Assembly (NCBI GenBank): GCA_012103255.1
Contig: WLXD01000001.1
Location: 682,001 to 746,000, forward strand
Source: Acidobacteriota bacterium
GTDB taxonomy: Bacteria > Acidobacteriota > UBA890 > WLXD01
Reading direction: 5' to 3'
Length of the DNA: 64,000 bases
Positions 1 to 64,000 of the stretch are shown here, one piece after another. A model generated the notes under the pieces. The model made no database searches. It saw nothing but the letters and a program-made list of their open reading frames with translations, and had not been told where the DNA came from. Both the position numbers and the translations under genes were made by a program. Each line of letters begins with the position of its first letter. The first letter of the stretch is position 1.

Positions 1-3
1 AAA

Positions 4-18
4 GTTGACGACGTCAAC
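4..18. promoter_or_regulatory. 15-bp perfect palindrome beyond pntB
   Basis: The sequence reads GTTGACG-A-CGTCAAC, two 7-bp arms around one central A. It lies about 48 bp past the pntB stop. It could be an operator for a gene left of the window or part of a transcript end; nothing in the window decides between these. Confidence 0.3.
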
Positions 19-36
19 ACTGATCGCGAACGCACG

Positions 37-55
37 CCAACCCCAGAAGGGTTGG
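37..55 (-). terminator. Hairpin downstream of pntB
   Basis: CCAACCC and GGGTTGG can pair as a 7-bp stem around a 5-nt loop, 10 nt past the pntB stop codon. There is no clear T-run on the minus strand after it, so an intrinsic terminator is only a suggestion. Confidence 0.35.
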
Positions 56-65
56 TCGTTGGCGA

Positions 66-1490
66 CTAGTCCTGCTTGAACTCCGCCACGAGCGTGCTCA
101 CGGAGTCCTTGGCGTCGCCAAGGAGCATCCGGGTGTTGTCGCGGAAGAACAGCGGGTTGCCGATGCCGGCGTAGCCGGCGCCGAGCGACCGCTTCAGCAC
201 GAACGTCGTGCGTGCCTTGTCGACGTCGATGATGGGCATGCCGTAGATCGGGCTGGTGTCGTCCTCGCGGGCGGCCGGGTTCACGACATCATTCGCGCCG
301 ATCACCATGCAGACGTCAACCGTCTCGATGATCGGGTTCACGTCGTCGGGTTCCACCAGCTGCTCGTAGGGAACGTTCGCCTCAGCGAGCAGCACGTTCA
401 TGTGGCCCGGCATACGACCGGCCACCGGGTGGATGGCGTACTTCACTTCGCAACCGTTCTCTTCGAGCATGTCGCCAAGCTCGCGGACGGCGTGCTGGGC
501 CTGCGCCACGGCCATGCCGTATCCAGGCACGATCACCACGCTGCTCGCCGCCTCGAGCACGAGGAACGCGTCCTCGGCGTTGATGACCTTGGCCTCGCCT
601 TCGTTCTTCTTGCCCGGGCCGCCACTCGTGGTCGAGCCGAAGCCAGAGAACAGAACGTTGCTGAGCGAGCGGTTCATCGCCTTGCACATGATCGTCGTCA
701 GAATCAGGCCGGATGCACCGACCAGCGCACCCGAAACGATCAGAACCTTGTTCACGATGATGAAGCCGGTGGCGCATGCCGCCAGACCCGAGTAGCTGTT
801 GAGCAGGGCGATCACGACGGGCATGTCAGCGCCGCCGATGCCGATCACCGCAAGGATGCCGAGTAGCAATCCGGTGGCCACAACCACCAGGAAGATGTCG
901 TACTTGGCCGTCATCAGCGGATCGGCCAGGTCGCCGACCATCGAGAACGCGATGCCGGCGCCCACAGCGACGAGTAGCAACAGCACATTGAAGGCCTGCT
1001 GACCCGGGAAGAGCATCGGCCGTCCGGGCATCTTGCCGGAAAGCTTGCCCCACGCGACGATGCTGCCGGTGAAGGTCAGTCCGCCGATAAGCGAGGCTAA
1101 GAAGATCGACCCCAGGGTGAACGAGCTGTAGCCCACCACGCCGGAGTTCGTCGTCTCGACGAAGGTCTGGTGGAACTCGGCCCAGCCGACGAGCAGCGAT
1201 GCGATACCGCCGGTGCCGTTGAACAGGGCCACCATTTCAGGCATGCCGGTCATCGCGACGGTCTTGGCCGCGAAGAGTCCAACACCGCCACCGATCACCA
1301 GGCCGGCGACGATGTAGGTGTAGTCGAGGCCGCCATAGAGCAGCGTCGCAACGAGGGCGATAAGCATGCCCATCGATGAGAGTTGGTTGCCACGCTGTGC
1401 CGTATCCGCCTTCGAGAGCATCTTCAGCCCGAAGACGAACAGCACCGCTGCCGCGATGTACGCAATATCGATCAGAAAGGGGGACAGCAT
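66..1490 (-). CDS. pntB: NAD(P) transhydrogenase subunit beta
   Basis: Membrane subunit of the proton-translocating transhydrogenase, which transfers hydride from NADH to NADP+ using the proton gradient. The 474-aa length is usual for PntB. About the first 270 residues are a series of hydrophobic helices. The C-terminal domain III, from about residue 305, binds NADP(H): it shows VPGYGMAVAQAQHAV, HPVAGRMPGHMNVLLAEAN, GANDVVNP and KRSLGAGYAGI, all characteristic of the family. The ATG shares a base with the last base of the upstream gene's stop, so it is translationally coupled to pntAB. With pntAB and pntAA it forms a three-gene operon with split alpha subunit, as in many non-enteric bacteria. 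Main physiological role is NADPH supply. Confidence 0.97.
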   Translation of the reverse strand: MLSPFLIDIAYIAAAVLFVFGLKMLSKADTAQRGNQLSSMGMLIALVATLLYGGLDYTYIVAGLVIGGGVGLFAAKTVAMTGMPEMVALFNGTGGIASLLVGWAEFHQTFVETTNSGVVGYSSFTLGSIFLASLIGGLTFTGSIVAWGKLSGKMPGRPMLFPGQQAFNVLLLLVAVGAGIAFSMVGDLADPLMTAKYDIFLVVVATGLLLGILAVIGIGGADMPVVIALLNSYSGLAACATGFIIVNKVLIVSGALVGASGLILTTIMCKAMNRSLSNVLFSGFGSTTSGGPGKKNEGEAKVINAEDAFLVLEAASSVVIVPGYGMAVAQAQHAVRELGDMLEENGCEVKYAIHPVAGRMPGHMNVLLAEANVPYEQLVEPDDVNPIIETVDVCMVIGANDVVNPAAREDDTSPIYGMPIIDVDKARTTFVLKRSLGAGYAGIGNPLFFRDNTRMLLGDAKDSVSTLVAEFKQD

Positions 1491-1789
1491 CAGCCTTCTC
1501 CCTGACCCTTCTTGCGGAACATGCCGAGCATGCGGTCGGTGACGAGATACCCGCCCACGACATTGACGGCCGCGCAGGCGACGGCCGCGGTACCAAGGAC
1601 CGCGGTAATCGTCTCGTTACCGCTCGAGAGCGACAGCACAGCACCTACAACGGTGATGCCGGAGATGGCGTTCGATCCACTCATGAGCGGCGTGTGCAAC
1701 TGCGAAGGCACGCGCGAGATGAGCTCGAATCCGAGGAAGATGCTGAGCATCAGGATGAACAGCAGGAAAACTGTTGTTTGGGCGTCCAT
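1490..1789 (-). CDS. pntAB: NAD(P) transhydrogenase alpha subunit, membrane part
   Basis: The 99-aa protein corresponds to the membrane segment of the alpha subunit in organisms where PntA is split in two. Three hydrophobic helices are visible (about residues 6-23, 36-55 and 62-82). The stretch LHTPLMSGSNAISGI between the first two is a family hallmark. It lies between pntAA and pntB and overlaps pntB by one base, and is expected to assemble with PntB to form the proton channel. Confidence 0.95.
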   Translation of the reverse strand: MDAQTTVFLLFILMLSIFLGFELISRVPSQLHTPLMSGSNAISGITVVGAVLSLSSGNETITAVLGTAAVACAAVNVVGGYLVTDRMLGMFRKKGQGEG

Positions 1790-1818
1790 GTTTGACCTGG
1801 CTGGTTGGATTCGGCTGA

Positions 1819-2964
1819 TTAGTTGCCCGCGTATGCCTTCTGCAGCATCTCGCTGGTGACCGCGCCGTCGTTGGTGACGAGCGCGCCCGCCATGATTTCG
1901 TCTTCCGTATCGAGCTTCAGTTCCTTGGCTTCCTCATCCCAGAAGTGCTGGATGAAGTTCATCAGGTTGCTCGAGTACATCTGGCTGGCGTGCAGCGCCA
2001 CGGTGCCAGGCAGGTTGTCGTAGCCAACGATGTGAACACCGTTGTCGGTCACGATCTCCTCGTTGAGCTTCGTGCCTGCCACGTTGCCGCCGTGCTCGGA
2101 TGCCGCCATGTCGACGATCACCGAGCCGGCGCTCATGCCGGCAACCATTTCCTCGGTGATGATCAGCGGCGGCTTCCGCCCGAATACCTTTGCAGTGCTG
2201 ACGATCACGTCGGAGTAGGCGCAGATCTTGGCCATGCCCTTCTGCTGCATCGCGATCTGTTCGGGGGTGAGCTGCTTGGCGTAACCGCCCTCCGTCTGGC
2301 CCGTGTCGCCGATGTCGATTTTCACGAACTTGGCGCCGAGTGATTGCACCTGCTCGGCGACGACCGGACGCGTGTCGAAGGCTTCCACGCGAGCGCCCAT
2401 GCGCTTGGCGGTGGCGATAGCCTGCAGGCCCGCAACGCCGGCCCCGACGATGAAGGCGCGCGACGGGCTCAGCGTGCCCGCCGGAGTCATCATCATCGGA
2501 AAGCCCTTGCTCAAACGATCGGCCGCGAGAACGACAGCAGCGTAGCCAGCCAGGCTGGCCTGCGACGACAGTGCGTCCATCTTCTGCGCCAGCGTCGTGC
2601 GCGGAATCAGTTCCATGCAGATCGTCTTCACGTTGCCGTGCGCCATCTGTTCGACGAGCGGTTGGTTGAAGAACGGATCGAGGTGGCTGACGTGGATCAT
2701 GCCCGCCGTCAGTCCGGCGATCTCATCGGCGTTCGGCGTGTTCAGGCGTAGCACCATGTCGGCGCCTTGGATGGTCGCGGCATAGTCGCCGCCAACCGTT
2801 GCGCCCGCGTCGGTGTATTCGGAGTCGGCCAGGCCAACTGTGGCGCCAACGCCAGCTTCAACGACGACTTCTGCGCCCATCTTCACGAGCTTGCCGACGT
2901 CGCCGGGGATCAACGGGATCCGCGGCTCGTCCGCCTTGGTTTCCCGGGGTACGGCGATCTTCAT
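1819..2964 (-). CDS. pntAA: NAD(P) transhydrogenase alpha subunit, NAD-binding part
   Basis: A soluble 381-aa subunit that binds NAD(H) (domain I). It starts MKIAVPRET, the usual PntA/alanine-dehydrogenase N-terminus. A Rossmann motif, GAGVAGLQAIATAKRMGA, lies near residue 170, and GYDNLPGTVALHAS with YSSNLMNF lies near the C-terminus. I chose the ATG at 2964 over an upstream in-frame start at 3018: it opens with the conserved family sequence and has AGGGAAG a short distance upstream, and the extension has no family similarity. First gene of the pnt operon; 29 nt separate it from pntAB. Confidence 0.95.
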   Translation of the reverse strand: MKIAVPRETKADEPRIPLIPGDVGKLVKMGAEVVVEAGVGATVGLADSEYTDAGATVGGDYAATIQGADMVLRLNTPNADEIAGLTAGMIHVSHLDPFFNQPLVEQMAHGNVKTICMELIPRTTLAQKMDALSSQASLAGYAAVVLAADRLSKGFPMMMTPAGTLSPSRAFIVGAGVAGLQAIATAKRMGARVEAFDTRPVVAEQVQSLGAKFVKIDIGDTGQTEGGYAKQLTPEQIAMQQKGMAKICAYSDVIVSTAKVFGRKPPLIITEEMVAGMSAGSVIVDMAASEHGGNVAGTKLNEEIVTDNGVHIVGYDNLPGTVALHASQMYSSNLMNFIQHFWDEEAKELKLDTEDEIMAGALVTNDGAVTSEMLQKAYAGN

Positions 2965-3104
2965 GCGTAGCTTCCCTGTGCTGGTGCCTGACTGGATGCA
3001 GGGGATGGCGGGCACCAAGAATCAGCGCCCGCGAAAAAGACGCGTAGATTCTCTTAGAGACGCATCGCTGCCGCAAACTGGCCGCGGGGGTTTCGTCGCC
3101 GAGA

Positions 3105-5771
3105 CTAGGCTTCCGCTCGTAGCGCCTCGACAGGATCCACACGCGCGGCGCGGCAGGCGGGGAGCCACGTGGCCAGGAGTGCCGTGACGATCACGATCGC
3201 GGGCACGAGTGCGAAGGCCAGGGGGTCGAACCAGTGCATGTCCACCAGCAGTCGGCCGAAGTTCAGAGTCGACATGGCGCGGGCGAGCGGTACCGCCGCG
3301 CCGACGCCGACCACCACGGCGATTGCGGCCATGGCGGCAGCCTGCTTCAGCACCATGTTCGCGACCCCGCGACGCGCCGCTCCCAGCGCGATGCGAACAC
3401 CGATCTCGCGCTGGCGCTGCGCAACGTGATACGCCATCACGCCGTACAGACCGATCGCTGAGAGTACTCCGGCGAGTACGGCGAACGCGCCGATGAGCGC
3501 GAGCATGAAGCGCTGTGTTTCGTAGGAGGCCTCAAGGTATGTCGTCAGTGCTCGCACGCCGTCCACGGGACTGTCGCCGATCTCCTTCACGATCGCGCGC
3601 ACGGGTTCGACGAGGGCCTCAGCAGAGGCGTCGGTGCGCAGCACAAGCGACATCGTACCGATGGGGTCAGCGCCGTACGGTACGTAGATGATCGGGGTGG
3701 CGAATGACGCTGGTCCCCACTCCTGGACCGTCTCCACTACACCGACGACGGTCCACTGCTTCCTTACGTCTGTGTCGCCACCCATGGATGGCGCGGTTTC
3801 GAGCGCGAGCCCCATCGGTTCTCGGCCATTCAGGAACTTGCTGATGAACTGCTGATTGACCAAAGCCACGGGGTCACGTTCATCAGCCTTGGAGAGCAGT
3901 CGGCCCTTGACGCTGTCGATCTTGAGCGTGTCGAAGTATTCCGGACTGACCCGCCTGTACTCAGCGCCGAGTGCGCGTTCGGCCTGCATCCTCTCGCCAT
4001 CTACAAAGACGCGGACCCAGTCTCCCGTGCCGTCCATGGGGGCCGCGTCCGCAAGGCCCGCGCTTGTGACGCCCGGCAACGATTGGGCACGTTCCAGGAG
4101 CTGCGAGAAATAGACGTCCGCGCCCGTGTCTTCGCCGCTCATCATCACGCGAGCACTCACGACCCCGTTGTAGTCGAACCCGGCGTCTGAGCTGATGATG
4201 TTGTAGACGCTGCGCACGAGCAGTCCCGCGCCGATCATCAAGACCAGGGCGAGCGCCATCTGGCCGACGACCAGCGAGCGTCGGAATCGGAGATCGGAGG
4301 AACTCGCGCTGCTGGAGCGATTCGTGCCGCGTAGAGCGAAGCCCAGGTGCGGGCGGCTCAGTCGGATCGCCGGCAGGACGCTGAAGATTTGCAACGCCAC
4401 GGCTGCTACGAAGAATGCGAAGGCGAAGCTGCGAGCCTCGATCGTGGTTTCGTGCAGGATCAGCGGCCAGCGTGGTGCCAGCGGTAGCAGCAGACTCAGG
4501 CCCCAAGTAGCGATCGCGAGGCCGAGGATCGCTCCCGCGCTCGCCACGAGGGTACCTTCGGCGAGTAGCAGCCGGACCACGCGCAGTCGACCGGCGCCGA
4601 GCGCCATGCGCACGCTCATTTCGGTCTGTCGCGAACTCCCGCGGGCAAGCACCAGGCTTGCGAGGTTCACGCAGGCGATCAGCAAAACCAGACCAACAGC
4701 GGCGGCCAGGATGCCGTACATCGTACGGCTGTCTTCCAGGTACAGGTCCTTGATGGGCAGTATGTGAACGCCCCATTTCTCGTTCGTTTCCGGGTATTGA
4801 GCCGAGAGCGCATCGACCACGCCGGCCATCTCGTCGTAGGCCTGCTCCTGTGAAACCCCGGGGCGCAGGCGCGCCAGCACGAACAGTGAGCGAGCGGCCC
4901 GATCGGTGGCTTCCTCAGAGTTGAATCGGAGCGGGCGCCACATTGCTACGCGACCCCACGGGTGGCGGAAACCCGGTGTGGTCACACCCACGACCGTATG
5001 GACCTCGCCATTGAGGGACACGTCGGTGCCGACGATATCGGCGGCCCCCGCGAAGAGCTGCTGCCAGGTGCCGTGCGTGATCAGGAGGTCACGCGGGCCT
5101 GAAGTTGCGTCGAGAAGGGAACCCAGGTGCGGACGAGTGCCGAGCGTCTGGAAGGTTTCGTCCGTGACCTCGCTCAGTCGTACCCGCTCCGGATGCGAAC
5201 CGCCGGTCAGCACCGCGCGGGTCTGGCGTATGGCGGTGACGGATTCAAAACTCGAGCTCGACTCGACCCAGTCGTGGTAGTCGCCGGTGGTCACCGGGAA
5301 CCGACTGAAGGACTCTCGATCCCGATCGTGCGCGAACAGGTACACGAGTTGTTCGGCGTCGGGGTAGGGCAGCGGCTGGATGATGACCTTGTCGATCACG
5401 CTGAACACGATCGTGCTGGCGCCAATCCCGAGGGCCAACGTGAGGATGCTCACTGTTGCGTAGCCTGGCCGTGCCCGCAAAGACCTCGCGGCGAACGTGA
5501 TGTCGTCCCACACGAGTCGCATACGTTCGCGGAGCGGCGGTTTCCCGGGACCGAGCGGAGTCTGTGACGTGGGCGTGCGGTGGTCGCGCCACGCCGCTCG
5601 CACGACATCGGTGGACTCGCGGAAGGTCAGCGCCACTTTTGCGCCAGCGCTGCGCGTCTCGCGCAGCAAGTCGGCGAAGTCCTCGACCATCCGGTCGCCG
5701 AATTTTTCTCTGAAAGGGCGAGGGCAGACGCGTAGTGCCGTGCGGTAGGCGAGCAGCGGGACGAGAGTCAC
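3105..5771 (-). CDS. ADOP-type ABC transporter permease (MacB/FtsX)
   Basis: An 888-aa protein with the layout of the duplicated permeases common in Acidobacteriota. An N-terminal prefix of about 90 residues precedes the first membrane helix, found in RPGYATVSILTLALGIGAS (about residues 102-120). A MacB-type periplasmic region follows, then a three-helix FtsX core (about 345-470), a second periplasmic domain, and a second FtsX core near the C-terminus ending DPVEALRAEA. There is no ATPase domain here and no ATPase gene beside it, which is typical for these orphan permeases, so the substrate is unknown. It starts with GTG two bases after the padR stop, so the two are co-transcribed and probably translationally coupled. 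Confidence 0.9.
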   Translation of the reverse strand: MTLVPLLAYRTALRVCPRPFREKFGDRMVEDFADLLRETRSAGAKVALTFRESTDVVRAAWRDHRTPTSQTPLGPGKPPLRERMRLVWDDITFAARSLRARPGYATVSILTLALGIGASTIVFSVIDKVIIQPLPYPDAEQLVYLFAHDRDRESFSRFPVTTGDYHDWVESSSSFESVTAIRQTRAVLTGGSHPERVRLSEVTDETFQTLGTRPHLGSLLDATSGPRDLLITHGTWQQLFAGAADIVGTDVSLNGEVHTVVGVTTPGFRHPWGRVAMWRPLRFNSEEATDRAARSLFVLARLRPGVSQEQAYDEMAGVVDALSAQYPETNEKWGVHILPIKDLYLEDSRTMYGILAAAVGLVLLIACVNLASLVLARGSSRQTEMSVRMALGAGRLRVVRLLLAEGTLVASAGAILGLAIATWGLSLLLPLAPRWPLILHETTIEARSFAFAFFVAAVALQIFSVLPAIRLSRPHLGFALRGTNRSSSASSSDLRFRRSLVVGQMALALVLMIGAGLLVRSVYNIISSDAGFDYNGVVSARVMMSGEDTGADVYFSQLLERAQSLPGVTSAGLADAAPMDGTGDWVRVFVDGERMQAERALGAEYRRVSPEYFDTLKIDSVKGRLLSKADERDPVALVNQQFISKFLNGREPMGLALETAPSMGGDTDVRKQWTVVGVVETVQEWGPASFATPIIYVPYGADPIGTMSLVLRTDASAEALVEPVRAIVKEIGDSPVDGVRALTTYLEASYETQRFMLALIGAFAVLAGVLSAIGLYGVMAYHVAQRQREIGVRIALGAARRGVANMVLKQAAAMAAIAVVVGVGAAVPLARAMSTLNFGRLLVDMHWFDPLAFALVPAIVIVTALLATWLPACRAARVDPVEALRAEA

Positions 5772-5773
5772 GG

Positions 5774-6130
5774 TTATTTGCTCGAAGCGGGGATCAGATC
5801 GTGGTCCCGGGCGAAGCCAACGAGACGTTGCAGTCGGGCAGCCTCGGCGCTGGCCACTTCGTGGCCGAGCGGAAGAAGCCGGTATGAGCGCCGACGTTCA
5901 TCGCTCGACGCCGTCTCCTCGATCAGTTGCTGTTCGAGAAGTCGGCGGATCGCGGTGTAGAGGGTTCCCGTGCCGAGGCGCAATTCGCCCGCGGTGCGCT
6001 CGCGTACTTCGACGATGATGCCGTAGCCGTGCTTTTCACCCCGCGATAGCGATAGCAGGATGTGGAACACGGCCGGGGTGAGCGGCAAGTATGACGAGGG
6101 ATCGGCGGGGTTCACGGTGACGCGGTTCAT
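5774..6130 (-). CDS. PadR family transcriptional regulator
   Basis: A 118-aa winged-helix regulator. The PadR core is clear: AVFHILLSLSRGEKHGYGI, then LRLGTGTLYTAIRRLLEQ and a wing with SDERRRSYRLLPLG. I prefer the ATG at 6130 because AGGAG lies 9 nt upstream; a TTG two codons earlier is less well placed. It precedes the ADOP permease by two bases, a pairing seen repeatedly in Acidobacteriota. The palindrome and direct repeats just upstream suggest autoregulation. Confidence 0.92.
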   Translation of the reverse strand: MNRVTVNPADPSSYLPLTPAVFHILLSLSRGEKHGYGIIVEVRERTAGELRLGTGTLYTAIRRLLEQQLIEETASSDERRRSYRLLPLGHEVASAEAARLQRLVGFARDHDLIPASSK

Positions 6131-6167
6131 CTTCAAGGACTCCTGGTGGATCGGCGATCTTGCCGAG

Positions 6168-6218
6168 TGTCTAAATTAGACATATCTATTCTAGACATAT
6201 CCGGGAGGCGGGAGTCAA
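6168..6218 (-). promoter_or_regulatory. padR-ADOP promoter with palindrome and direct-repeat operators
   Basis: On the minus strand, TTGACT (6218-6213) is followed after 19 bp by TAGAAT (6193-6188), plausible -35 and -10 elements. Overlapping and following the -10 are two copies of TAGACATATC on the plus strand (6177-6186 and 6192-6201, 15-bp period), and the perfect 7-1-7 palindrome TGTCTAAATTAGACA (6168-6182). The tract is markedly AT-rich for this region. The layout fits repression by the adjacent PadR protein; that is inference. Confidence 0.6.
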
Positions 6219-6256
6219 CTGCTACGCGGGAGGTGTTGTGCCCGGCGCTGCCGCGC

Positions 6257-8455
6257 CTAGCCCTCGTAGTAGCGGCGCGGAATCCAGGCGAAGCCGGCTG
6301 ACGACGTGCCTTGCACCTTTGTCGCGATGACCTCTTGCGAGGCGTTCACGATGTCGTCAACGTTGAGCACGGAGGCCTTCTCGAGCGTCGGCGACTGGCC
6401 GATGCCCGGAACGTTCTTCTGGCCAACCGCTCGTGTCGGGATGCCATCGAAGCGTTCGGTGACATGCCCCTGGATCGAGCGGACGAATCCGGCGAATGGC
6501 CGGTCTTCCGCTGCCACGACCAGGCGACCGGTGCGTCCCACGCTTGCGTAGACGGTCTCCAGGTCCGGTGGCACCAGCGTGCGGAGGTCGATGACCGCGG
6601 CCGATGTGCCCTCGGTCTCCAACTTCCGCGCCGCGTCGAGAGCCGTGTACACCGCACGGCCCCAGGCCACGATGGTCACGTCGGTTCCATCGCGCCGAAT
6701 GGCGGCCTTCGAAAAGGGCACGCGCACGCTCGGATCCAGATCCGGGACCTCGCCCCGCATGATCGCCTTCTTGATCTGCTCGACGTCCTCGTTGCCGTCC
6801 GGTTCGCCGGGAATCCGCGGCCCGAGAGGCAGGCGGTAGGCGAACTTTGGTTCGAGGATCACCACGGGGCCATCGTATTCGGCGGCGGTGAGCAGCAAGC
6901 CATAGGCGTCGAACGCGGTCGACGGCATCAGCAAGACCAGGCCCGGAATCGACGAGAAGTAGCCGTCGTTGCTCATCGAGTGATAGATGGCGCCGCCGCC
7001 GAACGGGTCGGTAGGCATGCGCAGAATCAGACTCGATGAAGCGTTGCCGTTGGACGACCAGTGCAGGTTGCCCAGATACACGAGCCAGTGGAACGCGTTG
7101 TAGACGTAGTCGCCGAACTGAATCTCCGGCAACGCCAGCAGGCCGTCGTGCAGGCTCGCGCCCATGGCGGTGCCCACGATCAGCGGCTCGTTCAGCGGCG
7201 CGTCGATCACCTTCTCGGGGTGCTTCTTCTGCAGGCCCGCAGTGGCTGTCATCACGCCGCCGAGTTTGCCGACGTCCTGGCCCCAGATCACACCGTTCTT
7301 GTCGCGGATAATGTGGTCGAGTGCGGAGCGAATCGCGCCAGCGTAGGTGATGTTGGTGCTGCCCTCGGTCGGCGTTTCTTCCACCGCCGGGAAGGGCGCG
7401 TAGATGTGGTCGAAGATCGACTCTGGGTCCGGCTCCGGCTCGGTGCGCACCTGGCTGATGATCGAGCGGACGTTCTCGATCTCCTCCTCCATGATGCGGC
7501 CGGCCTCATGATGGGCGAAGAAGTCACGTCCCTCGCCGTCTTTGCGCCGCAACGTGTCGGCTTCTTCGAGCACGCCGCGTTCAACCAGCTGTTCGCCCCA
7601 CTTGATCAGCGGGTCGTCCTGACTGAGATCGAAGGTCACGTCCGCGGCCGAACTATGGCCGTTGAAGCGCGGCAGGTCGCGCACGTGAAGGATCACGCCG
7701 CTCTGGTTGTCCTTCACATGGCCGGCAACGGCGAGGACCGTTTCGTATACGTCGTCGAAGCTCCGACCATCGCATTCGAAGTGCTCGAGACCGAACGCTC
7801 GTGCGTAAGCTTCCCAGTCCTTGATTCCGCGGCCTTCGTCTGGCGTGGTGCTGATGGCGATGTTGTTGTCGGTCACCATGATGATCAGCGGAAGCTTCCA
7901 CACACTGGCCGCGTTCATCGCGTCGTGCATGTCGCCTTCGGCGGTCGTGCCGTCGCCGACGATCGCCATCGCAACGCCGTCGGTGCGCCCCAGCACCTTG
8001 AACCCCTTCGCGTAGCCAGCCGCCTTGCCGAGCTGCATTCCCACCGGGCTCTGCACCGGCAGGATGCCGTCGTTCGGGTAGTGCTGATGGTTGACCATCT
8101 GTCGGCCGCCGCTGAGCTCGTCTGTGACCTTGGAGAACTGCTGCCGCATCAGGTCCAGCGCGAAAGTGTCGCGACCGTTGAGCTCGAGCCACATCGATAC
8201 CAGAGCGCCTGAGCGATAGTGCGGCACGAAACCGAAGTTGTCGGGGGTGAGCACGCGAGACAGCGCTAGCGCGGTCGCCACGCCGTGGACTTCCTCTCCC
8301 GGTCCCCAGATCGCGAACTTCACCTCACCGCGGCTCACGAGCCGGACGATGTATTCCTCGGTGGTGCGCGAACGGATCGCTAGGCGATACGCGTGGACGA
8401 GTTCGTCGTTCGTGGGTTCGACCTGAGCCCTGGCGTCGGTCTCGGTTTGAGCCAT
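6257..8455 (-). CDS. 2-oxoacid dehydrogenase E1, fused alpha-beta subunits
   Basis: The 732-aa protein joins the alpha and beta subunits of a thiamine-diphosphate 2-oxoacid dehydrogenase E1 (pyruvate or branched-chain type), which decarboxylates the 2-oxoacid and passes the acyl group to lipoyl-E2. The alpha half carries the ThDP motif GDGTTAEGDMHDAMNAASVW and the phosphate-contacting TDNNIAIST. The beta half, from about residue 345, contains ALPEIQFGDYVYNAFHW and ends in a transketolase C-terminal domain (VIDLRTLVPPDLETV). The start at 8455 has GGGAGG six bases upstream; the 53 residues of in-frame extension before it are arginine/proline-rich and unlike the family. No E2 or E3 gene is adjacent, so substrate cannot be fixed from context. 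Confidence 0.9.
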   Translation of the reverse strand: MAQTETDARAQVEPTNDELVHAYRLAIRSRTTEEYIVRLVSRGEVKFAIWGPGEEVHGVATALALSRVLTPDNFGFVPHYRSGALVSMWLELNGRDTFALDLMRQQFSKVTDELSGGRQMVNHQHYPNDGILPVQSPVGMQLGKAAGYAKGFKVLGRTDGVAMAIVGDGTTAEGDMHDAMNAASVWKLPLIIMVTDNNIAISTTPDEGRGIKDWEAYARAFGLEHFECDGRSFDDVYETVLAVAGHVKDNQSGVILHVRDLPRFNGHSSAADVTFDLSQDDPLIKWGEQLVERGVLEEADTLRRKDGEGRDFFAHHEAGRIMEEEIENVRSIISQVRTEPEPDPESIFDHIYAPFPAVEETPTEGSTNITYAGAIRSALDHIIRDKNGVIWGQDVGKLGGVMTATAGLQKKHPEKVIDAPLNEPLIVGTAMGASLHDGLLALPEIQFGDYVYNAFHWLVYLGNLHWSSNGNASSSLILRMPTDPFGGGAIYHSMSNDGYFSSIPGLVLLMPSTAFDAYGLLLTAAEYDGPVVILEPKFAYRLPLGPRIPGEPDGNEDVEQIKKAIMRGEVPDLDPSVRVPFSKAAIRRDGTDVTIVAWGRAVYTALDAARKLETEGTSAAVIDLRTLVPPDLETVYASVGRTGRLVVAAEDRPFAGFVRSIQGHVTERFDGIPTRAVGQKNVPGIGQSPTLEKASVLNVDDIVNASQEVIATKVQGTSSAGFAWIPRRYYEG

Positions 8456-8576
8456 CAGAAACCTCCCTGGTTGAACGACCACTGCCACCGAAACGGTGTG
8501 CGGGCAGGGCCGGCGCATACGTCGCGCGCCGCTCTCGCCGCGGGAACGGGGTGGGCTCCGGCGATACCAAGAAGGC

Positions 8577-8619
8577 GGCTGCGCAGCCGGCCAATCGACC
8601 GGCTTCGCAGCCAATTATA
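8577..8619 (-). other. Long inverted repeat beside a TATAAT box
   Basis: A 14-bp stem with one mismatch (8577-8590 with 8599-8612) encloses an 8-nt loop. Immediately to its right, the minus strand reads TATAAT (8619-8614), a perfect -10 box that could serve the E1 gene, though no good -35 lies at the right distance. The hairpin may instead end the GWxTD transcript. Both roles are inferred from position only. Confidence 0.35.
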
Positions 8620-8733
8620 GGAGGGAGAGCCGGATCGCGACTACCGAATGGGTCGTCGTTCGTCTTTCCGGGCCGGGTAGATGCCCTCAACGCCCACGTC
8701 GAGGTGCCCCGATCCGGCTCTCCAGGCCAGCCA

Positions 8734-9405
8734 TCAGCCTCCGAAGTTGCCCTTCAGAGACGGGTCGACGATGGCCGCCAGTTTCGAGTACGCCAGCGCG
8801 TCGCGGACGTAGAGCGGCAGTGTTCCCGGTCCGCCAAATCCACCATAGATCTGGTAGCGCGAGCGGTGGTGGTCCTTCACGAAGGCGATGGCCACTTCGC
8901 CACCCACGGAGCCGAAGCTCGTGTTCAGCGCGGCCGGTCCCACCGTGTAGTAGGTCCACACGGTCGCCTCAGTGCGTGCACCCATCGAGGGCCGGACCGA
9001 GTCGGGTCGACCCAGAACGATGTGGATCTCGCCACGCGTTGACTTCCAGCCGCGCGGGAAGTCGTTGTACTTCCGGTTGGCTTCGGCCACACGCTCGTAG
9101 AATCCGATCCGCGCCTCGTTCACGCCGTCACGCAGGTCGGTGTCGCGACGATCCCAGAACCACTGCATGAACGCAGCGCGTTCCTCGCGGGTCTCGAGAT
9201 CCTTGAGCATCTCCCGCTCCCCGTCGAGCAGGATGTAGCGCACCGGACCCTCGGCCCATAGGTCGGGATCCGATTCGAAGTACTTCATGGCAGCGAGCGT
9301 CTCGCGTGGCAGCTCGTCGAGCGAGCCGGCAAGTGCCATGCCGGGAATGGCGAGAAGCATCGCCAGTGCAGTAGCTCGTAGTGTGCGACCTGTGTTGGTA
9401 CGCAT
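8734..9405 (-). CDS. Secreted GWxTD-domain protein
   Basis: A 223-aa protein with a signal peptide (hydrophobic stretch TALAMLLAIPGMALA, about residues 12-26). The body shows FMQWFWDRRDTD and GWKSTRGEIHIVLGRPD, matching the GWxTD domain known from Acidobacteriota secreted proteins; here the core reads GWKST instead of GWxTD. Its function is not established. The start at 9405 is preceded by GGAGG with 8-nt spacing and directly opens the signal peptide. Stands alone, divergent from addB. Confidence 0.8.
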   Translation of the reverse strand: MRTNTGRTLRATALAMLLAIPGMALAGSLDELPRETLAAMKYFESDPDLWAEGPVRYILLDGEREMLKDLETREERAAFMQWFWDRRDTDLRDGVNEARIGFYERVAEANRKYNDFPRGWKSTRGEIHIVLGRPDSVRPSMGARTEATVWTYYTVGPAALNTSFGSVGGEVAIAFVKDHHRSRYQIYGGFGGPGTLPLYVRDALAYSKLAAIVDPSLKGNFGG

Positions 9406-9729
9406 TGTCTTTTCCTCCGGTTGCCATGTTCTTGTTCGCTGGCGACTCCACTCACGGCGATCGGGGCGGGCCCTGTCCCCGGCCGCGGGGAGCGGTTGTC
9501 GCTTGCCCCGATACAAAGCAATGTCCGTGCCAGAACCGAGAACGCCCGCAGCCACAGGCTCTGGGCCGGATTAGGCGCCGTTTCGGCGCGTCGCAATATC
9601 GACACTGACCCCTGGGCGTCATTTTGAAGATGTCCGCGGGCCGACAGTTCCGGTAAAACCTCCCTCTCGCATGCGGTGGGCGCGGCCGTCCTATAGAAAG
9701 GGACTCACTTGTCGCTATCTGGAGCCCCG
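9406..9729. other. Divergent intergenic region
   Basis: 324 bp between the GWxTD gene (left) and addB (right). It must hold promoters for both directions. I found no hexamer pair with acceptable spacing and no RNA gene or repeat. Confidence 0.4.
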
Positions 9730-12700
9730 ATGGGTCGTCGAATCGTCAGCTCGGTCAGCGCACTGGCCCGGCTCGAGTGCGCCTCCGACTGGCTCACCGC
9801 CAACGCTCGCCGCGGTGGCGTGCTGGTGGCTCCGACTCGTGGGGCCGGGGATGATCTCGCCCGGCAGCTCGCTGCCAACGGCGTTGACTTCTTTGGCCTG
9901 CATCGCACAACGCCGCGCCTGCTCGCGATCGAGATGGCCACACCGGGCCTGGCGGCGGCGGGCCGGCTGCCGGTGGCAGGCTTGAGCCTCGAGGCTTTGG
10001 CGGCGCGTGCCGCGAGTGCGGCCGCCGTGCGGCTGGACCACCTCTCAGCTGTAGCCGGTTACCCCGGGTTTCCGCGCGCCCTGGCCCGCACACTCAATGA
10101 GCTCGGCGGCGCCGGCGTCAGCCCGAACGAACTTGAAGCCCTCGGTCCGGCCTGTCGAGATCTGGTGGAGCTCTGGACCGACTACATCGGCGAAATGGAC
10201 CGGGTGCGGCACTGGGAGAGCGATCAGCTCGCCTTCGCCGACCGAACCATGGTGTGGGAAGCCGCGGCCGGAGCGGCGGACACAGGCCACCCGCTCGCCG
10301 GGCTGCCCTTGTTGTTTCTCGATGTGGCTCCCGCGACTCCCGCCGAGGGCTCGTTCTGGCGGGCGTTGGCAGCGTTGAGCCCGGATCTGCTGGCGACGGT
10401 CCCTGGCGGGGATCCGGGTCGCGCGGCGTTGGCCGATGCGCTCGATTCGGCGGTGGTGTCTCTCGACGACCGGATCTCTGAGCAGCCCACACGCCTCGAT
10501 GCCTTGCGCCGGCAGGTGTTCTCGCGTACCACCGAGATTGCGGTCGAAGAGGACGACGGATCACTCGAGATCATCGCGGCACCCGGAGAGGGTCGCGAGG
10601 CGGTCGAGATCGCGCGCCGCGCCCACGAACTCGCCCTTGCCGGGACGCCGTTCGACGAGATGGCCGTTTTGTTGCGGGAGCCCGCGAGCTACCTGGGTCT
10701 CGTGGAGGAGGCGCTCGAGCGGGCGGGAATTCCGGCCTGGTTCACTCGCGGCACAGTCCGTCCGGATCCCGCCGGTCGCGCGCTGCTTACCTTGCTGAGA
10801 TGCGCCGACGAGGGACTCACCGCTTCACGCTTCGCCGAGTACCTCTCGCTCGGTCAGGTGCCCTCGCAACCGGCTCCGGAACGTGAAGATGTTGAGGTGC
10901 CGTGGGTGGAGCCCGACGGCGATCAGCTCGTTTTCAAGACTTTGCTGACACGACCCGCGTCCCGGACAACGGCGGATGCCGACTCGTCCCACACGGAGGT
11001 CCAAGCAGACGACGCAGTGGTTTCGGGAACACTGCGTGCACCTCGGCACTGGGAACGGCTACTCGTCGATGCCGCCGTTGTGGGCGGACGCGATCGCTGG
11101 GCGCGGCGCCTCTCGGGGCTGCAGGCAGAGTTCGAGAAGCGGTCCGCGGATCTCGACGACGGCGACGAGGGCACGCGTGAGCACCTGGCTCGCCAGATGG
11201 ACGACCTCGCCGCACTTGAACGGTACGCCCTCCCGTTGATCGATCGACTCGCTCAGCTCCCGAGTCGAGCAACTTGGGGCACGTGGATTCGGGAGCTACG
11301 CGCCCTTGCCATGTCGGCGGTGCGCCGTCCGACGCGCGTGATCGCGGTTCTCGGTGAATTGGAGCCGATGGACAAGGTTGACGAGGTTGGCCTTGGCGAA
11401 GTGATTCGTGTGCTCGAAGAGCGGCTCACCGAGCTGCGTGCGGAGCCCGAGGGACATCGCTACGGCAAGATCTTCGTCGCGACGATCGACGAAGCGCGCG
11501 GACGCGTGTTCGACACCGTCTTTCTCCCTGGACTGGCCGAGGGCAAGTTCCCGCGCCGAGTTGCCGAAGACCCGCTGCTTCTCGACACCCTGCGCGAGCG
11601 GATCGACGCTCCACTCGAAACGCGCGACGATCGCGCGGCCAGCGAGCGCCTGCTGCTCCGCATTGCCGCGGGCGCGGCGCGTACGCGCCTCGTGGTGTCG
11701 TATCCGACGCTCGACTCCCTACAGGGCCGCGCGCGAGTGCCGTCGTTCTACGCCCTGGATATCGTGCGTGCCGCAGAGGGGGTGTTGCCGAACTCCGAGG
11801 GGCTCGAGTCGCGCGTGCGCGATCGCGCGGACGCCCTCATGGGGTGGCCTGCACCGTCCGATCATCTGCTCGCCATCGACGATGCTGAGTTCGACATCTC
11901 CTATCTGCAGCGTGTTCTCGCTCGAGCGACTCCTGCGGATCGCGGACGTGCGCGCTTCCTGCTAGCGCGCAACGAGCATCTGGCTCGTTCGCTCCGTACT
12001 CGCTATTTGCGATGGGGCAAGACCTTCTCGGGCGCCGACGGAATCGTCACGCCGACGCCGGGTGGCGAGCGCGCTCTCCAGGCGCACCGGCTCCGCGAGC
12101 GAAGCTACTCGCCAACGGCACTGCAGAACTTCGCCGCCTGCCCATACAAGTTCGCCCTGAGCGCGATTCATCGGCTGCGTCCGCGGGATGAGATCGCATC
12201 GCTCGAACGTATGGACCCGCTCACGCGCGGCAGTTTGTTTCACGACGTTCAGTACGAGTTGCATTGCGCCCTGCGCGACGCCCAACTCCTTCCGGTCACC
12301 GTCGACAACCTGTCCGAGGTCACTGAGCTCGGAGACACGGTTCTGGACCGCGTGTCCGACGACTATCGCGATCGTCTAGCCCCAGCGATCGAGCGCGTGT
12401 GGCGCGACGAGGTTGAGGGGCTCCGCACGGACCTGCGCGCGTGGATTCGCGCCGTGGCAGAGAGTGAGGTCGACTGGATACCGACGTACTTCGAGTTTTC
12501 GTTCGGGCTCGGTGCCCAGGCCAATCGCGACCCGCTGAGTCATCACGACGAAGCGGTGGTCTTCGACGGGTACCGGCTTCGGGGTTCGATTGACCTCGTG
12601 GAGACCAACGCCGATGACGGCTCGATCCGCGTCACCGACCACAAGACCGGGAAGGCCGCCTGGAAGCAGCGCCTGATCGTTGACGGCGGCGAGATCCTGC

Positions 12701-13044
12701 AACCGTTGCTGTACGCCCTGGCGGCGGAGCATCACCTCGATGGCCATGTGGTGGGCGGGCGTCTCTTCTATTGCACGAGGCGAGGCCGCTTTGAAACACG
12801 CGAGGTCGAACTGACGCCCGACAATCGCCGCACGGTTGAGCGGGTGCTCGATCTGATCGACAACGAGATCGATCGTGGTTTCCTGCCGGCGGCGCCGAAG
12901 CCGCTGCGTGGCTACGGAAATCACGGCGCGGTGTGCAAATGGTGCGACTTCCGCCCGGTGTGTGGACCCTACGAGGCGACCCGCGTCGCCAACAAAGACC
13001 AGAGTCAGTTGAATCGACTCAACTGGTTGCGGGAGCAGTCATGA
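9730..13044 (+). CDS. addB: AddB-like PD-(D/E)XK nuclease/helicase subunit
   Basis: A large protein (1104 aa) resembling the AddB/RexB subunit of the double-strand-break-resecting helicase-nuclease. The N-terminal helicase-like half lacks a clear Walker A (VLVAPTRGAGDD in its place), as is common in AddB relatives. The C-terminal nuclease shows SPTALQNFAACPYKF, GSIDLVE and VTDHKTGKA (the D and K of the nuclease motif), and three further cysteines in CKWCDFRPVC; with the earlier Cys these fit the AddB-type 4Fe-4S staple. ATG at 9730 has GGAG five bases upstream; a TTG at 9709 is an alternative. The stop overlaps the start of addA by four bases, so the two subunits are made together. Confidence 0.85.
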   Translation: MGRRIVSSVSALARLECASDWLTANARRGGVLVAPTRGAGDDLARQLAANGVDFFGLHRTTPRLLAIEMATPGLAAAGRLPVAGLSLEALAARAASAAAVRLDHLSAVAGYPGFPRALARTLNELGGAGVSPNELEALGPACRDLVELWTDYIGEMDRVRHWESDQLAFADRTMVWEAAAGAADTGHPLAGLPLLFLDVAPATPAEGSFWRALAALSPDLLATVPGGDPGRAALADALDSAVVSLDDRISEQPTRLDALRRQVFSRTTEIAVEEDDGSLEIIAAPGEGREAVEIARRAHELALAGTPFDEMAVLLREPASYLGLVEEALERAGIPAWFTRGTVRPDPAGRALLTLLRCADEGLTASRFAEYLSLGQVPSQPAPEREDVEVPWVEPDGDQLVFKTLLTRPASRTTADADSSHTEVQADDAVVSGTLRAPRHWERLLVDAAVVGGRDRWARRLSGLQAEFEKRSADLDDGDEGTREHLARQMDDLAALERYALPLIDRLAQLPSRATWGTWIRELRALAMSAVRRPTRVIAVLGELEPMDKVDEVGLGEVIRVLEERLTELRAEPEGHRYGKIFVATIDEARGRVFDTVFLPGLAEGKFPRRVAEDPLLLDTLRERIDAPLETRDDRAASERLLLRIAAGAARTRLVVSYPTLDSLQGRARVPSFYALDIVRAAEGVLPNSEGLESRVRDRADALMGWPAPSDHLLAIDDAEFDISYLQRVLARATPADRGRARFLLARNEHLARSLRTRYLRWGKTFSGADGIVTPTPGGERALQAHRLRERSYSPTALQNFAACPYKFALSAIHRLRPRDEIASLERMDPLTRGSLFHDVQYELHCALRDAQLLPVTVDNLSEVTELGDTVLDRVSDDYRDRLAPAIERVWRDEVEGLRTDLRAWIRAVAESEVDWIPTYFEFSFGLGAQANRDPLSHHDEAVVFDGYRLRGSIDLVETNADDGSIRVTDHKTGKAAWKQRLIVDGGEILQPLLYALAAEHHLDGHVVGGRLFYCTRRGRFETREVELTPDNRRTVERVLDLIDNEIDRGFLPAAPKPLRGYGNHGAVCKWCDFRPVCGPYEATRVANKDQSQLNRLNWLREQS

Positions 13045-16000
13045 CGCTCGTGGTCGACGACACGTCAGCGCGCGAGCGGATCCGCACCGAGCTCGGCACG
13101 AGCTTCATCGTCGAAGCCGCCGCCGGTACGGGCAAGACGACCATTCTGATTGCCCGCCTCGTCAACTTGCTCGCAGAAGGCGTCGCCGGAGTCGCACGGG
13201 GAGACTCCGGCATCGATCGGATCGTGGCTGTCACGTTTACCCGCAAGGCTGCCGGCGAGCTCAAGCTGCGGCTGCGCCAGGCGCTCGATACCGCCCGCAT
13301 GGAAGAGGAGGACTCGGCGCGTCGTGTGAATCTCGAGCACGCGATCGCCCACCTCGAAGAGGCGCTCATCGGCACCATTCACTCGTTCTGCGCCGACATT
13401 CTGCGCCAGCGTCCGGTGGAGGCTCGCATCGATCCCGCCTTCCGCGAGATCGATGAAGAAGAGACGGCTGATCTGTTCGATCGCGCGTTCCGGGGCTGGG
13501 TCGAGCAGCGACTCGAGGACATGCCCGAGGGCCTGCGTCGCGCGCTGAGCCGCCTCTCGGTTCGACGAGCGCCCGACGGTCAGACGCCGCTCGACCAGTT
13601 GCGCAACGAAGCGGCGAAGCTCCTGGACTGGCGTCACTATCCGACGGACTGGCGCCGCGAGCCGTTCGATCGCGATGCGGCCGTCGAGAAATGTCTAGAT
13701 GCCGTTGCCGGCCTTGCCGAGATCTATCGAGAGTGTTCGTCGCCGTGGGACCAACTGCGGCGCGGCATCGAAGCGGCGGAACAACTCGACGCCTGGCTGC
13801 GCCATACGGATGCGGTTGTTGACACCCGCGACTACGACGCCCTCGAGGCTCGTTTGATCGAGACCCTCGCCACGTTGCGTGGTCAGACGCGCTGGGGCAC
13901 CGGTCATGGCTCATGGCCCGTCGATGGGCTCAGCCGCGCCGAGGTCGTGCGGCGGCGCGATGCCGTGATCGATCTCCTCCAGGACTTTCGCCGTGACGCC
14001 GACGCGGATCTTGCCCCATTGCTCCGTGAAGAGCTCTCGCAGGTCGTCACCCGCTATGAAGATCTCAAGCAGCAGATGGGTCGCCTCGACTTCCTCGACC
14101 TGCTGATCAGGACGCGAGACATGTTCACCGATCGCGACGAGGTTCGCCGGGATTTGCAGCATCGCTACGCGCACATCTTCGTCGACGAGTTCCAAGACAC
14201 CGATCCGCTGCAGATCGAGATCCTCATGCTGCTGTGCGCGGACGATCCGACGGTGACCGCGTGGCGCAATGCTGTCCCCGTGGCGGGCAAGATCTTCCTT
14301 GTCGGAGACCCGAAACAGTCGATCTATCGGTTCCGGCGTGCCGACGTGCAGATGTACATGCAGGTGCGCCGCGAGCTCGCCGAACGCGGCGTGGCGTTCG
14401 AGGTGCTCACTCGGAGCTGGCGCTCCGGCGCCGGGATTCAGGGGACGGTGAACGCGGCCTTCGATTCGCGCATGGACGGCGATGAGGACGCCGGCCGGCC
14501 GGAGTATCGTCCGCTGGGCGCTAACGAGCGGACGCTTCCGGCCGAGCAGCAGCAAGTGGTCGCGTTGTCGATTCCGAAGCCCTACGGCAAGAAGCAGATC
14601 GCCAAGTCGGCGATCGAGCAGAGCCTCCCCGATACAGCGGCCGCCTGGATCGACTGGTTGCTCAATGAGTCAGGTTGGGAAGTCGAAGATCCGGAAACGC
14701 GCGAGTACGGCAAGGTTCAGCCGAAGCACGTGGCTTTGCTGTTCCGACGCTTCAAGCTGTGGGGCGGAGACGACGCGAGTCGGCCGTACTTGCAGGCGCT
14801 CGAAGCGCGCGGCATTCCGCCCCTGCTGGCTGGCGGCCGGTCGTTTTATCAGCGTGAGGAGGTGGGCACGCTGCTGGCCGCGATGAGTGCCATCGAGTGG
14901 CCGGACGATGAGCTCTCGGTCTTCGCCACGCTTAAGGGCAGTTTGTTCGCGATTCGCGACGATGCCCTGCTGCGTTTCCGACACGAAGTCGGACGCCCAC
15001 ATCCGTTCCGCACGCTGCCGCCGGAGACAGCTGCGGATGAGGCGATGGCGCCGATAGGAGACGCGTTACGCATCCTGGCCGAGTTGCACCGCGGCCGGAA
15101 CCGCGTGCCCGTCGCGCGCACCGTGCAGCGCCTCATCGAGTTGACGCGCGCCCATGCTGGTTTTGCCATGCGTCCGGCAGGCAATCAGGTTCTGGCCAAC
15201 GTGCAGCACGTGGTCGACCTCGCCCGTCGCTACGAGCTCCGAGGCGGAGCCTCGTTCCGCGGCTTCGTCGAACGACTGCGCGACGAGGCCGGCAAATCCA
15301 GTTCGCGAGAGGCGCCGGTTCTCGATCAGAGGGCGGATGGGGTGCGGCTGCTCACGGTTCACGACGCGAAAGGACTGGAGTTCCCCGTGGTGCTGCTCGC
15401 GGACGTGACTTGCAAGTTGTCGCGCGACACCGCTGACCGCCATGTCGATGCCGATCGCGGACTGTGCGCGCAGCGGTTGCTGGGATGCGCGCCGTGGGAG
15501 CTGGTGGAGAGCGAGCCGCGTGAGGTCACCCACGAGCACGCGGAGAGTGACCGGCTGGCGTACGTGGCGGCAACGCGAGCACGGGACATCCTTGTTGTCC
15601 CGGCGGTGGGGGAGGGCGCCCCGGCAACCGACTATTGGGTGTCGCCTCTGCACGACGCGATCTTCCCGGAAGAGGAGGAGATTCGGAAGGGCACGGATGC
15701 CGCTGGGTGCCCGCCCTTTGGCGAGCGCACGGTTCTGGATCGGCCGCACAGGTCGCCCGGCGGCGCGGAGCCATCGATCAGGCCGGGGCTGCACAGATCC
15801 CGCGCCGGTACGTCAGTTGTGTGGTGGGATCCGGCCGCGCTCAAGCTCGAGGCGCCGCGGGATTTCGGGCTGCGGCAGAAGCATATTCTTGCGCCGGACT
15901 CCGTGGTCGGTGCGGCCGAGGAGGGCGAGGCTAGCTATCTCGAGTGGAGTGGCCGTCGCGTCGAAGCGGTCGAAGCGGGCAAACAACGGAGCCTCGACGT

Positions 16001-16514
16001 GCGCCTCGCGTCATACGCCGAGTCCGGCCCGGATCGCCAGGATCCCGTGTCCGTTGAGCGGGTCGAGCGTGCTTCGGCGCGCCCGTCCGGCCGGCGCTTC
16101 GGCACGCTGGTGCACACCGTGCTGAAGGACGTGGAGTGGGACGCGGATAGCGATTCGGTGCGCGGCCTGGCCGTGCTGCATGGTCGCAATCTTGGCGCTG
16201 AACTGGCAGAGATTGACGCGGCGACGGAGGCCGTGACGGCTGCACTGCAACATCCGCTCATGCGCGAGGCGGCCGCCTCGGCGGAGTGCTACCGCGAGGC
16301 GCCGTTCATGTATCCCTCGCCGGATGGCGCGGTGATGGAAGGTGTGGTCGACCTTGTCTACCGCGCCGCTGACGAATGGGTCGTCGTCGATTTCAAGACT
16401 GACGACCCGGGCCCTGACCTGCTCGATAGCTACGGGGTTCAGGCGGGCTGGTACTGCGTCGCGGTGGAGCGGTTGCTGGGTGGCACAGCAAGGGCCGTGT
16501 TGCTGGGCGTTTAG
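13041..16514 (+). CDS. addA: AddA-like UvrD-family helicase-nuclease
   Basis: A 1157-aa superfamily 1A helicase with a C-terminal nuclease. Motifs in order: Walker A EAAAGTGKTTILIARL, TFTRKAAGELK, GTIHSFCADIL, motif II FVDEFQDTDPLQ, LVGDPKQSIYRFRRADV, motif V LTVHDAKGLEFPVVLL, motif VI AYVAATRARD, then the nuclease residues MEGVVDL and VVDFKTDDP with downstream QAGWYCVAVE. This order is that of AddA/RecB. Start ATG at 13041 forms an ATGA overlap with addB and fits the conserved N-terminus; an earlier in-frame start at 12933 lies inside addB and adds unrelated residues. Predicted role: recombinational repair of double-strand breaks with AddB. Confidence 0.9.
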   Translation: MTLVVDDTSARERIRTELGTSFIVEAAAGTGKTTILIARLVNLLAEGVAGVARGDSGIDRIVAVTFTRKAAGELKLRLRQALDTARMEEEDSARRVNLEHAIAHLEEALIGTIHSFCADILRQRPVEARIDPAFREIDEEETADLFDRAFRGWVEQRLEDMPEGLRRALSRLSVRRAPDGQTPLDQLRNEAAKLLDWRHYPTDWRREPFDRDAAVEKCLDAVAGLAEIYRECSSPWDQLRRGIEAAEQLDAWLRHTDAVVDTRDYDALEARLIETLATLRGQTRWGTGHGSWPVDGLSRAEVVRRRDAVIDLLQDFRRDADADLAPLLREELSQVVTRYEDLKQQMGRLDFLDLLIRTRDMFTDRDEVRRDLQHRYAHIFVDEFQDTDPLQIEILMLLCADDPTVTAWRNAVPVAGKIFLVGDPKQSIYRFRRADVQMYMQVRRELAERGVAFEVLTRSWRSGAGIQGTVNAAFDSRMDGDEDAGRPEYRPLGANERTLPAEQQQVVALSIPKPYGKKQIAKSAIEQSLPDTAAAWIDWLLNESGWEVEDPETREYGKVQPKHVALLFRRFKLWGGDDASRPYLQALEARGIPPLLAGGRSFYQREEVGTLLAAMSAIEWPDDELSVFATLKGSLFAIRDDALLRFRHEVGRPHPFRTLPPETAADEAMAPIGDALRILAELHRGRNRVPVARTVQRLIELTRAHAGFAMRPAGNQVLANVQHVVDLARRYELRGGASFRGFVERLRDEAGKSSSREAPVLDQRADGVRLLTVHDAKGLEFPVVLLADVTCKLSRDTADRHVDADRGLCAQRLLGCAPWELVESEPREVTHEHAESDRLAYVAATRARDILVVPAVGEGAPATDYWVSPLHDAIFPEEEEIRKGTDAAGCPPFGERTVLDRPHRSPGGAEPSIRPGLHRSRAGTSVVWWDPAALKLEAPRDFGLRQKHILAPDSVVGAAEEGEASYLEWSGRRVEAVEAGKQRSLDVRLASYAESGPDRQDPVSVERVERASARPSGRRFGTLVHTVLKDVEWDADSDSVRGLAVLHGRNLGAELAEIDAATEAVTAALQHPLMREAAASAECYREAPFMYPSPDGAVMEGVVDLVYRAADEWVVVDFKTDDPGPDLLDSYGVQAGWYCVAVERLLGGTARAVLLGV

Positions 16515-16523
16515 CTGGCCGGC

Positions 16524-17531
16524 ATGTCAGAATCCGCGCCCATGACCGACTCGAAACGCCGCGACGTGCTGATCAACGTTGCTCTCGCGACGGGGATCTT
16601 CCTGGGTCTGTGCGTGGCCGCCGAAGTTGCCCTACGAGTGGTGCTGCTCGGCAAGTACAACCCGTTCGAGCGCGATGCGACGCTCGGAGTGCGGCTCAAG
16701 TCTGACTACGACGGCGCCTATCCCCGCGTGCGCGTCCGGACCGACGCTCACGGGCGCAGAATTCCGGCCGATCAAAACGTCGACGCAACCGGCCGGTTCC
16801 TGTTCGTAGGCGACTCCGTGACGTTTGGGTTCAGCATTGAATCGCAGTACACATTCCCGATCTTGATCGCCGATCGACTCGGCGAGCGGGCTGATGCGAC
16901 GGTTGCGGCAGTGCCCGGCTACAACCTCGAACAGGTGATCGGACTGATGCGCGAGAACCTGGCGCGCGTTCGGCCCGAGTTCGTTGTGTACGGGCTGGTG
17001 GTCAACGACGTAAACAGCGCGCTGACGCCGACAACGTACGAGGCGCTGGATCCGTCCGCTGCCCGAGCGGCGCAGGGTGGCCTTCTGTCGCGGTCCGCCT
17101 TCGCAGCTTTCTTGCAGCGGCGTCTTCGTCGGGTGTCCTTGCGCTTCATCACACAGCCGGAGCCCGAACAGCGGGCCGACAACGTGATCCGCGATTACTC
17201 GACGCAACTGCCGCGCGACGCGGATGCAGCTTTCCGCCGGCAGTGGCGGGAACTCGAAGCGTTGCAGCGAGAGGCGGACGTGCCCTTTTACGTGTTCGTG
17301 GCTCCGTACGCCCTACAGGTGGACGAAGAACCGGGGATGCGCGCCTTGCAGGACTACGTTGCGGAGCTCTGTGTGGACAGTCCGTTGCTCTGCATCGATC
17401 CGCTCGATGAGTTCCTGGACGCCGCAGGCGAACCGCTCTTCACCGCGGGTAGCAGCTACCACTACAACGAAACCGGACACGTTCTGATGGCGGAATGGCT
17501 CCTCGAACAGTTGAGGCAACCAGGATCGTGA
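16524..17531 (+). CDS. Membrane-anchored SGNH/GDSL hydrolase
   Basis: The 335-aa protein has one N-terminal membrane helix (about residues 14-36) followed by an SGNH esterase fold. Block I is FVGDSVTFGFS with the likely catalytic Ser, block III is GLVVNDVNS with the Asn, and the C-terminal SYHYNETGHVLMAEW contributes the His region. Such proteins often remove or add acyl groups on surface glycans; the substrate is unknown here. It follows addA by nine bases and overlaps the next gene by four, so it is probably in the same transcript. Confidence 0.8.
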   Translation: MSESAPMTDSKRRDVLINVALATGIFLGLCVAAEVALRVVLLGKYNPFERDATLGVRLKSDYDGAYPRVRVRTDAHGRRIPADQNVDATGRFLFVGDSVTFGFSIESQYTFPILIADRLGERADATVAAVPGYNLEQVIGLMRENLARVRPEFVVYGLVVNDVNSALTPTTYEALDPSAARAAQGGLLSRSAFAAFLQRRLRRVSLRFITQPEPEQRADNVIRDYSTQLPRDADAAFRRQWRELEALQREADVPFYVFVAPYALQVDEEPGMRALQDYVAELCVDSPLLCIDPLDEFLDAAGEPLFTAGSSYHYNETGHVLMAEWLLEQLRQPGS

Positions 17532-18205
17532 CCTCAGAAGCTCCCGTGCGCCTCGAGCTCGATTTGCCGGATCTACTCGTTGGCTGGGTCTGCGCGGCGG
17601 GCGTGACCGTTGCCGACTCGCCGCCCGAGTTGGCCGACCAACTGGAAGCCCTCTTGGCCGACACTTCGCAGTGGGGATTGAACGACGAGGTTCGTGTGGG
17701 AGTCCGTGATCTCTTGCGTGGTCACGGCTACAAGCCGTCGGGGCGTGGTAAGCCGGCCAGCGAGTTTCTCGTGCGGGCGGCTTCGACCGACGAGTTCCCG
17801 CGCATCAATAACCTCGTCGACATCAACAACCTGATGTCGCTCCAGACGGGGTGGCCGATCTCGATCATCGATCGCGATCTCGCCCGCACCGACCAATTCA
17901 TGATGCGCCACGGCGCGGCGGACGAGAGCTTCGTTTTCAATGCGGCGGGCCACGAGATCGGACTTGGAGGACTGCTGCTGCTCGCGGCTGACGACGGTCG
18001 ACCGCTCGGCAATCCGGTGAAGGATTCCATGGCCGCCAAGCTGACCCAGGACACGACCCGCGTGCTCGTCGTGATCTACACGAGCCGAGCCGTGACGGAC
18101 GCCGCGACCGTGGGCGCGGTGGCGGCCGAGTTCGCGGATCTTCTGCGGGCCCACGGGGGTGCTACCGCGGTTGCGTCCGGAGTCGTCGAGCCGGCCGAGA
18201 GCTAG
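17528..18205 (+). CDS. B3/4-domain protein
   Basis: The 225-aa protein resembles the stand-alone B3/4 domain of the phenylalanyl-tRNA synthetase beta chain, with the conserved RINNLVDINNLMSLQTGWPIS region and, later, GNPVKDSMAAKLT. These free-standing proteins are thought to bind or edit tRNA or amino-acid-like ligands; no role is proven. I chose GTG at 17528, which forms a GTGA overlap with the stop of the SGNH gene; an ATG at 17495 lies inside that gene and adds unrelated residues. Confidence 0.75.
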   Translation: MTSEAPVRLELDLPDLLVGWVCAAGVTVADSPPELADQLEALLADTSQWGLNDEVRVGVRDLLRGHGYKPSGRGKPASEFLVRAASTDEFPRINNLVDINNLMSLQTGWPISIIDRDLARTDQFMMRHGAADESFVFNAAGHEIGLGGLLLLAADDGRPLGNPVKDSMAAKLTQDTTRVLVVIYTSRAVTDAATVGAVAAEFADLLRAHGGATAVASGVVEPAES

Positions 18206-18272
18206 GCGCGGCACGCGTATACTCCGCCGAGATTGACGCCAGCGCCCCAGCCGGCGAGTTCACGGAGGAACC

Positions 18273-20840
18273 ATGATTCGATTGCCGCGCATTCGGTGCC
18301 ACATCCTGATTCTCTGGGCGGTCCTCGGACTGATCGCCGTGCCGGGCACACGCGCGGTCGAGGCGAATCCGCAGCAGCGGGCTCTGGAGAGCGACGATCT
18401 TGCCGGTCTCGAATTCCGCACCATCGGGCCGGCCATCATGTCGGGGCGCATCGTCGACATCGCAGTCGTCGAGAGCGACCCGTACGTCTTCTACGCCGCA
18501 TCGGCAACCGGCGGCGTCTGGAAGACGAGCAACAACGGGGTCACGTTTACCCCCGTGTTCGAAAAAGAAGCGACGCACTCGGTCGGCGACATCGCCGTCC
18601 ACCAGGCTGATCCGGACATCGTGTGGGTGGGCACGGGCGAGCGGGCGAATCGCCAGAGTTCGAGTTGGGGCGACGGGATCTACAAGTCGACCGACGCGGG
18701 GCAGACCTGGGTGAACATGGGTCTCCGCGACACGCACCACATCGGTCGGGTGGCCTTGCATCCGACGGACCCGGACACCGTCTACGTCGCGGCACTCGGA
18801 CATCTCTGGGGAGCCAACGAGGAGCGCGGGGTCTATCGAAGCCGTGATGGAGGACTCAGCTGGCAGCGCATCCTGTACATCGACGAGGACAGCGGGGCCG
18901 TCGATGTGGCGATTGATCCGTTGCATCCCGACGCGCTCTTCGCGGCGACCTATCAGCGCCGTCGCACCGCCTACGGATTTCATGGCGGTGGCCCGGGCAG
19001 TGGTTTCTATCGGAGCACGGATGGTGGTGACACCTGGGTTGAACTGACCGGCGTCGACATGGACGAGGACGCGGAGGAGAACCCGGATCATCCCTGGGGC
19101 ACCCTGGTGAACGGGCTTCCGGCCGGCGACTACGGCCGCATCGGCATGTCGATCTATCGTTCGGACCCGCGCATCGTCTACATCAGCATCGAGCAGGGCG
19201 ATAAGTACACGGCGTCGACCTCGTACGACGGCGAGCGCTACGCCGGTATCTATCGCACCGAGGACGGCGGCAATACGTGGGAGCACATGAGCGACTGGAA
19301 CCCGCGTCCGATGTACGCGAGCCAGATCCACGTTGACCCGACCGATGACCAGCGCGTTTACATGCAGAACTCGTTCAGCTTCTCCGATGACGGAGGGCGC
19401 ACGTTCACGGTGCCGCGCCAGTCGATCCACAGCGATGATCGGCATCTCTGGGTCAATCCCAACGAATCGCGCCACCTGATCAAGGCGAGCGATGGCGCTC
19501 TGGGCATTTCCTACGACCGCGGCCTCACCTGGTTGTGGGCATCGAATCTGCCGGTCAGCCAGTACTACCGTGTGGGCGTGGATCTTCGTGACCCCTACTG
19601 GGTGTACGGCGGCCTGCAGGACAACGGTTCCTGGATGGGTCCGAGCGCCACTCTTCGGAGCGAGGGCGTCTTAAACGAGGACTGGCGGCCGATCGGCGGC
19701 GGCGATGGTTTCCTCACGCTCGTCGATCCCACTGACCAGAACGTCGTGTACGCCGAGTCGCAGTATCTGGGGCTCACGAGGCTCGATCTGGCGACGGGAC
19801 AGCGACAGTCGATTCGGCCGGGCAATCCTGTGGGCTACAAGTTCGGACGCCGCAACTGGCGCCTCTACGGGACCGGCGAAGAGCCGCGGATTCTCGAGCA
19901 GGAGATGGAACCCGGCAACTGGGACGGTCCGTACATGCTCTCGCCCCACGATCCGTCGACGATCTATGCGGGTACCGAGAATCTGTACGTCTCCACCGAT
20001 CGCGGCGGTTCCTGGCGCAACATCGGCCGGATGAGCGACGAATGGGAGCGCTCCGAGGTACAGATCATGGGGCAGGACCCGACCGCCTCCGTCGCCTCGC
20101 TCGACGATGGCGTGCCCTACTTCGCGACGATCACCAGCATCGTGGAGTCGCCGTTGCGTGAGGGGCTCCTCTTTGTCGGCACCGATGACGGCAATGTCCA
20201 GCGTTCGCGCGACGCGGGCGATACCTGGGAGAACCTCGCAGACCGCTTCCCGGGTCTGCCGGCCCGGACGTGGGTGGCCGACGTCGAACCGTCACCGCAC
20301 GATCCGGACGTTGTGTTTGCTGCGTTCGATGGTCATCGGGAAGACGATTTCACCAACTACATCTACCGGTCCGATGACGGCGGCGATTCCTGGGTCAGCA
20401 TCGTCAACGACTTGCCCGCGGACCGCGTCGTGCGCGCGTTCCAACAGGACGTCGTGAACCCGGACCTGCTCTTCGCTGCCACCGAACTGGGCATGTTCGT
20501 TTCCATCGACCAGGGCATGCACTGGGTGGAGATGCGCAGCAATCTGCCGACGCTGCCGATCAACGATTTCGTGGTGCATCCGCGTGAACACGATCTCGTG
20601 CTTGGCAGCCACGCGCGCGGAGTTTGGATTCTCGACAACATCACCGCGATCCGTGATCACCGCGATCCGTGGCCTCAGCGCCGAAACTGTGGCTGCTCCC
20701 GCAGCGCTGTTCGATGTTCGGCCGGCACGGATGCTGCGCCGCGCGAGAACAACGGCTGCGGTGGGGGACACGCAGTTCCGCGGTCAGAACCCACCCAATG
20801 GTGCGCTCATCGATTACTGGCTGCGCGATGGCTTCGCTGA
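18273..20840 (+). CDS. BNR-propeller 'glycosyl hydrolase' (sortilin-like), N-terminal part, frameshifted
   Basis: A secreted protein with a signal peptide (residues about 8-28) and repeated Asp-box/BNR blades (for example STDAGQTWVNMG, STDGGDTWVEL, RTEDGGNTWEHM, SDDGGDSWVS), as in the VPS10/sortilin-like family annotated as glycosyl hydrolase or exo-sialidase-like; enzymatic activity is doubtful. GGAGG lies five bases before the ATG. Family similarity stops after HARGVWILDNITAIRD; the last ~55 residues are arginine/cysteine-rich frameshift product. The true continuation is the next feature. The cause is visible: a 16-bp tandem duplication at 20640-20671. With one copy removed the frame runs on to 21507, giving a protein of roughly 1070 aa. 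Confidence 0.8.
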   Translation: MIRLPRIRCHILILWAVLGLIAVPGTRAVEANPQQRALESDDLAGLEFRTIGPAIMSGRIVDIAVVESDPYVFYAASATGGVWKTSNNGVTFTPVFEKEATHSVGDIAVHQADPDIVWVGTGERANRQSSSWGDGIYKSTDAGQTWVNMGLRDTHHIGRVALHPTDPDTVYVAALGHLWGANEERGVYRSRDGGLSWQRILYIDEDSGAVDVAIDPLHPDALFAATYQRRRTAYGFHGGGPGSGFYRSTDGGDTWVELTGVDMDEDAEENPDHPWGTLVNGLPAGDYGRIGMSIYRSDPRIVYISIEQGDKYTASTSYDGERYAGIYRTEDGGNTWEHMSDWNPRPMYASQIHVDPTDDQRVYMQNSFSFSDDGGRTFTVPRQSIHSDDRHLWVNPNESRHLIKASDGALGISYDRGLTWLWASNLPVSQYYRVGVDLRDPYWVYGGLQDNGSWMGPSATLRSEGVLNEDWRPIGGGDGFLTLVDPTDQNVVYAESQYLGLTRLDLATGQRQSIRPGNPVGYKFGRRNWRLYGTGEEPRILEQEMEPGNWDGPYMLSPHDPSTIYAGTENLYVSTDRGGSWRNIGRMSDEWERSEVQIMGQDPTASVASLDDGVPYFATITSIVESPLREGLLFVGTDDGNVQRSRDAGDTWENLADRFPGLPARTWVADVEPSPHDPDVVFAAFDGHREDDFTNYIYRSDDGGDSWVSIVNDLPADRVVRAFQQDVVNPDLLFAATELGMFVSIDQGMHWVEMRSNLPTLPINDFVVHPREHDLVLGSHARGVWILDNITAIRDHRDPWPQRRNCGCSRSAVRCSAGTDAAPRENNGCGGGHAVPRSEPTQWCAHRLLAARWLR
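20640..20671. repeat. 16-bp tandem duplication causing a frameshift
   Basis: ATCACCGCGATCCGTG occurs twice head to tail (20640-20655 and 20656-20671). Sixteen is not a multiple of three, so it shifts the frame of the BNR-propeller gene. Reading across a single copy restores N-I-T-A-I-R-G-L-S-A-E-T-V, which joins the two coding parts exactly. Confidence 0.9.
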
Positions 20841-21507
20841 ACCCGAAGCCGAAGAAGGCTCGGACGACGCTGCCGACGCGGAGGACGAGCCGTCGCCCGT
20901 CACGATCACGATTCACGACGCGGCTGGGAATCTGGTGCGCAGCCTCGATGGCAACACCGATCGCGGGCTCAACCGCGTGGTCTGGAACCTGCGCCACGAG
21001 TCGCTACCTCGCGCACACAACGTCGAGCGTCCGCGCGACCCAGCGCGTGCCGACAGCGGCCGCGGCGGATTCGGTTTCGGCGGCGGACGACCTGGTGGCC
21101 CGCTAGTGGTTCCGGGCACGTACACGGTGCGACTCAACGTCGAGGGCGACGTCCACGAGACGACCGTCGACGTGGGTGAGGATCCTCGGATCCAGGCGCC
21201 GACGGATGTGCGAGCTGCCTGGACTGAACTTCAGCTAGAGCTGGGTGAGCTGTACTCCGACATCAACGAGCTGGTCGGCGAGGCGATCGCCCACGAGGAG
21301 TCGCTGGAAGACGGATCGGATGCACGCGCCGCGGCGCAGTTGCTACGCGAGGAACTCGCCGAGCTCCGCACCCGCGCTAGCAGCGTGCGCGGCAGCATCT
21401 CCGGCTGGGTGGGTCCGGCGACTGCAGACCAACGCTCGACGATCGAGTTTTGCTACTCGACTCTCGAGCGACTGCGGACCCGCTGGGACGCGATGGCGAC
21501 CGACTGA
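20656..21507 (+). pseudogene. BNR-propeller protein, C-terminal part after frameshift
   Basis: This frame encodes the C-terminal domains missing from the preceding ORF. It has FDVRPARMLRR, GALIDYWLRDGF, a FlgD/Ig-like segment (VTITIHDAAGNLVRSLDGN, GLNRVVWNLRHES, VVPGTYTVRLNVEGD), and a helical tail ending in TLERLRTRWDAMATD. These are the usual end of the BNR 'glycosyl hydrolase' family in Acidobacteriota. No ribosome-binding site is evident for separate translation; an ATG at 20584 exists inside the upstream frame. It may be a true mutation, a phase-variable site or an assembly error. Confidence 0.75.
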
Positions 21508-21519
21508 CGGCCGCGTCGC

Positions 21520-22392
21520 TCAGAAGACCTCGTCGTCCACGATGGTGCGTAGGTACGCGCCATAGTCGGAGCTGCCTAGCGCATCGGCCAGCGCGTTGAG
21601 CTGTGCTGCGTCGATGTAGCCGAGGCGGTAGGCGATCTCTTCCGGGCAGCAGATCTTGAGACCCTGACGGGCTTCCACCGCGCGCATGTACACCGAGGCA
21701 TCCATCAACGCGTCGAATTGGCCGGTGTCCAGCCAGGCGAATCCGCGACCGAGCACCTCGACGTTGAGTTCGCCGGCTGCGAGGTAGTCAGCGTTCACGT
21801 CGGTGATCTCGAGTTCGCCGCGAGGCGATGGCTCGAGCCCGGCCGCCACGTCGACAACCCGGTTGTCGTAGAAGTAGAGCCCGGTCACCGCATAGCGCGA
21901 CTTGGGCTCCGCGGGCTTCTCTTCGAGACTCACCGCCACTCCATCCACAAACTCCACAACGCCGTAGCGTTCCGGGTCGTTCACCGGGTAGGCGAAAACG
22001 GTGGCTCCTGATTCACGACTGGCGGCGCGGCGCAGAAGAGCGGAAAAATCGGCGCCGTAGAAGATGTTGTCGCCGAGGATGAGCGCGCAGGGATCGTCGC
22101 CGATGAAGTCACGACCGATCAGAAAGGCCTGCGCGGGGCCACCCGGCTCAGGCTGAACGGCGTACTGGATCTTGACGCCCCAGCCACTGCCCTCGCCGAG
22201 CAGTTGCTGAAAGAGTGGCGTGTGCTCAGGCGTTGAAATGAGCAGGATGTCGCGGATCCCCGCCAGCATCAGCGTCGACAGCGGGTAGTACACCATCGGC
22301 TTGTCGTAGATCGGCAGCAGCTGCTTCGAAACGGCCGACGTCAGCGGGGCGAGGCGTGTGCCGGCGCCGCCCGCGAGAATGATTCCCTTCAT
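21520..22392 (-). CDS. rfbA: Glucose-1-phosphate thymidylyltransferase
   Basis: A 290-aa nucleotidyltransferase making dTDP-glucose from glucose-1-phosphate and dTTP, the first step to dTDP-L-rhamnose and related sugars. The N-terminus is diagnostic: [18 protein letters not shown], then [17 protein letters not shown] and [10 protein letters not shown]. Length is normal. It faces the BNR gene with only 12 bp between stops. Together with rfbB at 24705 it supplies dTDP-4-keto-6-deoxyglucose; rfbC and rfbD are not in the window. Confidence 0.95.
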
Positions 22393-22488
22393 GCCAACTC
22401 TCCAGGTAAGCCGCGATTATAGCGATGCGCGACCGGTGCACGTCTGCTTCGGGCGGCCCTGGTTCGGGGGAGGCGGTGTCGAGATAGA

Positions 22489-22535
22489 GAACGCCCCGAC
22501 CGATCGGAGGCGCGGGAAGATCGGCCGGGGCGTTC
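22489..22535 (-). terminator. Terminator-like hairpin after the PKD lipoprotein gene
   Basis: The arms GAACGCCCCGACCGATC and GATCGGCCGGGGCGTTC can pair over 17 bp with one mismatch around a 13-nt loop. It lies 22 bp past the stop of the lipoprotein gene and upstream of rfbA on the same strand. The minus strand then reads TCTATCTC, only weakly T-rich. Confidence 0.55.
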
Positions 22536-22556
22536 AGCAGGTGGTTTGTTGACTGA

Positions 22557-24371
22557 CTAGTAAGGCCAGACCACCTTGACCATGTTGGAGCGCTCGTTGC
22601 GCGTCCGGGTGCCGTCGCGTGCGTGCGTCGACATGAAGAAGTAGACGGTCTCGCCCTTCTTGGGCACCCAGCTCGACAACGGCGACTTCTTGGTGTGCGG
22701 CCCGATGGACTGAGCAGTGGTCGGGTGCTCCGCGGGAACCCCGATGCGTTTGCAGGTCTGCCCCGGGCGCAACCACTCCCACGTAGCCGCATACCAACGG
22801 CCGCCGATGTTCGCGACGATCCAGGGGTTGCCTTCGACGGCGCGATTCACGGGCCACTTGCCGGCCTTCGTGTGGTTCACGCAGATCTCGCCGGGAGTCA
22901 CGCTGACCGACGTCGTGGTCGACGTCACGGCCCAACCGGACACGTTGGCGTGCAGATACGTGATCGAACCAGCGTTGATCTGGTCAGCGCCGCCACCACC
23001 ACCGCCGCCACCGCCACCGTCGTCGCCACCGCCGCCACCACCACCACCGTCATTCGACGTGGATGCAGTGACGCTCGTCGTTGCTCGCGCGGTCCGCCCG
23101 TCGTCATCGGTATAGGTGGCGCTGATCTGGTAGGTGCCGTCCGCCGTGTACACGTGGCTGAACGACGTGACCGAGCTGGTCACGTTGAAGAACTTCTCGG
23201 CGCCGTCGCCAAACTGCACCTGTAAGTCGCCTGTGGGGCGTTGGTTGTCGCTACGTTCTACCCGGAATGCGAAGCTGGCGCTCGAGCCGGTGGTTGGGGA
23301 TCGATCGCCGTCGATGGATGCGTCCAGCGTGATCGGGGCGTTGATACGAATCCGATACGAGGCCGTCTCGGTCTTGCCGCTCTCGGTGGTCACTGTCGCC
23401 ACGGCCTTGTAGTTGCCCTTGGCGCGGTAGTCGTGCATCACCTTCTTGGTGCCGGTCACGTCGCCAAGGCGGTCGCGCTTGCCGTCGCCCCAGTCGATCG
23501 TCACGTTGCCACGCCCGCTGCGCGCATCATCGCGCGTGAGCTTCACGGTGAACTCGAGCTCTTCCTTTGCGAACCACTCCGCCGTGGCGGCCTCGAACAC
23601 GACATCGGTCAGCGAGCCGTCATCGACTCGCAGTGACATCGTGCGCGTGCTTTCACGGCCGGCGTCGTCGGTGAGCTTCACGGTGAGCGGGAAACTCGAC
23701 GGATCCTTGTACGTGTGCTGGATGACCGCACGACGACTGAAATCAGCGATGTTCGCTTTCTTGCCATCGCCGAACTCGATTTCCAGCCTTCCCGACGCCC
23801 AACTACCGTCGGTGGTGTCGCTTGCCGTGATGTCGATCTTGACGGGCGAGCCGGACACGGCCGGTTTTGGCGTGGTCTCGATTTCAAATTTCACAGAGCC
23901 CTTGGTGACCCCGCCACCGTCGTCCTGCCCGGCAACAATCCGGGTGGCGGCGGTTTCGGTAACAGTCACGCCGGCGGCCTCGAGGCTCGCCTTCACTTCG
24001 ACTGACTCGGTGATTACCAACGCGACGCGGGCGACGCCCTCGGCGTCGGTATTCGCCTCGCTTCCGTTCGGGAAGCTGCCACTGGAGGCGTGGAACTTCA
24101 CCGGGATGCCGGCTTCAGAAACCTCACCGGCCCGTACGGTCGCTGCGAGTGTGACCTCGCCGCCACCCTCGGGCAGGTTGTCTGGCGTCACCTTGAGCGT
24201 GATGGATCGCGCCGCGCTCGGCGTGTCCGGCTTGGTGAGGTCCTCGATAGCGTCGAGTGCTTTCTGGCAGCCGCTGAGTGTCGTGGCGCCGATCAGGATC
24301 GCCATCGCGGCCAGGCATCGTCGTCGGAGTCGCTGCGTCCCGCTGCGCCCCTCTCTTTGAGTTCGCGACAT
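22557..24371 (-). CDS. Lipoprotein with Ig-like and PKD domains
   Basis: A 604-aa secreted protein starting MSRTQREG with a lipoprotein signal (LIGATTLSGC, lipobox Cys about residue 35). An Ig-like/Big domain (about 55-150) is followed by three PKD-type domains, each with a DGKKANI/DGKRDRL/DGAEKFF-type loop and a closing HxY motif (IQHTYKD, VMHDYRA, FSHVYTA). A Gly/Asp-only linker (about residues 450-480) leads to a C-terminal domain with RWYAATWEWLRPGQTC and a cysteine pair. It probably acts at the cell surface, in binding or adhesion. Start at 24371 was chosen because the signal peptide begins there. Confidence 0.8.
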   Translation of the reverse strand: MSRTQREGRSGTQRLRRRCLAAMAILIGATTLSGCQKALDAIEDLTKPDTPSAARSITLKVTPDNLPEGGGEVTLAATVRAGEVSEAGIPVKFHASSGSFPNGSEANTDAEGVARVALVITESVEVKASLEAAGVTVTETAATRIVAGQDDGGGVTKGSVKFEIETTPKPAVSGSPVKIDITASDTTDGSWASGRLEIEFGDGKKANIADFSRRAVIQHTYKDPSSFPLTVKLTDDAGRESTRTMSLRVDDGSLTDVVFEAATAEWFAKEELEFTVKLTRDDARSGRGNVTIDWGDGKRDRLGDVTGTKKVMHDYRAKGNYKAVATVTTESGKTETASYRIRINAPITLDASIDGDRSPTTGSSASFAFRVERSDNQRPTGDLQVQFGDGAEKFFNVTSSVTSFSHVYTADGTYQISATYTDDDGRTARATTSVTASTSNDGGGGGGGGDDGGGGGGGGGGADQINAGSITYLHANVSGWAVTSTTTSVSVTPGEICVNHTKAGKWPVNRAVEGNPWIVANIGGRWYAATWEWLRPGQTCKRIGVPAEHPTTAQSIGPHTKKSPLSSWVPKKGETVYFFMSTHARDGTRTRNERSNMVKVVWPY

Positions 24372-24704
24372 GTGATTGCCTTCGTTTGTGTATGAGTGAC
24401 TCTTGGAGTCGTTTTCAGGCCCGAGGCAATCGAAGCGCATTTATAAGAGTCATTTGAAGTCAGAGATGAGCAAGCACGCCAAGCATCCGGTCGCTGGATT
24501 CCCAGTGCGGCCTCTAGGGGGCGCTTTCGGTCATCAACGCGCAGGGTTTCTCGGATGGGGTCAGATGCGGCCAGCCACGGCCATGACTCGGGCGCGTCAT
24601 CGCGGAGTCGGCAGCGGCATTCGCTGGTACGATTGGCCCCTGCGCGCCGAATGACGATCTGGAGCGGCGCGGTTTTCCCGAACTCTTGCCCTTCGCGGGG
24701 ACGC
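24372..24704. other. Divergent intergenic region with a small inverted repeat
   Basis: 333 bp between the lipoprotein gene and rfbB. GACTC-TTG-GAGTC (24398-24410) lies in the lipoprotein leader. The minus strand reads TATAAA near 24440, a possible -10 without a clear -35. No other gene or RNA was seen. Confidence 0.35.
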
Positions 24705-25805
24705 ATGGCCACACGACGTTTACTTGTTACCGGCGGCGCCGGGTTCATCGGCGCGAACTTCGTGCACTACTGGGCGGGGCGGCACGACGCCGATCGCATC
24801 GTCGTGCTCGATCTCCTCACCTACGCCGGAAATCGCACGAGTCTCGCCGCGCTCGAGTCGGATCCACGCTTCCGTTTTATGCAGGGCGACATTGTCGATA
24901 CCGAACTCGTGCGGGCGCTCCTGGACGAGGAGAACATCGATACGATCGTGCACTTCGCGGCCGAGTCGCACGTTGATCGCTCGATCCACGGCCCGGCGGA
25001 TTTCGTACGCACGAATCTGATGGGTACCGCGGCCTTGCTCGAGGCGTGCCGTCTCACCTGGCCCGCACAGTCCGACAGCCACCACTTTCATCATGTGTCG
25101 ACCGACGAGGTCTACGGCACCCTGGGTCCGGACGATCCGGCTTTCCGCGAGGACAAGCAGTACGAACCGAACTCTCCGTACGCGGCGAGCAAGGCTGGGT
25201 CAGATCACCTGGTGCGCGCCTACCACCACACCTATGGGCTCCGCGTCACCACGAGCAACTGCTCGAACAACTACGGGCCGTATCAGTTCCCCGAGAAGCT
25301 GATCCCGTTGATGATCGTCAACCTGCTCACCGGCAAGCCGCTGCCCATCTATGGCGATGGGCTGAACGTGCGTGACTGGTTGCACGTCGAGGACCACTGC
25401 GTGGGCATCGAAGCCGTGATCGAGCGCGGCCGGGTCGATCAGACGTACAACGTCGGGGGCGGCAACGAGTGGACGAACCTCGACCTTGTCCACGGACTCT
25501 GCGACCTGCTGGACGAACAGTTCACGGCGCGCCCGGACCTGGCGACGCGGTTCCCGGACGCACCCCCGGCCGCGGGCAAGAGCTGTCGCGACCAGATCGA
25601 GTTCGTCACGGATCGCCCGGGTCACGACCGGCGCTACGCGATCGATGGCGAGAAGATGGCCTCCGAGCTCGACTTCAGGCCACGGATCGGCTTCACCACC
25701 GGACTCCGCTCGACGGTGGACTGGTATCTGGACAACGAGGCCTGGTGGCGCGCGGTGCTCGATGGCAGCTACCGCGACTGGGTGGCCAAGCAGTACGAGG
25801 GATGA
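24705..25805 (+). CDS. rfbB: dTDP-glucose 4,6-dehydratase
   Basis: A 366-aa short-chain dehydrogenase/reductase converting dTDP-glucose to dTDP-4-keto-6-deoxyglucose. Rossmann motif VTGGAGFIGANFVHYW, HFAAESHVDRSI, the active-site VSTDEVYG, and YAASKAGSDHLVRAYHHTYG with the catalytic Tyr and Lys are all present. The ATG at 24705 opens the conserved N-terminus; an earlier in-frame ATG at 24555 adds 50 unrelated residues. Its stop overlaps the glpD start by four bases. Confidence 0.95.
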   Translation: MATRRLLVTGGAGFIGANFVHYWAGRHDADRIVVLDLLTYAGNRTSLAALESDPRFRFMQGDIVDTELVRALLDEENIDTIVHFAAESHVDRSIHGPADFVRTNLMGTAALLEACRLTWPAQSDSHHFHHVSTDEVYGTLGPDDPAFREDKQYEPNSPYAASKAGSDHLVRAYHHTYGLRVTTSNCSNNYGPYQFPEKLIPLMIVNLLTGKPLPIYGDGLNVRDWLHVEDHCVGIEAVIERGRVDQTYNVGGGNEWTNLDLVHGLCDLLDEQFTARPDLATRFPDAPPAAGKSCRDQIEFVTDRPGHDRRYAIDGEKMASELDFRPRIGFTTGLRSTVDWYLDNEAWWRAVLDGSYRDWVAKQYEG

Positions 25806-27442
25806 AGCGCGACCTGCGGGCGCTCGCGGAGATCGAGCACGATCTGCTGATCATCGGCGGCGGAATTACAGGCGCCTGCCTGGCGTTCGACGCGGCGACG
25901 CGCGGGCTGCGAGTCGCGCTGATCGAGAAAGACGACTTCGGTGGAGCTACCTCCGCGGCTTCGTCGAAGCTGCTCCACGGCGGACTCCGCTATCTGCAGC
26001 AACTGCGGTTTGGCAAGGTGCGGGAGTCGGCGCGCGAACGGCTGTTCTTCCAGAATCTCGCCCCCCACCTGGTGGAATACGTTCCCTTCGTCGTTCCGAC
26101 GTATCGGGGACTCGCCAAGAGCAAACCGGTGCTGTCGGCGGGCATGTTGATGTACGAGACGCTGTGCATCGGGAACACCAACCTGCTGCTCGACAAGAGC
26201 CGGGCCGTCCCCGCGGGGCGCGGCATGGGCGTCGAGCAGGTGCTCGAAACTGTGTCGGGAGTGAACACGGACGGCCTCACGGGTGGGCGCCTCTTCTACG
26301 AAAGCCACATGCAGAACTCCGAGCGCATGACGCTTGCGTTCATCGATGGCGCCGTTGCCCACGGCGCGACCGTTGCGAACTACACCGAGGCGATCGACTT
26401 CATTCGCCAGGATCAACGCGTGTGCGGAGTTGTGGCGCGCGGCGAATCCGGCGAGTCGCAGGAGATCCGGGCGCGCGCCGTGATCAATGCTTCCGGACCG
26501 TGGATCCGCGAACTCAACGCCAGCCTCGATCTGGACTCTTCCAGTGGGGTCGTGACCGGCTTCTCGCGAGGGGCCCACATCGTCACGCGCCCGCTCACCG
26601 ACGGCCATGCTGTGGCGTTGCCAACCCAGCGACCGTCCGAGTCGGTGATCGACCGGGGTGGTCGGCACGTGTTCATTATTCCCTGGCGCGGCCACTCCTT
26701 GATCGGCACCTCGTACGCGCCGCATGAAGGTCCGCTCGATGACATGCAGCCCACCTCGGCGGAGATCGGTGACCTGATCGAGGACATCAACGGTGCGCTC
26801 GGCCCCGGAACGCTCACGCCCGACGACGTGCGCTACGCGTTCGCCGGGCTGTATCCCCTCACTGCCGACGAGATCGATCCCGGCGTGTATCAAGGAAGCG
26901 CGGACTATCAGGTGGTGGATCACAGGACGTCCGACGGCGTACCCGGTCTGTTCACTGTCTTCGGCGCCAAGTTCACCACCGCACGCCTGCTCGCCGAGCG
27001 GGCGTTGGACGCGATCGTGCCTTCGCTGAGTGGCGAATGGTCTTCGTGTCAGACGCGCGAGACCGCGTTGCCCGCAGGTGAGGCGGTGCCCGCGCCCGGG
27101 TCCCTGCAGTCTTTGCCCGGTTCCATGGGGCACGATCTGGTCGCCGCTCACGGCGCCTATGCCGGCCGCGTCGCGGATCTCGCTGCGACCGACTCTCGCC
27201 TTCAGCAGGAGATCGGCGATGGCCGCGGAGTCTGGGCAGCCAGCGTCGTGTGGGCTGTGCGCGAAGAGATGGCGCAGCATCTCGCGGATGTGGTGTTCCG
27301 GCGGACCGGCCTGGGCACGGTGGGCGATCCCGGGACGGATGTCCTGCGGCTGGCGGCGGTGCTCATGGCAAAAGAACTCGACTGGGACGCAGATCGCACG
27401 GCTCGCGAAATTGCCGCCGTGCAGGAGCGCTTCCAGTGGTGA
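25802..27442 (+). CDS. glpD: Glycerol-3-phosphate dehydrogenase (FAD)
   Basis: A 546-aa flavoprotein that oxidises sn-glycerol-3-phosphate to dihydroxyacetone phosphate and feeds electrons to the respiratory chain. FAD motif DLLIIGGGITGACLAFDA, then TSAASSKLLHGGLRYLQ, the typical VINASGPWI and FIIPWRGHSLIGTSY, and a C-terminal domain with VVWAVREEMAQHLADVVFRR. ATG at 25802 forms an ATGA overlap with rfbB. Its place within glycan genes may reflect glycerol-phosphate supply or simple transcriptional linkage. Confidence 0.93.
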   Translation: MKRDLRALAEIEHDLLIIGGGITGACLAFDAATRGLRVALIEKDDFGGATSAASSKLLHGGLRYLQQLRFGKVRESARERLFFQNLAPHLVEYVPFVVPTYRGLAKSKPVLSAGMLMYETLCIGNTNLLLDKSRAVPAGRGMGVEQVLETVSGVNTDGLTGGRLFYESHMQNSERMTLAFIDGAVAHGATVANYTEAIDFIRQDQRVCGVVARGESGESQEIRARAVINASGPWIRELNASLDLDSSSGVVTGFSRGAHIVTRPLTDGHAVALPTQRPSESVIDRGGRHVFIIPWRGHSLIGTSYAPHEGPLDDMQPTSAEIGDLIEDINGALGPGTLTPDDVRYAFAGLYPLTADEIDPGVYQGSADYQVVDHRTSDGVPGLFTVFGAKFTTARLLAERALDAIVPSLSGEWSSCQTRETALPAGEAVPAPGSLQSLPGSMGHDLVAAHGAYAGRVADLAATDSRLQQEIGDGRGVWAASVVWAVREEMAQHLADVVFRRTGLGTVGDPGTDVLRLAAVLMAKELDWDADRTAREIAAVQERFQW

Positions 27443-28644
27443 ACCTCGAGGCAGACGACAAGCCACTGAAGGTTCTGCACATCGGGCCGACGCCTTTCTT
27501 CTCGGACCGTGGTTGCCACATCCGCATCCGTGGACTCGTGCGCGGGCTGCAGCAACAGGACGTCGAGTGCTGGTTGTGCACGTACGGGCTCGGTAACGAA
27601 GTGCCGGACGTCGAGACCGAACGCGTGGCCAGCATCCCGGGCTATCGTCGGCTCGACGCCGGGCCGTCCGTATTCAAGTACGTGGCGGACGTGCTGCTCC
27701 TTGCCAAGGTTTGCGGCTCGATCATGCGACGCAATCCGGATGTCTTGCACGGTCATCTCCACGAGGGCGCACTCATTGGCCACGCTGCCCGCACGTTGCT
27801 TTTCTGGAAGCGTCTGCCTCTCGTGTTCGACATGCAGGGCAGCCTCACAGGCGAGCTCGATCAGTACGGCTACTTCAAGTGGCTCCCCCCTGTGCGCTGG
27901 CTGTTTCACGCTGCTGAATGGATGATCGGTCGTCTTCCCGATCGGATCGCAGCGTCGTCTCGCAGCAGCCTCGAGATCGCGCAGGGGCAGTTTGGCATCG
28001 CGCCGCAACGGCTCACGCTAGTCGAGGACGGCGCCGATGTGACTCCCGCCGATCCGCAGGCAGTCGCGCAACTGCGCGCCGAACTGGAGATACCGGACGA
28101 CCGCTTTGTCGTCGTCTACACCGGGACGCTCAAGAAGGTCAAAGGACTTCCCGAGCTGCTCGACGTCATCCAGAAGACCGTGGCGCAGGACGGTGGAGTG
28201 CACTTCGTTCTCGTCGGCTATCCGGTGGAGGAAGCCGCCGCCTTCTTGCGCGAACACGACCTCGAGTCGCGCTGCACCCTGGCTGGGCGTGTCGCATTCG
28301 ACCGCGTCAACGAGTACCTGGCTCTCGGCGACATCGCCCTCGAGCCCAAGTCAGCCGGCACCGGCGAGGCCTCCGGCAAGCTCCTCAACTACATGGCCGC
28401 CGGGCTCCCCGTGGTGTGTTTCGACACCCCCAACAACCGCGCAATGCTGCACGACAGCGGCTGCTATGCTTCGCCCGGACGCACCGACGAACTGGTCGAC
28501 GCGATCGCCAAATTGGCGGCCGATCCGGAACGCGCGCGTCAGCTGGGCACGCACGGGCAGGCCCGCGTCAGTTCCGAGTTCTCCTGGGACTCCTCCGCCG
28601 AGACGCTCCTGCACGTCTACTACGACTGCATCGGCGACTACTGA
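27439..28644 (+). CDS. Group 1 glycosyltransferase
   Basis: A 401-aa GT-B enzyme. The N-terminal domain opens VLHIGPTPFFSDRGCHIRI, the usual form of the family-4 acceptor half. The donor-binding half shows VVYTGTLKKVKGLPELLDVI and, near residue 300, DIALEPKSAGTGEASGKLLNY followed by GLPVVCFDT, matching the GT4 E-x7-E region. Donor and acceptor are unknown. Start GTG at 27439 forms a GTGA overlap with the glpD stop; there is no better start. Probably acts in surface polysaccharide synthesis with the neighbouring genes. Confidence 0.88.
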   Translation: MNLEADDKPLKVLHIGPTPFFSDRGCHIRIRGLVRGLQQQDVECWLCTYGLGNEVPDVETERVASIPGYRRLDAGPSVFKYVADVLLLAKVCGSIMRRNPDVLHGHLHEGALIGHAARTLLFWKRLPLVFDMQGSLTGELDQYGYFKWLPPVRWLFHAAEWMIGRLPDRIAASSRSSLEIAQGQFGIAPQRLTLVEDGADVTPADPQAVAQLRAELEIPDDRFVVVYTGTLKKVKGLPELLDVIQKTVAQDGGVHFVLVGYPVEEAAAFLREHDLESRCTLAGRVAFDRVNEYLALGDIALEPKSAGTGEASGKLLNYMAAGLPVVCFDTPNNRAMLHDSGCYASPGRTDELVDAIAKLAADPERARQLGTHGQARVSSEFSWDSSAETLLHVYYDCIGDY

Positions 28645-28653
28645 GCAATCACG

Positions 28654-29637
28654 ATGAAGGTTCTGGTTACAGGCGGCACGGGGTTCACGGGCAAGGCGCT
28701 GGTGCGTCGACTGCTCGATGACGGCCACGAGGTCGTGGCGCTCGACTACAAGGAAGGCATCAAGACCCAGGAGCTGCGCGACTGGGGAGCCAAGGTCGTG
28801 ATCGGCAGCGTGACCGACCGCGATGTCGTCGAGTCGAGCATGGCTGGCGTGGAGGTCGTGCACCATCTCGCCGCTGCCTTCCGCGAACTCGACGTGCCGA
28901 ACACCTTCTACGACGAGGTGAACGTTGGCGGCACGGAGAACGTGCTCGAGGCCGCCAAGCGGCATGGTGTGCGGAAGTTCGTTTATTGCAGCACCTGCGG
29001 CGTGCACGGCAACGTCGACAATCCGCCGGCCGCCGAGAGCGCGCCGATCAACGCGGCCGACTACTACCAGCAGACGAAGTACGAGGCCGAGCCCGTGGTG
29101 CTCCGCTATCACGCCGAGGGTCTTCCCTCCGTGATCCTGCGGCCCGCGGCGATTTACGGGCCCGGCGACCCCGAACGCTTCTTCATGATCTTCAAGCGTG
29201 TGGCCAATGGTTCCTTCCCGATGTTCGGCGGTGGGCAGACGTTCTATCACCCGCTCTACGTCGACAGCCTGGTGGACGCGTTCATTGCAGCGCAGGAGCC
29301 GGGTCGCGGCGACGGCAAGGCGTACCTCATCGCGGACGCTGAGTACGTGACGATCGAGAACCTCGTGCGCGGCGTTGCGCGTGCTCTCGACGTCGATGTG
29401 AAGATCCGCAATCTGCCGATCCTGCCGCTGATCATCGCGGGCCATGTGTGCGAGAAGGTATGCAAACCGTTCCGCATCACCCCGCCGATCTTTCCGCGCC
29501 GCGTGGACTGGTTCCGACAGAACCGCGCCTTCGACATCTCGGCCGCGCGTCGCGACCTGGGCTACGACCCGAAGATCGACCTCGACGAAGGCCTGCGACG
29601 CACCGCCGAGTGGTACAAGGCCGAGGGCTACCTCTAG
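28654..29637 (+). CDS. NAD-dependent epimerase/dehydratase
   Basis: An extended SDR protein (327 aa): VTGGTGFTGKALVRRLLDDG at the N-terminus, HHLAAAFRELDVPNTFYDEV, the catalytic Tyr-x3-Lys in YYQQTKYEAE, and ILRPAAIYGPGDPERF. It is likely a sugar-nucleotide epimerase or dehydratase, or a 3beta-HSD-like reductase. It sits nine bases after the glycosyltransferase and before asnB in the same direction, which argues for polysaccharide synthesis. Confidence 0.88.
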   Translation: MKVLVTGGTGFTGKALVRRLLDDGHEVVALDYKEGIKTQELRDWGAKVVIGSVTDRDVVESSMAGVEVVHHLAAAFRELDVPNTFYDEVNVGGTENVLEAAKRHGVRKFVYCSTCGVHGNVDNPPAAESAPINAADYYQQTKYEAEPVVLRYHAEGLPSVILRPAAIYGPGDPERFFMIFKRVANGSFPMFGGGQTFYHPLYVDSLVDAFIAAQEPGRGDGKAYLIADAEYVTIENLVRGVARALDVDVKIRNLPILPLIIAGHVCEKVCKPFRITPPIFPRRVDWFRQNRAFDISAARRDLGYDPKIDLDEGLRRTAEWYKAEGYL

Positions 29638-29705
29638 TAGCCAACCGACCCGCCCGACGGGCGGTACACTGACCGCCATTCGACTCCGGCCTGCGGGCGA
29701 CTGCC

Positions 29706-31658
29706 ATGTGTGGAATTACGGGCATCCTGACGCGGGAGCACCACGACGTGGTGGTGCCGATGACCCAGGCCCTGCGGCACCGCGGCCCTGACGGTGACGG
29801 CAGCTACCGCGACGAGTTGATCGCTCTCGGGCATCGCCGCCTGTCGATCATCGATGTAGCTGGTGGCGCGCAGCCGCTCGCCAACGAGGACGGCACGATT
29901 CACCTCGTGTCCAACGGCGAGATCTACAACTCGCCCGCACTGCGCGATCGCCTGCTCGCGAACGGCCATCAGTTCCGCACCAATGTCGACGTCGAGACGA
30001 TCCTCCACCTCTACGAGGACCACGGCGTCGACTGCGTGAAGCACCTGCGTGGGCAGTTCGCCTTCGCGCTGTGGGACAGCAAGAAGCGCCGCCTTCTCCT
30101 CGCCCGCGATCACATGGGTCAGAAGCCGCTCTTCTTTGCGCAGCACGGCGACGATCTGCTCTTCGCCAGCGAAGTGAAGGCGATTTTGGCCGCCGGGCTC
30201 ATCGACACGAAGCCCGACCTCACCGCACTCTGGCACTACTCCTCGCTACGCTTCATTCCCGATCAGTACTCGTTGTTCGAGAGCATCGAGAAACTGCCGG
30301 CAGGCCACACACTGGTGTGGGAAGACGGCCGCGCCCAGGTATCGCGCTACTGGAGCTTCAGTTGCAACGACAAGCTCACCGGCTCCGAGACCGAGGTCGC
30401 CGATCAGCTCGAAGAGCTTCTGCTCGAAACCGTGCAGATGCATATGCTTTCCGACGTGCCGGTTGGCGCGTTCCTCTCGGGTGGCATCGACTCCAGCCTG
30501 GTCGCCGCCATGATGGCGAAGACGACGGGCAAGTCTTTCCCGACGTTCTCCATCGGCGTCGAGGAGCAGGCGTTCAACGAGTTGCCCTACGCCCGGATGG
30601 TGAATGAGCAGTACGGGCTGGAAGCCAACGAGCGGATTGTTAAGGCCGATCTGATCCACCTCATGCCGTCGATGATCTGGCATCTCGATGAGCCCTCCGA
30701 CCCGTTTGGTGTTGGCGTGTATCTCGTGTCGGAGGTCGCCGCGGAGAAGGTGAAAGTCGTGTTGTCGGGCGACGGCGGCGACGAGAATTTCGCCGGCTAC
30801 GACCGCTTCGCGGGCCAGCGTCTGGTCGACCTCTACTGCCTGCTTCCCGAGTGGGTCCGTCGCCAGGTGATGGGCCGTCTCTTCAACCTTGTGCCGGAGT
30901 CCTTCGGTTACAAGAGCCTGTCGTCAAAGCTCAACTGGGCCAACGAGATGTCGTTCTGCGACTCGGGCGCACGCTATGCCCAGGCGATGAGCTTCCTGCG
31001 CTTCACTCCGGCGCTGAAGGAAGAGCTCTTCACGGCGACAGCGCGTGGCGAAATCGAAGACGATGATTCCGTGGCCAAGATCCTGCGCTGGTTCGACGCC
31101 GATTGCGTGGACGATCTGGTCGACCGCATGCTCTACACCGACCTCAACACACGCATGCCCGACCACCTGCTCCCGATCGTCGATCGCATGTCGATGGCGC
31201 ACTCGATCGAGAGCCGGCCGCCGCTGATCGACTACAAGGTCGTGGAGTTCGCCGCGTCGATTCCCGGGGATATGAAGCTGCAGGGGCGTGACCTCAAACA
31301 CATCCTCAAGGTTGTAGCCCGTCGCTACTTGCCGGCCGAGCTGATCGACCGCGAGAAGCAGGGCTTCGGGTTCCCGCTCGCACTCTGGATGCGTACGGAC
31401 CTCGCCCCGTTCATTCGCAATCTCTTCGCAGAGTCACGCTTCGTCGAGCACGGCATCTTCGAGGGCGATGTGGTGCAGCGACTTGCCGACGAGCACATCG
31501 GCGGCGTGGCCGATCACAACTTCCGACTCTGGATTCTGATCAACCTCGAATTCTGGTATCGGTTGTACTTCGAGAACGAGTCGATAGATTCCCTGCGTGA
31601 ACTCACAGATCGACTCAGCGGCGGCAAGGCCGCGGAGCTCGAAGTGGTAGGGGCTTGA
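29706..31658 (+). CDS. asnB: Glutamine-hydrolysing asparagine synthase-like protein
   Basis: The 650-aa enzyme has an N-terminal class II glutaminase beginning MCGITGILTREH, so the nucleophilic Cys2 is present, with LGHRRLSIID and VSNGEIYN. The synthetase half shows the PPi-loop SGGIDSSLVAAMMA, SIGVEEQAFNELPYAR and LSGDGGDENFAGY. In glycan clusters such enzymes often amidate a sugar acid or other intermediate rather than make asparagine; that is inference. Its stop overlaps the next start by one base. Confidence 0.92.
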   Translation: MCGITGILTREHHDVVVPMTQALRHRGPDGDGSYRDELIALGHRRLSIIDVAGGAQPLANEDGTIHLVSNGEIYNSPALRDRLLANGHQFRTNVDVETILHLYEDHGVDCVKHLRGQFAFALWDSKKRRLLLARDHMGQKPLFFAQHGDDLLFASEVKAILAAGLIDTKPDLTALWHYSSLRFIPDQYSLFESIEKLPAGHTLVWEDGRAQVSRYWSFSCNDKLTGSETEVADQLEELLLETVQMHMLSDVPVGAFLSGGIDSSLVAAMMAKTTGKSFPTFSIGVEEQAFNELPYARMVNEQYGLEANERIVKADLIHLMPSMIWHLDEPSDPFGVGVYLVSEVAAEKVKVVLSGDGGDENFAGYDRFAGQRLVDLYCLLPEWVRRQVMGRLFNLVPESFGYKSLSSKLNWANEMSFCDSGARYAQAMSFLRFTPALKEELFTATARGEIEDDDSVAKILRWFDADCVDDLVDRMLYTDLNTRMPDHLLPIVDRMSMAHSIESRPPLIDYKVVEFAASIPGDMKLQGRDLKHILKVVARRYLPAELIDREKQGFGFPLALWMRTDLAPFIRNLFAESRFVEHGIFEGDVVQRLADEHIGGVADHNFRLWILINLEFWYRLYFENESIDSLRELTDRLSGGKAAELEVVGA

Positions 31659-32428
31659 TGGAGCAGCCGGAACAGAACAAGACGCAGGCGAGCGTCACCG
31701 GCGGCGGATCCGCGTTTGCCAAGTACCAGTCGGTAATCGTCGGCCGCCGCGGATGGTTCGCGCTGATCTATCTGGAGTTCTGCCTCTGGCTCGGGATGAT
31801 CCCTGGCGCTCTCGGCCTGTTCCTGCGCAAGATGTTCTGGCCGAGCCTGTTCGGCTCGTGCGGCCGCGGCACCACCTTCGGGCGCGGAGTCAAGCTGCGC
31901 CACCCACGCCGCATTCATCTCGGCGAACGCGTCGTCGTCAGCGACGATTGCATTCTCGACGCGCGTAACGAAGCGAGCGACCGCGTCCTCGAAGTTGGCG
32001 ACGACGTCATCCTCGCGGACGCCGTGATGCTCTCGTGCAAGAACGGCACAGCCCGCATCGGCAACAACGTCGGCCTCGGTTCGCAAACCATCCTGCACGC
32101 GGTCAACGGGTGTCACGCCGAGCTAGGCAACGACCTGATCATCGGCCCGGCGTGCTACTTCGCCGCTGGCGGCAACTACGACATCGATCAGACCGAAGTC
32201 CCGATGGCCAAGCACGGACTCCGTACCGAGTCCGGCCACCTCACCCTCGAAGGTGACAACTGGCTGGGCGCCAAGGTCTGCGTCCTACCCGGCGTCACAA
32301 TGGGGCAGGGAAGCGTGGCCGCCGCCGGCGCCGTGGTCGCCGGAGACGTGGGCGCGATGGATGTCGTCGGGGGCGTGCCAGCGCGCGTCATTCGGAAGCG
32401 CGGGCGCCAGGACCCGGCACCCGCGTAG
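31658..32428 (+). CDS. Left-handed beta-helix acyltransferase
   Basis: The 256-aa protein has hexapeptide-repeat character: strings such as VLEVGDDVILADAVMLS, ARIGNNVGLGSQTIL, HAELGNDLIIGPACYFA and GDNWLGAKVCVLPGVTMGQG, followed by a typical VVGGVPARVIRKRG end. These form a left-handed parallel beta-helix used by O-acetyl and other acyltransferases acting on sugars. A hydrophobic segment lies near residues 27-50. Start ATG at 31658 overlaps the asnB stop by one base; the TTG three bases earlier is less likely. Confidence 0.88.
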   Translation: MEQPEQNKTQASVTGGGSAFAKYQSVIVGRRGWFALIYLEFCLWLGMIPGALGLFLRKMFWPSLFGSCGRGTTFGRGVKLRHPRRIHLGERVVVSDDCILDARNEASDRVLEVGDDVILADAVMLSCKNGTARIGNNVGLGSQTILHAVNGCHAELGNDLIIGPACYFAAGGNYDIDQTEVPMAKHGLRTESGHLTLEGDNWLGAKVCVLPGVTMGQGSVAAAGAVVAGDVGAMDVVGGVPARVIRKRGRQDPAPA

Positions 32429-32472
32429 CGCTGGCCGACCGAAACCGACGTGGCCTCCGCGAACGGCGCGTC

Positions 32473-32545
32473 GCATAGATTCGGAATAGGAACTGCGCGT
32501 GGGGCGCATAGATTCTGAATGGATGGGTGAATAGATTCAGGCCAT
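32473..32545. repeat. Degenerate short repeats
   Basis: GCATAGATTCGGAAT (32473-32487) and GCATAGATTCTGAAT (32506-32520) are 33 bp apart, and GAATAGATTCAGG follows at 32529. Further ATAGAT words lie up to 32650. The tract is the only gap between the acyltransferase and UPF0104 genes. Confidence 0.5.
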
Positions 32546-32624
32546 GGTCAAACGTGCGGAATCTCGGAACCAAAGGGCGTAGACGCGTTCACGGCACCAA
32601 TCGCGCGCGGGCTTGAATAGATAG

Positions 32625-33635
32625 TTGAATAGAAAACCGTCCAATCAGAATAGATCCAGCTACCTGCATTGGCTGATGGCCGTGGCCGTGGCCGTGGTTC
32701 TGCTCGCGTGGCTGCTGTCTGACATCGGCCTGGTCGCTGTCGGCGAGACCATTCGCGGCTCGTGGAAGCCCGGACTCCTCATGGGAGTCGCCGCATTCGG
32801 CGTGATGACCATCGGCCGGATCGCGCGCTACTGGGTTCTGCTCGAGAACAAGCCTCGCCTGGGACCGCTCACGCTGGTGACGTTGGTGCGCAACATGGCC
32901 GGCGACCTGCTTCCGACCCGGTTGGGCACGCTGGTCTACGTCTGGCTCGTCACCAAGCGACTTGGCGTCCCGGCCGACGACGCCTTTGCATCATTCTTCC
33001 TGGCCCTCGTTCTCGACATGGTCGCGATCGCCCCGATGCTTCTCGGTGCCGTTGTCGTGGTCGGCACCGGCTGGGAGTCCGCCGGTGCGATCGGCCTCTT
33101 GGCGGGCTCACTCCTCGCCGTCTCGATTATCTCGCTGTTCATGCTGGCCCCCGGGCTACGTCTCGCGGCCACCGTCAGCCGCATCGTACTCCCACGCGCG
33201 GAGAAGCTGGCTACCCTCGCGCTGGATACCGCTGCCCAGGTCGACGCCGTCGCAGCACGCGGCGCTCTCTGGCCAGCGATCGGCCTATCGTTCATCGTGC
33301 GAGCCGCCAAGTTCGGAGCGCACTACCTCGTACTGCAGTCCGTCCTGGTGCCGCTCGGCGTCGGCTGGGGCGAACTCGGCTTCTTCGAGTCGTTCCTGGG
33401 CGTTGCCGGAGCCGAACTCTCCTCGATGCTCCCCATTGCCGGCATCGGCGCTTTCGGCACCTGGGAAGCCGCCTTCGCCTTTGGCTTCAGCCAGCTCGGC
33501 CTCACCTTCGACCAGGCCGTCCTCGCCGGCTTCTCCACCCACATCCTCACCCAGCTCCACGACTACGGCCTCGGCGTTCTCGCCCTCATCGCCCTCTGGC
33601 GGCCCCGCTTCGCAGGGCGACCTTCGGGCTCATAA
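32625..33635 (+). CDS. UPF0104 / LPG-synthase-type membrane protein
   Basis: A 336-aa integral membrane protein with about eight hydrophobic segments, in the lysylphosphatidylglycerol synthase transmembrane (UPF0104) family. LVTLVRNMAGDLLPTRLGTLVYVW, AGAELSSMLPIAGIGAFGTWE and GFSTHILTQLHDYGLGVLALI fit the family. Such proteins are frequent in polysaccharide or lipid clusters; role unknown. Start TTG at 32625 has no good ribosome-binding site; ATG at 32676 is an alternative. Its last codons and stop lie inside the first tRNA-half repeat (from 33625), so the C-terminus may have been replaced by the island boundary. Confidence 0.8.
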   Translation: MNRKPSNQNRSSYLHWLMAVAVAVVLLAWLLSDIGLVAVGETIRGSWKPGLLMGVAAFGVMTIGRIARYWVLLENKPRLGPLTLVTLVRNMAGDLLPTRLGTLVYVWLVTKRLGVPADDAFASFFLALVLDMVAIAPMLLGAVVVVGTGWESAGAIGLLAGSLLAVSIISLFMLAPGLRLAATVSRIVLPRAEKLATLALDTAAQVDAVAARGALWPAIGLSFIVRAAKFGAHYLVLQSVLVPLGVGWGELGFFESFLGVAGAELSSMLPIAGIGAFGTWEAAFAFGFSQLGLTFDQAVLAGFSTHILTQLHDYGLGVLALIALWRPRFAGRPSGS

Positions 33636-33765
33636 CCCGAAGGTCACAGGTGACAGGTCGATGGCCGATACTTGAAGGGAGCCCGTCGTGACGGGATTGG
33701 CGGTTGCGGCGACGGTGACACGGTGACGCCGGAGCCGAACCGAGGTGCTCCCCGGGTGCTCGGGG
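33625..33765 (+). repeat. Island repeat A (initiator-tRNA anticodon arm plus tail)
   Basis: It begins CGGGCTCATAACCCG, an initiator-tRNA anticodon arm (stem CGGG/CCCG, loop CTCATAA with CAT anticodon). It continues with AAGGTCACAGGT, then the inverted repeat CCCGTCGTGACGGG at 33682-33695 and GGTGCTCCCCGGGTGCTCGG near 33745. The left, tRNA-Val-like part found in other copies is absent. This marks the left edge of the island. Confidence 0.75.
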
Positions 33766-33803
33766 CGTTCGGATCGCCTGGTCGCTCCAGCTTCGCGTCG
33801 TCT

Positions 33804-34202
33804 CTACGGTTTGAGGTCCAGCGGCAACGCGCTGATCTTGAGATCGTGCCCCTCACCGTCGGGCCGCTCCGTGCAAATGACGACCACTGACGGCCTCGCC
33901 GACTTATGGGCGGAAGGGGCGAGCCTCACCGTGATCGTCCCAGGCAGGCGGTAGTGCGGGCCTCGGTTGAGGGGTAGCCAGAATTCACCGCGCCCGACGG
34001 GAATGTCGATCTCTTCGGGCGGCGTTGGTTGGCTCTCGTACGTCAGGCTCAGGAGCAACGTCGCATCTCGGCGACCCTTGGCGGTGCTGGAATTGAGTAC
34101 GTGGAGAGGCCATCGCCCGCCAAGACTTCGCCACACAGTCATGGTCTTCCGGCGACTCCCGGTGTGGATGGCAGCGCGGATCCGATGGATTGTCGTGGTC
34201 AT
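33804..34202 (-). CDS. Hypothetical protein, island cargo
   Basis: A 132-aa ORF I do not recognise. It has a central beta-rich part (DATLLLSLTYESQPTPPEE, GRGEFWLPLNRGPHYRLP, TVRLAPSAHK, SVVVICTERPDGEGHDLKI), which looks like a real folded domain rather than a shadow. Start may be ATG 34202 or ATG 34142; neither has a strong ribosome-binding site. It follows the next gene on the same strand by 64 bp, so the two may be one cargo pair. Confidence 0.5.
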   Translation of the reverse strand: MTTTIHRIRAAIHTGSRRKTMTVWRSLGGRWPLHVLNSSTAKGRRDATLLLSLTYESQPTPPEEIDIPVGRGEFWLPLNRGPHYRLPGTITVRLAPSAHKSARPSVVVICTERPDGEGHDLKISALPLDLKP

Positions 34203-34266
34203 GGCGTGGTCCAGTTGGAGGTGCAGCCTGTCCGCTGCTGCGGCGGAGCGGGGCTACGCGCAAGGG

Positions 34267-34866
34267 TCAGAGGCTAGACGCTAGTTCCCGTACGTAGGCA
34301 AGTTCTGCGTTGAGGGCTGCCGTCAGGTCGGCGATCGGCACCGTCGGGCTAATAAGCTTGGATCGCCGAACGTCCAAGACGGACATCACGGCCCCCTTCC
34401 GGGCGGAGCCGCGAAGGACCAGCTCCATCACGTGCGTGATCAGATCGACGCGGAGCTTGGAGAGCTTGTCCGCTTTCAGGTAGAGCTTGATCACATGCGG
34501 CGTGCCGTTCACGAGAAGTCCCAGTTCTGGGTTGACGCGGACGCTCACGCCGTTTTGCAGGTAGTCCGCCTTCGGGGGCTTGGACCATTTCAGGGTCTTG
34601 TGTCCCCACCAACTCTTGTATCCCTTGAGCAATACGTCGTAGTTCTGGACCTTCTTCGGGTTGGCGACGTTGCTCAGTCGCTTCGTGAGCGCCGCCTTTC
34701 CTTCGTTGGCTCGATGGGTCGCCAGTACCGCGTCTCGGAACTGCTTGTAGTAGTCGAAGGCTGGTTCGTAGTCGTCACGGTTCATTACCCCGCGCACTTT
34801 GGTCAATTTCGGCGTCCCGCTCGCCGACACGATGTCCACAAGGTCTGTCAGTGATAGGTGCGGCAC
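34267..34866 (-). CDS. Conserved hypothetical protein, island cargo
   Basis: A 199-aa soluble, basic protein. It starts with GTG at 34866, seven bases after GGAGG, a good site. Notable segments are KVRGVMNRDDYEPAFDYYKQ, YDVLLKGYKSWWGHKTLKW and VRVNPELGLLVNGTPHVIKL. I recall similar uncharacterised proteins in scattered genomes but cannot name a family. No membrane segment or signal peptide. Carried beside the smaller ORF at 33804 between repeat A and RT copy 1. Confidence 0.65.
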   Translation of the reverse strand: MPHLSLTDLVDIVSASGTPKLTKVRGVMNRDDYEPAFDYYKQFRDAVLATHRANEGKAALTKRLSNVANPKKVQNYDVLLKGYKSWWGHKTLKWSKPPKADYLQNGVSVRVNPELGLLVNGTPHVIKLYLKADKLSKLRVDLITHVMELVLRGSARKGAVMSVLDVRRSKLISPTVPIADLTAALNAELAYVRELASSL

Positions 34867-35056
34867 TTGTCAGCCTCCGTGATTGCGAAGCGAAGGACAA
34901 AGTTGGCGAAGGATTCGATTAGTGGAACTCTCGACGCCGGTGTTTTGCGGAGGAACCGGGTATTTCCGCGCTTCGGAATCGGTCAGACATTTGACTGCTC
35001 GTGGTAGACTGATGTCTGGTATAGGCGGGCACTGGAGGCACGGCTATCCTGCGCCG

Positions 35057-35242
35057 ATGAGCGAGGATCAAGTCGGGCCGAGAGGCGGGAAGACGACGCG
35101 CAAGCGGGGCCAGGTTCAGAAGACCGTGTGGCTCGATAGGGAAGAGGCGGAGGCTCTACGCGAAGCCGCATACAAGGAACGCCGTAGCGAGGCGAGTATC
35201 GTCCGGGAAGCACTACGCGGGTGCTTCGAGATCGAAGACTAG
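35057..35242 (+). CDS. Small ribbon-helix-helix-like protein
   Basis: A 61-aa basic protein whose second half, QKTVWLDREEAEALREAAYK followed by RRSEASIVREALRGCFE, fits the beta-helix-helix pattern of CopG/Arc-type DNA-binding proteins, including antitoxins. I took ATG 35057 because the domain and its basic tail begin there; the longer upstream frame from 34883 looks non-coding. No toxin gene is obvious next to it. It lies directly before RT copy 1 and could regulate it; that is inference. Confidence 0.55.
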   Translation: MSEDQVGPRGGKTTRKRGQVQKTVWLDREEAEALREAAYKERRSEASIVREALRGCFEIED

Positions 35243-35267
35243 TGGACCACGGGCTGGCGTAGATTCA

Positions 35268-35405
35268 GGAAGCTCCTTTGACGATCCTTGTCAGGAGTTG
35301 ATTCTGTTTGAACTTTGGCGGGATTCGGTTCGAAGCTAGTTGCTGCCGTCCGCGTCTGTTTGCCGCTGGATTGTCACAGGATTTGTCACAGGCCATCCTG
35401 GGGTG
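35268..35405 (+). promoter_or_regulatory. Conserved leader of RT copy 1
   Basis: This stretch matches the leader of RT copy 2 (52251-52389) almost base for base in blocks: CTCCTTTG, CGATCCTTGTCAGGA, TTGATTCTGTT, and GGATTGTCACAGGATTTGTC with the two TTGTCACA words. The homology ends shortly before the start codon in CTGGGGTG. It may contain the promoter, a structured RNA or the RT's own template; conservation outside coding sequence makes a function likely. Confidence 0.55.
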
Positions 35406-36353
35406 ATGATCGATCGAGTGGCCTCGGACGAAGTGATCGCCGCAGCGTTCGAGTGGCTGTGCAAGCGCCGTAAGAACTACCCTGCGCAGGCAGATGTCTG
35501 GGCATTGCGACACGACTGGGATAGGCAGCGGGCCCGCATCCAGACCGAGCTGCGCGCCAGCACCTATCGCCTCTCGTCCGTGCAGCGGATCACCACTCAC
35601 GAGGGCGAAACCCTGCACGTTTGGCGCGCCGCGGATGCACTGGTACTCAAGGCCCTGGCGATCGCGCTTCAGGACACGCTGCCGATCTCGCCGCGTTGCA
35701 CGCACGTCAAAGGCAATGGCGGTGCGCATGGAGCGATCGCGGCGGTCCGTGAGCAGTTGCCGCAGCATCGCTTCGTAGCGCGCACCGATGTGGCCGCGTA
35801 CTACGACTCAATCGACCACGAGCTACTGCTGCAACGGATCGAGAGGTTCGTGCCCGACCGCGCGGTGCTCAACCTGTTGGGGCAGTACCTGCGCTACACG
35901 GTGGAGTGGGGCGGCCTGTTCACAGACAACCGCACTGGCATCTGTCGGGGCTGCTCACTCAGCCCGCTGATCGGCGCGTTCTTTTTGGCGGAACTGGACC
36001 AGGCGTTGGAGCGGAAGGACGTCGACTACGTTCGCTTCATGGACGACATCGTCATCCTGGCACCGACCCGATGGAAGCTCCGGCGTGCGGTGAAGGCGAT
36101 GAACGAGGTGCTCGCCGATCTGGCCCTGGAGCAACATCCCGACAAGACATTCATCGGGAGAATCGAGCGCGGCTTCGAGTTCCTGGGCGTGCACTTCAGC
36201 CCAGCGGGATCACGGATCGCGGACTCAGCAATCGAGAGATTCGTGCAGCGGGCGGCCCGGCTTTATAAGCAAGAGCCTGACCCTGTCAGGCTTGGGCAGT
36301 ACTGTGCGCGGTGGGCCGCGAGTTGGCCGTCAACCAACCCGACTCGGAGCTAG
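35406..36353 (+). CDS. Reverse transcriptase, copy 1
   Basis: A 315-aa RNA-directed DNA polymerase. Visible RT motifs: RTDVAAYYDSIDHELLL (motif A with catalytic Asp), GICRGCSLSPLIGAFFLAELD split around RGCSLSP (motif B), YVRFMDDIVILAP (motif C, FMDD), and HPDKTFIGRIERGFEFLG. The N-terminal part holds WLCKRRKNYPAQADVWALR and CTHVKGNGGAHGAI. There is no maturase or endonuclease domain, and motif B is SP-type rather than the SQ-type of diversity-generating retroelement RTs. It resembles group-II-like or unclassified bacterial RTs. ATG 35406 was chosen because RT copy 2 is conserved from the same residue. The last ~9 residues (ASWPSTNPTRS) differ from copy 2. The antisense peptide gene begins 24 nt beyond its stop. 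Confidence 0.92.
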   Translation: MIDRVASDEVIAAAFEWLCKRRKNYPAQADVWALRHDWDRQRARIQTELRASTYRLSSVQRITTHEGETLHVWRAADALVLKALAIALQDTLPISPRCTHVKGNGGAHGAIAAVREQLPQHRFVARTDVAAYYDSIDHELLLQRIERFVPDRAVLNLLGQYLRYTVEWGGLFTDNRTGICRGCSLSPLIGAFFLAELDQALERKDVDYVRFMDDIVILAPTRWKLRRAVKAMNEVLADLALEQHPDKTFIGRIERGFEFLGVHFSPAGSRIADSAIERFVQRAARLYKQEPDPVRLGQYCARWAASWPSTNPTRS

Positions 36354-36377
36354 CCGGCCCAAGCCGCGGAACTCCTG

Positions 36378-36599
36378 CTAGGACGCTCCTACGGCGTTCC
36401 CCGGACCGACCGACGGACGGTGACACACACCCGCCTCGCTTGTCGCCGTGCCTTTCCTCGGTGCGCCAAATACCATGTCTGCTTCGGTGCCCTTAAAGTT
36501 CTTGCCTGTCCCACAACCCCTCGTGTGCTGCGAGGACTCTAGTACGTGTAGGGCCGGCTGGGACCATTTTTTCTTGGGGGCTGTGTCGTCCTGTCTCAT
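36378..36599 (-). CDS. Small W-x-x-P peptide 1 (RiPP-precursor-like)
   Basis: A 73-aa peptide starting MRQDDTAPKKKWSQPALHVL and ending VGAS. GGAG lies 11 nt upstream. It shares with three other island peptides the core [KPR]-W-[SHK]-[QA]-P-x-[LV]-x-[VC]-[LI] and a C-terminal G-[AP]-S, while the middle differs (here HTRGCGTGKN and a second Cys). The motif recalls the YxxPxL recognition sequence in lasso-peptide leaders, but no maturation enzyme is nearby. Convergent with RT copy 1, 24 nt away. Confidence 0.6.
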   Translation of the reverse strand: MRQDDTAPKKKWSQPALHVLESSQHTRGCGTGKNFKGTEADMVFGAPRKGTATSEAGVCHRPSVGPGNAVGAS

Positions 36600-36913
36600 G
36601 AACTTTGATACTCCGGTAGCCACGCCACGGCGGTGATGGCAATGGCAGAGTGCATGATCCAAGTGTACCACCCGGTCTACGCGATGACGGGCGACCATGC
36701 ACCGGCTCTTTTGTTACAGCAGTCGGTGAGAACGGCGTTCCTGACTGGCCCCGCTACCGCGGTGCCGTCGATGCTCACAGAGATACCCTTGCTTCCCCTA
36801 GGACGCACTACCCTAGGCCGGATATGCTCGGCCCAGCAGGCGTGCTTCGCTCGCGCGGCGTCGGCCGTGAGCTCGGAGTTCTGCCTCTCGGTCGGTAGCA
36901 AGGGCGGAAAGGA
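36600..36913. other. Gap without a recognised gene
   Basis: 314 bp between peptide 1 and repeat B. It must contain the peptide 1 promoter on the minus strand, but I see no convincing hexamers. No similarity to the other island gaps was noticed. Confidence 0.35.
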
Positions 36914-37216
36914 GTCGGCGCGGGAGGAATCGACCCTCTACTTCCACCGTGTGCGGACCACTGTCCCGGGAGTGTGCGCCGGGTGCTCGCCGATGGACGT
37001 CTACGACCGCCCCATAGTCGTTCACGGCCCGTAACGTCAACGTTGTCAGTACCTTGCGACACGCGGCCCTCGGGCTCATAACCCGAAGGTCACAGGCGCC
37101 TGGTCGACGGTCGATACCCGACGGAAGGCCATCGTGACGGGATTGTCGGGTGCGGCGACAGCGACACGGAGCAGGCGGAGCTGCGCGAAGGTGCTCCCCG
37201 GGTGCTCGGGGTGCCG
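36914..37216. repeat. Island repeat B (complete composite repeat)
   Basis: The left part, GCGCGGGAGGAATCGACCCTC and CCACCGTGTGCGGA, is a tRNA-Val-like 3' half read on the minus strand. CGTAACGTCAACGTT follows in the body. CGGGCTCATAACCCG starts at 37071, 152 bp after the left motif's CGCGGGAGG, followed by GTCACAGG, CGTGACGGGATT and GGTGCTCCCCGGGTGCTCGG. Confidence 0.8.
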
Positions 37217-37232
37217 TGCTACGGCGACCCCC

Positions 37233-37462
37233 TCAGAACCGCTCCATTCTGAACAATCGACCCTGCGCGCCGCCGTCGTGAAGTCGCGGACGATCTCCGC
37301 TTCGGCGAACAACAGGCGGTTGTCGTGCTCGTTCCGGGGTAGGTCGGAGTCAATAAGAGTGAGGACGTACTGGAGGTCGTACTCCGCACAGATGCGTCGA
37401 ACTGCCGCCAGAAGGGCTACCTTCTTGCGGTTGTCTGCCGCTTCGAGGATGCCGTCGTGGTA
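37233..37462 (-). pseudogene. DUF2326-like C-terminal fragment, frameshifted
   Basis: The minus strand encodes YHDGILEAADNRKKVALLAA, EYDLQYVLTLIDSDLP and AEAEIVRD, then after a one-base shift HDGGAQGRLFRMERF and a stop at 37233-37235. The pattern resembles the C-terminal end of DUF2326 proteins. No start codon belongs to it: the 5' side ends abruptly at the next tRNA-Val-like repeat (37461). It looks like the remnant of a cargo gene cut by repeat insertion. Confidence 0.5.
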
Positions 37463-37500
37463 GACGAGGGAATCGAACCTCCGACTTCCACCGTGCGGAT
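37458..37500 (-). repeat. Island repeat C1 (tRNA-Val-like 3' half only)
   Basis: Plus-strand GAGGGAATCGAACCTCCGAC and CTTCCACCGTGCGGA match the left motif of the composite repeat. The rest of the unit is missing. One T-stem position no longer pairs. Confidence 0.6.
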
Positions 37501-37606
37501 GGCGCTTCGAGGTGTTCGCACTGTTGCGCGGGCGGACGCGGACGAGGGCGCTTCAATGGGCGCGCCGGGCGACCCACTTGCTTCGGCTCGCTTCCGCGGT
37601 AGAGAG

Positions 37607-37699
37607 GTGCGCGGTAGGGATAGAACCTCCGAATTCCACTCCGGTGACGCCAGCGTGGAGGGTGGTGGCACTAGTTCGGGGCCCGCCGTGACGGGATTG
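37607..37699. repeat. Island repeat C2 (degenerate)
   Basis: Plus-strand GATAGAACCTCCGAATTCCAC is a second, worn copy of the left motif. At 37682-37695 CCCGCCGTGACGGG followed by ATTGG matches the tail of copies A, D and E. The initiator-tRNA arm is lost. It abuts the stop codon of peptide 2. Confidence 0.55.
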
Positions 37700-37709
37700 G
37701 TGTCTCTGC

Positions 37710-37940
37710 CTAGCTGGGCCCTTGCAAGGCGAGGTCGTAGACGGACTGGGGCGACGTAACGATCATGCTCCCGCCGAGACAGTTCCGAGTGTTTGTGTGG
37801 AGCATGCACCCCCCGCCGGTCTCGGTGACGTGGTTGAGCCGTGTGCCCCCCAGAGTGGAGGCGCCCCCTATGACGGTCAGCGTCGGCGCATGCCATGGAC
37901 GCTTGGTATCCGGTGTTTGCGAAGGGCTCGTTCGAGGCAC
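37710..37940 (-). CDS. Small W-x-x-P peptide 2 (RiPP-precursor-like)
   Basis: A 76-aa peptide: KRPWHAPTLTVIGGASTLGG near the N-terminus, GGGCMLHTNTRNCLGG in the middle, and QGPS at the end. It starts with GTG, six bases after AGGAG. It carries the island peptide core and the G-[AP]-S ending; with peptide 4 it also shares an ETGGG stretch. Two cysteines 10 residues apart could be modified or paired. No maturation gene is adjacent. Confidence 0.6.
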   Translation of the reverse strand: MPRTSPSQTPDTKRPWHAPTLTVIGGASTLGGTRLNHVTETGGGCMLHTNTRNCLGGSMIVTSPQSVYDLALQGPS

Positions 37941-37958
37941 GGGTAACTCCTACAGGCT

Positions 37959-38135
37959 ATGACGGCTAGTCGTCTCGGTGAAGCCTTGCATGACGGCTAC
38001 CGGACGCTAGACAGCAAAGAGGGAGCGGGCCAGACCGAGTACGAACTCTGGCAGGCCCGGACACGGGATTGGCAGGATTGGGCACAGCGCTCCGTCGCGT
38101 CGCGCGGGCGCGGCCGATACGGTTGGTGGCCATGA
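37959..38135 (+). CDS. Possible small Trp-rich ORF coupled to the hybrid kinase
   Basis: A 58-aa frame, MTASRLGEALHDGYRTLDSK to RGRYGWWP, with four Trp in its second half. Its stop overlaps the kinase start as ATGA, the usual coupling arrangement. Against it: only a weak ribosome-binding site and a start just 18 bp from the divergent start of peptide 2. I rate it possible. Confidence 0.3.
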   Translation: MTASRLGEALHDGYRTLDSKEGAGQTEYELWQARTRDWQDWAQRSVASRGRGRYGWWP

Positions 38136-41100
38136 GGACCCTCGCGCATCTGCGTCGCTGCCTGAAACTGTGCTGGATCGTCGCGGTCAGCCTGGCCGGT
38201 GACTTGACTGTAGCGGCACAGGTGTCTCTCACGCCCGCGAGCGAGGCTGGCCTGGCTGTTCAGCGATGGACTGCCCTGGATGGGCTACCGGCCGACGTCG
38301 TCACCGATCTGGCCGTGGATGCCGAGGGTTATCTCTGGGTGGCCACGTTTGCTGGCCTGGTGCGGTTCGACGGCATGGAATTCGAGCTGCTCACCTCGGC
38401 CAACACGCCGGCGTTTCCGTCGAATCGGGTCGTGGCGCTCGACTTCGACGAGTCCGGCGCGATGTGGATTCTGTTCGAGCTCGGGGTCTTCGTTCGTTTC
38501 GCCGACGGTGAATTCACCCGCTTCGGTCTGGCCGAAGGAATCGACAACCCGCAGACGCGGATCCGTTTCGCGGGCGGGGATGTGTGGGCCTTCGGCGAAG
38601 CCAACTTGAGCCGCCTCGAGGGTGATCGTTTCGGCGATGTGGCCCTGGCGATGTCCGGACGAGTTCGCGACGTGCTGCACCGGCGAAACGGAGACACCTG
38701 CATCGCGCAGGGGGACGCCGTCACTTGCGGCGACTTCACTGCGCCCTACTTCGCGGCATCGACGTGGGTGGCCGCGCTTCATGAAGACGGGGACGAGCGC
38801 CTCTGGGTTGCCACTGCCGACCAGCTCCTGCGCCAGTCGGATGCCGGGTCATTCCAGGCTGTCCGTCGCTTCGATGGGGACTCGCAGTGGGCGCGGATCC
38901 ACGAGCCTGTTGCTGGCGAGATCTGGGTTGCCCGATTCGATGGTTGGACGACCTATCGGCCTGGACCGGAGTTTCTGAACGCCGGCAGAGCCCTTCGCCG
39001 GACGCGGGCCGTGTTCAGCCGAGACGACGGCGTCTGGTGGGTCGGCTCACAGGGCGTATTCCGCGATGCGACTCCAATCCTCGCGACCCGCGGGATCACG
39101 GCGATGGAGCCCGACGCCGACGGCACTATCTGGATCGGTAGTGAAGAGGGCCTCTTCGCGATCCGCTCGCCTGTGTTCGATAGTCTCGCCGCGGCCGACG
39201 GTCTGCCCGGCACCAACATCTATCCGATCATCGAGTCGCGCAGCGGCCTGCGGTGGGTGGGTACATGGGAGGCCGGGCTCGCGCGCTGGTCGGAAGAATC
39301 CGTTGAGGCGCACGCGATCGAGAGCGAGGGTTTCGGGCCTGGCGCCATTTCGCTCTACGAAGACCGTTTGGGCCGCATTTGGGTCGGCGGATACCACGGC
39401 CTTTGCGTCGTTGCGGACGACGGCCCCTGCCTGCCGCACCCCGAGATGGGCGGGCTCGGCGGAGTACGGGCGATCTTGGAAGACTCGGCCGGTCGCGTGT
39501 GGCTGGGCGCAGCGCGAGAGCTGTGGCTGCGCGAAGGCGGCGCGTGGAGAAGGCTGGATGCCACCGGAGAGGTGCCGCACGTCTGGGCGCGCACGATGCT
39601 CGAGGCTCAGGACGGTTCGATCTATCTCGGTTTCAATGGCGGCGGCGTTGCCCGCTACGATGGCGAGCGCTTTGCCTGGCTCAACACGTCGAATGGCCTG
39701 AGCAGCAACGTGGTTCGCGACATCGTTCAGCTCCTCGATGGGACGATCTGGATCGCCACCGAGGATCGCGGGGTCTGTCGGCTGCAACCAGCAAGCGCGG
39801 GCGATTCGGCGCCTGGCGTGGTCGAGTGTCTCGACGCGAGTGATGGGCTTCCCGACGACGGAATCCACCGGATTCTCGCCGACGACTCGGGCCGGCTGTG
39901 GATGAGCACGAATCGCGGGGTCTTCTGGGCGCGCCGCGATGATCTGGATCGCGCCATGGCCGACGCGGATCACTCGGTGACGGCCGTGGCGTACGACGAG
40001 ACGGACGGACTTCCCAGCAGCGAGGCCAATGGCGGCTCGCAATCTGCGGGGGTGCGACTTCGCGACGGCCGACTTGCCTTCCCGACCCAGGCCGGGATCG
40101 CGATCGTGGATCCCGGTCGTGTGGAACTGCCAGAGACGCCGCCGGTGCGGGCTGTGCGGCTGAGCGTCAGCGGGGAGCCGCGCCCGGTGCCCGCGGGCGC
40201 GGCGACGTTGCAACTCGCTCCCGATGAGCGCGACATCGAGCTGGTGTGGAGCGCGCCGAGCCTCACGTACGCCTCAGACATCGCGTTTCGATACCGTCTG
40301 GAGGGCTATGACCAAAGCTGGAGCGAGCCGCGTCGCGAGCGCCGCTTGTCCTACACGAACCTGCCGCCCGGAGCCCTAACGCTGCGCGTGATCGCCGGGC
40401 TGGGAGGCGAATGGTCGGACCCCGGGCTGGTACTCAACATCTACCGGCGGCCGTTGTTCGTGGAGACGCCCTGGTTCCCGGCAGGTCTGGCGACGGTCGC
40501 GGTGCTCGTGGTGGCGACAGGGCTCGGCTTTCGGGCGCGGCGGCTCAAGCAGCGGCAGGTAGAACTGGAGGCGACTATCGATGAGACGACGGCTGAGCTT
40601 CGCGAACGCAACAAGATCATCAGCGCTCAGGCGGCCCGGCTCGGCGCAGTGGACGAACTGAAGTCGCGATTCGTCGCGAACGTCTCGCACGAGTTGCGCA
40701 CTCCACTCACATTGATCGCGGGCCCACTTGCCGATCTCGAAGAGGAGGTCAGGGATCCCGACATGCGTCGACGAATCGGTGTGATGCTGCGCAACACCGA
40801 ACGCCTTCGCGGTCTCGTGGACCAGTTGCTCGACGCTCAGCACCTCGAGTTGGGGGATCTGCCCCTGCTGGCGCGGCTGCGGGAGGTCCCTCGTTTCGTT
40901 GAGGAAATCGCCGCTCGCTTCGAGCCGCAGGCCTCCGGGCGGGCGCTCACCGTGCGGCGGCCGTCGACCGGCATCGCGGCGTATCTCGACGCCGACAAGA
41001 TCGAGAAGGTCATCTCCAACTTGCTCTCGAACGCCCTGAAGTTCTCGCCTGATCGAACGGCGATCGAGATCAGCGTTGAGGTCGTCGGACACGGGGACGC

Positions 41101-42133
41101 GGTGCCAGCCGTGCGCGTTGCGATTGCCGACGAGGGCCCGGGGATTGCCGAAAGCGAGCATGCGCATCTGTTCGAGCGCTTCTATCAGGTCGAAGCCAGC
41201 GACGACCGAACCTACGAGGGGGCGGGCATCGGGCTCGCCCTGGCGCAGGAACTGGTTGAGCTCCATGGCGGTGACATCGGCGTCGAGAGCGCCCCGGGCG
41301 AGGGCAGCACCTTCTGGTTCACGCTTCCCCTCGGACCCGACCACCTGAGTCCGGATCAGATCGAAATGGCGGCGGCTACGGACGACGTGGCGCCCGCCCC
41401 CGATCCCGCAGGCGACCAGGTAGAAGACCCGTCGCGACGCACGGTGCTTCTCGTGGAGGACCACACAGAGATGCTGGCGTACCTGGCCACCCATTTCGGC
41501 AGGTCGTATCGGACCCTGACCGCGGCCAACGGGAGGGAGGCGCTCCGCGTACTGAGCGACGAGTCGGTCGACGTGCTGGTATCCGACGTGATGATGCCGG
41601 AGCTGGACGGCCTGGCACTCTGCCGTCGCGTGCGCGCGGATTCCCGGCTCGGCGATTTGCCGATTGTTCTCGTAACCGCCAATGCCGGAGCGGCCTCGCG
41701 TGCGGATGGGCTTGAGTTGGCGAACGACTACGTTGTGAAACCGTTCCGCATGCCGGACCTTTTGGCGAGGGTGGCAATGCTGGCGGCCGGCGTTACCCAC
41801 TCGGCGGCAGCCGAGCAATCGGCACAGGATCGCGCCGCGTGCGAACGACTGCGCAAGGCCATTGCGGCCGGGCTTCACGCCGCTGACTTCGGCGTCGCCC
41901 ACCTCGCTCGATCACTCGCGCTCAGCGAGCGCCAGCTCTTCCGAACGACGCAGAGTCTCCTCGGTCGAACACCAGCAGAGCTCGTGCGGGAAGCGCGGAT
42001 GCTCGAAGCTCAGCGCCTGCTCCGCGAAGGGCTTGGACCCGCCGAGGTAGCAGCTCGTGTGGGCCTCAGTCGGAGCTACTTTTCGCGCGCCTACGCGGCC
42101 TGGTACGGACACCCGCCATCCGCGGAGAAATAG
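38132..42133 (+). CDS. Hybrid two-component system protein (propeller-kinase-receiver-AraC)
   Basis: A 1333-aa one-protein signalling system. A signal peptide (about 10-30) precedes two seven-bladed Reg_prop propellers (about 40-690; repeats such as GLPADVVTDLAVDAEGYLWV) and a Y_Y_Y domain. One membrane helix lies near residues 780-800. HisKA holds the phospho-His in FVANVSHELRTPLTLIAG (about 852), and the ATPase domain shows ISNLLSNALKFSPD, DEGPGIAE and GAGIGLALAQELV. The receiver has VLLVEDH, the Asp in VSDVMMPELDG (about 1150) and VVKPF. The C-terminus is an AraC-type HTH. It senses a periplasmic ligand, often a glycan, and directly regulates genes. ATG 38132 opens the signal peptide. Cargo between repeats C2 and D. 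Confidence 0.93.
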   Translation: MRTLAHLRRCLKLCWIVAVSLAGDLTVAAQVSLTPASEAGLAVQRWTALDGLPADVVTDLAVDAEGYLWVATFAGLVRFDGMEFELLTSANTPAFPSNRVVALDFDESGAMWILFELGVFVRFADGEFTRFGLAEGIDNPQTRIRFAGGDVWAFGEANLSRLEGDRFGDVALAMSGRVRDVLHRRNGDTCIAQGDAVTCGDFTAPYFAASTWVAALHEDGDERLWVATADQLLRQSDAGSFQAVRRFDGDSQWARIHEPVAGEIWVARFDGWTTYRPGPEFLNAGRALRRTRAVFSRDDGVWWVGSQGVFRDATPILATRGITAMEPDADGTIWIGSEEGLFAIRSPVFDSLAAADGLPGTNIYPIIESRSGLRWVGTWEAGLARWSEESVEAHAIESEGFGPGAISLYEDRLGRIWVGGYHGLCVVADDGPCLPHPEMGGLGGVRAILEDSAGRVWLGAARELWLREGGAWRRLDATGEVPHVWARTMLEAQDGSIYLGFNGGGVARYDGERFAWLNTSNGLSSNVVRDIVQLLDGTIWIATEDRGVCRLQPASAGDSAPGVVECLDASDGLPDDGIHRILADDSGRLWMSTNRGVFWARRDDLDRAMADADHSVTAVAYDETDGLPSSEANGGSQSAGVRLRDGRLAFPTQAGIAIVDPGRVELPETPPVRAVRLSVSGEPRPVPAGAATLQLAPDERDIELVWSAPSLTYASDIAFRYRLEGYDQSWSEPRRERRLSYTNLPPGALTLRVIAGLGGEWSDPGLVLNIYRRPLFVETPWFPAGLATVAVLVVATGLGFRARRLKQRQVELEATIDETTAELRERNKIISAQAARLGAVDELKSRFVANVSHELRTPLTLIAGPLADLEEEVRDPDMRRRIGVMLRNTERLRGLVDQLLDAQHLELGDLPLLARLREVPRFVEEIAARFEPQASGRALTVRRPSTGIAAYLDADKIEKVISNLLSNALKFSPDRTAIEISVEVVGHGDAVPAVRVAIADEGPGIAESEHAHLFERFYQVEASDDRTYEGAGIGLALAQELVELHGGDIGVESAPGEGSTFWFTLPLGPDHLSPDQIEMAAATDDVAPAPDPAGDQVEDPSRRTVLLVEDHTEMLAYLATHFGRSYRTLTAANGREALRVLSDESVDVLVSDVMMPELDGLALCRRVRADSRLGDLPIVLVTANAGAASRADGLELANDYVVKPFRMPDLLARVAMLAAGVTHSAAAEQSAQDRAACERLRKAIAAGLHAADFGVAHLARSLALSERQLFRTTQSLLGRTPAELVREARMLEAQRLLREGLGPAEVAARVGLSRSYFSRAYAAWYGHPPSAEK

Positions 42134-42390
42134 TCGCGGGAGGAATCGAACCTCCGACGTCCACCGTGTGAGGATTGCACTCACGCGGCACGAGCCAGGA
42201 AGGTGTTCGCAGACGACCGTTCGCGGCACGTCTGCAGCCGAACACGGCCCGCAACCTCAACGTTCCCAGCTACTTGCGGGCCGGCCAACGCGGGCCCATA
42301 ACCCGAAGGTCACAGGTTCGAGCATGTACTGCCCATACCCGCTCGAGCCCGTCGTGACGGGATTCGGGGTGCCGGCGACGGCGACACGCG
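42133..42390. repeat. Island repeat D (complete composite repeat)
   Basis: The left motif CGCGGGAGGAATCGAACCTC begins at 42135, two bases past the kinase stop. CGCAACCTCAACGTTCCCAG follows. The anticodon-arm motif CGGGCCCATAACCCG starts at 42291 (156 bp spacing), then AAGGTCACAGGTTCGAGC and CCCGTCGTGACGGG at 42348-42361. Confidence 0.8.
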
Positions 42391-42495
42391 CGCGCGTGCA
42401 CATCTCGCGACGCCCGCCGCATAGCCGTGCAGTCGAAAACCAGCCGTCGGTCTGGTTCTATCGGTGGAACTCTGGACACAACTTGAGGAGCCCAC

Positions 42496-43740
42496 GTGCG
42501 TGAAACGGTAGCCGCAGGACTTGCCCTTGCGATCTGCGGCTGTGGCTCACCCGCCGAAGCCCCTGACCCTGAAGCGTGGGTCGGCGAAGTGGCAGTTGAC
42601 GGCGGCGTCACCACGGTCCGCAATGTCTCCGGCAGCGTGTGGGGCGGTGAAGCTCGGCTGGTGCCGGAAATGGAAATCGGTATGGCCGAGGGGCCGGACG
42701 AGTACATGTTCGGACGCGTCCGCGCGATCCACAGCACTGGCGATCGCATCTTGATAGCCGACAGAGACGCGAACTTGGTGCGGGCCTATGATTGGGACGG
42801 CGAGTTCCTGTACCAGATCGGTGGCCCGGGACAAGGACCGGGAGAGTATGGCTCCCTGGCCTACATCGGCGAGGATTCAAGCGGTGGGATTCTGATCCCA
42901 GATTTCGGCGGGCGACGCATGCTGCTGTTCTCGGCTGGCGGGGAGTACGAGGCCCAATGGCCGCTGTCGGGGGTCGGGTGCTGCATCGTTCCGATGCTTG
43001 TCGCACACGATGACACCGTCTATCTCGAATCGACGAAGTACCGCTTCAGCGAGCGAGCGGTCGCTCCGTTTGCACCCGACGGCACGCCTGCCGTCGTGAT
43101 CGACCCCCCTGAGTACGATCTACCGGAGCACACCGTCGAGTTCCGTGGCCAGTCGCAGAGCGTCCCCTTCTCGCCTGCGGTGGTGTGGCGTATCGGCTTT
43201 GGTGGCGAAGTCATCTCAGCGCCCAGCCACCAGGCCAACATCCGTGTCGTACGCCCGAATGGTACGGAGTTGCGCATTGAACGGGTGCACGACCCGGTGC
43301 CGGTGCCTCCGGCGGAGGCGGCGTGGTACAAGCGGATGATCACGGCTTCGTACAGCGAGATCGAGCCGGGCTGGACGTGGGGCTCGGGTGAGTTCCCGAC
43401 ACACAAGCCAGCCTTCACTCAGTTCTTACCCTCGCCCGACGGCAGGCTTTGGGTGCTCCGACAGGGACCGAGCCGTCGCCTTGAGACGTGCAACCCCGAA
43501 GCGCAGACAAGCGCAGAGTTCAGAGAGGGAGTCTGTTGGCGGGACACGCTGGCATTCGATGTTCATGGCCCCGAGGGCAGGTTCCTCGGCGCGGTACGCC
43601 TACCGGACGAGGTGCTTACCTGGACGGCCCTCCCGTGGATCTCCGGCGACACGGTGATTGCAAACGTGGAAGATGCGGACGGCGTTTACAAAGTCGTCCG
43701 CTACCGGCTGGAACTGCCGGAATCGTCCCGGTCTCCATAG
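42496..43740 (+). CDS. 6-bladed beta-propeller lipoprotein
   Basis: A 414-aa protein with a short lipoprotein signal (LALAICGCGSPAEA, Cys about residue 16). Propeller blades are visible in RVRAIHSTGDRILIADRDAN, YQIGGPGQGPGEYGSLAY and PDGRLWVLRQGPSRR. GGPGQGPGEY is a hallmark of the 6-bladed propeller lipoproteins frequent in Acidobacteriota and Gemmatimonadota. Function unknown; probably periplasmic binding. Starts GTG at 42496 with GAGGAG five bases upstream. Cargo between repeats D and E. Confidence 0.8.
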   Translation: MRETVAAGLALAICGCGSPAEAPDPEAWVGEVAVDGGVTTVRNVSGSVWGGEARLVPEMEIGMAEGPDEYMFGRVRAIHSTGDRILIADRDANLVRAYDWDGEFLYQIGGPGQGPGEYGSLAYIGEDSSGGILIPDFGGRRMLLFSAGGEYEAQWPLSGVGCCIVPMLVAHDDTVYLESTKYRFSERAVAPFAPDGTPAVVIDPPEYDLPEHTVEFRGQSQSVPFSPAVVWRIGFGGEVISAPSHQANIRVVRPNGTELRIERVHDPVPVPPAEAAWYKRMITASYSEIEPGWTWGSGEFPTHKPAFTQFLPSPDGRLWVLRQGPSRRLETCNPEAQTSAEFREGVCWRDTLAFDVHGPEGRFLGAVRLPDEVLTWTALPWISGDTVIANVEDADGVYKVVRYRLELPESSRSP

Positions 43741-43801
43741 GCCGGAGTTATCGGGGACGTGACATCGTCCGCCGTACCCTTCCCGCGCTACGCCCCTCAG
43801 C

Positions 43802-44854
43802 CTACCGAGCCCGAGGGAGCGGTCCAGGCTGCTCGCGCAAGAGATGGTCGCCCACCGGGAATATCTCTGTGACGGCGAAGAGGTTCGTGAGTTCCGAGTC
43901 CGGGAGCACAGAGTCGCTGTTGAAGAACACGCGGGTCACGATGCGGTCGCCGCCGGCCAGGCCTTTGGGGAGGGGAATCTCCTCAACCGTGAAGGGAGGC
44001 TCGTTGCGGCCGAAGGACCGCTTCAGGAGAATCTGGCGCGGACCGCCGGCGACTGGGTAGCGGGACACGACGATACGCAGGTGACCGCGCAGCCCGTCCG
44101 CGTTGGCAGACCCAAGAAACGCGTCGAAAAGGTAGAGCAGCGACTCCAGGAGTTCCGCGTCTGAAAACTTCGGAATGGACGTTTCAAGTTCGATCTCAAC
44201 ATCCGCGAGCGGCGTTCCAGGATCTAGCGCGTAGATGCTTTCTCGGCGGACCGCGGCGACATCAAAGGCCCGTGTGAATTTCTCTTTGAACCGCGCGATC
44301 GCTTGCTCGTGCCGTGGCGTTCCGTTGACCTCGGACGAGACAGCATGTCCGATCATGAAGATCTCGTCTCCCTCGCGCAGCGTGCGGCTCACGCCCATGA
44401 ACCGGTACTCGATCAAAAGGGTGTCGCCCCTGTCGATCTCCCCTGGGCGAAGTTCGAAGACAAAAAACCACCCGCTAGACGGGTCGCTGCCGATGAACTG
44501 CTCAATGCGACCTGATGTCGTGCGGAGCCTGGTGCGCTCGCCGCCCCGCACCCGCGTCAGGACCGCGCGTACACGACCGATCGCCGAGCCCGTGAAGGAC
44601 ACCTCGTTGAGCACCTCGGTAGACATCCAGGAATCGCTCAATTCCGGAAGCGGCAACTCCAGCACCGGCATCGTGTTTGCGAGCGCGATGGGGCCGTTGA
44701 CCTCGATCCGGTTCGCCCGCGTCAAGGTGAGCCGATCGAAGAGGAGGTCGAGATCGGCGTTGGCGTAGGCCAGTGCCTGGCCGACGGTCGACATGGCGGC
44801 CGCGAGGGCGAGAACGAAAGCAAGGGTTAGCTTGAGATTGCGGCCGATGGACAT
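43802..44854 (-). CDS. Secreted hypothetical protein, paralogue 1
   Basis: A 350-aa protein with a signal peptide (LTLAFVLALAAAMSTVGQALA). No known domain recognised. It is very similar throughout to the protein at 54791-55846: shared YANADLDLLFD, TRANRIEVNGPIALANTMPV, GDEIFMIGHA and RHEQAIARFKEKFTR. ATG 44854 with GGGAAGGA upstream opens the signal peptide. The longer frame to 45037 is spurious: its first residues translate the tRNA-like repeat. About 65 bp upstream are also conserved between the paralogues, so the promoter was probably duplicated too. Confidence 0.75.
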   Translation of the reverse strand: MSIGRNLKLTLAFVLALAAAMSTVGQALAYANADLDLLFDRLTLTRANRIEVNGPIALANTMPVLELPLPELSDSWMSTEVLNEVSFTGSAIGRVRAVLTRVRGGERTRLRTTSGRIEQFIGSDPSSGWFFVFELRPGEIDRGDTLLIEYRFMGVSRTLREGDEIFMIGHAVSSEVNGTPRHEQAIARFKEKFTRAFDVAAVRRESIYALDPGTPLADVEIELETSIPKFSDAELLESLLYLFDAFLGSANADGLRGHLRIVVSRYPVAGGPRQILLKRSFGRNEPPFTVEEIPLPKGLAGGDRIVTRVFFNSDSVLPDSELTNLFAVTEIFPVGDHLLREQPGPLPRAR

Positions 44855-45003
44855 GTGTCCTTCCCCATTTGTGGGCGAGTCGTCATGATGCGCGTCCCAG
44901 CCTACTACCGACGGAACCACGGCGGCCCTGGGGTTCACGGGCGTGCGACCGCATACACCACCGTAGCAAGCCCGACCGATCGCTGGCTGCGGCCAAGTCC
45001 GAG

Positions 45004-45300
45004 TGGGCGCGGGCGGAATTGAACCGCCGACTTCCATCGTGGGCGGAGGGCGCCGTGTGGGCGACTTACAGGGTGCTCGTCAGTGGTCGTTTGAGCCTCG
45101 CTCATAGCGGGTCACGGGACGTAGCGTCAGCGTTCCCAGCTACTTGCACGACCTTGTTCGCGGGCTCATAACCCGACGGTCATGGGTGCCTGATCGATGG
45201 TCGCTACCCGAAGGGAGCCCGCCGTGACGGGATTCTGGGGGCGCGGCGACGGCTACACGGGGCGAGTGGATTGGCGCGAGGGTGCTCCCCGGGTGCTCAA
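45004..45300. repeat. Island repeat E (complete composite repeat, compensated T-stem)
   Basis: The left motif begins GTGGGCGCGGGCGGAATTG; on the minus strand its T-arm reads GGCGG-TTCAATT-CCGCC, where both stem sides differ from the usual GGAGG/CCTCC but still pair. CAGCGTTCCCAGCTACTTGC follows, then CGGGCTCATAACCCG at 45161 (153 bp spacing), CCCGCCGTGACGGG at 45218-45231 and GGTGCTCCCCGGGTGCTC up to 45299. Confidence 0.8.
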
Positions 45301-45317
45301 GGTGACTCGCGCGACGC

Positions 45318-45380
45318 GCAGCCCGGCTTTATGAGCAAGAGCCTGACGGAGTCGGGCTAGGGCAGTCCGCGACGGCGTAG
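45318..45380 (+). pseudogene. Reverse transcriptase remnant, copy 3
   Basis: In-frame codons read AARLYEQEPDGVGLGQSATA and stop (TAG 45378-45380). This matches the end of the conserved part of RT copies 1 (RLYKQEPDPVRLGQ) and 2 (RLYEQEPDGVRLGQ). Everything upstream of it is replaced by repeat E. The antisense peptide 3 gene begins 23 nt downstream, as beside RT copy 1. Confidence 0.75.
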
Positions 45381-45403
45381 ACAGCCGGTCGAGAAGAGTG
45401 ATC

Positions 45404-45616
45404 CTACGAGGCGCCTACCACGCCGGGGCCCTGCGTCGTGCAGGGTACGCTCGTCTCACTGGCGCCGACCACCTTGTTCATGGTGGTGCCGTGGCCCTCC
45501 GCGGTGGCAGCCCCGCCTCCACCTCCCGACGTGACTCCCCCAACCCGGGCCGGGAGAATACATGTCAGTACGGGGGCCTTCCACCTGCTGGACCGCGGGC
45601 CGTCCGGCTTTTCCAT
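45404..45616 (-). CDS. Small W-x-x-P peptide 3 (RiPP-precursor-like)
   Basis: A 70-aa peptide starting MEKPDGPRSSRWKAPVLTCI and ending VVGAS. A Gly-rich stretch (GGVTSGGGGGAATAEGHG) and a single C-terminal Cys mark the variable middle. ATG 45616 has AGGGA nine bases upstream; an ATG three codons earlier is possible. It shares the W-x-x-P-x-L core and the G-A-S ending with the other three peptides. Convergent with the RT remnant. Confidence 0.58.
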   Translation of the reverse strand: MEKPDGPRSSRWKAPVLTCILPARVGGVTSGGGGGAATAEGHGTTMNKVVGASETSVPCTTQGPGVVGAS

Positions 45617-45776
45617 ATGTGCCATTCCCTACATCTCTTGGCTAGGTTCCATCTGGCGGTTCCCGGAGACGGGCTGACGATGGAGTCTGTATCGCAAGCG
45701 TCCAACCCTCAACCCTGGGAGACATCTACTCTATCGGCAGGTCTCGCCTTCCCTGCGTCCCGCCCCCGTCGTGCGT

Positions 45777-46121
45777 CTACTTCTCCCGATGCCGCAACCG
45801 AATCGGCTTCTGCTCCCCCTTGCTGTCCCACCAGTTCTGGTACAGGCCAACCGCAAACATCAGCGTCAGGATGATGAAGATCCCGATCCACTGTGGGATG
45901 TACGGGAAGTCGGTGCCGTCAACGACCAGGTGCGCTGTATGGCCGCCCGCGAGGAACAGCACGAACCCGATCAGCAGCAGCACGAACAATTGGGCCAGCG
46001 CTCGTAGGCAGTCAGTGGCGTCGCCCGCATCTGCCCGCCAGCTTGGTCGGTAGCAGCGCAAACACCCGCTGGCCAGTTGGATCGTGCGGCGCGTCTCTCT
46101 TGGAGTGCATCCATCTATCAA
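45777..46121 (-). CDS. Small two-helix membrane protein
   Basis: Two membrane helices are clear, FVLLLIGFVLFLAGGHTAHL and WIGIFIILTLMFAVGLYQNW, joined by DGTDFPYIPQ, with a charged C-terminal tail (KGEQKPIRLRHREK). Family not recognised. The listed frame opens with TTG at 46121 and its first ~40 residues look non-coding; the real start is probably a TTG or GTG just before the first helix near 46010, so the gene may have lost its original 5' end. Confidence 0.5.
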   Translation of the reverse strand: MIDGCTPRETRRTIQLASGCLRCYRPSWRADAGDATDCLRALAQLFVLLLIGFVLFLAGGHTAHLVVDGTDFPYIPQWIGIFIILTLMFAVGLYQNWWDSKGEQKPIRLRHREK

Positions 46122-46183
46122 CTATCCCACGGCGCCCACAAACGCCTAAGTCCTGAGAGCCGTCAGTTGGGGCGAGTGAGAGT

Positions 46184-46385
46184 GGGCGCGGGAGGAATCG
46201 AGCCCCCGACTTCCACCGTGTGTGGATAGCCCTCACGTGGAGCGAACCGAGAGGGTGTTCGCTGATGAATCGATAGCGGCACGTCCGTAGCTGTTCACGG
46301 CTCGTAACGCCAACGTTCCCAATTATTTGCGCTGTCGTGTCCACGGGCTCATAAACCGAGGGCTACGGCTGCCCGAGTTCTGTTC
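46184..46385. repeat. Island repeat F (left part, body and worn arm)
   Basis: GTGGGCGCGGGAGGAATCGA opens the left motif; its T-stem is GGGGG/CCTCC on the minus strand. CGTAACGCCAACGTTCCCA follows. The arm reads CGGGCTCATAAACCG at 46344 (157 bp spacing), with a damaged stem. The tail elements of other copies are absent. Confidence 0.7.
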
Positions 46386-46484
46386 CCGTTCGTACGAGGG
46401 GCTAGTTGGGCCTTGGGGCCGTCACTGGATTCTCAGTGGCGCCTATTGGTGACTCGTCATCGACCCAATAGGCTGTGTCCCACC

Positions 46485-48014
46485 ATGGAACCCGGGACTC
46501 GGCTAGGCCCCTACGAGATCCAGAGCCAGCTCGGCGCTGGCGGGATGGGAGAGGTCTATCTCGCCCAGGACGCGCGGCTCGGCAGGCAGGTCGCGATCAA
46601 GGTGCTCCCCGAGGAGTACGCGACTGACCCCGAGCGACTGGCGCGCTTCGAGCAGGAGGCGCGCGCGGCGGCGGCGCTCAATCACCCGAACATCGCGATC
46701 GTCCACGACGTTGGGGAGTCCGAAGGGACGCACTTCATCGTCCAGGAGCTACTCGAGGGCCGCTCGCTCCGCGAGGAGTTAGCCGATTCGCAGCTGAAGT
46801 TGGAGCGGGCCCTGGCGCTCGGCGCGGAGGTGGCCGCGGGGCTGGCGGGCGCCCATGAGGCAGGGATCGTCCATCGGGATTTGAAGCCGGACAACATCTT
46901 CGTGACTCCCGGTGGGAACGCAAAGGTGCTCGCCTTCGGGCTCGCCAAACTCACCGAGGCGGCGGCCGGCCCTGACAGCGGCAGTATGTCGCCGACCGCG
47001 TTGGGCACGAGCGCGGGGCAGGTGATGGGCACGGCGGGCTACATGTCACCCGAGCAAGTGGATGGCTCCGACGTCGACCGGCGGGCCGATGTGTTTGCGC
47101 TCGGATGCGTGCTCTATGAGATGGTGGCGGGTCGGCGCGCGTTCGCTGGCAAGAGCCTGATCGATACGCTTCACGCAATCGCTCGTGAGGAGCCGACCTC
47201 CCTGCTCGAACTCGAGCCCCGACTACCGGTCGAGCTGCAACGAATCGCGGGCAAGTGTCTGGAGAAAGACCCGGCCGATCGCTACCAGCACGTCGGCGAG
47301 ACGGCCGCTGATCTGCGAGCGCTCGCCAACGAGGTTCGCGCCGGCACCGCCCTGAGCGGGTTGGCCGCACGAGGCACGTCGCCTAGTCGGGGCCGGCTTG
47401 TGGACGGCGGGCTCGGGGCGGCGCTGGGCCTGGTCGCTGGACTTCTCGGCGCGGCGCTCTGGCTGTCGAGTGCGCCCGACGGGTCGCAGAGAGTGGCTCG
47501 TCGGCTCCAGCTGCCCCTACCGTCCGACCTGGTGTCCGTCGGCGGATTCGACTCGGAACCCGTCTTCTCGCCCGACAGTCAGAAGCTGGTCTTCGGCGGG
47601 CGCACTGCGGAAACGCAGCCGGCGCTCTGGGTGCGAGAGATCGACACCGGCAACACCTATCGACTGGAGGGGACCGAGGACGCCAGGTACCCGTTCTTCT
47701 CCCCGGATGGCCGGTGGCAATGTTCGACGACGGCGCCCTCTACAAGATGTCGCTGGCGGCGGGCGTACGCGAGCGGATCATTTCGGTCGCCGATGGGGGC
47801 GGCGGCGCCTGGTCGCCCGACGGCCAATCCCTCTACTTTGCGGGAATCCCGGCGGGCGGGGCGCTGGGGCTGCACCGCGTGCCGGCCGACGGCGGCGAGC
47901 AGGAGGAGGTCTGGACTCCTTCGGAACAGGACAACGCCACGACTGTGCGTGCGCCTAGGTTCATGCCGGGCGGAGAGGGCATCGTGTTCAGCATCTTCGG
48001 CGCACCGGCCATGA
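46485..48014 (+). pseudogene. Ser/Thr kinase-propeller protein 1, N-terminal part, likely inactive
   Basis: Eukaryotic-type kinase (residues ~10-280) with LGAGGMGEVYLAQD, Lys39 in VAIKVLP and HRDLKPDN (His130). The DFG motif reads LAFGLA: Ala150 replaces the Mg-binding Asp, so catalysis is doubtful. A membrane helix (LGAALGLVAGLLGAALWL) and the start of a PD40 propeller follow. The frame breaks after FFSPDGRW at about 47713; the family continuation, VAMFDDGALY, is in another frame. One lost G, or a lost GTGG, explains this. ORF residues after that point are frameshift product. ATG 46485 opens the standard N-terminus. Cargo between repeats F and G. Confidence 0.8.
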
Positions 48015-49141
48015 TCTCCGACGACGCCATCATGTATTGGGACGCTCGCAGCGGCGAGACGCGTCGGCTGCTGATGGGTGGCATCCAGGCCTGGCCCCTG
48101 GGCGATTCGACGCTGGCGTACATCCAGGTTGATGGTCGGCTCGCTACCAGAGGCTTCGACACGGCAACACAGCAGCTTGACGACACTGCGGTCGCGACCC
48201 AGATCAGTGTCTACCGCCGCTTTCTGGCGGTGTCGCCGAACGGTGACCTGGCGGCGATCCAAGGCAGCTCCCGAAGCGCCGAGAGTGAGCTCGTCTGGCT
48301 CGATCGGTCCGGGGCCGAGACCAGCGTGGGGGCACCCACTGGCCGCTATCGCTCGCCGCGGTTCAATGATGACGGCACCCGTCTCGCCGTGGTCAAGGCC
48401 GCTTCTCGCGTGTGCGGCGATGTCTGGCAGATGTGGCTCGACGGGGTGAGCGCCCAGCTATGGAGCCAGAGCGGCGTCTGGTGCAGCGTCGACTGGACGC
48501 CCGATGGCGACGAGGTTCTGGCAACTGGTTCCTCCGGCCGCCTGATCGCGCTGTCCGCTGACGACAGTGCGGCACCGCAGCGGGAGGTGTTGTCGGACGG
48601 CTCGGGCCAGCTAGGCGGAGTTTCGCTGGACGGGAGCGTGGTCTTCGAGGCCGGTCCAATCGGCGCCGGCAAGCTGCGTGTAACCGATCTTGCCGGTGCG
48701 ACGCCCGCAGTCTTGCTCGACACCGAGGCTGATCAGGGGGCGCCGGCGCTCTCGCCAGACGGTCGCCGACTAGCCTACGAAGCGGATCACAGCGGCCAAG
48801 GGGAAATCTACGTGACGTCGTTCCCCAGCGCAGACGACGAGGTGCTCGTGTCGGGGAGTGGGGGCCGGTCGCCACGTTGGTCCGCCGACGGTCGCGAGCT
48901 CTTCTACATCAGCGACGGATTCCTCGTGGCCGCGAGGATTGCCGAATCCGAGGAGTTTGCCGTCGCCAGTCGTGACCGACTGTTCGCCTGGCCGAATCCT
49001 GGCGGCGACGTCTTCGACTCGTACGACGTGCATCCCGACGGTCGCTTCCTGTTCGTGCGCCCTGTCGATCAGGACTACTTCATCGAGGTGACCTTCGTCG
49101 CCGACTGGGTCCGAGAAATCGAGCCAGCCTTCATGCGGTAG
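47714..49141 (+). pseudogene. Ser/Thr kinase-propeller protein 1, C-terminal part after frameshift
   Basis: A 475-aa frame continuing the PD40 propeller: GGGGAWSPDGQSLYFAG, RYRSPRFNDDGTRLAV, SVDWTPDGDEVLATG, APALSPDGRRLAYEAD and RSPRWSADGRELFYIS are successive blades. It ends VADWVREIEPAFMR, a usual end for this kinase family. It opens with GTG at the break point and has no ribosome-binding site of its own. Confidence 0.75.
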
Positions 49142-49195
49142 GTACCCTGTCGCGCGGTACGTCGGAGCCCTCTTGGGGCAGCGCGTGGACAGGGA

Positions 49196-49450
49196 GTGGG
49201 CGCTGGAGCAATCGAACCACCGACTCCACCGTTTGACGACGGCACATCCCGGCTGAACGTTCTCCGTAGGTTCTCGCGGGTGATGGTTCGCGGCGCGTTC
49301 ATGATCGATCATGGCTCGCAACGTCAACGTTCGCAGATGCCTGCAGGACGGTCGGCGCGGGCTCATAACCCGAAGGTCACAGGTTCAAATCCTGTCCCCG
49401 CTACTCCGTGCGCTCCCGTCGTGACGCACTTCCGGCGCGGGCACGGGGGC
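49196..49450. repeat. Island repeat G (with the best-preserved initiator-tRNA 3' half)
   Basis: The left motif is worn (CGCTGGAGCAATCGAACCAC). CGCAACGTCAACGTT follows. From 49358 to 49404 lies an initiator-tRNA 3' half with anticodon arm CGGG-CTCATAA-CCCG, variable loop, T-arm ACAGG-TTCAAAT-CCTGT and acceptor strand CCCCGCTAC; spacing from the left motif is 157 bp. No 5' half is present, so it is not a tRNA gene. A degenerate CCCGTCGTGACG follows. Confidence 0.8.
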
Positions 49451-49516
49451 TTCGGCGTCGCAGAGCCGCTTGGCGACGGTTCGTCAGAGCACGTCGAAAC
49501 ACGTAGGCTTGCGCGC

Positions 49517-51934
49517 ATGGAATCGGGAAGCAGGATCGGCGCATACGAGATTGAAGGCCGACTCGGTGCAGGCGGAATGGGCGAGGTCTATCGGGCGCGC
49601 GATACCGGACTCGACAGGTCGGTGGCGCTGAAGATGTTGCCCGACGAGTTCGCCGACGACTCGGAGCGACTCGCTCGCTTCGAGCAGGAGGCGCGCGCAC
49701 TCGCAGCGCTCAATCACCCCAACATCGCGCAGGTCTATGGCCTTGAACGCGCGGATGCCACCGTCATTGCGATGGAGTTGGTCGAGGGGGAGGACCTGAC
49801 GGCCTGTGTCGAACGCGGGCCACTTCAAGTCGATGAATTGCTGCCCCTGGCACGGCAGATTGCCGAGGCCCTGGAGGCGGCACATGAAGCCGGGATCGTC
49901 CACCGCGACCTGAAGCCGGCGAATATCCGTGTCCGGCCCGACGGTGTCGTGAAGGTGCTCGATTTCGGCCTTGCCAAGTCCGGTGCGGCAGTCGCCGGCG
50001 CGGAGGGGAGCGCGGACTCTCCCACGATCGCCTCGCCCGCGGTCACAGGAGTCGGCGTGATCATGGGAACCGCCGCCTACATGGCCCCGGAGCAGGCGCG
50101 AGGTAAACCGGTGGACCGCCGTGCCGACGTCTGGGCCTTCGGTTGCGTGCTCTTCGAGATGCTGTCGGGGCGCCGTGCGTTCGACGGCGACGACGTGTCG
50201 ATGACGCTGGCGTCGGTGCTCAAACATGATCTCGACTGGTCGCTCCTGCCAGACAGCACGCCCGCATCGTTGCGGCGCATGATCGAGCGCTGCCTCGAGA
50301 CCGAGCCGCGACGTCGCTACCAGTCGATCGGCGATGCGCGCGTGGAGATCGAGAACTGGATCGACGAGGGCTTCGCTCCTGTCGATCCGAGCGAACTCGT
50401 GATCCGCGCTGGCGACGCCGCGTTAGCGCGCCCAGGCGTGACCGCTCGCGTCGCGGCCGGTGTCGTGCTGGCCTCGCTAGCCGCTGTAGTCGCCTGGTGG
50501 GCGAAACCTGCTCCCGAGTCGCCGCTCCGTGTCCTACGGCTCGACGCGGGCTCGCTGGCCAAGGTCCAGGGTGCGAACGATGCGAGCGAGGCGCAGGTGC
50601 TGCCCGACGGATCTGCCGTGGTGGTGCGGGCCGCCTCCGAGGTCTGGGTACACCCGATGGACGGGTCGGAGCCGCGCTTGCTGGCCGACGGCGTCAACGG
50701 GTTCGCGCTCTCGCCTGACGGTGCTGAGGTGCTGATCTACACGGGACACACCCACACGCGCGTTGCCCTCGCGACCGGAAGTTCATCGCTTGTGAGCGAA
50801 ACCGGCTACTACAGTTCATACGGCATGCACTGGTCCCCGTCCGGCCCCGTGTTGTTCAGCCGAGGCGGACGCACGGGGCTGCGGTCGCTGGATCCCGTGA
50901 CCGGAGTCGAAACGCAGGTTCTGGAGCTCGGACCGAGCGACACACGCTTCATCACACCCCATGCGCTTCCGAACGGCGACGTGATGTTCTCTGTGCGCTC
51001 CCGGGGACGCGTCGAGGTGTTCGACGGGCAGACGCGGCACGTGGTCCTTGATGCCGCAGATGCCACCGTCGAGGAGGCGCTGTACACCCGAGACGGCGTG
51101 CTCCTCTGGGCCCAGTGGGGGGCGAACGAGGGGACCTGGTCGGCGTCCTATTCGCTCGAATCCCGGTCCTTGGCCGGAGAGTCGCACCGTATCTCGCCGG
51201 TCGCCGGGACCCTCAGCGTTTCCGACAATGGCCTGCTCGTGATCACACCGCGCGCCGCCCGCGGGAACCGGACGACGCAGACCATCCTGGTGGACCGCTC
51301 GGGCGACCTGGTGCGCGAGTTGGTGGGCCCGCAGGCCGTAGTGAGGAGCCTGCGAATATCGCCCGATGGCCGACGACTGGCCATGCAGCAGCAGTTGCCG
51401 GGGGCGGGCGACATGGGCGTCGTTGTGTACGACCTGGAGCGTGGCACCAGCGTTGAACTCCGCGCTGGCGCCGCCGGCGGCAACCCGGTCTGGCCCGAGT
51501 GGCTTCAGGACAGCGCGGGCATAGTCTTTATCGCGGGCCCGGACGAGGACCGCGGCCTGTACATGAAGGACGGCCCTGGGAGTGCAACCCGCACGCTCGT
51601 GTCCGGCGGCGTAGAGAACGAGCAGATCTCGGTCTCCGCGGACGGTCGCACCGTCGTGTACGGCGGCACCGACGGCAATCTCTGGTACGTCGATACGTCC
51701 GGGGGCGACCCGGTCCGGTTCCGCGACACCGAAGACGAGGAACGACTTCCCTCGCTGTCGCCCGATGGACGGGCCATCGTGTTCAGTCGAACTTCGATGG
51801 TGGGAACTTCGGGACTCTTCATCGAGCGGTTCCCTGAGGGCGGCGGCGTGCTGCCGCTGGAGACCACGGTCTGGGACTCGCCGCGGTGGAGTCGAGACGG
51901 TACGAGATCTTCTACAGCGCCCGCGGCTTTGTGA
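49517..51934 (+). CDS. Ser/Thr kinase-propeller protein 2, frameshifted near its end
   Basis: A membrane Ser/Thr kinase with complete motifs: LGAGGMGEVYRARD, Lys39 in VALKMLP, HRDLKPAN, VLDFGLAK and MAPEQARG. A membrane helix (AAGVVLASLAAVVAWW) near residue 320 separates it from an extracytoplasmic PD40-type propeller (FALSPDGAEVLIYTG, LRISPDGRRLAMQ, PSLSPDGRAIVFSR). The frame is lost after SPRWSRDG at 51900; the next ten residues are frameshift product and the family end lies in the next feature. ATG 49517 opens the conserved N-terminus; the longer frame to 49196 translates repeat G. The kinase itself should be active. Confidence 0.85.
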   Translation: MESGSRIGAYEIEGRLGAGGMGEVYRARDTGLDRSVALKMLPDEFADDSERLARFEQEARALAALNHPNIAQVYGLERADATVIAMELVEGEDLTACVERGPLQVDELLPLARQIAEALEAAHEAGIVHRDLKPANIRVRPDGVVKVLDFGLAKSGAAVAGAEGSADSPTIASPAVTGVGVIMGTAAYMAPEQARGKPVDRRADVWAFGCVLFEMLSGRRAFDGDDVSMTLASVLKHDLDWSLLPDSTPASLRRMIERCLETEPRRRYQSIGDARVEIENWIDEGFAPVDPSELVIRAGDAALARPGVTARVAAGVVLASLAAVVAWWAKPAPESPLRVLRLDAGSLAKVQGANDASEAQVLPDGSAVVVRAASEVWVHPMDGSEPRLLADGVNGFALSPDGAEVLIYTGHTHTRVALATGSSSLVSETGYYSSYGMHWSPSGPVLFSRGGRTGLRSLDPVTGVETQVLELGPSDTRFITPHALPNGDVMFSVRSRGRVEVFDGQTRHVVLDAADATVEEALYTRDGVLLWAQWGANEGTWSASYSLESRSLAGESHRISPVAGTLSVSDNGLLVITPRAARGNRTTQTILVDRSGDLVRELVGPQAVVRSLRISPDGRRLAMQQQLPGAGDMGVVVYDLERGTSVELRAGAAGGNPVWPEWLQDSAGIVFIAGPDEDRGLYMKDGPGSATRTLVSGGVENEQISVSADGRTVVYGGTDGNLWYVDTSGGDPVRFRDTEDEERLPSLSPDGRAIVFSRTSMVGTSGLFIERFPEGGGVLPLETTVWDSPRWSRDGTRSSTAPAAL

Positions 51935-52137
51935 TGGGTGTCCGCTACGACGCCGAAACCGGGAGTCCTACCTCGACACCGGAGCCCGTCTTCCCTCTGG
52001 ATTGGGCATTGACCGGCTTCGACATCGACGGCGAGGGTCGCTTCATCGTTCAACAGGTTCCGGATGAGGGGCTCACGGAGCCGGAGCGTTTGATGCCCAT
52101 CGTCATCGAGAACTGGCAGACGCTTCTCGAACGATAG
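51901..52137 (+). pseudogene. Ser/Thr kinase-propeller protein 2, C-terminal end after frameshift
   Basis: This frame supplies the missing last blade: YEIFYSARGFVMGVRYDAE, PVFPLDWALTGFDIDGEGRF and the end NWQTLLER, the usual terminus of the family. Inserting one base at 51900/51901 joins both parts. There is no separate ribosome-binding site. Confidence 0.7.
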
Positions 52138-52199
52138 AGGGCAGCCGATTCCGTATCGCGACGCGACGCGACGCGTAAGCCTCGCCTTGCGGCAGGCCG

Positions 52200-52248
52200 A
52201 ACAAGAGTGGGCGCGGGAGGAATCGAACCTCCGACTTCCACCGTGTGC
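52200..52248 (-). repeat. Island repeat H: 49-nt direct repeat left of RT copy 2
   Basis: Exact match of 49 nt to 53913-53961. On the minus strand it holds the tRNA-Val-like 3' half: ACACGGTGGAAG, T-arm GGAGG-TTCGATT-CCTCC and acceptor strand CGCGCCCAC. Three bases after it the conserved leader of RT copy 2 begins. Confidence 0.85.
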
Positions 52249-52250
52249 AG

Positions 52251-52389
52251 ATGGAACTCCTTTGCCGATCCTTGTCAGGAATTGATTCTGTTCGAGCTTT
52301 GGTGGGATGCGTTTTGACGCCAGTTGCTCCTAGTTGCCGCTGTTTGACGCCGGATTGTCACAGGATTTGTCACACGTCATGCTGGGGTG
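52251..52389 (+). promoter_or_regulatory. Conserved leader of RT copy 2
   Basis: It aligns with the leader of RT copy 1 (35268-35405) with conserved blocks CTCCTTTG, CGATCCTTGTCAGGA, TTGATTCTGTT and the paired TTGTCACA words before CTGGGGTG. It starts immediately after the 49-nt direct repeat, which defines the left end of the mobile unit better than copy 1 does. Confidence 0.55.
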
Positions 52390-53640
52390 ATGATCGACAC
52401 AGTCGCCTCGGACAAAGTCATCGACGCAGCCTTCGCCTGGCTGTGCAAGCGGCGGCAGGGCTATCCGCCGCGAGCCGACGTCTGGGCGTTGCGGCACGAC
52501 TGGGTCCGGCAACGGGCCCGCATTCAGGCCGAACTGCGCGCAGGGAGCTACCGGCTCGCGTCGGTGCAGCGGATCATCACCCAGGCTGGCGAGGTGCTGC
52601 ACGTGTGGCGGGCCGCCGATGCGCTGGTGCTCAAGGCACTGACGATTGTGTTGGAGCAGCAGTTGCCGATCTCGGACCGCTGTACTCACGTCAAGGGCAA
52701 CGGAGGTGCGCACGGAGCGGTTGCCGCGATCCGGGAGCGTCTATCGGAGCACCGTTTCGTGGCGCGTACGGATGTCGCCGCCTACTACGACTCGATTGAC
52801 CACGAGCGACTCCTCGACCTGTTGGAGCGGCAAGTTGAGGACGGCCCGGTGATGAACCTGCTGGGCCAGTATCTGCGCTACACGGTCGAGCAGGGCGGCT
52901 TGTTCGCCGACAATCGCGCCGGCATCTGCCGGGGCTGTTCGCTCAGCCCACTGATGGGCGCGTTCTTCCTGGCGCAACTGGACGGGGCGCTGGAGCAAGA
53001 GAAGGTGTTCTGCGTCCGGTTCATGGACGACATCGTCATCCTGGCATCGACCCGCTGGAAGCTACGGAAGGCGGTTCGGGCGATGAACGAGGTTCTCGCG
53101 AGCCTGGGGTTGAAGCAGCACCCCGACAAGACGTTCATCGGGAGGATCGAGCGCGGCTTCGAGTTCCTCGGCGTGCATTTCAGCCCGGAAGGAACGAGGA
53201 TCGCAGCAGCGTCGGTCGAAAGATTTGTGCAGCGTGCAACCCGGCTTTATGAGCAAGAGCCTGACGGCGTCAGACTTGGGCAGTACTGCGCGCGATGGGC
53301 TGGCTGGGCGAAGGCTGAGGGGCGGGACGATCAGGGATTTAACGCTAGGGCGCCACCGGGGGGGCGGGGGCAACAGTACGGCAGAGCCGAGGCACGGGTG
53401 GGGGAACCACCGAAGGGTAGGAAGGCGGGGCCGCCGGGGCGATGGGGGGCCGTCAGGAGACGGGGAGGGAGGGGGCGGCTCGGGGGCCTAATGGGCCGGC
53501 GGTGGAGCTGGTTACTAATAACTGAAGGTGGGGGGGCTTCCAGCTCTTTTTTTCAGTCATTTTCGTTAACTAACACCCCTTTCATGCTGTTGGCTGATCG
53601 CCAACCCCGAGAACTGTACAGCCTGCGGGGTGCGAACTAG
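52390..53640 (+). CDS. Reverse transcriptase, copy 2
   Basis: Close paralogue of the RT at 35406: RTDVAAYYDSIDHERLLDLL, GICRGCSLSPLMGAFFLAQL, CVRFMDDIVILA and HPDKTFIGRIERGFEFLG are all present. Similarity covers about the first 310 residues, up to GQYCARWAGW. The remaining ~105 residues (Gly/Arg-rich, then LLITEGGG...SLRGAN) have no counterpart in copy 1 and probably represent read-through into flanking G-rich sequence. ATG 52390 corresponds to the copy 1 start; GTG 52387 is possible. No maturase or endonuclease domain. Confidence 0.9.
   Translation: MIDTVASDKVIDAAFAWLCKRRQGYPPRADVWALRHDWVRQRARIQAELRAGSYRLASVQRIITQAGEVLHVWRAADALVLKALTIVLEQQLPISDRCTHVKGNGGAHGAVAAIRERLSEHRFVARTDVAAYYDSIDHERLLDLLERQVEDGPVMNLLGQYLRYTVEQGGLFADNRAGICRGCSLSPLMGAFFLAQLDGALEQEKVFCVRFMDDIVILASTRWKLRKAVRAMNEVLASLGLKQHPDKTFIGRIERGFEFLGVHFSPEGTRIAAASVERFVQRATRLYEQEPDGVRLGQYCARWAGWAKAEGRDDQGFNARAPPGGRGQQYGRAEARVGEPPKGRKAGPPGRWGAVRRRGGRGRLGGLMGRRWSWLLITEGGGASSSFFQSFSLTNTPFMLLADRQPRELYSLRGAN
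53335..53570 (+). other. Strongly G-rich tract followed by T-run
   Basis: Directly after the conserved end of RT copy 2 the plus strand is exceptionally G-rich, with more than a dozen runs of three or more G up to 53550. It is followed by GAAG and CTTC around a G7 run and CTCTTTTTTTCAG at about 53545-53560. It could be a structured RNA end, quadruplex-forming DNA, a terminator, or a poorly resolved assembly stretch. Confidence 0.5.
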
Positions 53641-53912
53641 TAATTGGTAGCGCCGACCATGATGATGGCGGGCATATGATGCTGCACGGGCAGCCGAAGT
53701 GCGGAGTGGGGGTAGTGCGTCGATTTCTTTGCTAGCAGGGAAGGCCCGAGGTCCTAGGGTTGTTTCCTGCGCCAAGGAAGGCGGAAGGGGCAGTACTAGG
53801 ACGTTACCTAGAACCCAAGGACCTCCGGGATGCACCCAGCCAGTCCCCGCGAGACGTTGCTAGGCGGTGGCGACCTTCTTGTGCGCGTTCACGTATTTGG
53901 CAGCGATCGCCA
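53571..53912. other. Gap without a recognised gene
   Basis: About 340 bp between the end of RT copy 2 and repeat I. Frames on both strands look random, and no W-x-x-P peptide is found here, unlike the place right after RT copy 1 and the RT remnant. Confidence 0.35.
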
Positions 53913-54035
53913 AACAAGAGTGGGCGCGGGAGGAATCGAACCTCCGACTTCCACCGTGTGCGGACAGCACTCACGGAGCGAACCGGAAAGTGTTCGCCTA
54001 TGATCCACGGCGGCACGTCCACAGCCGATCACGGG
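53913..54035. repeat. Island repeat I: 49-nt direct repeat right of RT copy 2, plus body
   Basis: The first 49 nt equal 52200-52248 exactly. The copy then continues with the body of the composite repeat (CGGACAGCACTCACGGAGCG, AGTGTTCGCC, CGGCACGTCCACAGCCGATC) and stops in a run of G near 54035. The initiator-tRNA arm is missing. Confidence 0.8.
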
Positions 54036-54122
54036 GGGGTATCCTTGGTGCCGCGCTAGTCAGGCTGTACGCGGAGCGGGCCTTGATACGGACTGAGATC
54101 GCAGAGGCGGCGGTAGCACGTG

Positions 54123-54347
54123 CTACGAAGGGCCCGGCGGACTGTCGTAGAGGATGTAAACGTAGGCTGGGTTGAAGGGCGTGGCTCTCCTGATCGCGTG
54201 GGGAATCGCCACCTGCCGAATGTAGCGGTTGCCGCCACCCGTCTCGGCCCAACTCGTCATCGGGCCTCCTCCCGCGGTGCACTCGGTTCCGTCAGAGATC
54301 ACGAAGACTGTGGGCTGTGACCAGGGACGGCTTGATTTCTGCGCCAC
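54123..54347 (-). CDS. Small W-x-x-P peptide 4 (RiPP-precursor-like)
   Basis: A 74-aa peptide starting MAQKSSRPWSQPTVFVISDG and ending PPGPS. GTG start at 54347, with AAGGAG seven bases upstream, the best ribosome-binding site of the four. It carries the shared W-x-x-P core, a Gly-rich part (CTAGGGP, ETGGGNRY) and a tyrosine-rich end (PAYVYILYD). One Cys. It lies 88 bp beyond repeat I. Maturation genes are absent. Confidence 0.62.
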   Translation of the reverse strand: MAQKSSRPWSQPTVFVISDGTECTAGGGPMTSWAETGGGNRYIRQVAIPHAIRRATPFNPAYVYILYDSPPGPS

Positions 54348-54790
54348 GACTCTTCTCCTTGTCCAATAGGAGGCTCGATTCTATACGGCGCTCCTGTTGC
54401 TCACGCTGGCAAAGCGTTCACTGCGTTCCAGACGACGAGTCCCCATATCTTCCCGTGCTTCAGTGTCGCGCATCGGCGGAGTCCCCATCCTTCAGGGTCT
54501 CCTGAGAGGCGCTGGCCTGCTCCGACACGAGCGCCCTCGGGCAGCGCAGTGTCTGCGCGACGGGTTTCTCGCGCGAGATGCCTCGCGATCACGGAGACTG
54601 ATTCGTGCCTGTTTGGCGGCGATTGGCAGTCGGCAATCGCTGCCAAGATGCTAGGCAGCTGACGTTACGAGACTTGCGAGTCGCCCCGGGGTGCTCAGAG
54701 TGCCGCCCGGCTCCTCTAGCCAGTCGAACACGGAAGGTGATGCGCACCCGGATCGCCCAGGGCGGGTGCGGCGGGAGAAAGCGGGTCCGC
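54348..54790. other. Gap with a hairpin after the secreted-protein gene
   Basis: 443 bp between peptide 4 and the secreted protein, right of the island. CGCACCCG and CGGGTGCG (54743-54770) form an 8-bp stem; CGGGTCCGC (54782-54790) pairs with GCGGACCCG (54826-54834), the latter inside the gene's last codons. Both could end the minus-strand transcript. No gene recognised. Confidence 0.4.
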
Positions 54791-55846
54791 TTACCGAACT
54801 CCGGGGAGTGTTCCGGACTGCGTGAGCGGACCCGACAAGTCGCCCACCGGGAATATCTCTGCAGCGGTGATGAGGTTGGTGAATTCCGAGTCGGGAACGA
54901 CGTAGTCACTGTTGAAGAAAACGTGGGTCACGATCCGATCGCCGCCCGCGAGGCCTTTGGGGAGGGGGATCTCCTCGAACGCGAAGGGTTGCTCGTTGCG
55001 GCCGAAGGCACGCTTGAGAAGAATCTGCCGCGGACCGCCGGCGGCTGGGTAGCGGGACACGACGATACGTAGATGACCGCGCGGCCCTTCCGCGCTGGCC
55101 GACGCAAGAAACGCGCCGAACGTGTAGGGCAGCGACTCTACGAGTTCCGCGTCGGAAAACCGTGGAATGGACGTCTCAAGCTCGATCTCAACGTCCGCGA
55201 GCGGCGTTCCAGCCGCTAGCCCGTAGACGCTTTGTCGGTAGACCGAGGCGACATCAAAGGTCCGTGTGAACTTCTCTTTGAACCGCGCGATCGCTTGTTC
55301 GTGCCGTGGCGCTCCGTTGATCTCGCCCGACGCTGCGTGCCCGATCATGAAGATCTCGTCTCCCTCGCGAAGCGTGCGGCTCACGCCCGGGAACCGGTAC
55401 TCGATCAAGAGTGTGTCGCCGCTGTCGATCTCCCCTGGGAGAAGTTGGAAGGCGAAAGACCGCCCGCTGGCCGGGTCGCTGCCAATGAACTGCTGAAGGC
55501 GACCCGATGTTGTGCGGAGCCTGGTGCGCTCACCACCACGCACGCGTGTCAGGATCGCGCGCACGCGACCGGTCGCCGAGCCCGAGAAGCTCACCTCATT
55601 GAGCACCTCGGTAGACGTCCAAGAATCGCTCAGTTCGGCAAGAGGCAACTCCAGTACCGGCATCGTATTTGCGAGCGCGATCGGGCCGTTCACCTCGATC
55701 CGGTTCGCCCGCGTCACGTTGAGCAGGTCGAAGAGGAGGTCGAGATCGGCGTTGGCGTAGGCCAGCCCCGGACCCGCGGTCGACATGGCGGCCGCGAAGG
55801 TGAGCACGAAAGCACAGGTTCGCCTGAAACTGTGGCCGGTCGACAT
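54791..55846 (-). CDS. Secreted hypothetical protein, paralogue 2
   Basis: A 351-aa protein with a signal peptide (CAFVLTFAAAMSTAGPGLA), near-identical in layout to the protein at 43802-44854 and differing by scattered substitutions and a divergent tail (SGPLTQSGTLPGVR). Conserved parts include ANADLDLLFD, TRANRIEVNGPIALANTMPV and LPKGLAGGDRIVT. No known domain recognised. ATG 55846 opens the signal peptide; the longer frame to 56041 overlaps the divergent promoter. One copy lies outside the island and the other inside, about 11 kb apart in the same orientation. Confidence 0.75.
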   Translation of the reverse strand: MSTGHSFRRTCAFVLTFAAAMSTAGPGLAYANADLDLLFDLLNVTRANRIEVNGPIALANTMPVLELPLAELSDSWTSTEVLNEVSFSGSATGRVRAILTRVRGGERTRLRTTSGRLQQFIGSDPASGRSFAFQLLPGEIDSGDTLLIEYRFPGVSRTLREGDEIFMIGHAASGEINGAPRHEQAIARFKEKFTRTFDVASVYRQSVYGLAAGTPLADVEIELETSIPRFSDAELVESLPYTFGAFLASASAEGPRGHLRIVVSRYPAAGGPRQILLKRAFGRNEQPFAFEEIPLPKGLAGGDRIVTHVFFNSDYVVPDSEFTNLITAAEIFPVGDLSGPLTQSGTLPGVR

Positions 55847-56027
55847 GTGTTGCTCCGATTGTTGCGAGTCGTCGCGATGCGCGTCGGCCAGCCTACTACC
55901 CCGGGGACTACGACGACAGGTTTCGAATTCTGTCACTGCACGACGACGCTCGCGCGAACCGGATTTGCCAGATGCGAGCGCTGTAGACTGGCGTGGTCTG
56001 GCCGCTCTCGCACCCACCGGAACCCGA

Positions 56028-57035
56028 ATGAACCCTCGCACTTTGCTCGCTGGCTTTTGTCTGTCCTGCCTGATTGTTGCAGCGGTTCCAGGGCAAGATC
56101 CGCTACCGGATCTCCGAGACTTCGACTGGGACAGCCCGGAGAACCTGACTCAACATCCGTACTGGGACTTCGATGCGGACATCTCTCCAGATGGCTCTCG
56201 GATCGCTTTTCACTCCAATCGGCCGCCGTCGCCGGGCAACCGCGGGCAGATCTATGTCGCCAATGCGGACGGAACCGAACCGCGGGCCCTGACGCACACC
56301 GAGGGCACGAACTACATGGCGCGCTGGTCGCCCGACGGAACGAGGATCGCCTTTGTTTCGGAACGTGACGGTGATCCCGAGATCTACGTCATGAATGCCG
56401 ATGGCAGCGATCAGACCAACCTGACGAACAATCCGGGCGCCTACGATGCAGGGCCGGACTGGTCGCCCGACGGCCGTTCGATTGCCTATTTCACCGGCCC
56501 CGACCGGCCGGCAGACGGGGCCACGTGGCAGCCGCCGGGTACCCCGTATCGCTACTGGAACGCTGATCTGTTCGTGATGGACGTTGCCAGCGGAGAGTCC
56601 GTCCAGATCACGTTCGCGGACACCGATGATATCTATCCCACCTGGTCGAACGACGGGACGAGGCTGAGTTTCTGGAGCGTCCGGGATGGCAACGAAGAGA
56701 TCTATGTCATCGGCGCGGATGGGGAAGGCCTGCGGCGGCTAACCCACAGCGAGGTCAACGACAAAGCGCCCAGCTGGCTCCCCGGCGACCGCTATCTCCA
56801 GTTCCGCAACAACGCCGGTGACGGGGATGGCGATCGTTCGAACATCTACATGCTCGAGGTCGCCACGGGTGAGGCCGTGCAGATCACCGAGTCACCCGGC
56901 GTGGTCTACTTCGCCGGATCCCTCGCTCCTGATGCGCAGACCTACGTCTATAGCGCGTTCGTTCAGGACCCCGATGGCTTCCGCGGTGAGCGTGCGGACC
57001 TTTACCGAGTACATCGCCGGGCACCCTCGCACTAG
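56028..57035 (+). CDS. TolB-like PD40 propeller protein
   Basis: A secreted 335-aa protein: signal peptide LLAGFCLSCLIVAAVPGQ, then propeller blades each with a DGS/DGT turn (ADISPDGSRIAFHSNR, ARWSPDGTRIAFVSERDGD, PDWSPDGRSIAYFTG, PTWSNDGTRLSFWSVRDG). IYVMNADGSDQTNLTNNPG is typical of TolB-like PD40 repeats. Its cellular role is unknown; it may bind ligands in the periplasm. ATG 56028 opens the signal peptide; divergent from the secreted paralogue 2. Confidence 0.82.
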   Translation: MNPRTLLAGFCLSCLIVAAVPGQDPLPDLRDFDWDSPENLTQHPYWDFDADISPDGSRIAFHSNRPPSPGNRGQIYVANADGTEPRALTHTEGTNYMARWSPDGTRIAFVSERDGDPEIYVMNADGSDQTNLTNNPGAYDAGPDWSPDGRSIAYFTGPDRPADGATWQPPGTPYRYWNADLFVMDVASGESVQITFADTDDIYPTWSNDGTRLSFWSVRDGNEEIYVIGADGEGLRRLTHSEVNDKAPSWLPGDRYLQFRNNAGDGDGDRSNIYMLEVATGEAVQITESPGVVYFAGSLAPDAQTYVYSAFVQDPDGFRGERADLYRVHRRAPSH

Positions 57036-57068
57036 GACCTGCCGACAGCCCCCGCGCGCCGTGCAAGA

Positions 57069-57113
57069 TTGGTCCTGGATTCAGAAAAGTTACAATGTTA
57101 CGTTCGTTCTGAA
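57069..57113 (+). promoter_or_regulatory. Promoter/operator of the second PadR-ADOP operon
   Basis: TTGGTC (57069-57074) and TACAAT (57091-57096) are spaced 16 bp. Two GTTAC words flank AAT (57089-57101). TTCAGAA (57080-57086) and TTCTGAA (57107-57113) form a 7-bp inverted repeat around the -10. The stretch is AT-rich and fits autoregulation by the PadR protein encoded 57 bp downstream. Confidence 0.45.
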
Positions 57114-57169
57114 GCCGCCGGGAATCGGCGCGTCTGATGGATTCATTGCAACGTGAGTACTAGAACGAG

Positions 57170-57502
57170 ATGGGCAAACACGGCTTGGGCGAGTTCGAGT
57201 TCATTGTCTTGCTGGCGGTGCTGCGCCTCGGGCCTGAGGCCGCGCATCCCATCGCGAACGTCGAGGACATCCGCGCGCACTCCGGCCGCCGGGGGAAGCG
57301 CGCGGCCGTGTACGTCACCTTGCAGCGTCTGGAGCAGAAAGGGCTGGTAGCTTCCTGGCTGGCCAAACCGGACGACGCACGCGGTGGCAAGAGGAGGCGT
57401 TTCGCAAGGGTGCTGCCTGCCGGACGGCGCGCGATGCGTGAGGCGCGGGCAACTCTGGAAGGCATGTGGCAGGGCCTGGACGCCGCACTGGAGGCGGAAT
57501 GA
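57170..57502 (+). CDS. PadR family transcriptional regulator
   Basis: A 110-aa winged-helix regulator: LGEFEFIVLLAVLRLGPEA, then RAAVYVTLQRLEQKGLVAS and a basic wing (DARGGKRRRFARVLPAG), all typical of the PadR family. Its stop overlaps the start of the downstream permease as ATGA. It is only distantly like the PadR at 5774, so the two operons are unlikely to be a recent duplication. Confidence 0.9.
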   Translation: MGKHGLGEFEFIVLLAVLRLGPEAAHPIANVEDIRAHSGRRGKRAAVYVTLQRLEQKGLVASWLAKPDDARGGKRRRFARVLPAGRRAMREARATLEGMWQGLDAALEAE

Positions 57503-60180
57503 GCGCGCCCGCATGGGCCCGAGTTTTGCTGCGGTGCGTTGCTCCCGGGGAGCGTCGCGAAGACATGCTGGGTGACCTCGATGAGGTTCACCACAAGCGT
57601 CGGCGCTCGATCGGGCCGGTGCGCGCTTGGTTTGCGACGGGTGCGGAAAGCCTGGCGATTGTAGGAGCCCTCTTGCTCGCCAAAGGACGCTATGGTGCCG
57701 GCAGTGAAGATGCGCGGCTATCGCCCGGCGCGCTGTTTGGCGACCTCCGAGATGCGTTCCGCGGCGTGCTCCGGCGCCCGCTGTTCAGCGTGGTGGTCAT
57801 CGGCACGCTTGGCATCGGGATCGGCGCGACGACTGCGATCTTCACGGTGGTGAACGCGATCCTCCTGCAGCCGCTTCCGTACGAGCAATCGGACCGGCTG
57901 GTTCGTATCTTGTCGCGGTTCGAGCCGGCAAGCGGATTCGAGTCCGATCGGTTTGCGCCATCGATACCCGAATACCTGGACTACCGCGACCAGAACCGCA
58001 CGCTCGCCGACGTGGGCGCGTATCGAGTCGTGAGCGCGACGATCACGGGTGAGGACCACACGCCCGAACGCACGCTGACCGTTCAGTTGACTCCCAATAC
58101 CTTCGACCTCCTGGCTGTTGAGCCGGCCCGGGGCCGCGCTTTCACAGAGGCGGAGGGGTTGCCCGGAGCTACCCCGGTCGTGCTGCTGGCAGCCGAATAC
58201 TGGCGCTCTCGGTACGGCGCCGATCCGGCCGTGCTTGGACAGGATCTCCACATCGACGGCGTGCCTCACGAGGTCATCGGAATCATGGCCGCCGGTTTCC
58301 GGTTTCCCCGGGAGGAGGTGAACCTGTGGGTTCCTCTGCCGGTCGATCCGGCGAATCCGGGAAGTCGCGGGAATCACTCGATTGACGCGATCGGGCGACT
58401 CGCCGACGGTGAGAGCATGGAGTCGGCCGCCGCCGAAATGGATGCGCTGATGGCCGCATGGGCGGAGGACCTTCCGGAGTTCCACGTCGGCCACCCCTTG
58501 TACTTCACGCCCTTCCTGCAGGACATGGTCCGAGAACTGCGACCCGCGCTGCAGATCTTGCTTGGCGCTTCCGTGTTCGTGCTCTTGGTCGTTTGCAGCA
58601 ACGTGGCTTCGATCATGCTCGCTCGCGGCGAGGATCGGAGTCGCGAGTTGGCACTACGGAGTGCACTCGGCGCGTCCCGCGGCCGGATCGCACAACTTGT
58701 ACTCGGCGAGTGTCTCGTCCTCTCTTCGGCCGGCGGTGCACTAGGCCTGGGGTTGGCATGGGCGTTTGCGGCGGGCCTCGTGGCTTTGCAGCCCGGCGGG
58801 ATGCCGCGACTGGCGGACGTCCAGCTCGATGTCACCGTGTTGTGGTTCGCCTTCGGCGTGACGCTGATCGCTACGGTGCTCTGTGCGCTGGTACCGGCGC
58901 TTGCGGCCTCGTCGCGTGCACCTGCCGAGCTCGTCCTCAGCGGAGACACGCGGACGACTGCGGGGCGCTATCGGGTAACGGCACGGCGCAGCCTGGTCGC
59001 GGTCGAGGTGGCGATGGCCTTCATCCTCGTCGTGGGCGCAGGACTCTTGGCACGCAGTTTCTTCGAGCTCACCGCAGTTGATCCAGGCTTTGATGCCTCG
59101 GGGGTCCTGCTGGCCGGTATCCACCTACCCGAAGCCGACTATCCCGACGATGAGCACGTAAGACAGTTCCTGCAGGAGCTAGAACGGCAGGCAGACAACC
59201 TACCGGGCGTCGGCAGCGCTGCGATGACCACCGTCGCCCCCATGTATGTCTCGCGAGGCTGGTCACTGCTCGAGATCGACGGCCGTGTCCCCGATACCGA
59301 CGAGGCCGACGTCCAAGCGCGGTTTTCGCCGATCGCTCCCGGTTTTCTCGAGATCATTCGTGCACGCCTGCTCGAAGGTCGCACCTTTCGGGAAGCGGAC
59401 ACGCGCGAGGCCGAACACGTGGCATTGGTGAGCACTGAGTTCGTTCGCCGCTACTTCGCCGGTCAACAAGCTGTGGGTCAGCGCATTCGCGTGCAGGGAT
59501 CGCGCACTGCTCCAGCAAGGGCGTGGATGACGGTCGTCGGCGTCGTCGATGACCTGCGTAGCTACAGCCTCGATCGGGAGCCCGATCCCATCGTCTACTC
59601 ACCGATGACGCAGACGCGCGAGACGTTCAATTCCCTGGAGCGTGCGGCAACTTTGACGATCAGGACGGGAGGTTCTCCGACCGCCCTGGTCGAGCCCGTG
59701 CGCCAGCTGCTGGAGCGACTGGATCCGGCGCTGCCACTGATCGAGCCGACAACACTGGAACTGGCGGTCAACGAGACCCTGGCCCGGCCACGTTTCACTG
59801 CCCGCCTACTCGGCCTGTTTGCCTTGGTCGGATTGGCTCTGGGCGCGTCCGGGATCTACGGCGTGCTTGCCTACACCACGGCGCAGCGAACCCGAGAGAT
59901 CGGAATCCGTAAGGCGCTGGGTGCGCGAGCACAACCAGTGGCGCTGCTCGTTGTTCGCGAGGGGATGGTCCCGGTTGCGGTCGGTCTCGTCGCGGGCGCG
60001 ATCATCTCGATCGGGCTGCGTGAGTTCCTGGCCAGCATCCTGTACGGCGTGAGCGCCACCGACCCGACCACACTACTCGGGGCGGTGGTCATCCTGGGAT
60101 GCGTGGCTTTGCTGGCCTGTCTGGGGCCCATCTTGCGCGCCGTCCGGCTGGATCCCCTGGTCGCCCTAAGATCGGACTAG
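57499..60180 (+). CDS. ADOP-type ABC transporter permease (MacB/FtsX)
   Basis: An 893-aa membrane protein of the same class as that at 3105. An N-terminal prefix (CVAPGERREDMLGDLDEVHH) is followed by a first helix in RPLFSVVVIGTLGIGIGATT, a periplasmic MacB domain, a three-helix FtsX core near residues 355-480, a second periplasmic domain and a second core ending LDPLVALRSD. It has a PadR partner and no ATPase gene. Substrate unknown. ATG 57499 was chosen because it gives the four-base overlap and opens the prefix domain. Confidence 0.9.
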   Translation: MSAPAWARVLLRCVAPGERREDMLGDLDEVHHKRRRSIGPVRAWFATGAESLAIVGALLLAKGRYGAGSEDARLSPGALFGDLRDAFRGVLRRPLFSVVVIGTLGIGIGATTAIFTVVNAILLQPLPYEQSDRLVRILSRFEPASGFESDRFAPSIPEYLDYRDQNRTLADVGAYRVVSATITGEDHTPERTLTVQLTPNTFDLLAVEPARGRAFTEAEGLPGATPVVLLAAEYWRSRYGADPAVLGQDLHIDGVPHEVIGIMAAGFRFPREEVNLWVPLPVDPANPGSRGNHSIDAIGRLADGESMESAAAEMDALMAAWAEDLPEFHVGHPLYFTPFLQDMVRELRPALQILLGASVFVLLVVCSNVASIMLARGEDRSRELALRSALGASRGRIAQLVLGECLVLSSAGGALGLGLAWAFAAGLVALQPGGMPRLADVQLDVTVLWFAFGVTLIATVLCALVPALAASSRAPAELVLSGDTRTTAGRYRVTARRSLVAVEVAMAFILVVGAGLLARSFFELTAVDPGFDASGVLLAGIHLPEADYPDDEHVRQFLQELERQADNLPGVGSAAMTTVAPMYVSRGWSLLEIDGRVPDTDEADVQARFSPIAPGFLEIIRARLLEGRTFREADTREAEHVALVSTEFVRRYFAGQQAVGQRIRVQGSRTAPARAWMTVVGVVDDLRSYSLDREPDPIVYSPMTQTRETFNSLERAATLTIRTGGSPTALVEPVRQLLERLDPALPLIEPTTLELAVNETLARPRFTARLLGLFALVGLALGASGIYGVLAYTTAQRTREIGIRKALGARAQPVALLVVREGMVPVAVGLVAGAIISIGLREFLASILYGVSATDPTTLLGAVVILGCVALLACLGPILRAVRLDPLVALRSD

Positions 60181-60216
60181 ACCGCTGGCCACGGCCTGCC
60201 TCAAGGCGCGGCGCGG

Positions 60217-60585
60217 CTATCCGGAGCGGAGGATGCTCTCCATCTTCTTGCCTCGGGCGAGCTCGTCCACGAGCTTGTCGAGGTAGCGCCCCTGCTGCGT
60301 GATCGGATTCTCGATGTCTTCCACCCGGTAGCCGCAGATCACTCCGGTGATCAGGTGCGCATTCGGGTTGAGCGTCGCGCGGTCGAAGAACTCTCCAAAG
60401 GTCACTTCGTCGTCGATCTGCTTCTGGATCTGCTCGTCGTCGAAGCCGGTCAGCCAGGTGATGACTTGGTGCAGTTCTTCCGTCGTCCGACCCTTTTTCT
60501 CGACCTTCGTTACGTAGTGCGGGTAGATCGCGCCGAAGACCAGCTTGGCCACTCGTGCATCGTGCTCGGGCGTGGTCGTTGGCAA
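60217..60585 (-). CDS. DUF2200 protein
   Basis: A 122-aa soluble protein with FGAIYPHYVTKVEKKGRTTE, VITWLTGFDDEQIQKQID, FFDRATLNPNAHLITGVICG and the C-terminal RYLDKLVDELARGKKMESIL, all matching DUF2200. Function unknown. TTG 60585 is the best start: GGAG lies seven bases upstream and the resulting length is normal; the longer frame to 60630 adds unrelated residues. Convergent with the ADOP permease. Confidence 0.85.
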   Translation of the reverse strand: MPTTTPEHDARVAKLVFGAIYPHYVTKVEKKGRTTEELHQVITWLTGFDDEQIQKQIDDEVTFGEFFDRATLNPNAHLITGVICGYRVEDIENPITQQGRYLDKLVDELARGKKMESILRSG

Positions 60586-60694
60586 GGGTGATCTCCCGGA
60601 GGTGGGTCGGTGTCGCAGGCTGCCACCCATGATATCCGGCGGTGTGATCGCCGCAGGGTCGCAAATCCTGTCTGCAACTGATTAGTTTATCCGC

Positions 60695-60823
60695 ATGGAA
60701 ACTCTCGGCGACCTCTGGTTCATTGTTCTCGGCACGCTGATCACCTGGCTGCATGTGAAGCCGATGCTCGGCCACTGGTGGGCTCTTCGCCGTGCGAACA
60801 AGCGGGCGGTTAGCAACAGCTGA
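60695..60823 (+). CDS. Possible 42-aa membrane peptide
   Basis: METLGDLWFIVLGTLITWLH opens a 42-residue frame with one hydrophobic helix, followed by VKPMLGHWWALRRANKRAVS, a positively charged end. The hydrophobic-then-basic pattern and the AT-rich leader (GATTAGTTTAT) argue for a real small gene. No clear ribosome-binding site; family unknown. It ends 17 bp before the stop of the convergent serine hydrolase. Confidence 0.45.
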   Translation: METLGDLWFIVLGTLITWLHVKPMLGHWWALRRANKRAVSNS

Positions 60824-60839
60824 GATCGAGGTCGGCGCG

Positions 60840-62108
60840 TCAGCGACTGATTCCGGTGGACGCCTCCCCGTCGACCAGATCAGCCATGAACGGCTCAGCG
60901 ACGTCGAACGCCAGATCGATCAGGGCTCCCGAACCTGTGCGCGTGTTCGTGATCACCGCGACCGAAACCGAATAGTCGGGAAACAGCGCCAGGAATGTCG
61001 AGCCGCCTGAGCTCACTCCGCCATGATGCGCCACGCGGTAGCTGTCGCGCCCCCCTAGAAACTCGCTGGTCTGCGCGATCCGCCAACCAAGGGCGTAGCG
61101 CTGAGGGTTATCGCTGCCATCCGGTAGCGTCTGCGGCTCCAGGTAGCGCTCAAGCGTGTCGACTCGCACGGTTTGGCCCTGGGGAAGGCCGCTCGCCAAG
61201 CGCGCCAGGTCCCGGGCCGACGAGAGAATGCCGCCACCCGGCCAGGCGCGGCTGTTGTCCACCTGCAGCGCATCACGATAGCGGTGCCCGACCACCTCGT
61301 AGGGGCGTGCCAGGTTCTGTTCCGGCACGGGGCTGTTCTCGAGGGCTGTCGATGAGAGTCCGCGGGGCCGCACGATCTCCTGCTCCAGGAGGGCACCGAA
61401 CGTGCGTCCGGTCGCTATCTCGAGTACGGCCCCTAGCAACGTGTAGCCGTGCGTGCTGTAGAGGAAGCCGGTCCCGGGATCGGAGACGAGCTCGTCCGAA
61501 ACGAACTGCTCAAGGCTCTCGTCTACCGAGGTGTATCGGCGGCGCGAGTAGGTTTCGTGAGGGGGCAACTTGAAGCGCCAGTTGTAGTGACGGATCCCGC
61601 CCGTGTGCGAAGCGAGTTGCCGCAGCGTTATGGCCGACAGGTGCGGCGGCAGCCCACTGCCCATGACCTCTCCAATCGGGCGGTCGATCTCGACGAGGCC
61701 TTGCTCATCCAAGCGAGCGAGCAGGATGGAAGACACCGTCTTCGAGACCGAGCCGATCCTCATCGTAGTCGTGGCTTCGAGCGGTCGGCGCGCTGCGAGG
61801 TCCGCGTAGCCAGCGGCTGTGCACCAGCGGATTTCACCCTCCAGCGCGACGCAGACCGTCACTCCGGTGATCGGGCGATCGTCCAACCAGGCGAACACGA
61901 CTCCGGTCGCATTGGCTCCCGCGCGACTGTCTCTGGCGGGCCCCGACACCACGCGGGGGAGGGGACCCTCGGGGAGCGAATTCCATCGTGTGAGCTCGAG
62001 CACCAGCGGAACGGCGATCAGGACCGCTAGGATGACAAGGGCGCGAAGTGCTCGCCGCAACCATCGGGCCCGAAACTTGGGGACGTCTCGATTCGTTGTC
62101 TTGTTCAT
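60840..62108 (-). CDS. Class-C beta-lactamase-type serine hydrolase
   Basis: A 422-aa protein anchored by one N-terminal helix (LRALVILAVLIAVPLVL). The hydrolase domain shows RIGSVSKTVSSILLARL with the nucleophilic S-x-x-K (SVSK), YSTHGYTLLGAVLE for the Tyr motif, and HHGGVSSGGSTFLA for the third motif. The family includes beta-lactamases, esterases and D-Ala-D-Ala peptidases; the substrate is not predictable. ATG 62108 is preferred over 62132, which adds eight residues. Divergent from the winged-helix regulator. Confidence 0.88.
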   Translation of the reverse strand: MNKTTNRDVPKFRARWLRRALRALVILAVLIAVPLVLELTRWNSLPEGPLPRVVSGPARDSRAGANATGVVFAWLDDRPITGVTVCVALEGEIRWCTAAGYADLAARRPLEATTTMRIGSVSKTVSSILLARLDEQGLVEIDRPIGEVMGSGLPPHLSAITLRQLASHTGGIRHYNWRFKLPPHETYSRRRYTSVDESLEQFVSDELVSDPGTGFLYSTHGYTLLGAVLEIATGRTFGALLEQEIVRPRGLSSTALENSPVPEQNLARPYEVVGHRYRDALQVDNSRAWPGGGILSSARDLARLASGLPQGQTVRVDTLERYLEPQTLPDGSDNPQRYALGWRIAQTSEFLGGRDSYRVAHHGGVSSGGSTFLALFPDYSVSVAVITNTRTGSGALIDLAFDVAEPFMADLVDGEASTGISR

Positions 62109-62164
62109 AGTCCTGGTATAGATCAGCTGCACGCCGCCTGGCCTGAAGAGACCTTGAAGTTTTG

Positions 62165-63067
62165 ATGAAACCCTCTCGATTCCTGCTCATCGACGACCTC
62201 CGGCTCGATCTGGCCGCCCGCCGCGTGTTCCGCGATGCCGAGGAGATCGAGCTTGGTCGGCTCACTTTCGACCTCTTTGCAGCTCTCGCACAGGCCGCCC
62301 CATCGGCCCTTTCAACAGACGAGATCATGTCCCAGGTCTGGGACTCCGAGGTCGTGAGCGACGAGACTCTGAAGCAGCGCGTGAGCCTGCTCCGTCGAGC
62401 TCTCGGACAGGATCGGAACCGCGTCTACCTTAGGACTGTCCGAGGCTTTGGCTACAGCCTGGCGACGGAGCCGGTCCACGCAGACGAATGGGACTCGGCG
62501 CATCGAGGCGAACCCGCGTCAGGAGGACGAGATCGGGCGCTGGTCGAGCCGCAAGGCGACATGCCGGACAACACGCCCGGGGGACGTTTTCTCCGCGCCG
62601 CGCTGCTCGTCCTGGCCGTCGTGGCGATGGTGCTGGTCGTGACGGTGTTGGCTATGCTGACCCGTCAACTGAAGCGCTGGAACCCAGAGTCGATCGCAAC
62701 GCGCGCTCTGCTCGGGACAGAGGCAGAGGCTGCGCGCCCCTTTGACGCGACAAGGGCGCCGGCATCAACCAGCCACCGACACGCCGGTCAGTCTTGCTCA
62801 GACGTCGAGGGTCGGGCGTCAGCGGGACCCGGTCGCGCCTGCCGCCTAGTCGTGGGAAGCAACACCGAACAGGTGAGTGCGGCCACGGATCAAGAGCATC
62901 CCGGGAGTTATGGCGGGGCTGGCCATGATCGTCTCGCCGACCGGATTCTGGGCCAGGAGTTCGAACTCGCGGCCCGCGCGCACGACGAAAACGTCGCCAT
63001 CCTCGGACGGCAAGTAGATGCGGCCGTCAGATGCTACGGGCGAGGCGGAGAATCCGCCGCCACGTAG
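62165..63067 (+). CDS. Membrane-anchored winged-helix regulator (CadC/ToxR type)
   Basis: Residues 5-105 form an OmpR-type winged helix: ELGRLTFDLFAALAQAAPSA, TDEIMSQVWDSEVVSDETLK, RVSLLRRALGQDRNRVYLRT and VRGFGYSLAT. A single membrane helix follows (LRAALLVLAVVAMVLVVTVL, about 143-162). Normally a large sensory or TPR domain would come next; here the remaining ~135 residues are low-complexity, and the last 74 codons run antisense through the PQQ-propeller gene. The gene may be truncated. ATG 62165 is preferred to the TTG before it. Divergent from the serine hydrolase and possibly its regulator. Confidence 0.75.
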   Translation: MKPSRFLLIDDLRLDLAARRVFRDAEEIELGRLTFDLFAALAQAAPSALSTDEIMSQVWDSEVVSDETLKQRVSLLRRALGQDRNRVYLRTVRGFGYSLATEPVHADEWDSAHRGEPASGGRDRALVEPQGDMPDNTPGGRFLRAALLVLAVVAMVLVVTVLAMLTRQLKRWNPESIATRALLGTEAEAARPFDATRAPASTSHRHAGQSCSDVEGRASAGPGRACRLVVGSNTEQVSAATDQEHPGSYGGAGHDRLADRILGQEFELAARAHDENVAILGRQVDAAVRCYGRGGESAAT

Positions 63068-64000
63068 TCGGCTTCGATAGAGTCGCTCTCCGCTCGCGAG
63101 TTCGTACGCCGACATGATTCCATTGTCGACGATGACGTACAGGATGCCGCGGTAGACGAGGGGAGTGGTGGTGTAGGCGGAGCCCCGTTCGGTCTCCCAC
63201 AGGAGTCCAGTATCGGCTGCGTCGGTTTCGTCTGGCGAATCGCCGGCTAGGCGATCCAGCGAGAAAGCCTGGATGGGTCGGCCACCGGCGGGGTAGCCGC
63301 CGGTGAGGATTACCTGGCCGTCAGCCACAACCGGCGCGGGCATGACGAATTCACCGGCGTTGTTGTCGCGGCACCATTCACGTGCCCCCGTGGCGATGTC
63401 GTAGCCGGCGAGCCAGTTGCCTCCGTTGAGAATGATCTGAGGTGTGGCCAGGGTTGCCACTGTCGGCGTCGCCCAGCCGGACGATTCCTCTCGATCGGTA
63501 CGCCAGATCTCGTCGCCAGTCGCGAGATCGAATGCGACGACGGCGGCCCCGGTCTCGCGGTCGTCCTGAATCAGGACGCGGTCCTCGTGGATGATCGGAG
63601 AGCTCGCGGGTCCCCACTGCACGTCGAGCACGCCGAGATCCCGGCTCCACACCGCGTTGCCGTGCAAGTCGTAAGCAAAGAGGCCTTGGGAATCGAAGAG
63701 CGCCACCACGAATTGCCCGTTGGTGGCCGGCGTGGCCGATGCGTGACTTCCCTTCAGATGGCGCGACACACGCGGCACGCCCTCAGTGGCCACTCGATGC
63801 CAGAGGATTTCGCCGGTGAGTCGATTGAGCGCATAGAGGCGCCAGCTGTGCGGCACGAGCGATGCGCTGTCCAGTCCAGCCTGGTCGACATCGCCGGTGC
63901 GTAGCTCGGAGGTGCCCGTAAGCGGGACCGCGGTGGTAACAAAAACGATGTCGTTCCAGACCACGGGACTGGAATGGGCCATGCCTGGTAGCTCGGTTGC
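62846..64000 (-). CDS. PQQ-type beta-propeller protein, 5' end outside the window
   Basis: An open frame of 385 codons to the window edge. The propeller blades are of the PQQ enzyme-repeat type: LTGEILWHRVATEG, DLHGNAVWSRDLG, DLATGDEIWRTDREESS, YDIATGAREWCRD and ELASGERLYRSRLRG. Near the edge, ATELPGMAHSSPVVW is the conserved N-terminal blade of these proteins, so the start and probable signal peptide lie beyond 64000; the ATG at 63982 is internal. Function unknown; such proteins are often periplasmic. Confidence 0.85.
   Translation of the reverse strand, partial: ATELPGMAHSSPVVWNDIVFVTTAVPLTGTSELRTGDVDQAGLDSASLVPHSWRLYALNRLTGEILWHRVATEGVPRVSRHLKGSHASATPATNGQFVVALFDSQGLFAYDLHGNAVWSRDLGVLDVQWGPASSPIIHEDRVLIQDDRETGAAVVAFDLATGDEIWRTDREESSGWATPTVATLATPQIILNGGNWLAGYDIATGAREWCRDNNAGEFVMPAPVVADGQVILTGGYPAGGRPIQAFSLDRLAGDSPDETDAADTGLLWETERGSAYTTTPLVYRGILYVIVDNGIMSAYELASGERLYRSRLRGGGFSASPVASDGRIYLPSEDGDVFVVRAGREFELLAQNPVGETIMASPAITPGMLLIRGRTHLFGVASHD

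Follow-up and report, generated by a model that had tools for sequence, protein, structure and literature searches.

The 64,000-nucleotide stretch of acidobacterial DNA analysed here (the window) holds a reverse transcriptase (RT) gene between two identical direct repeats that resemble the end of tRNA-Val, which raises the question of whether these repeats record reverse transcription into a target or the integration of a DNA element carrying the RT. We put at roughly 70% the probability of the reading developed below, in which the 49-nt repeats would be attachment sites derived from tRNA-Val(CAC), at the two ends of a DNA cassette of 1.7 kb inserted by site-specific recombination. The unit and its boundaries are as follows.

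52196..52259, minus strand: left repeat copy, antisense tRNA-Val(CAC) 3' half, exact part 52200-52248, leader directly after
52253..52371, plus strand: leader or end module, about 119 nt, ending GGATTGTCACAGGATTTGTC
52387..53320, plus strand: UG4 reverse transcriptase copy 2 (RT2), motif FMDD, PADLOC RT_UG4 1.5e-118
53453..53560, minus strand: small peptide ORF convergent with RT2, MTEKKSWKPPHLQLL..., Pro-rich, in-frame stop at its end
53909..53972, minus strand: right repeat copy, antisense tRNA-Val 3' half, exact part 53913-53961

Positions 52200-52248 and 53913-53961 are identical over 49 nt, exactly where an earlier note on this DNA had placed them; similarity extends at 92% over a wider 64 nt (52196-52259 and 53909-53972), the copies stand 1713 bp apart from start to start, and a 33-nt core of the repeat (up to 3 mismatches) is present at four places in the window, whereas shuffles predict 0.00. 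The tRNA-Val-like label given to them also holds, with both repeats antisense to the 3' half of the real host tRNA-Val(CAC) gene (G000:C4:316454-316527), which the left copy matches at 96% over 55 nt (tRNA positions 22-76). The array of such sequences in the window is not adjacent to the intact tRNA-Val gene; ARAGORN detected no intact tRNA in the window, and Rfam gave no matches in its 33-57 kb region. Both repeats possess the gene's own downstream CTC and lack the CCA of a mature tRNA, and were therefore not copied from mature tRNA. Their flank type (CTCTTGTT) is that of two sister species introduced below, whereas the host's own tRNA-Val gene is flanked by CTCCTACT, a hint that they came from somewhere other than the present tRNA-Val locus.

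As previously described, the left repeat passes directly into the RT leader, and the right repeat runs on into a composite repeat body, here truncated and reaching to about 54034. One correction is required, in that the left repeat and leader together form a conserved junction (90% over 182 nt in the sister species G001). The proposal that exactness indicates a recent event is not supported: exactness is weak evidence of age because a conserved tRNA core is the source of both repeats and identity is in any case a requirement of recombination. Identity this exact would fit a young insertion, given that the older copies in the array show 63-83% similarity to the left repeat. Assignment of the RT to the UG4 class reflects a full-domain match to PDLC03779 (393-396 bits, next-best profile 140-142 bits). 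The “G-rich tail” noted after the RT is real by composition (G 38-58% in 60-nt bins of 53251-53550) but is antisense to the small Pro-rich ORF at 53453..53560, which accounts for it; on the RT strand, through which the RT2 open frame continues to 53640, the tail has no relative. The content of the RT2 unit is an RT and a small peptide ORF, with no integrase gene inside.

Evidence on how such units insert came from G001 and G002, two sister species of the same genus as the window host. In G002, the tRNA-Val gene contains a single 43-nt core (CACACGG...CCCACTC) followed by TTGTTTGGCCTGAACTC, constituting an empty site. In G001, the tRNA-Val gene is intact and is followed by a 589-bp insert, a second 43-nt core and the same downstream sequence (cores at 99 and 688 of L149), with outer flanks 96.5% (142 nt) and 95.4% (608 nt) identical to those of G002. 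The duplicated 43 nt extend from the anticodon loop to a few nucleotides past the tRNA 3' end; a span from anticodon loop to 3' end is the classic integrase layout, the ‘A’ subsite (PMC4383910; PMC8371274). The G001 insert carries a leader 87% identical to that of RT2 over 122 nt, and its cargo is a SnoaL-like gene (PF12680, 1.5e-14), with neither RT nor integrase. Conservation of the leader does not depend on the sequence behind it and holds for four copies, those of RT1, RT2, a solo copy on contig C7 and this RT-less unit; since the same leader accompanies a SnoaL-like cargo in place of an RT, it represents a cargo-independent end module. The single-copy empty site that insertion implies was accordingly found at tRNA-Val for a sister unit, but none was found for RT2 itself, and this one filled/empty pair concerns an RT-less unit. 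Nor was one found for RT3, whose radical-SAM neighbour, through which it was sought, is a gene absent from the same-genus genomes.

Composite modules, which combine an antisense tRNA-Val 3' half, a spacer of about 100 nt and a tRNA-fMet 3' half in sense orientation (the better copies also include the terminator that lies behind the fMet gene), start at 53909 (a truncated copy without its fMet half) and at the first five positions listed here.

36901..37213, unstranded: composite module with Val half, spacer, fMet half and terminator
42126..42398, unstranded: composite module
44992..45304, unstranded: composite module
46171..46376, unstranded: composite module, fMet part partial
49185..49446, unstranded: composite module, nearest to real tRNA-fMet
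33617..33765, plus strand: fMet half of a composite module, without Val half

Within the host genome these modules occur in this array only, where they separate cargo genes including a two-component regulator, kinases and a 6-bladed propeller. When the RT2 flanks are joined through one 49-nt copy, they yield an ordinary Val-plus-spacer module that aligns with the five others. The earlier suggestion of insertion into a pre-existing composite thus gains from the restored module and from the leader unit inserted at tRNA-Val, albeit with no empty site for RT2. Two further duplications were observed in the array: a minus-strand gene with no Pfam match at 43797-44924 and 54786-55915 (84% DNA identity), near composite modules, and tandem paralogous kinase genes at 46180-47342 and 49194-50379 (64% DNA identity), duplicated with the preceding composite module. 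In the L183:1970-2960 region of G002 (contig C18), a tiny peptide gene is enclosed by two copies of the tRNA-fMet 3' half and its terminator, spaced 870 nt from each other; here a second tRNA is employed in the same way as tRNA-Val.

From these observations, a cassette would comprise one tRNA-Val 3' half, the end module of about 119 nt and cargo (here the UG4 RT and a convergent small peptide gene), and would insert by conservative site-specific recombination inside the tRNA 3' half, its target being the real gene for tRNA-Val or else a tRNA-like end that the composite array already contained. The catalyst would most likely be a tyrosine integrase supplied in trans. With such enzymes, the 7-bp overlap corresponds to the anticodon loop of the tRNA gene (PMC8371274), and the gene is made whole again by a tRNA fragment that the island brings along (PMC4383910). 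Outside the core, the unit end continues to resemble the tRNA anticodon arm, at 10 of 12 positions in RT2 and 9 of 12 in G001 (P=9.5e-5 and 3.7e-4, respectively, against random 12-mers of the window), as would be expected of an attP and not of a target-site duplication. Because of the core layout, this mimic, the CTC and the cargo-independent leader, we interpret the repeats as probable attachment-site halves and the RT as cargo. We infer that a tyrosine integrase performs the insertion, that RT2 came by the same route into a composite module already present, and that the RT plays no part in movement. Four tyrosine recombinases are encoded in the host genome, and a candidate phage-type integrase of 449 aa lies 100 kb upstream on the same contig (PF00589, 9e-19); it has no link to these sites, and no integrase was found in or beside any unit. 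This missing integrase counts against the attachment-site reading, as do the single filled/empty pair and the position of the window array away from an intact tRNA-Val. In addition, the unit departs from the tRNA at two bases immediately 5' of the identity block (TT against TG/GG), and the left copy is unrecognisable in RT1 and short in RT3 and the C7 solo leader.

The host genome contains three UG4 RT copies and one solo leader; those besides RT2, together with an RT remnant in the window, are as follows.

35268..36353, plus strand: RT1, leader and UG4 RT, without a clear left tRNA-like copy
C1:1183228-1184220: RT3
45304..45366, plus strand: solo RT 3'-end remnant, 81% to RT1, beside a composite module

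The DNA of RT1 and RT3 is 85% identical from the leader onwards until homology stops within their tRNA-Val-like ends; the first 280 aligned bases are identical and the next 200 or so about 90%. RT3 retains a 16-nt left tRNA-Val fragment (AACCTCCGACTTCCAC) before a shortened leader, the shortening of which looks like an internal deletion rather than a 5' end, and about 11 nt of the left copy remain at the C7 solo leader. Solo UG4 RT 3' ends occur in several hosts, at 45304-45366 of the window, L147:13494-13596, L054:7177-7281, L049:1583-1734, L047:238-451 and L043:2105-2728, some after a leader-like motif, and G002 also possesses an RT remnant. A conserved RNA hairpin at the RT 3' end, striking by eye, was not significant against other RTs (p=0.21 and 0.14).

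These copies bear on the alternative raised in the earlier note, targeting by reverse transcription, in which a UG4 RT acting in cis or in trans would reverse-transcribe RNA of the unit into a tRNA-Val-like target opened by a nick, the 43-49 nt target-site duplications then resulting from staggered nicking. Such duplication would produce the same architecture, and three units do possess RTs, but the duplicate is exactly the tRNA integrase core, the anticodon-arm mimic is kept past it, and neither an A-tract nor a 5' truncation series was seen. While the shortened RT3 leader and the arrest of RT1/RT3 homology within the tRNA-like end might be ascribed to this process, the former looks internal, and the full leader is present in an RT-less unit (though an RT could act in trans). 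With an end module that moves without an RT in cis, CTC in place of CCA and a core in integrase layout, we regard target-primed reverse transcription as unlikely and the earlier suggestion as disfavoured. Homologous recombination or segmental duplication, whereby RT2 would have arrived through crossover between tRNA-like modules already spread and the repeats need not mark one insertion, is likewise improbable: it leaves unexplained both the precise G001 insertion at a real tRNA and the leader with different cargo at the same tRNA position, despite the many tRNA-Val-like copies in the array, the other array duplications (43797-44924/54786-55915, 84%; kinase genes, 64%) and the run of 280 identical bases followed by about 90% in RT1/RT3, a sign of exchange between copies. 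A SINE/LINE-like pairing, with composite tRNA repeats as non-autonomous retroposons spread by the UG4 RT, would suit the tRNA-derived ends and the RT remnants, of which one adjoins a module (45304-45366) and another lies in G002, but is very improbable given the low copy number (modules in one array, three RTs, one solo leader) and modules that hold gene-flanking DNA (trailer, terminator) instead of mature tRNA.

Returning to the cassette and its cargo, the ORF convergent with RT2 belongs to a family of small peptides, of which the window contains further members.

54126..54344, minus strand: peptide ORF, KSSRPWSQPTVFVI...GPS, HMM seed
36378..36599, minus strand: peptide ORF convergent with RT1, MRQDDTAPKKKWSQPALHVL...GPGNAVGAS, E=0.009
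45404..45625, minus strand: peptide ORF beside the RT-end remnant, ...SRWKAPVLTC...GPGVVGAS
37713-37949, minus strand: further family member

Outside the window, members were identified at L007:2938-3195, L147:13638-13985, L150:7280-7519 and 10439-10714, L148:816-1079 and L183:2368-2559. A profile built from three peptides not adjoining RTs was searched over 7490 six-frame ORFs, and 6 of its 14 further matches fell in stretches after RT, RT-end or leader copies (hypergeometric 2.4e-7). A K(K/R)xWxxPxLxVL motif close to the N-terminus is common to the peptides, most of which have GPGNAGAS or QGPS as their C-terminus. Relatives follow every RT, RT-end and leader copy examined in the genus, and are convergent with the RT except at the C7 solo leader. 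The RT2 peptide is the weakest family member, its profile match (E=2.4) being weak alone, with place and motif as in the other copies. Lasso-peptide precursors were considered and rejected, the weak likeness to their leaders falling below cut-off throughout (NF033534, E=0.02; NF033524, E=0.1-0.4).

Comparison of UG4 RT loci across lineages suggested a second feature of their cargo. In four pairs of copies from four lineages, the two members are 85-100% identical as far as roughly the RT 3' end, about 30-60% identical across the adjoining cargo end, and more alike again farther on; identity goes from 95% to about 45% to 88% in RT1/RT3, 100% to about 30-60% to 100% in Luminiphilus, about 90% to 39-58% to over 90% in Budvicia, and about 95% to about 40% to over 90% in a Salmonella plasmid pair. 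The variable Luminiphilus end lies in the DUF1554 domain of a convergent surface protein; in L. syltensis (L054:3801-7300 versus L055:3761-6950), the RT and N-terminal part are identical and the RT-proximal DUF1554 end is variable. Among the proteins encoded beside UG4 RTs are inverse autotransporters, PEP-CTERM proteins and proteins with invasin domains, and fimbrial neighbours have been reported for 66% (PMC4244168, PMC8934634). The association of UG4 RTs with hypervariable cargo ends is a correlation, and allele recombination would also give the pattern. Tentatively, and with considerable doubt, UG4 RTs might constitute a second, non-DGR diversification system driving replacement of the RT-proximal end of an adjoining secreted or surface gene, in which case the small peptide family might be the cargo in the window genus and the tRNA-bounded cassette its vehicle. 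A convergent neighbour is not established as a rule for all UG4 RTs (14 of 29 versus 10 of 29 other RTs, p=0.21), flanking direct repeats at other UG4 RTs are clear in few loci only (L052, L057; 58-nt motifs in L054), and a comparison of E. coli strains for hypervariability gave one near match only. A 2014 survey placed UG4 in Proteobacteria only (PMC4244168); we also observed UG4-like RTs in Nitrospirales and Brocadiaceae MAGs (L053, L076), outside Proteobacteria. Poorly understood UG4 RTs gain a concrete context, an adjoining variable secreted-product gene, and their function becomes testable.

Among known systems, Islander tRNA islands resemble the G001 locus in combining an intact tRNA, a displaced 3' fragment in direct orientation and a one-copy empty site (G002), and are alike in an element with its own tRNA fragment and an identity block that starts at a known crossover subsite, the anticodon loop. 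They differ in that the present units measure 0.59-1.71 kb without an integrase inside, and that RT2 lies between two fragments and not beside an intact tRNA. Islander discards candidates smaller than 2 kb or lacking an integrase (PMC4383910), and the present analysis documents such sub-2-kb, integrase-less tRNA cassettes, which standard island finders discard. Additive flexible genomic islands contain recurring tRNA 3' ends, the last 20 nt of tRNA-Lys (PMC10872708), and are likewise arrays of cargo genes with tRNA-end repeats; here, however, antisense Val and sense fMet halves are fused in one module and the RT cassette possesses its own end module. Tycheposons, which are tRNA-bordered, span 4-200 kb and encode a tyrosine recombinase (PMC10872708), are similarly tRNA-anchored and cargo-carrying, in contrast to units of 1.7 kb and 0.6 kb with no recombinase inside. 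Integron gene cassettes are defined by attC sites and IntI; the sites here are tRNA halves. Diversity-generating retroelements share an RT beside a hypervariable secreted-protein end, but were rejected given the UG4 class, substitutions in the RT1/RT3 tail and L054/L055 cargo that are not adenine-specific, and no template/variable repeat pair seen. Relative to other UG4 RTs, the family match is clear, and the tRNA-bounded cassette and convergent small peptide gene differ. The structure indicates that direct repeats of a tRNA 3' end flanking a bacterial RT can represent sites of DNA attachment and not signs of retrotransposition. It is best read as a small cassette of DNA that is anchored at tRNA sequences and has a UG4 RT and a convergent peptide gene as its cargo, a variation on the integration at tRNA sites that is already known.
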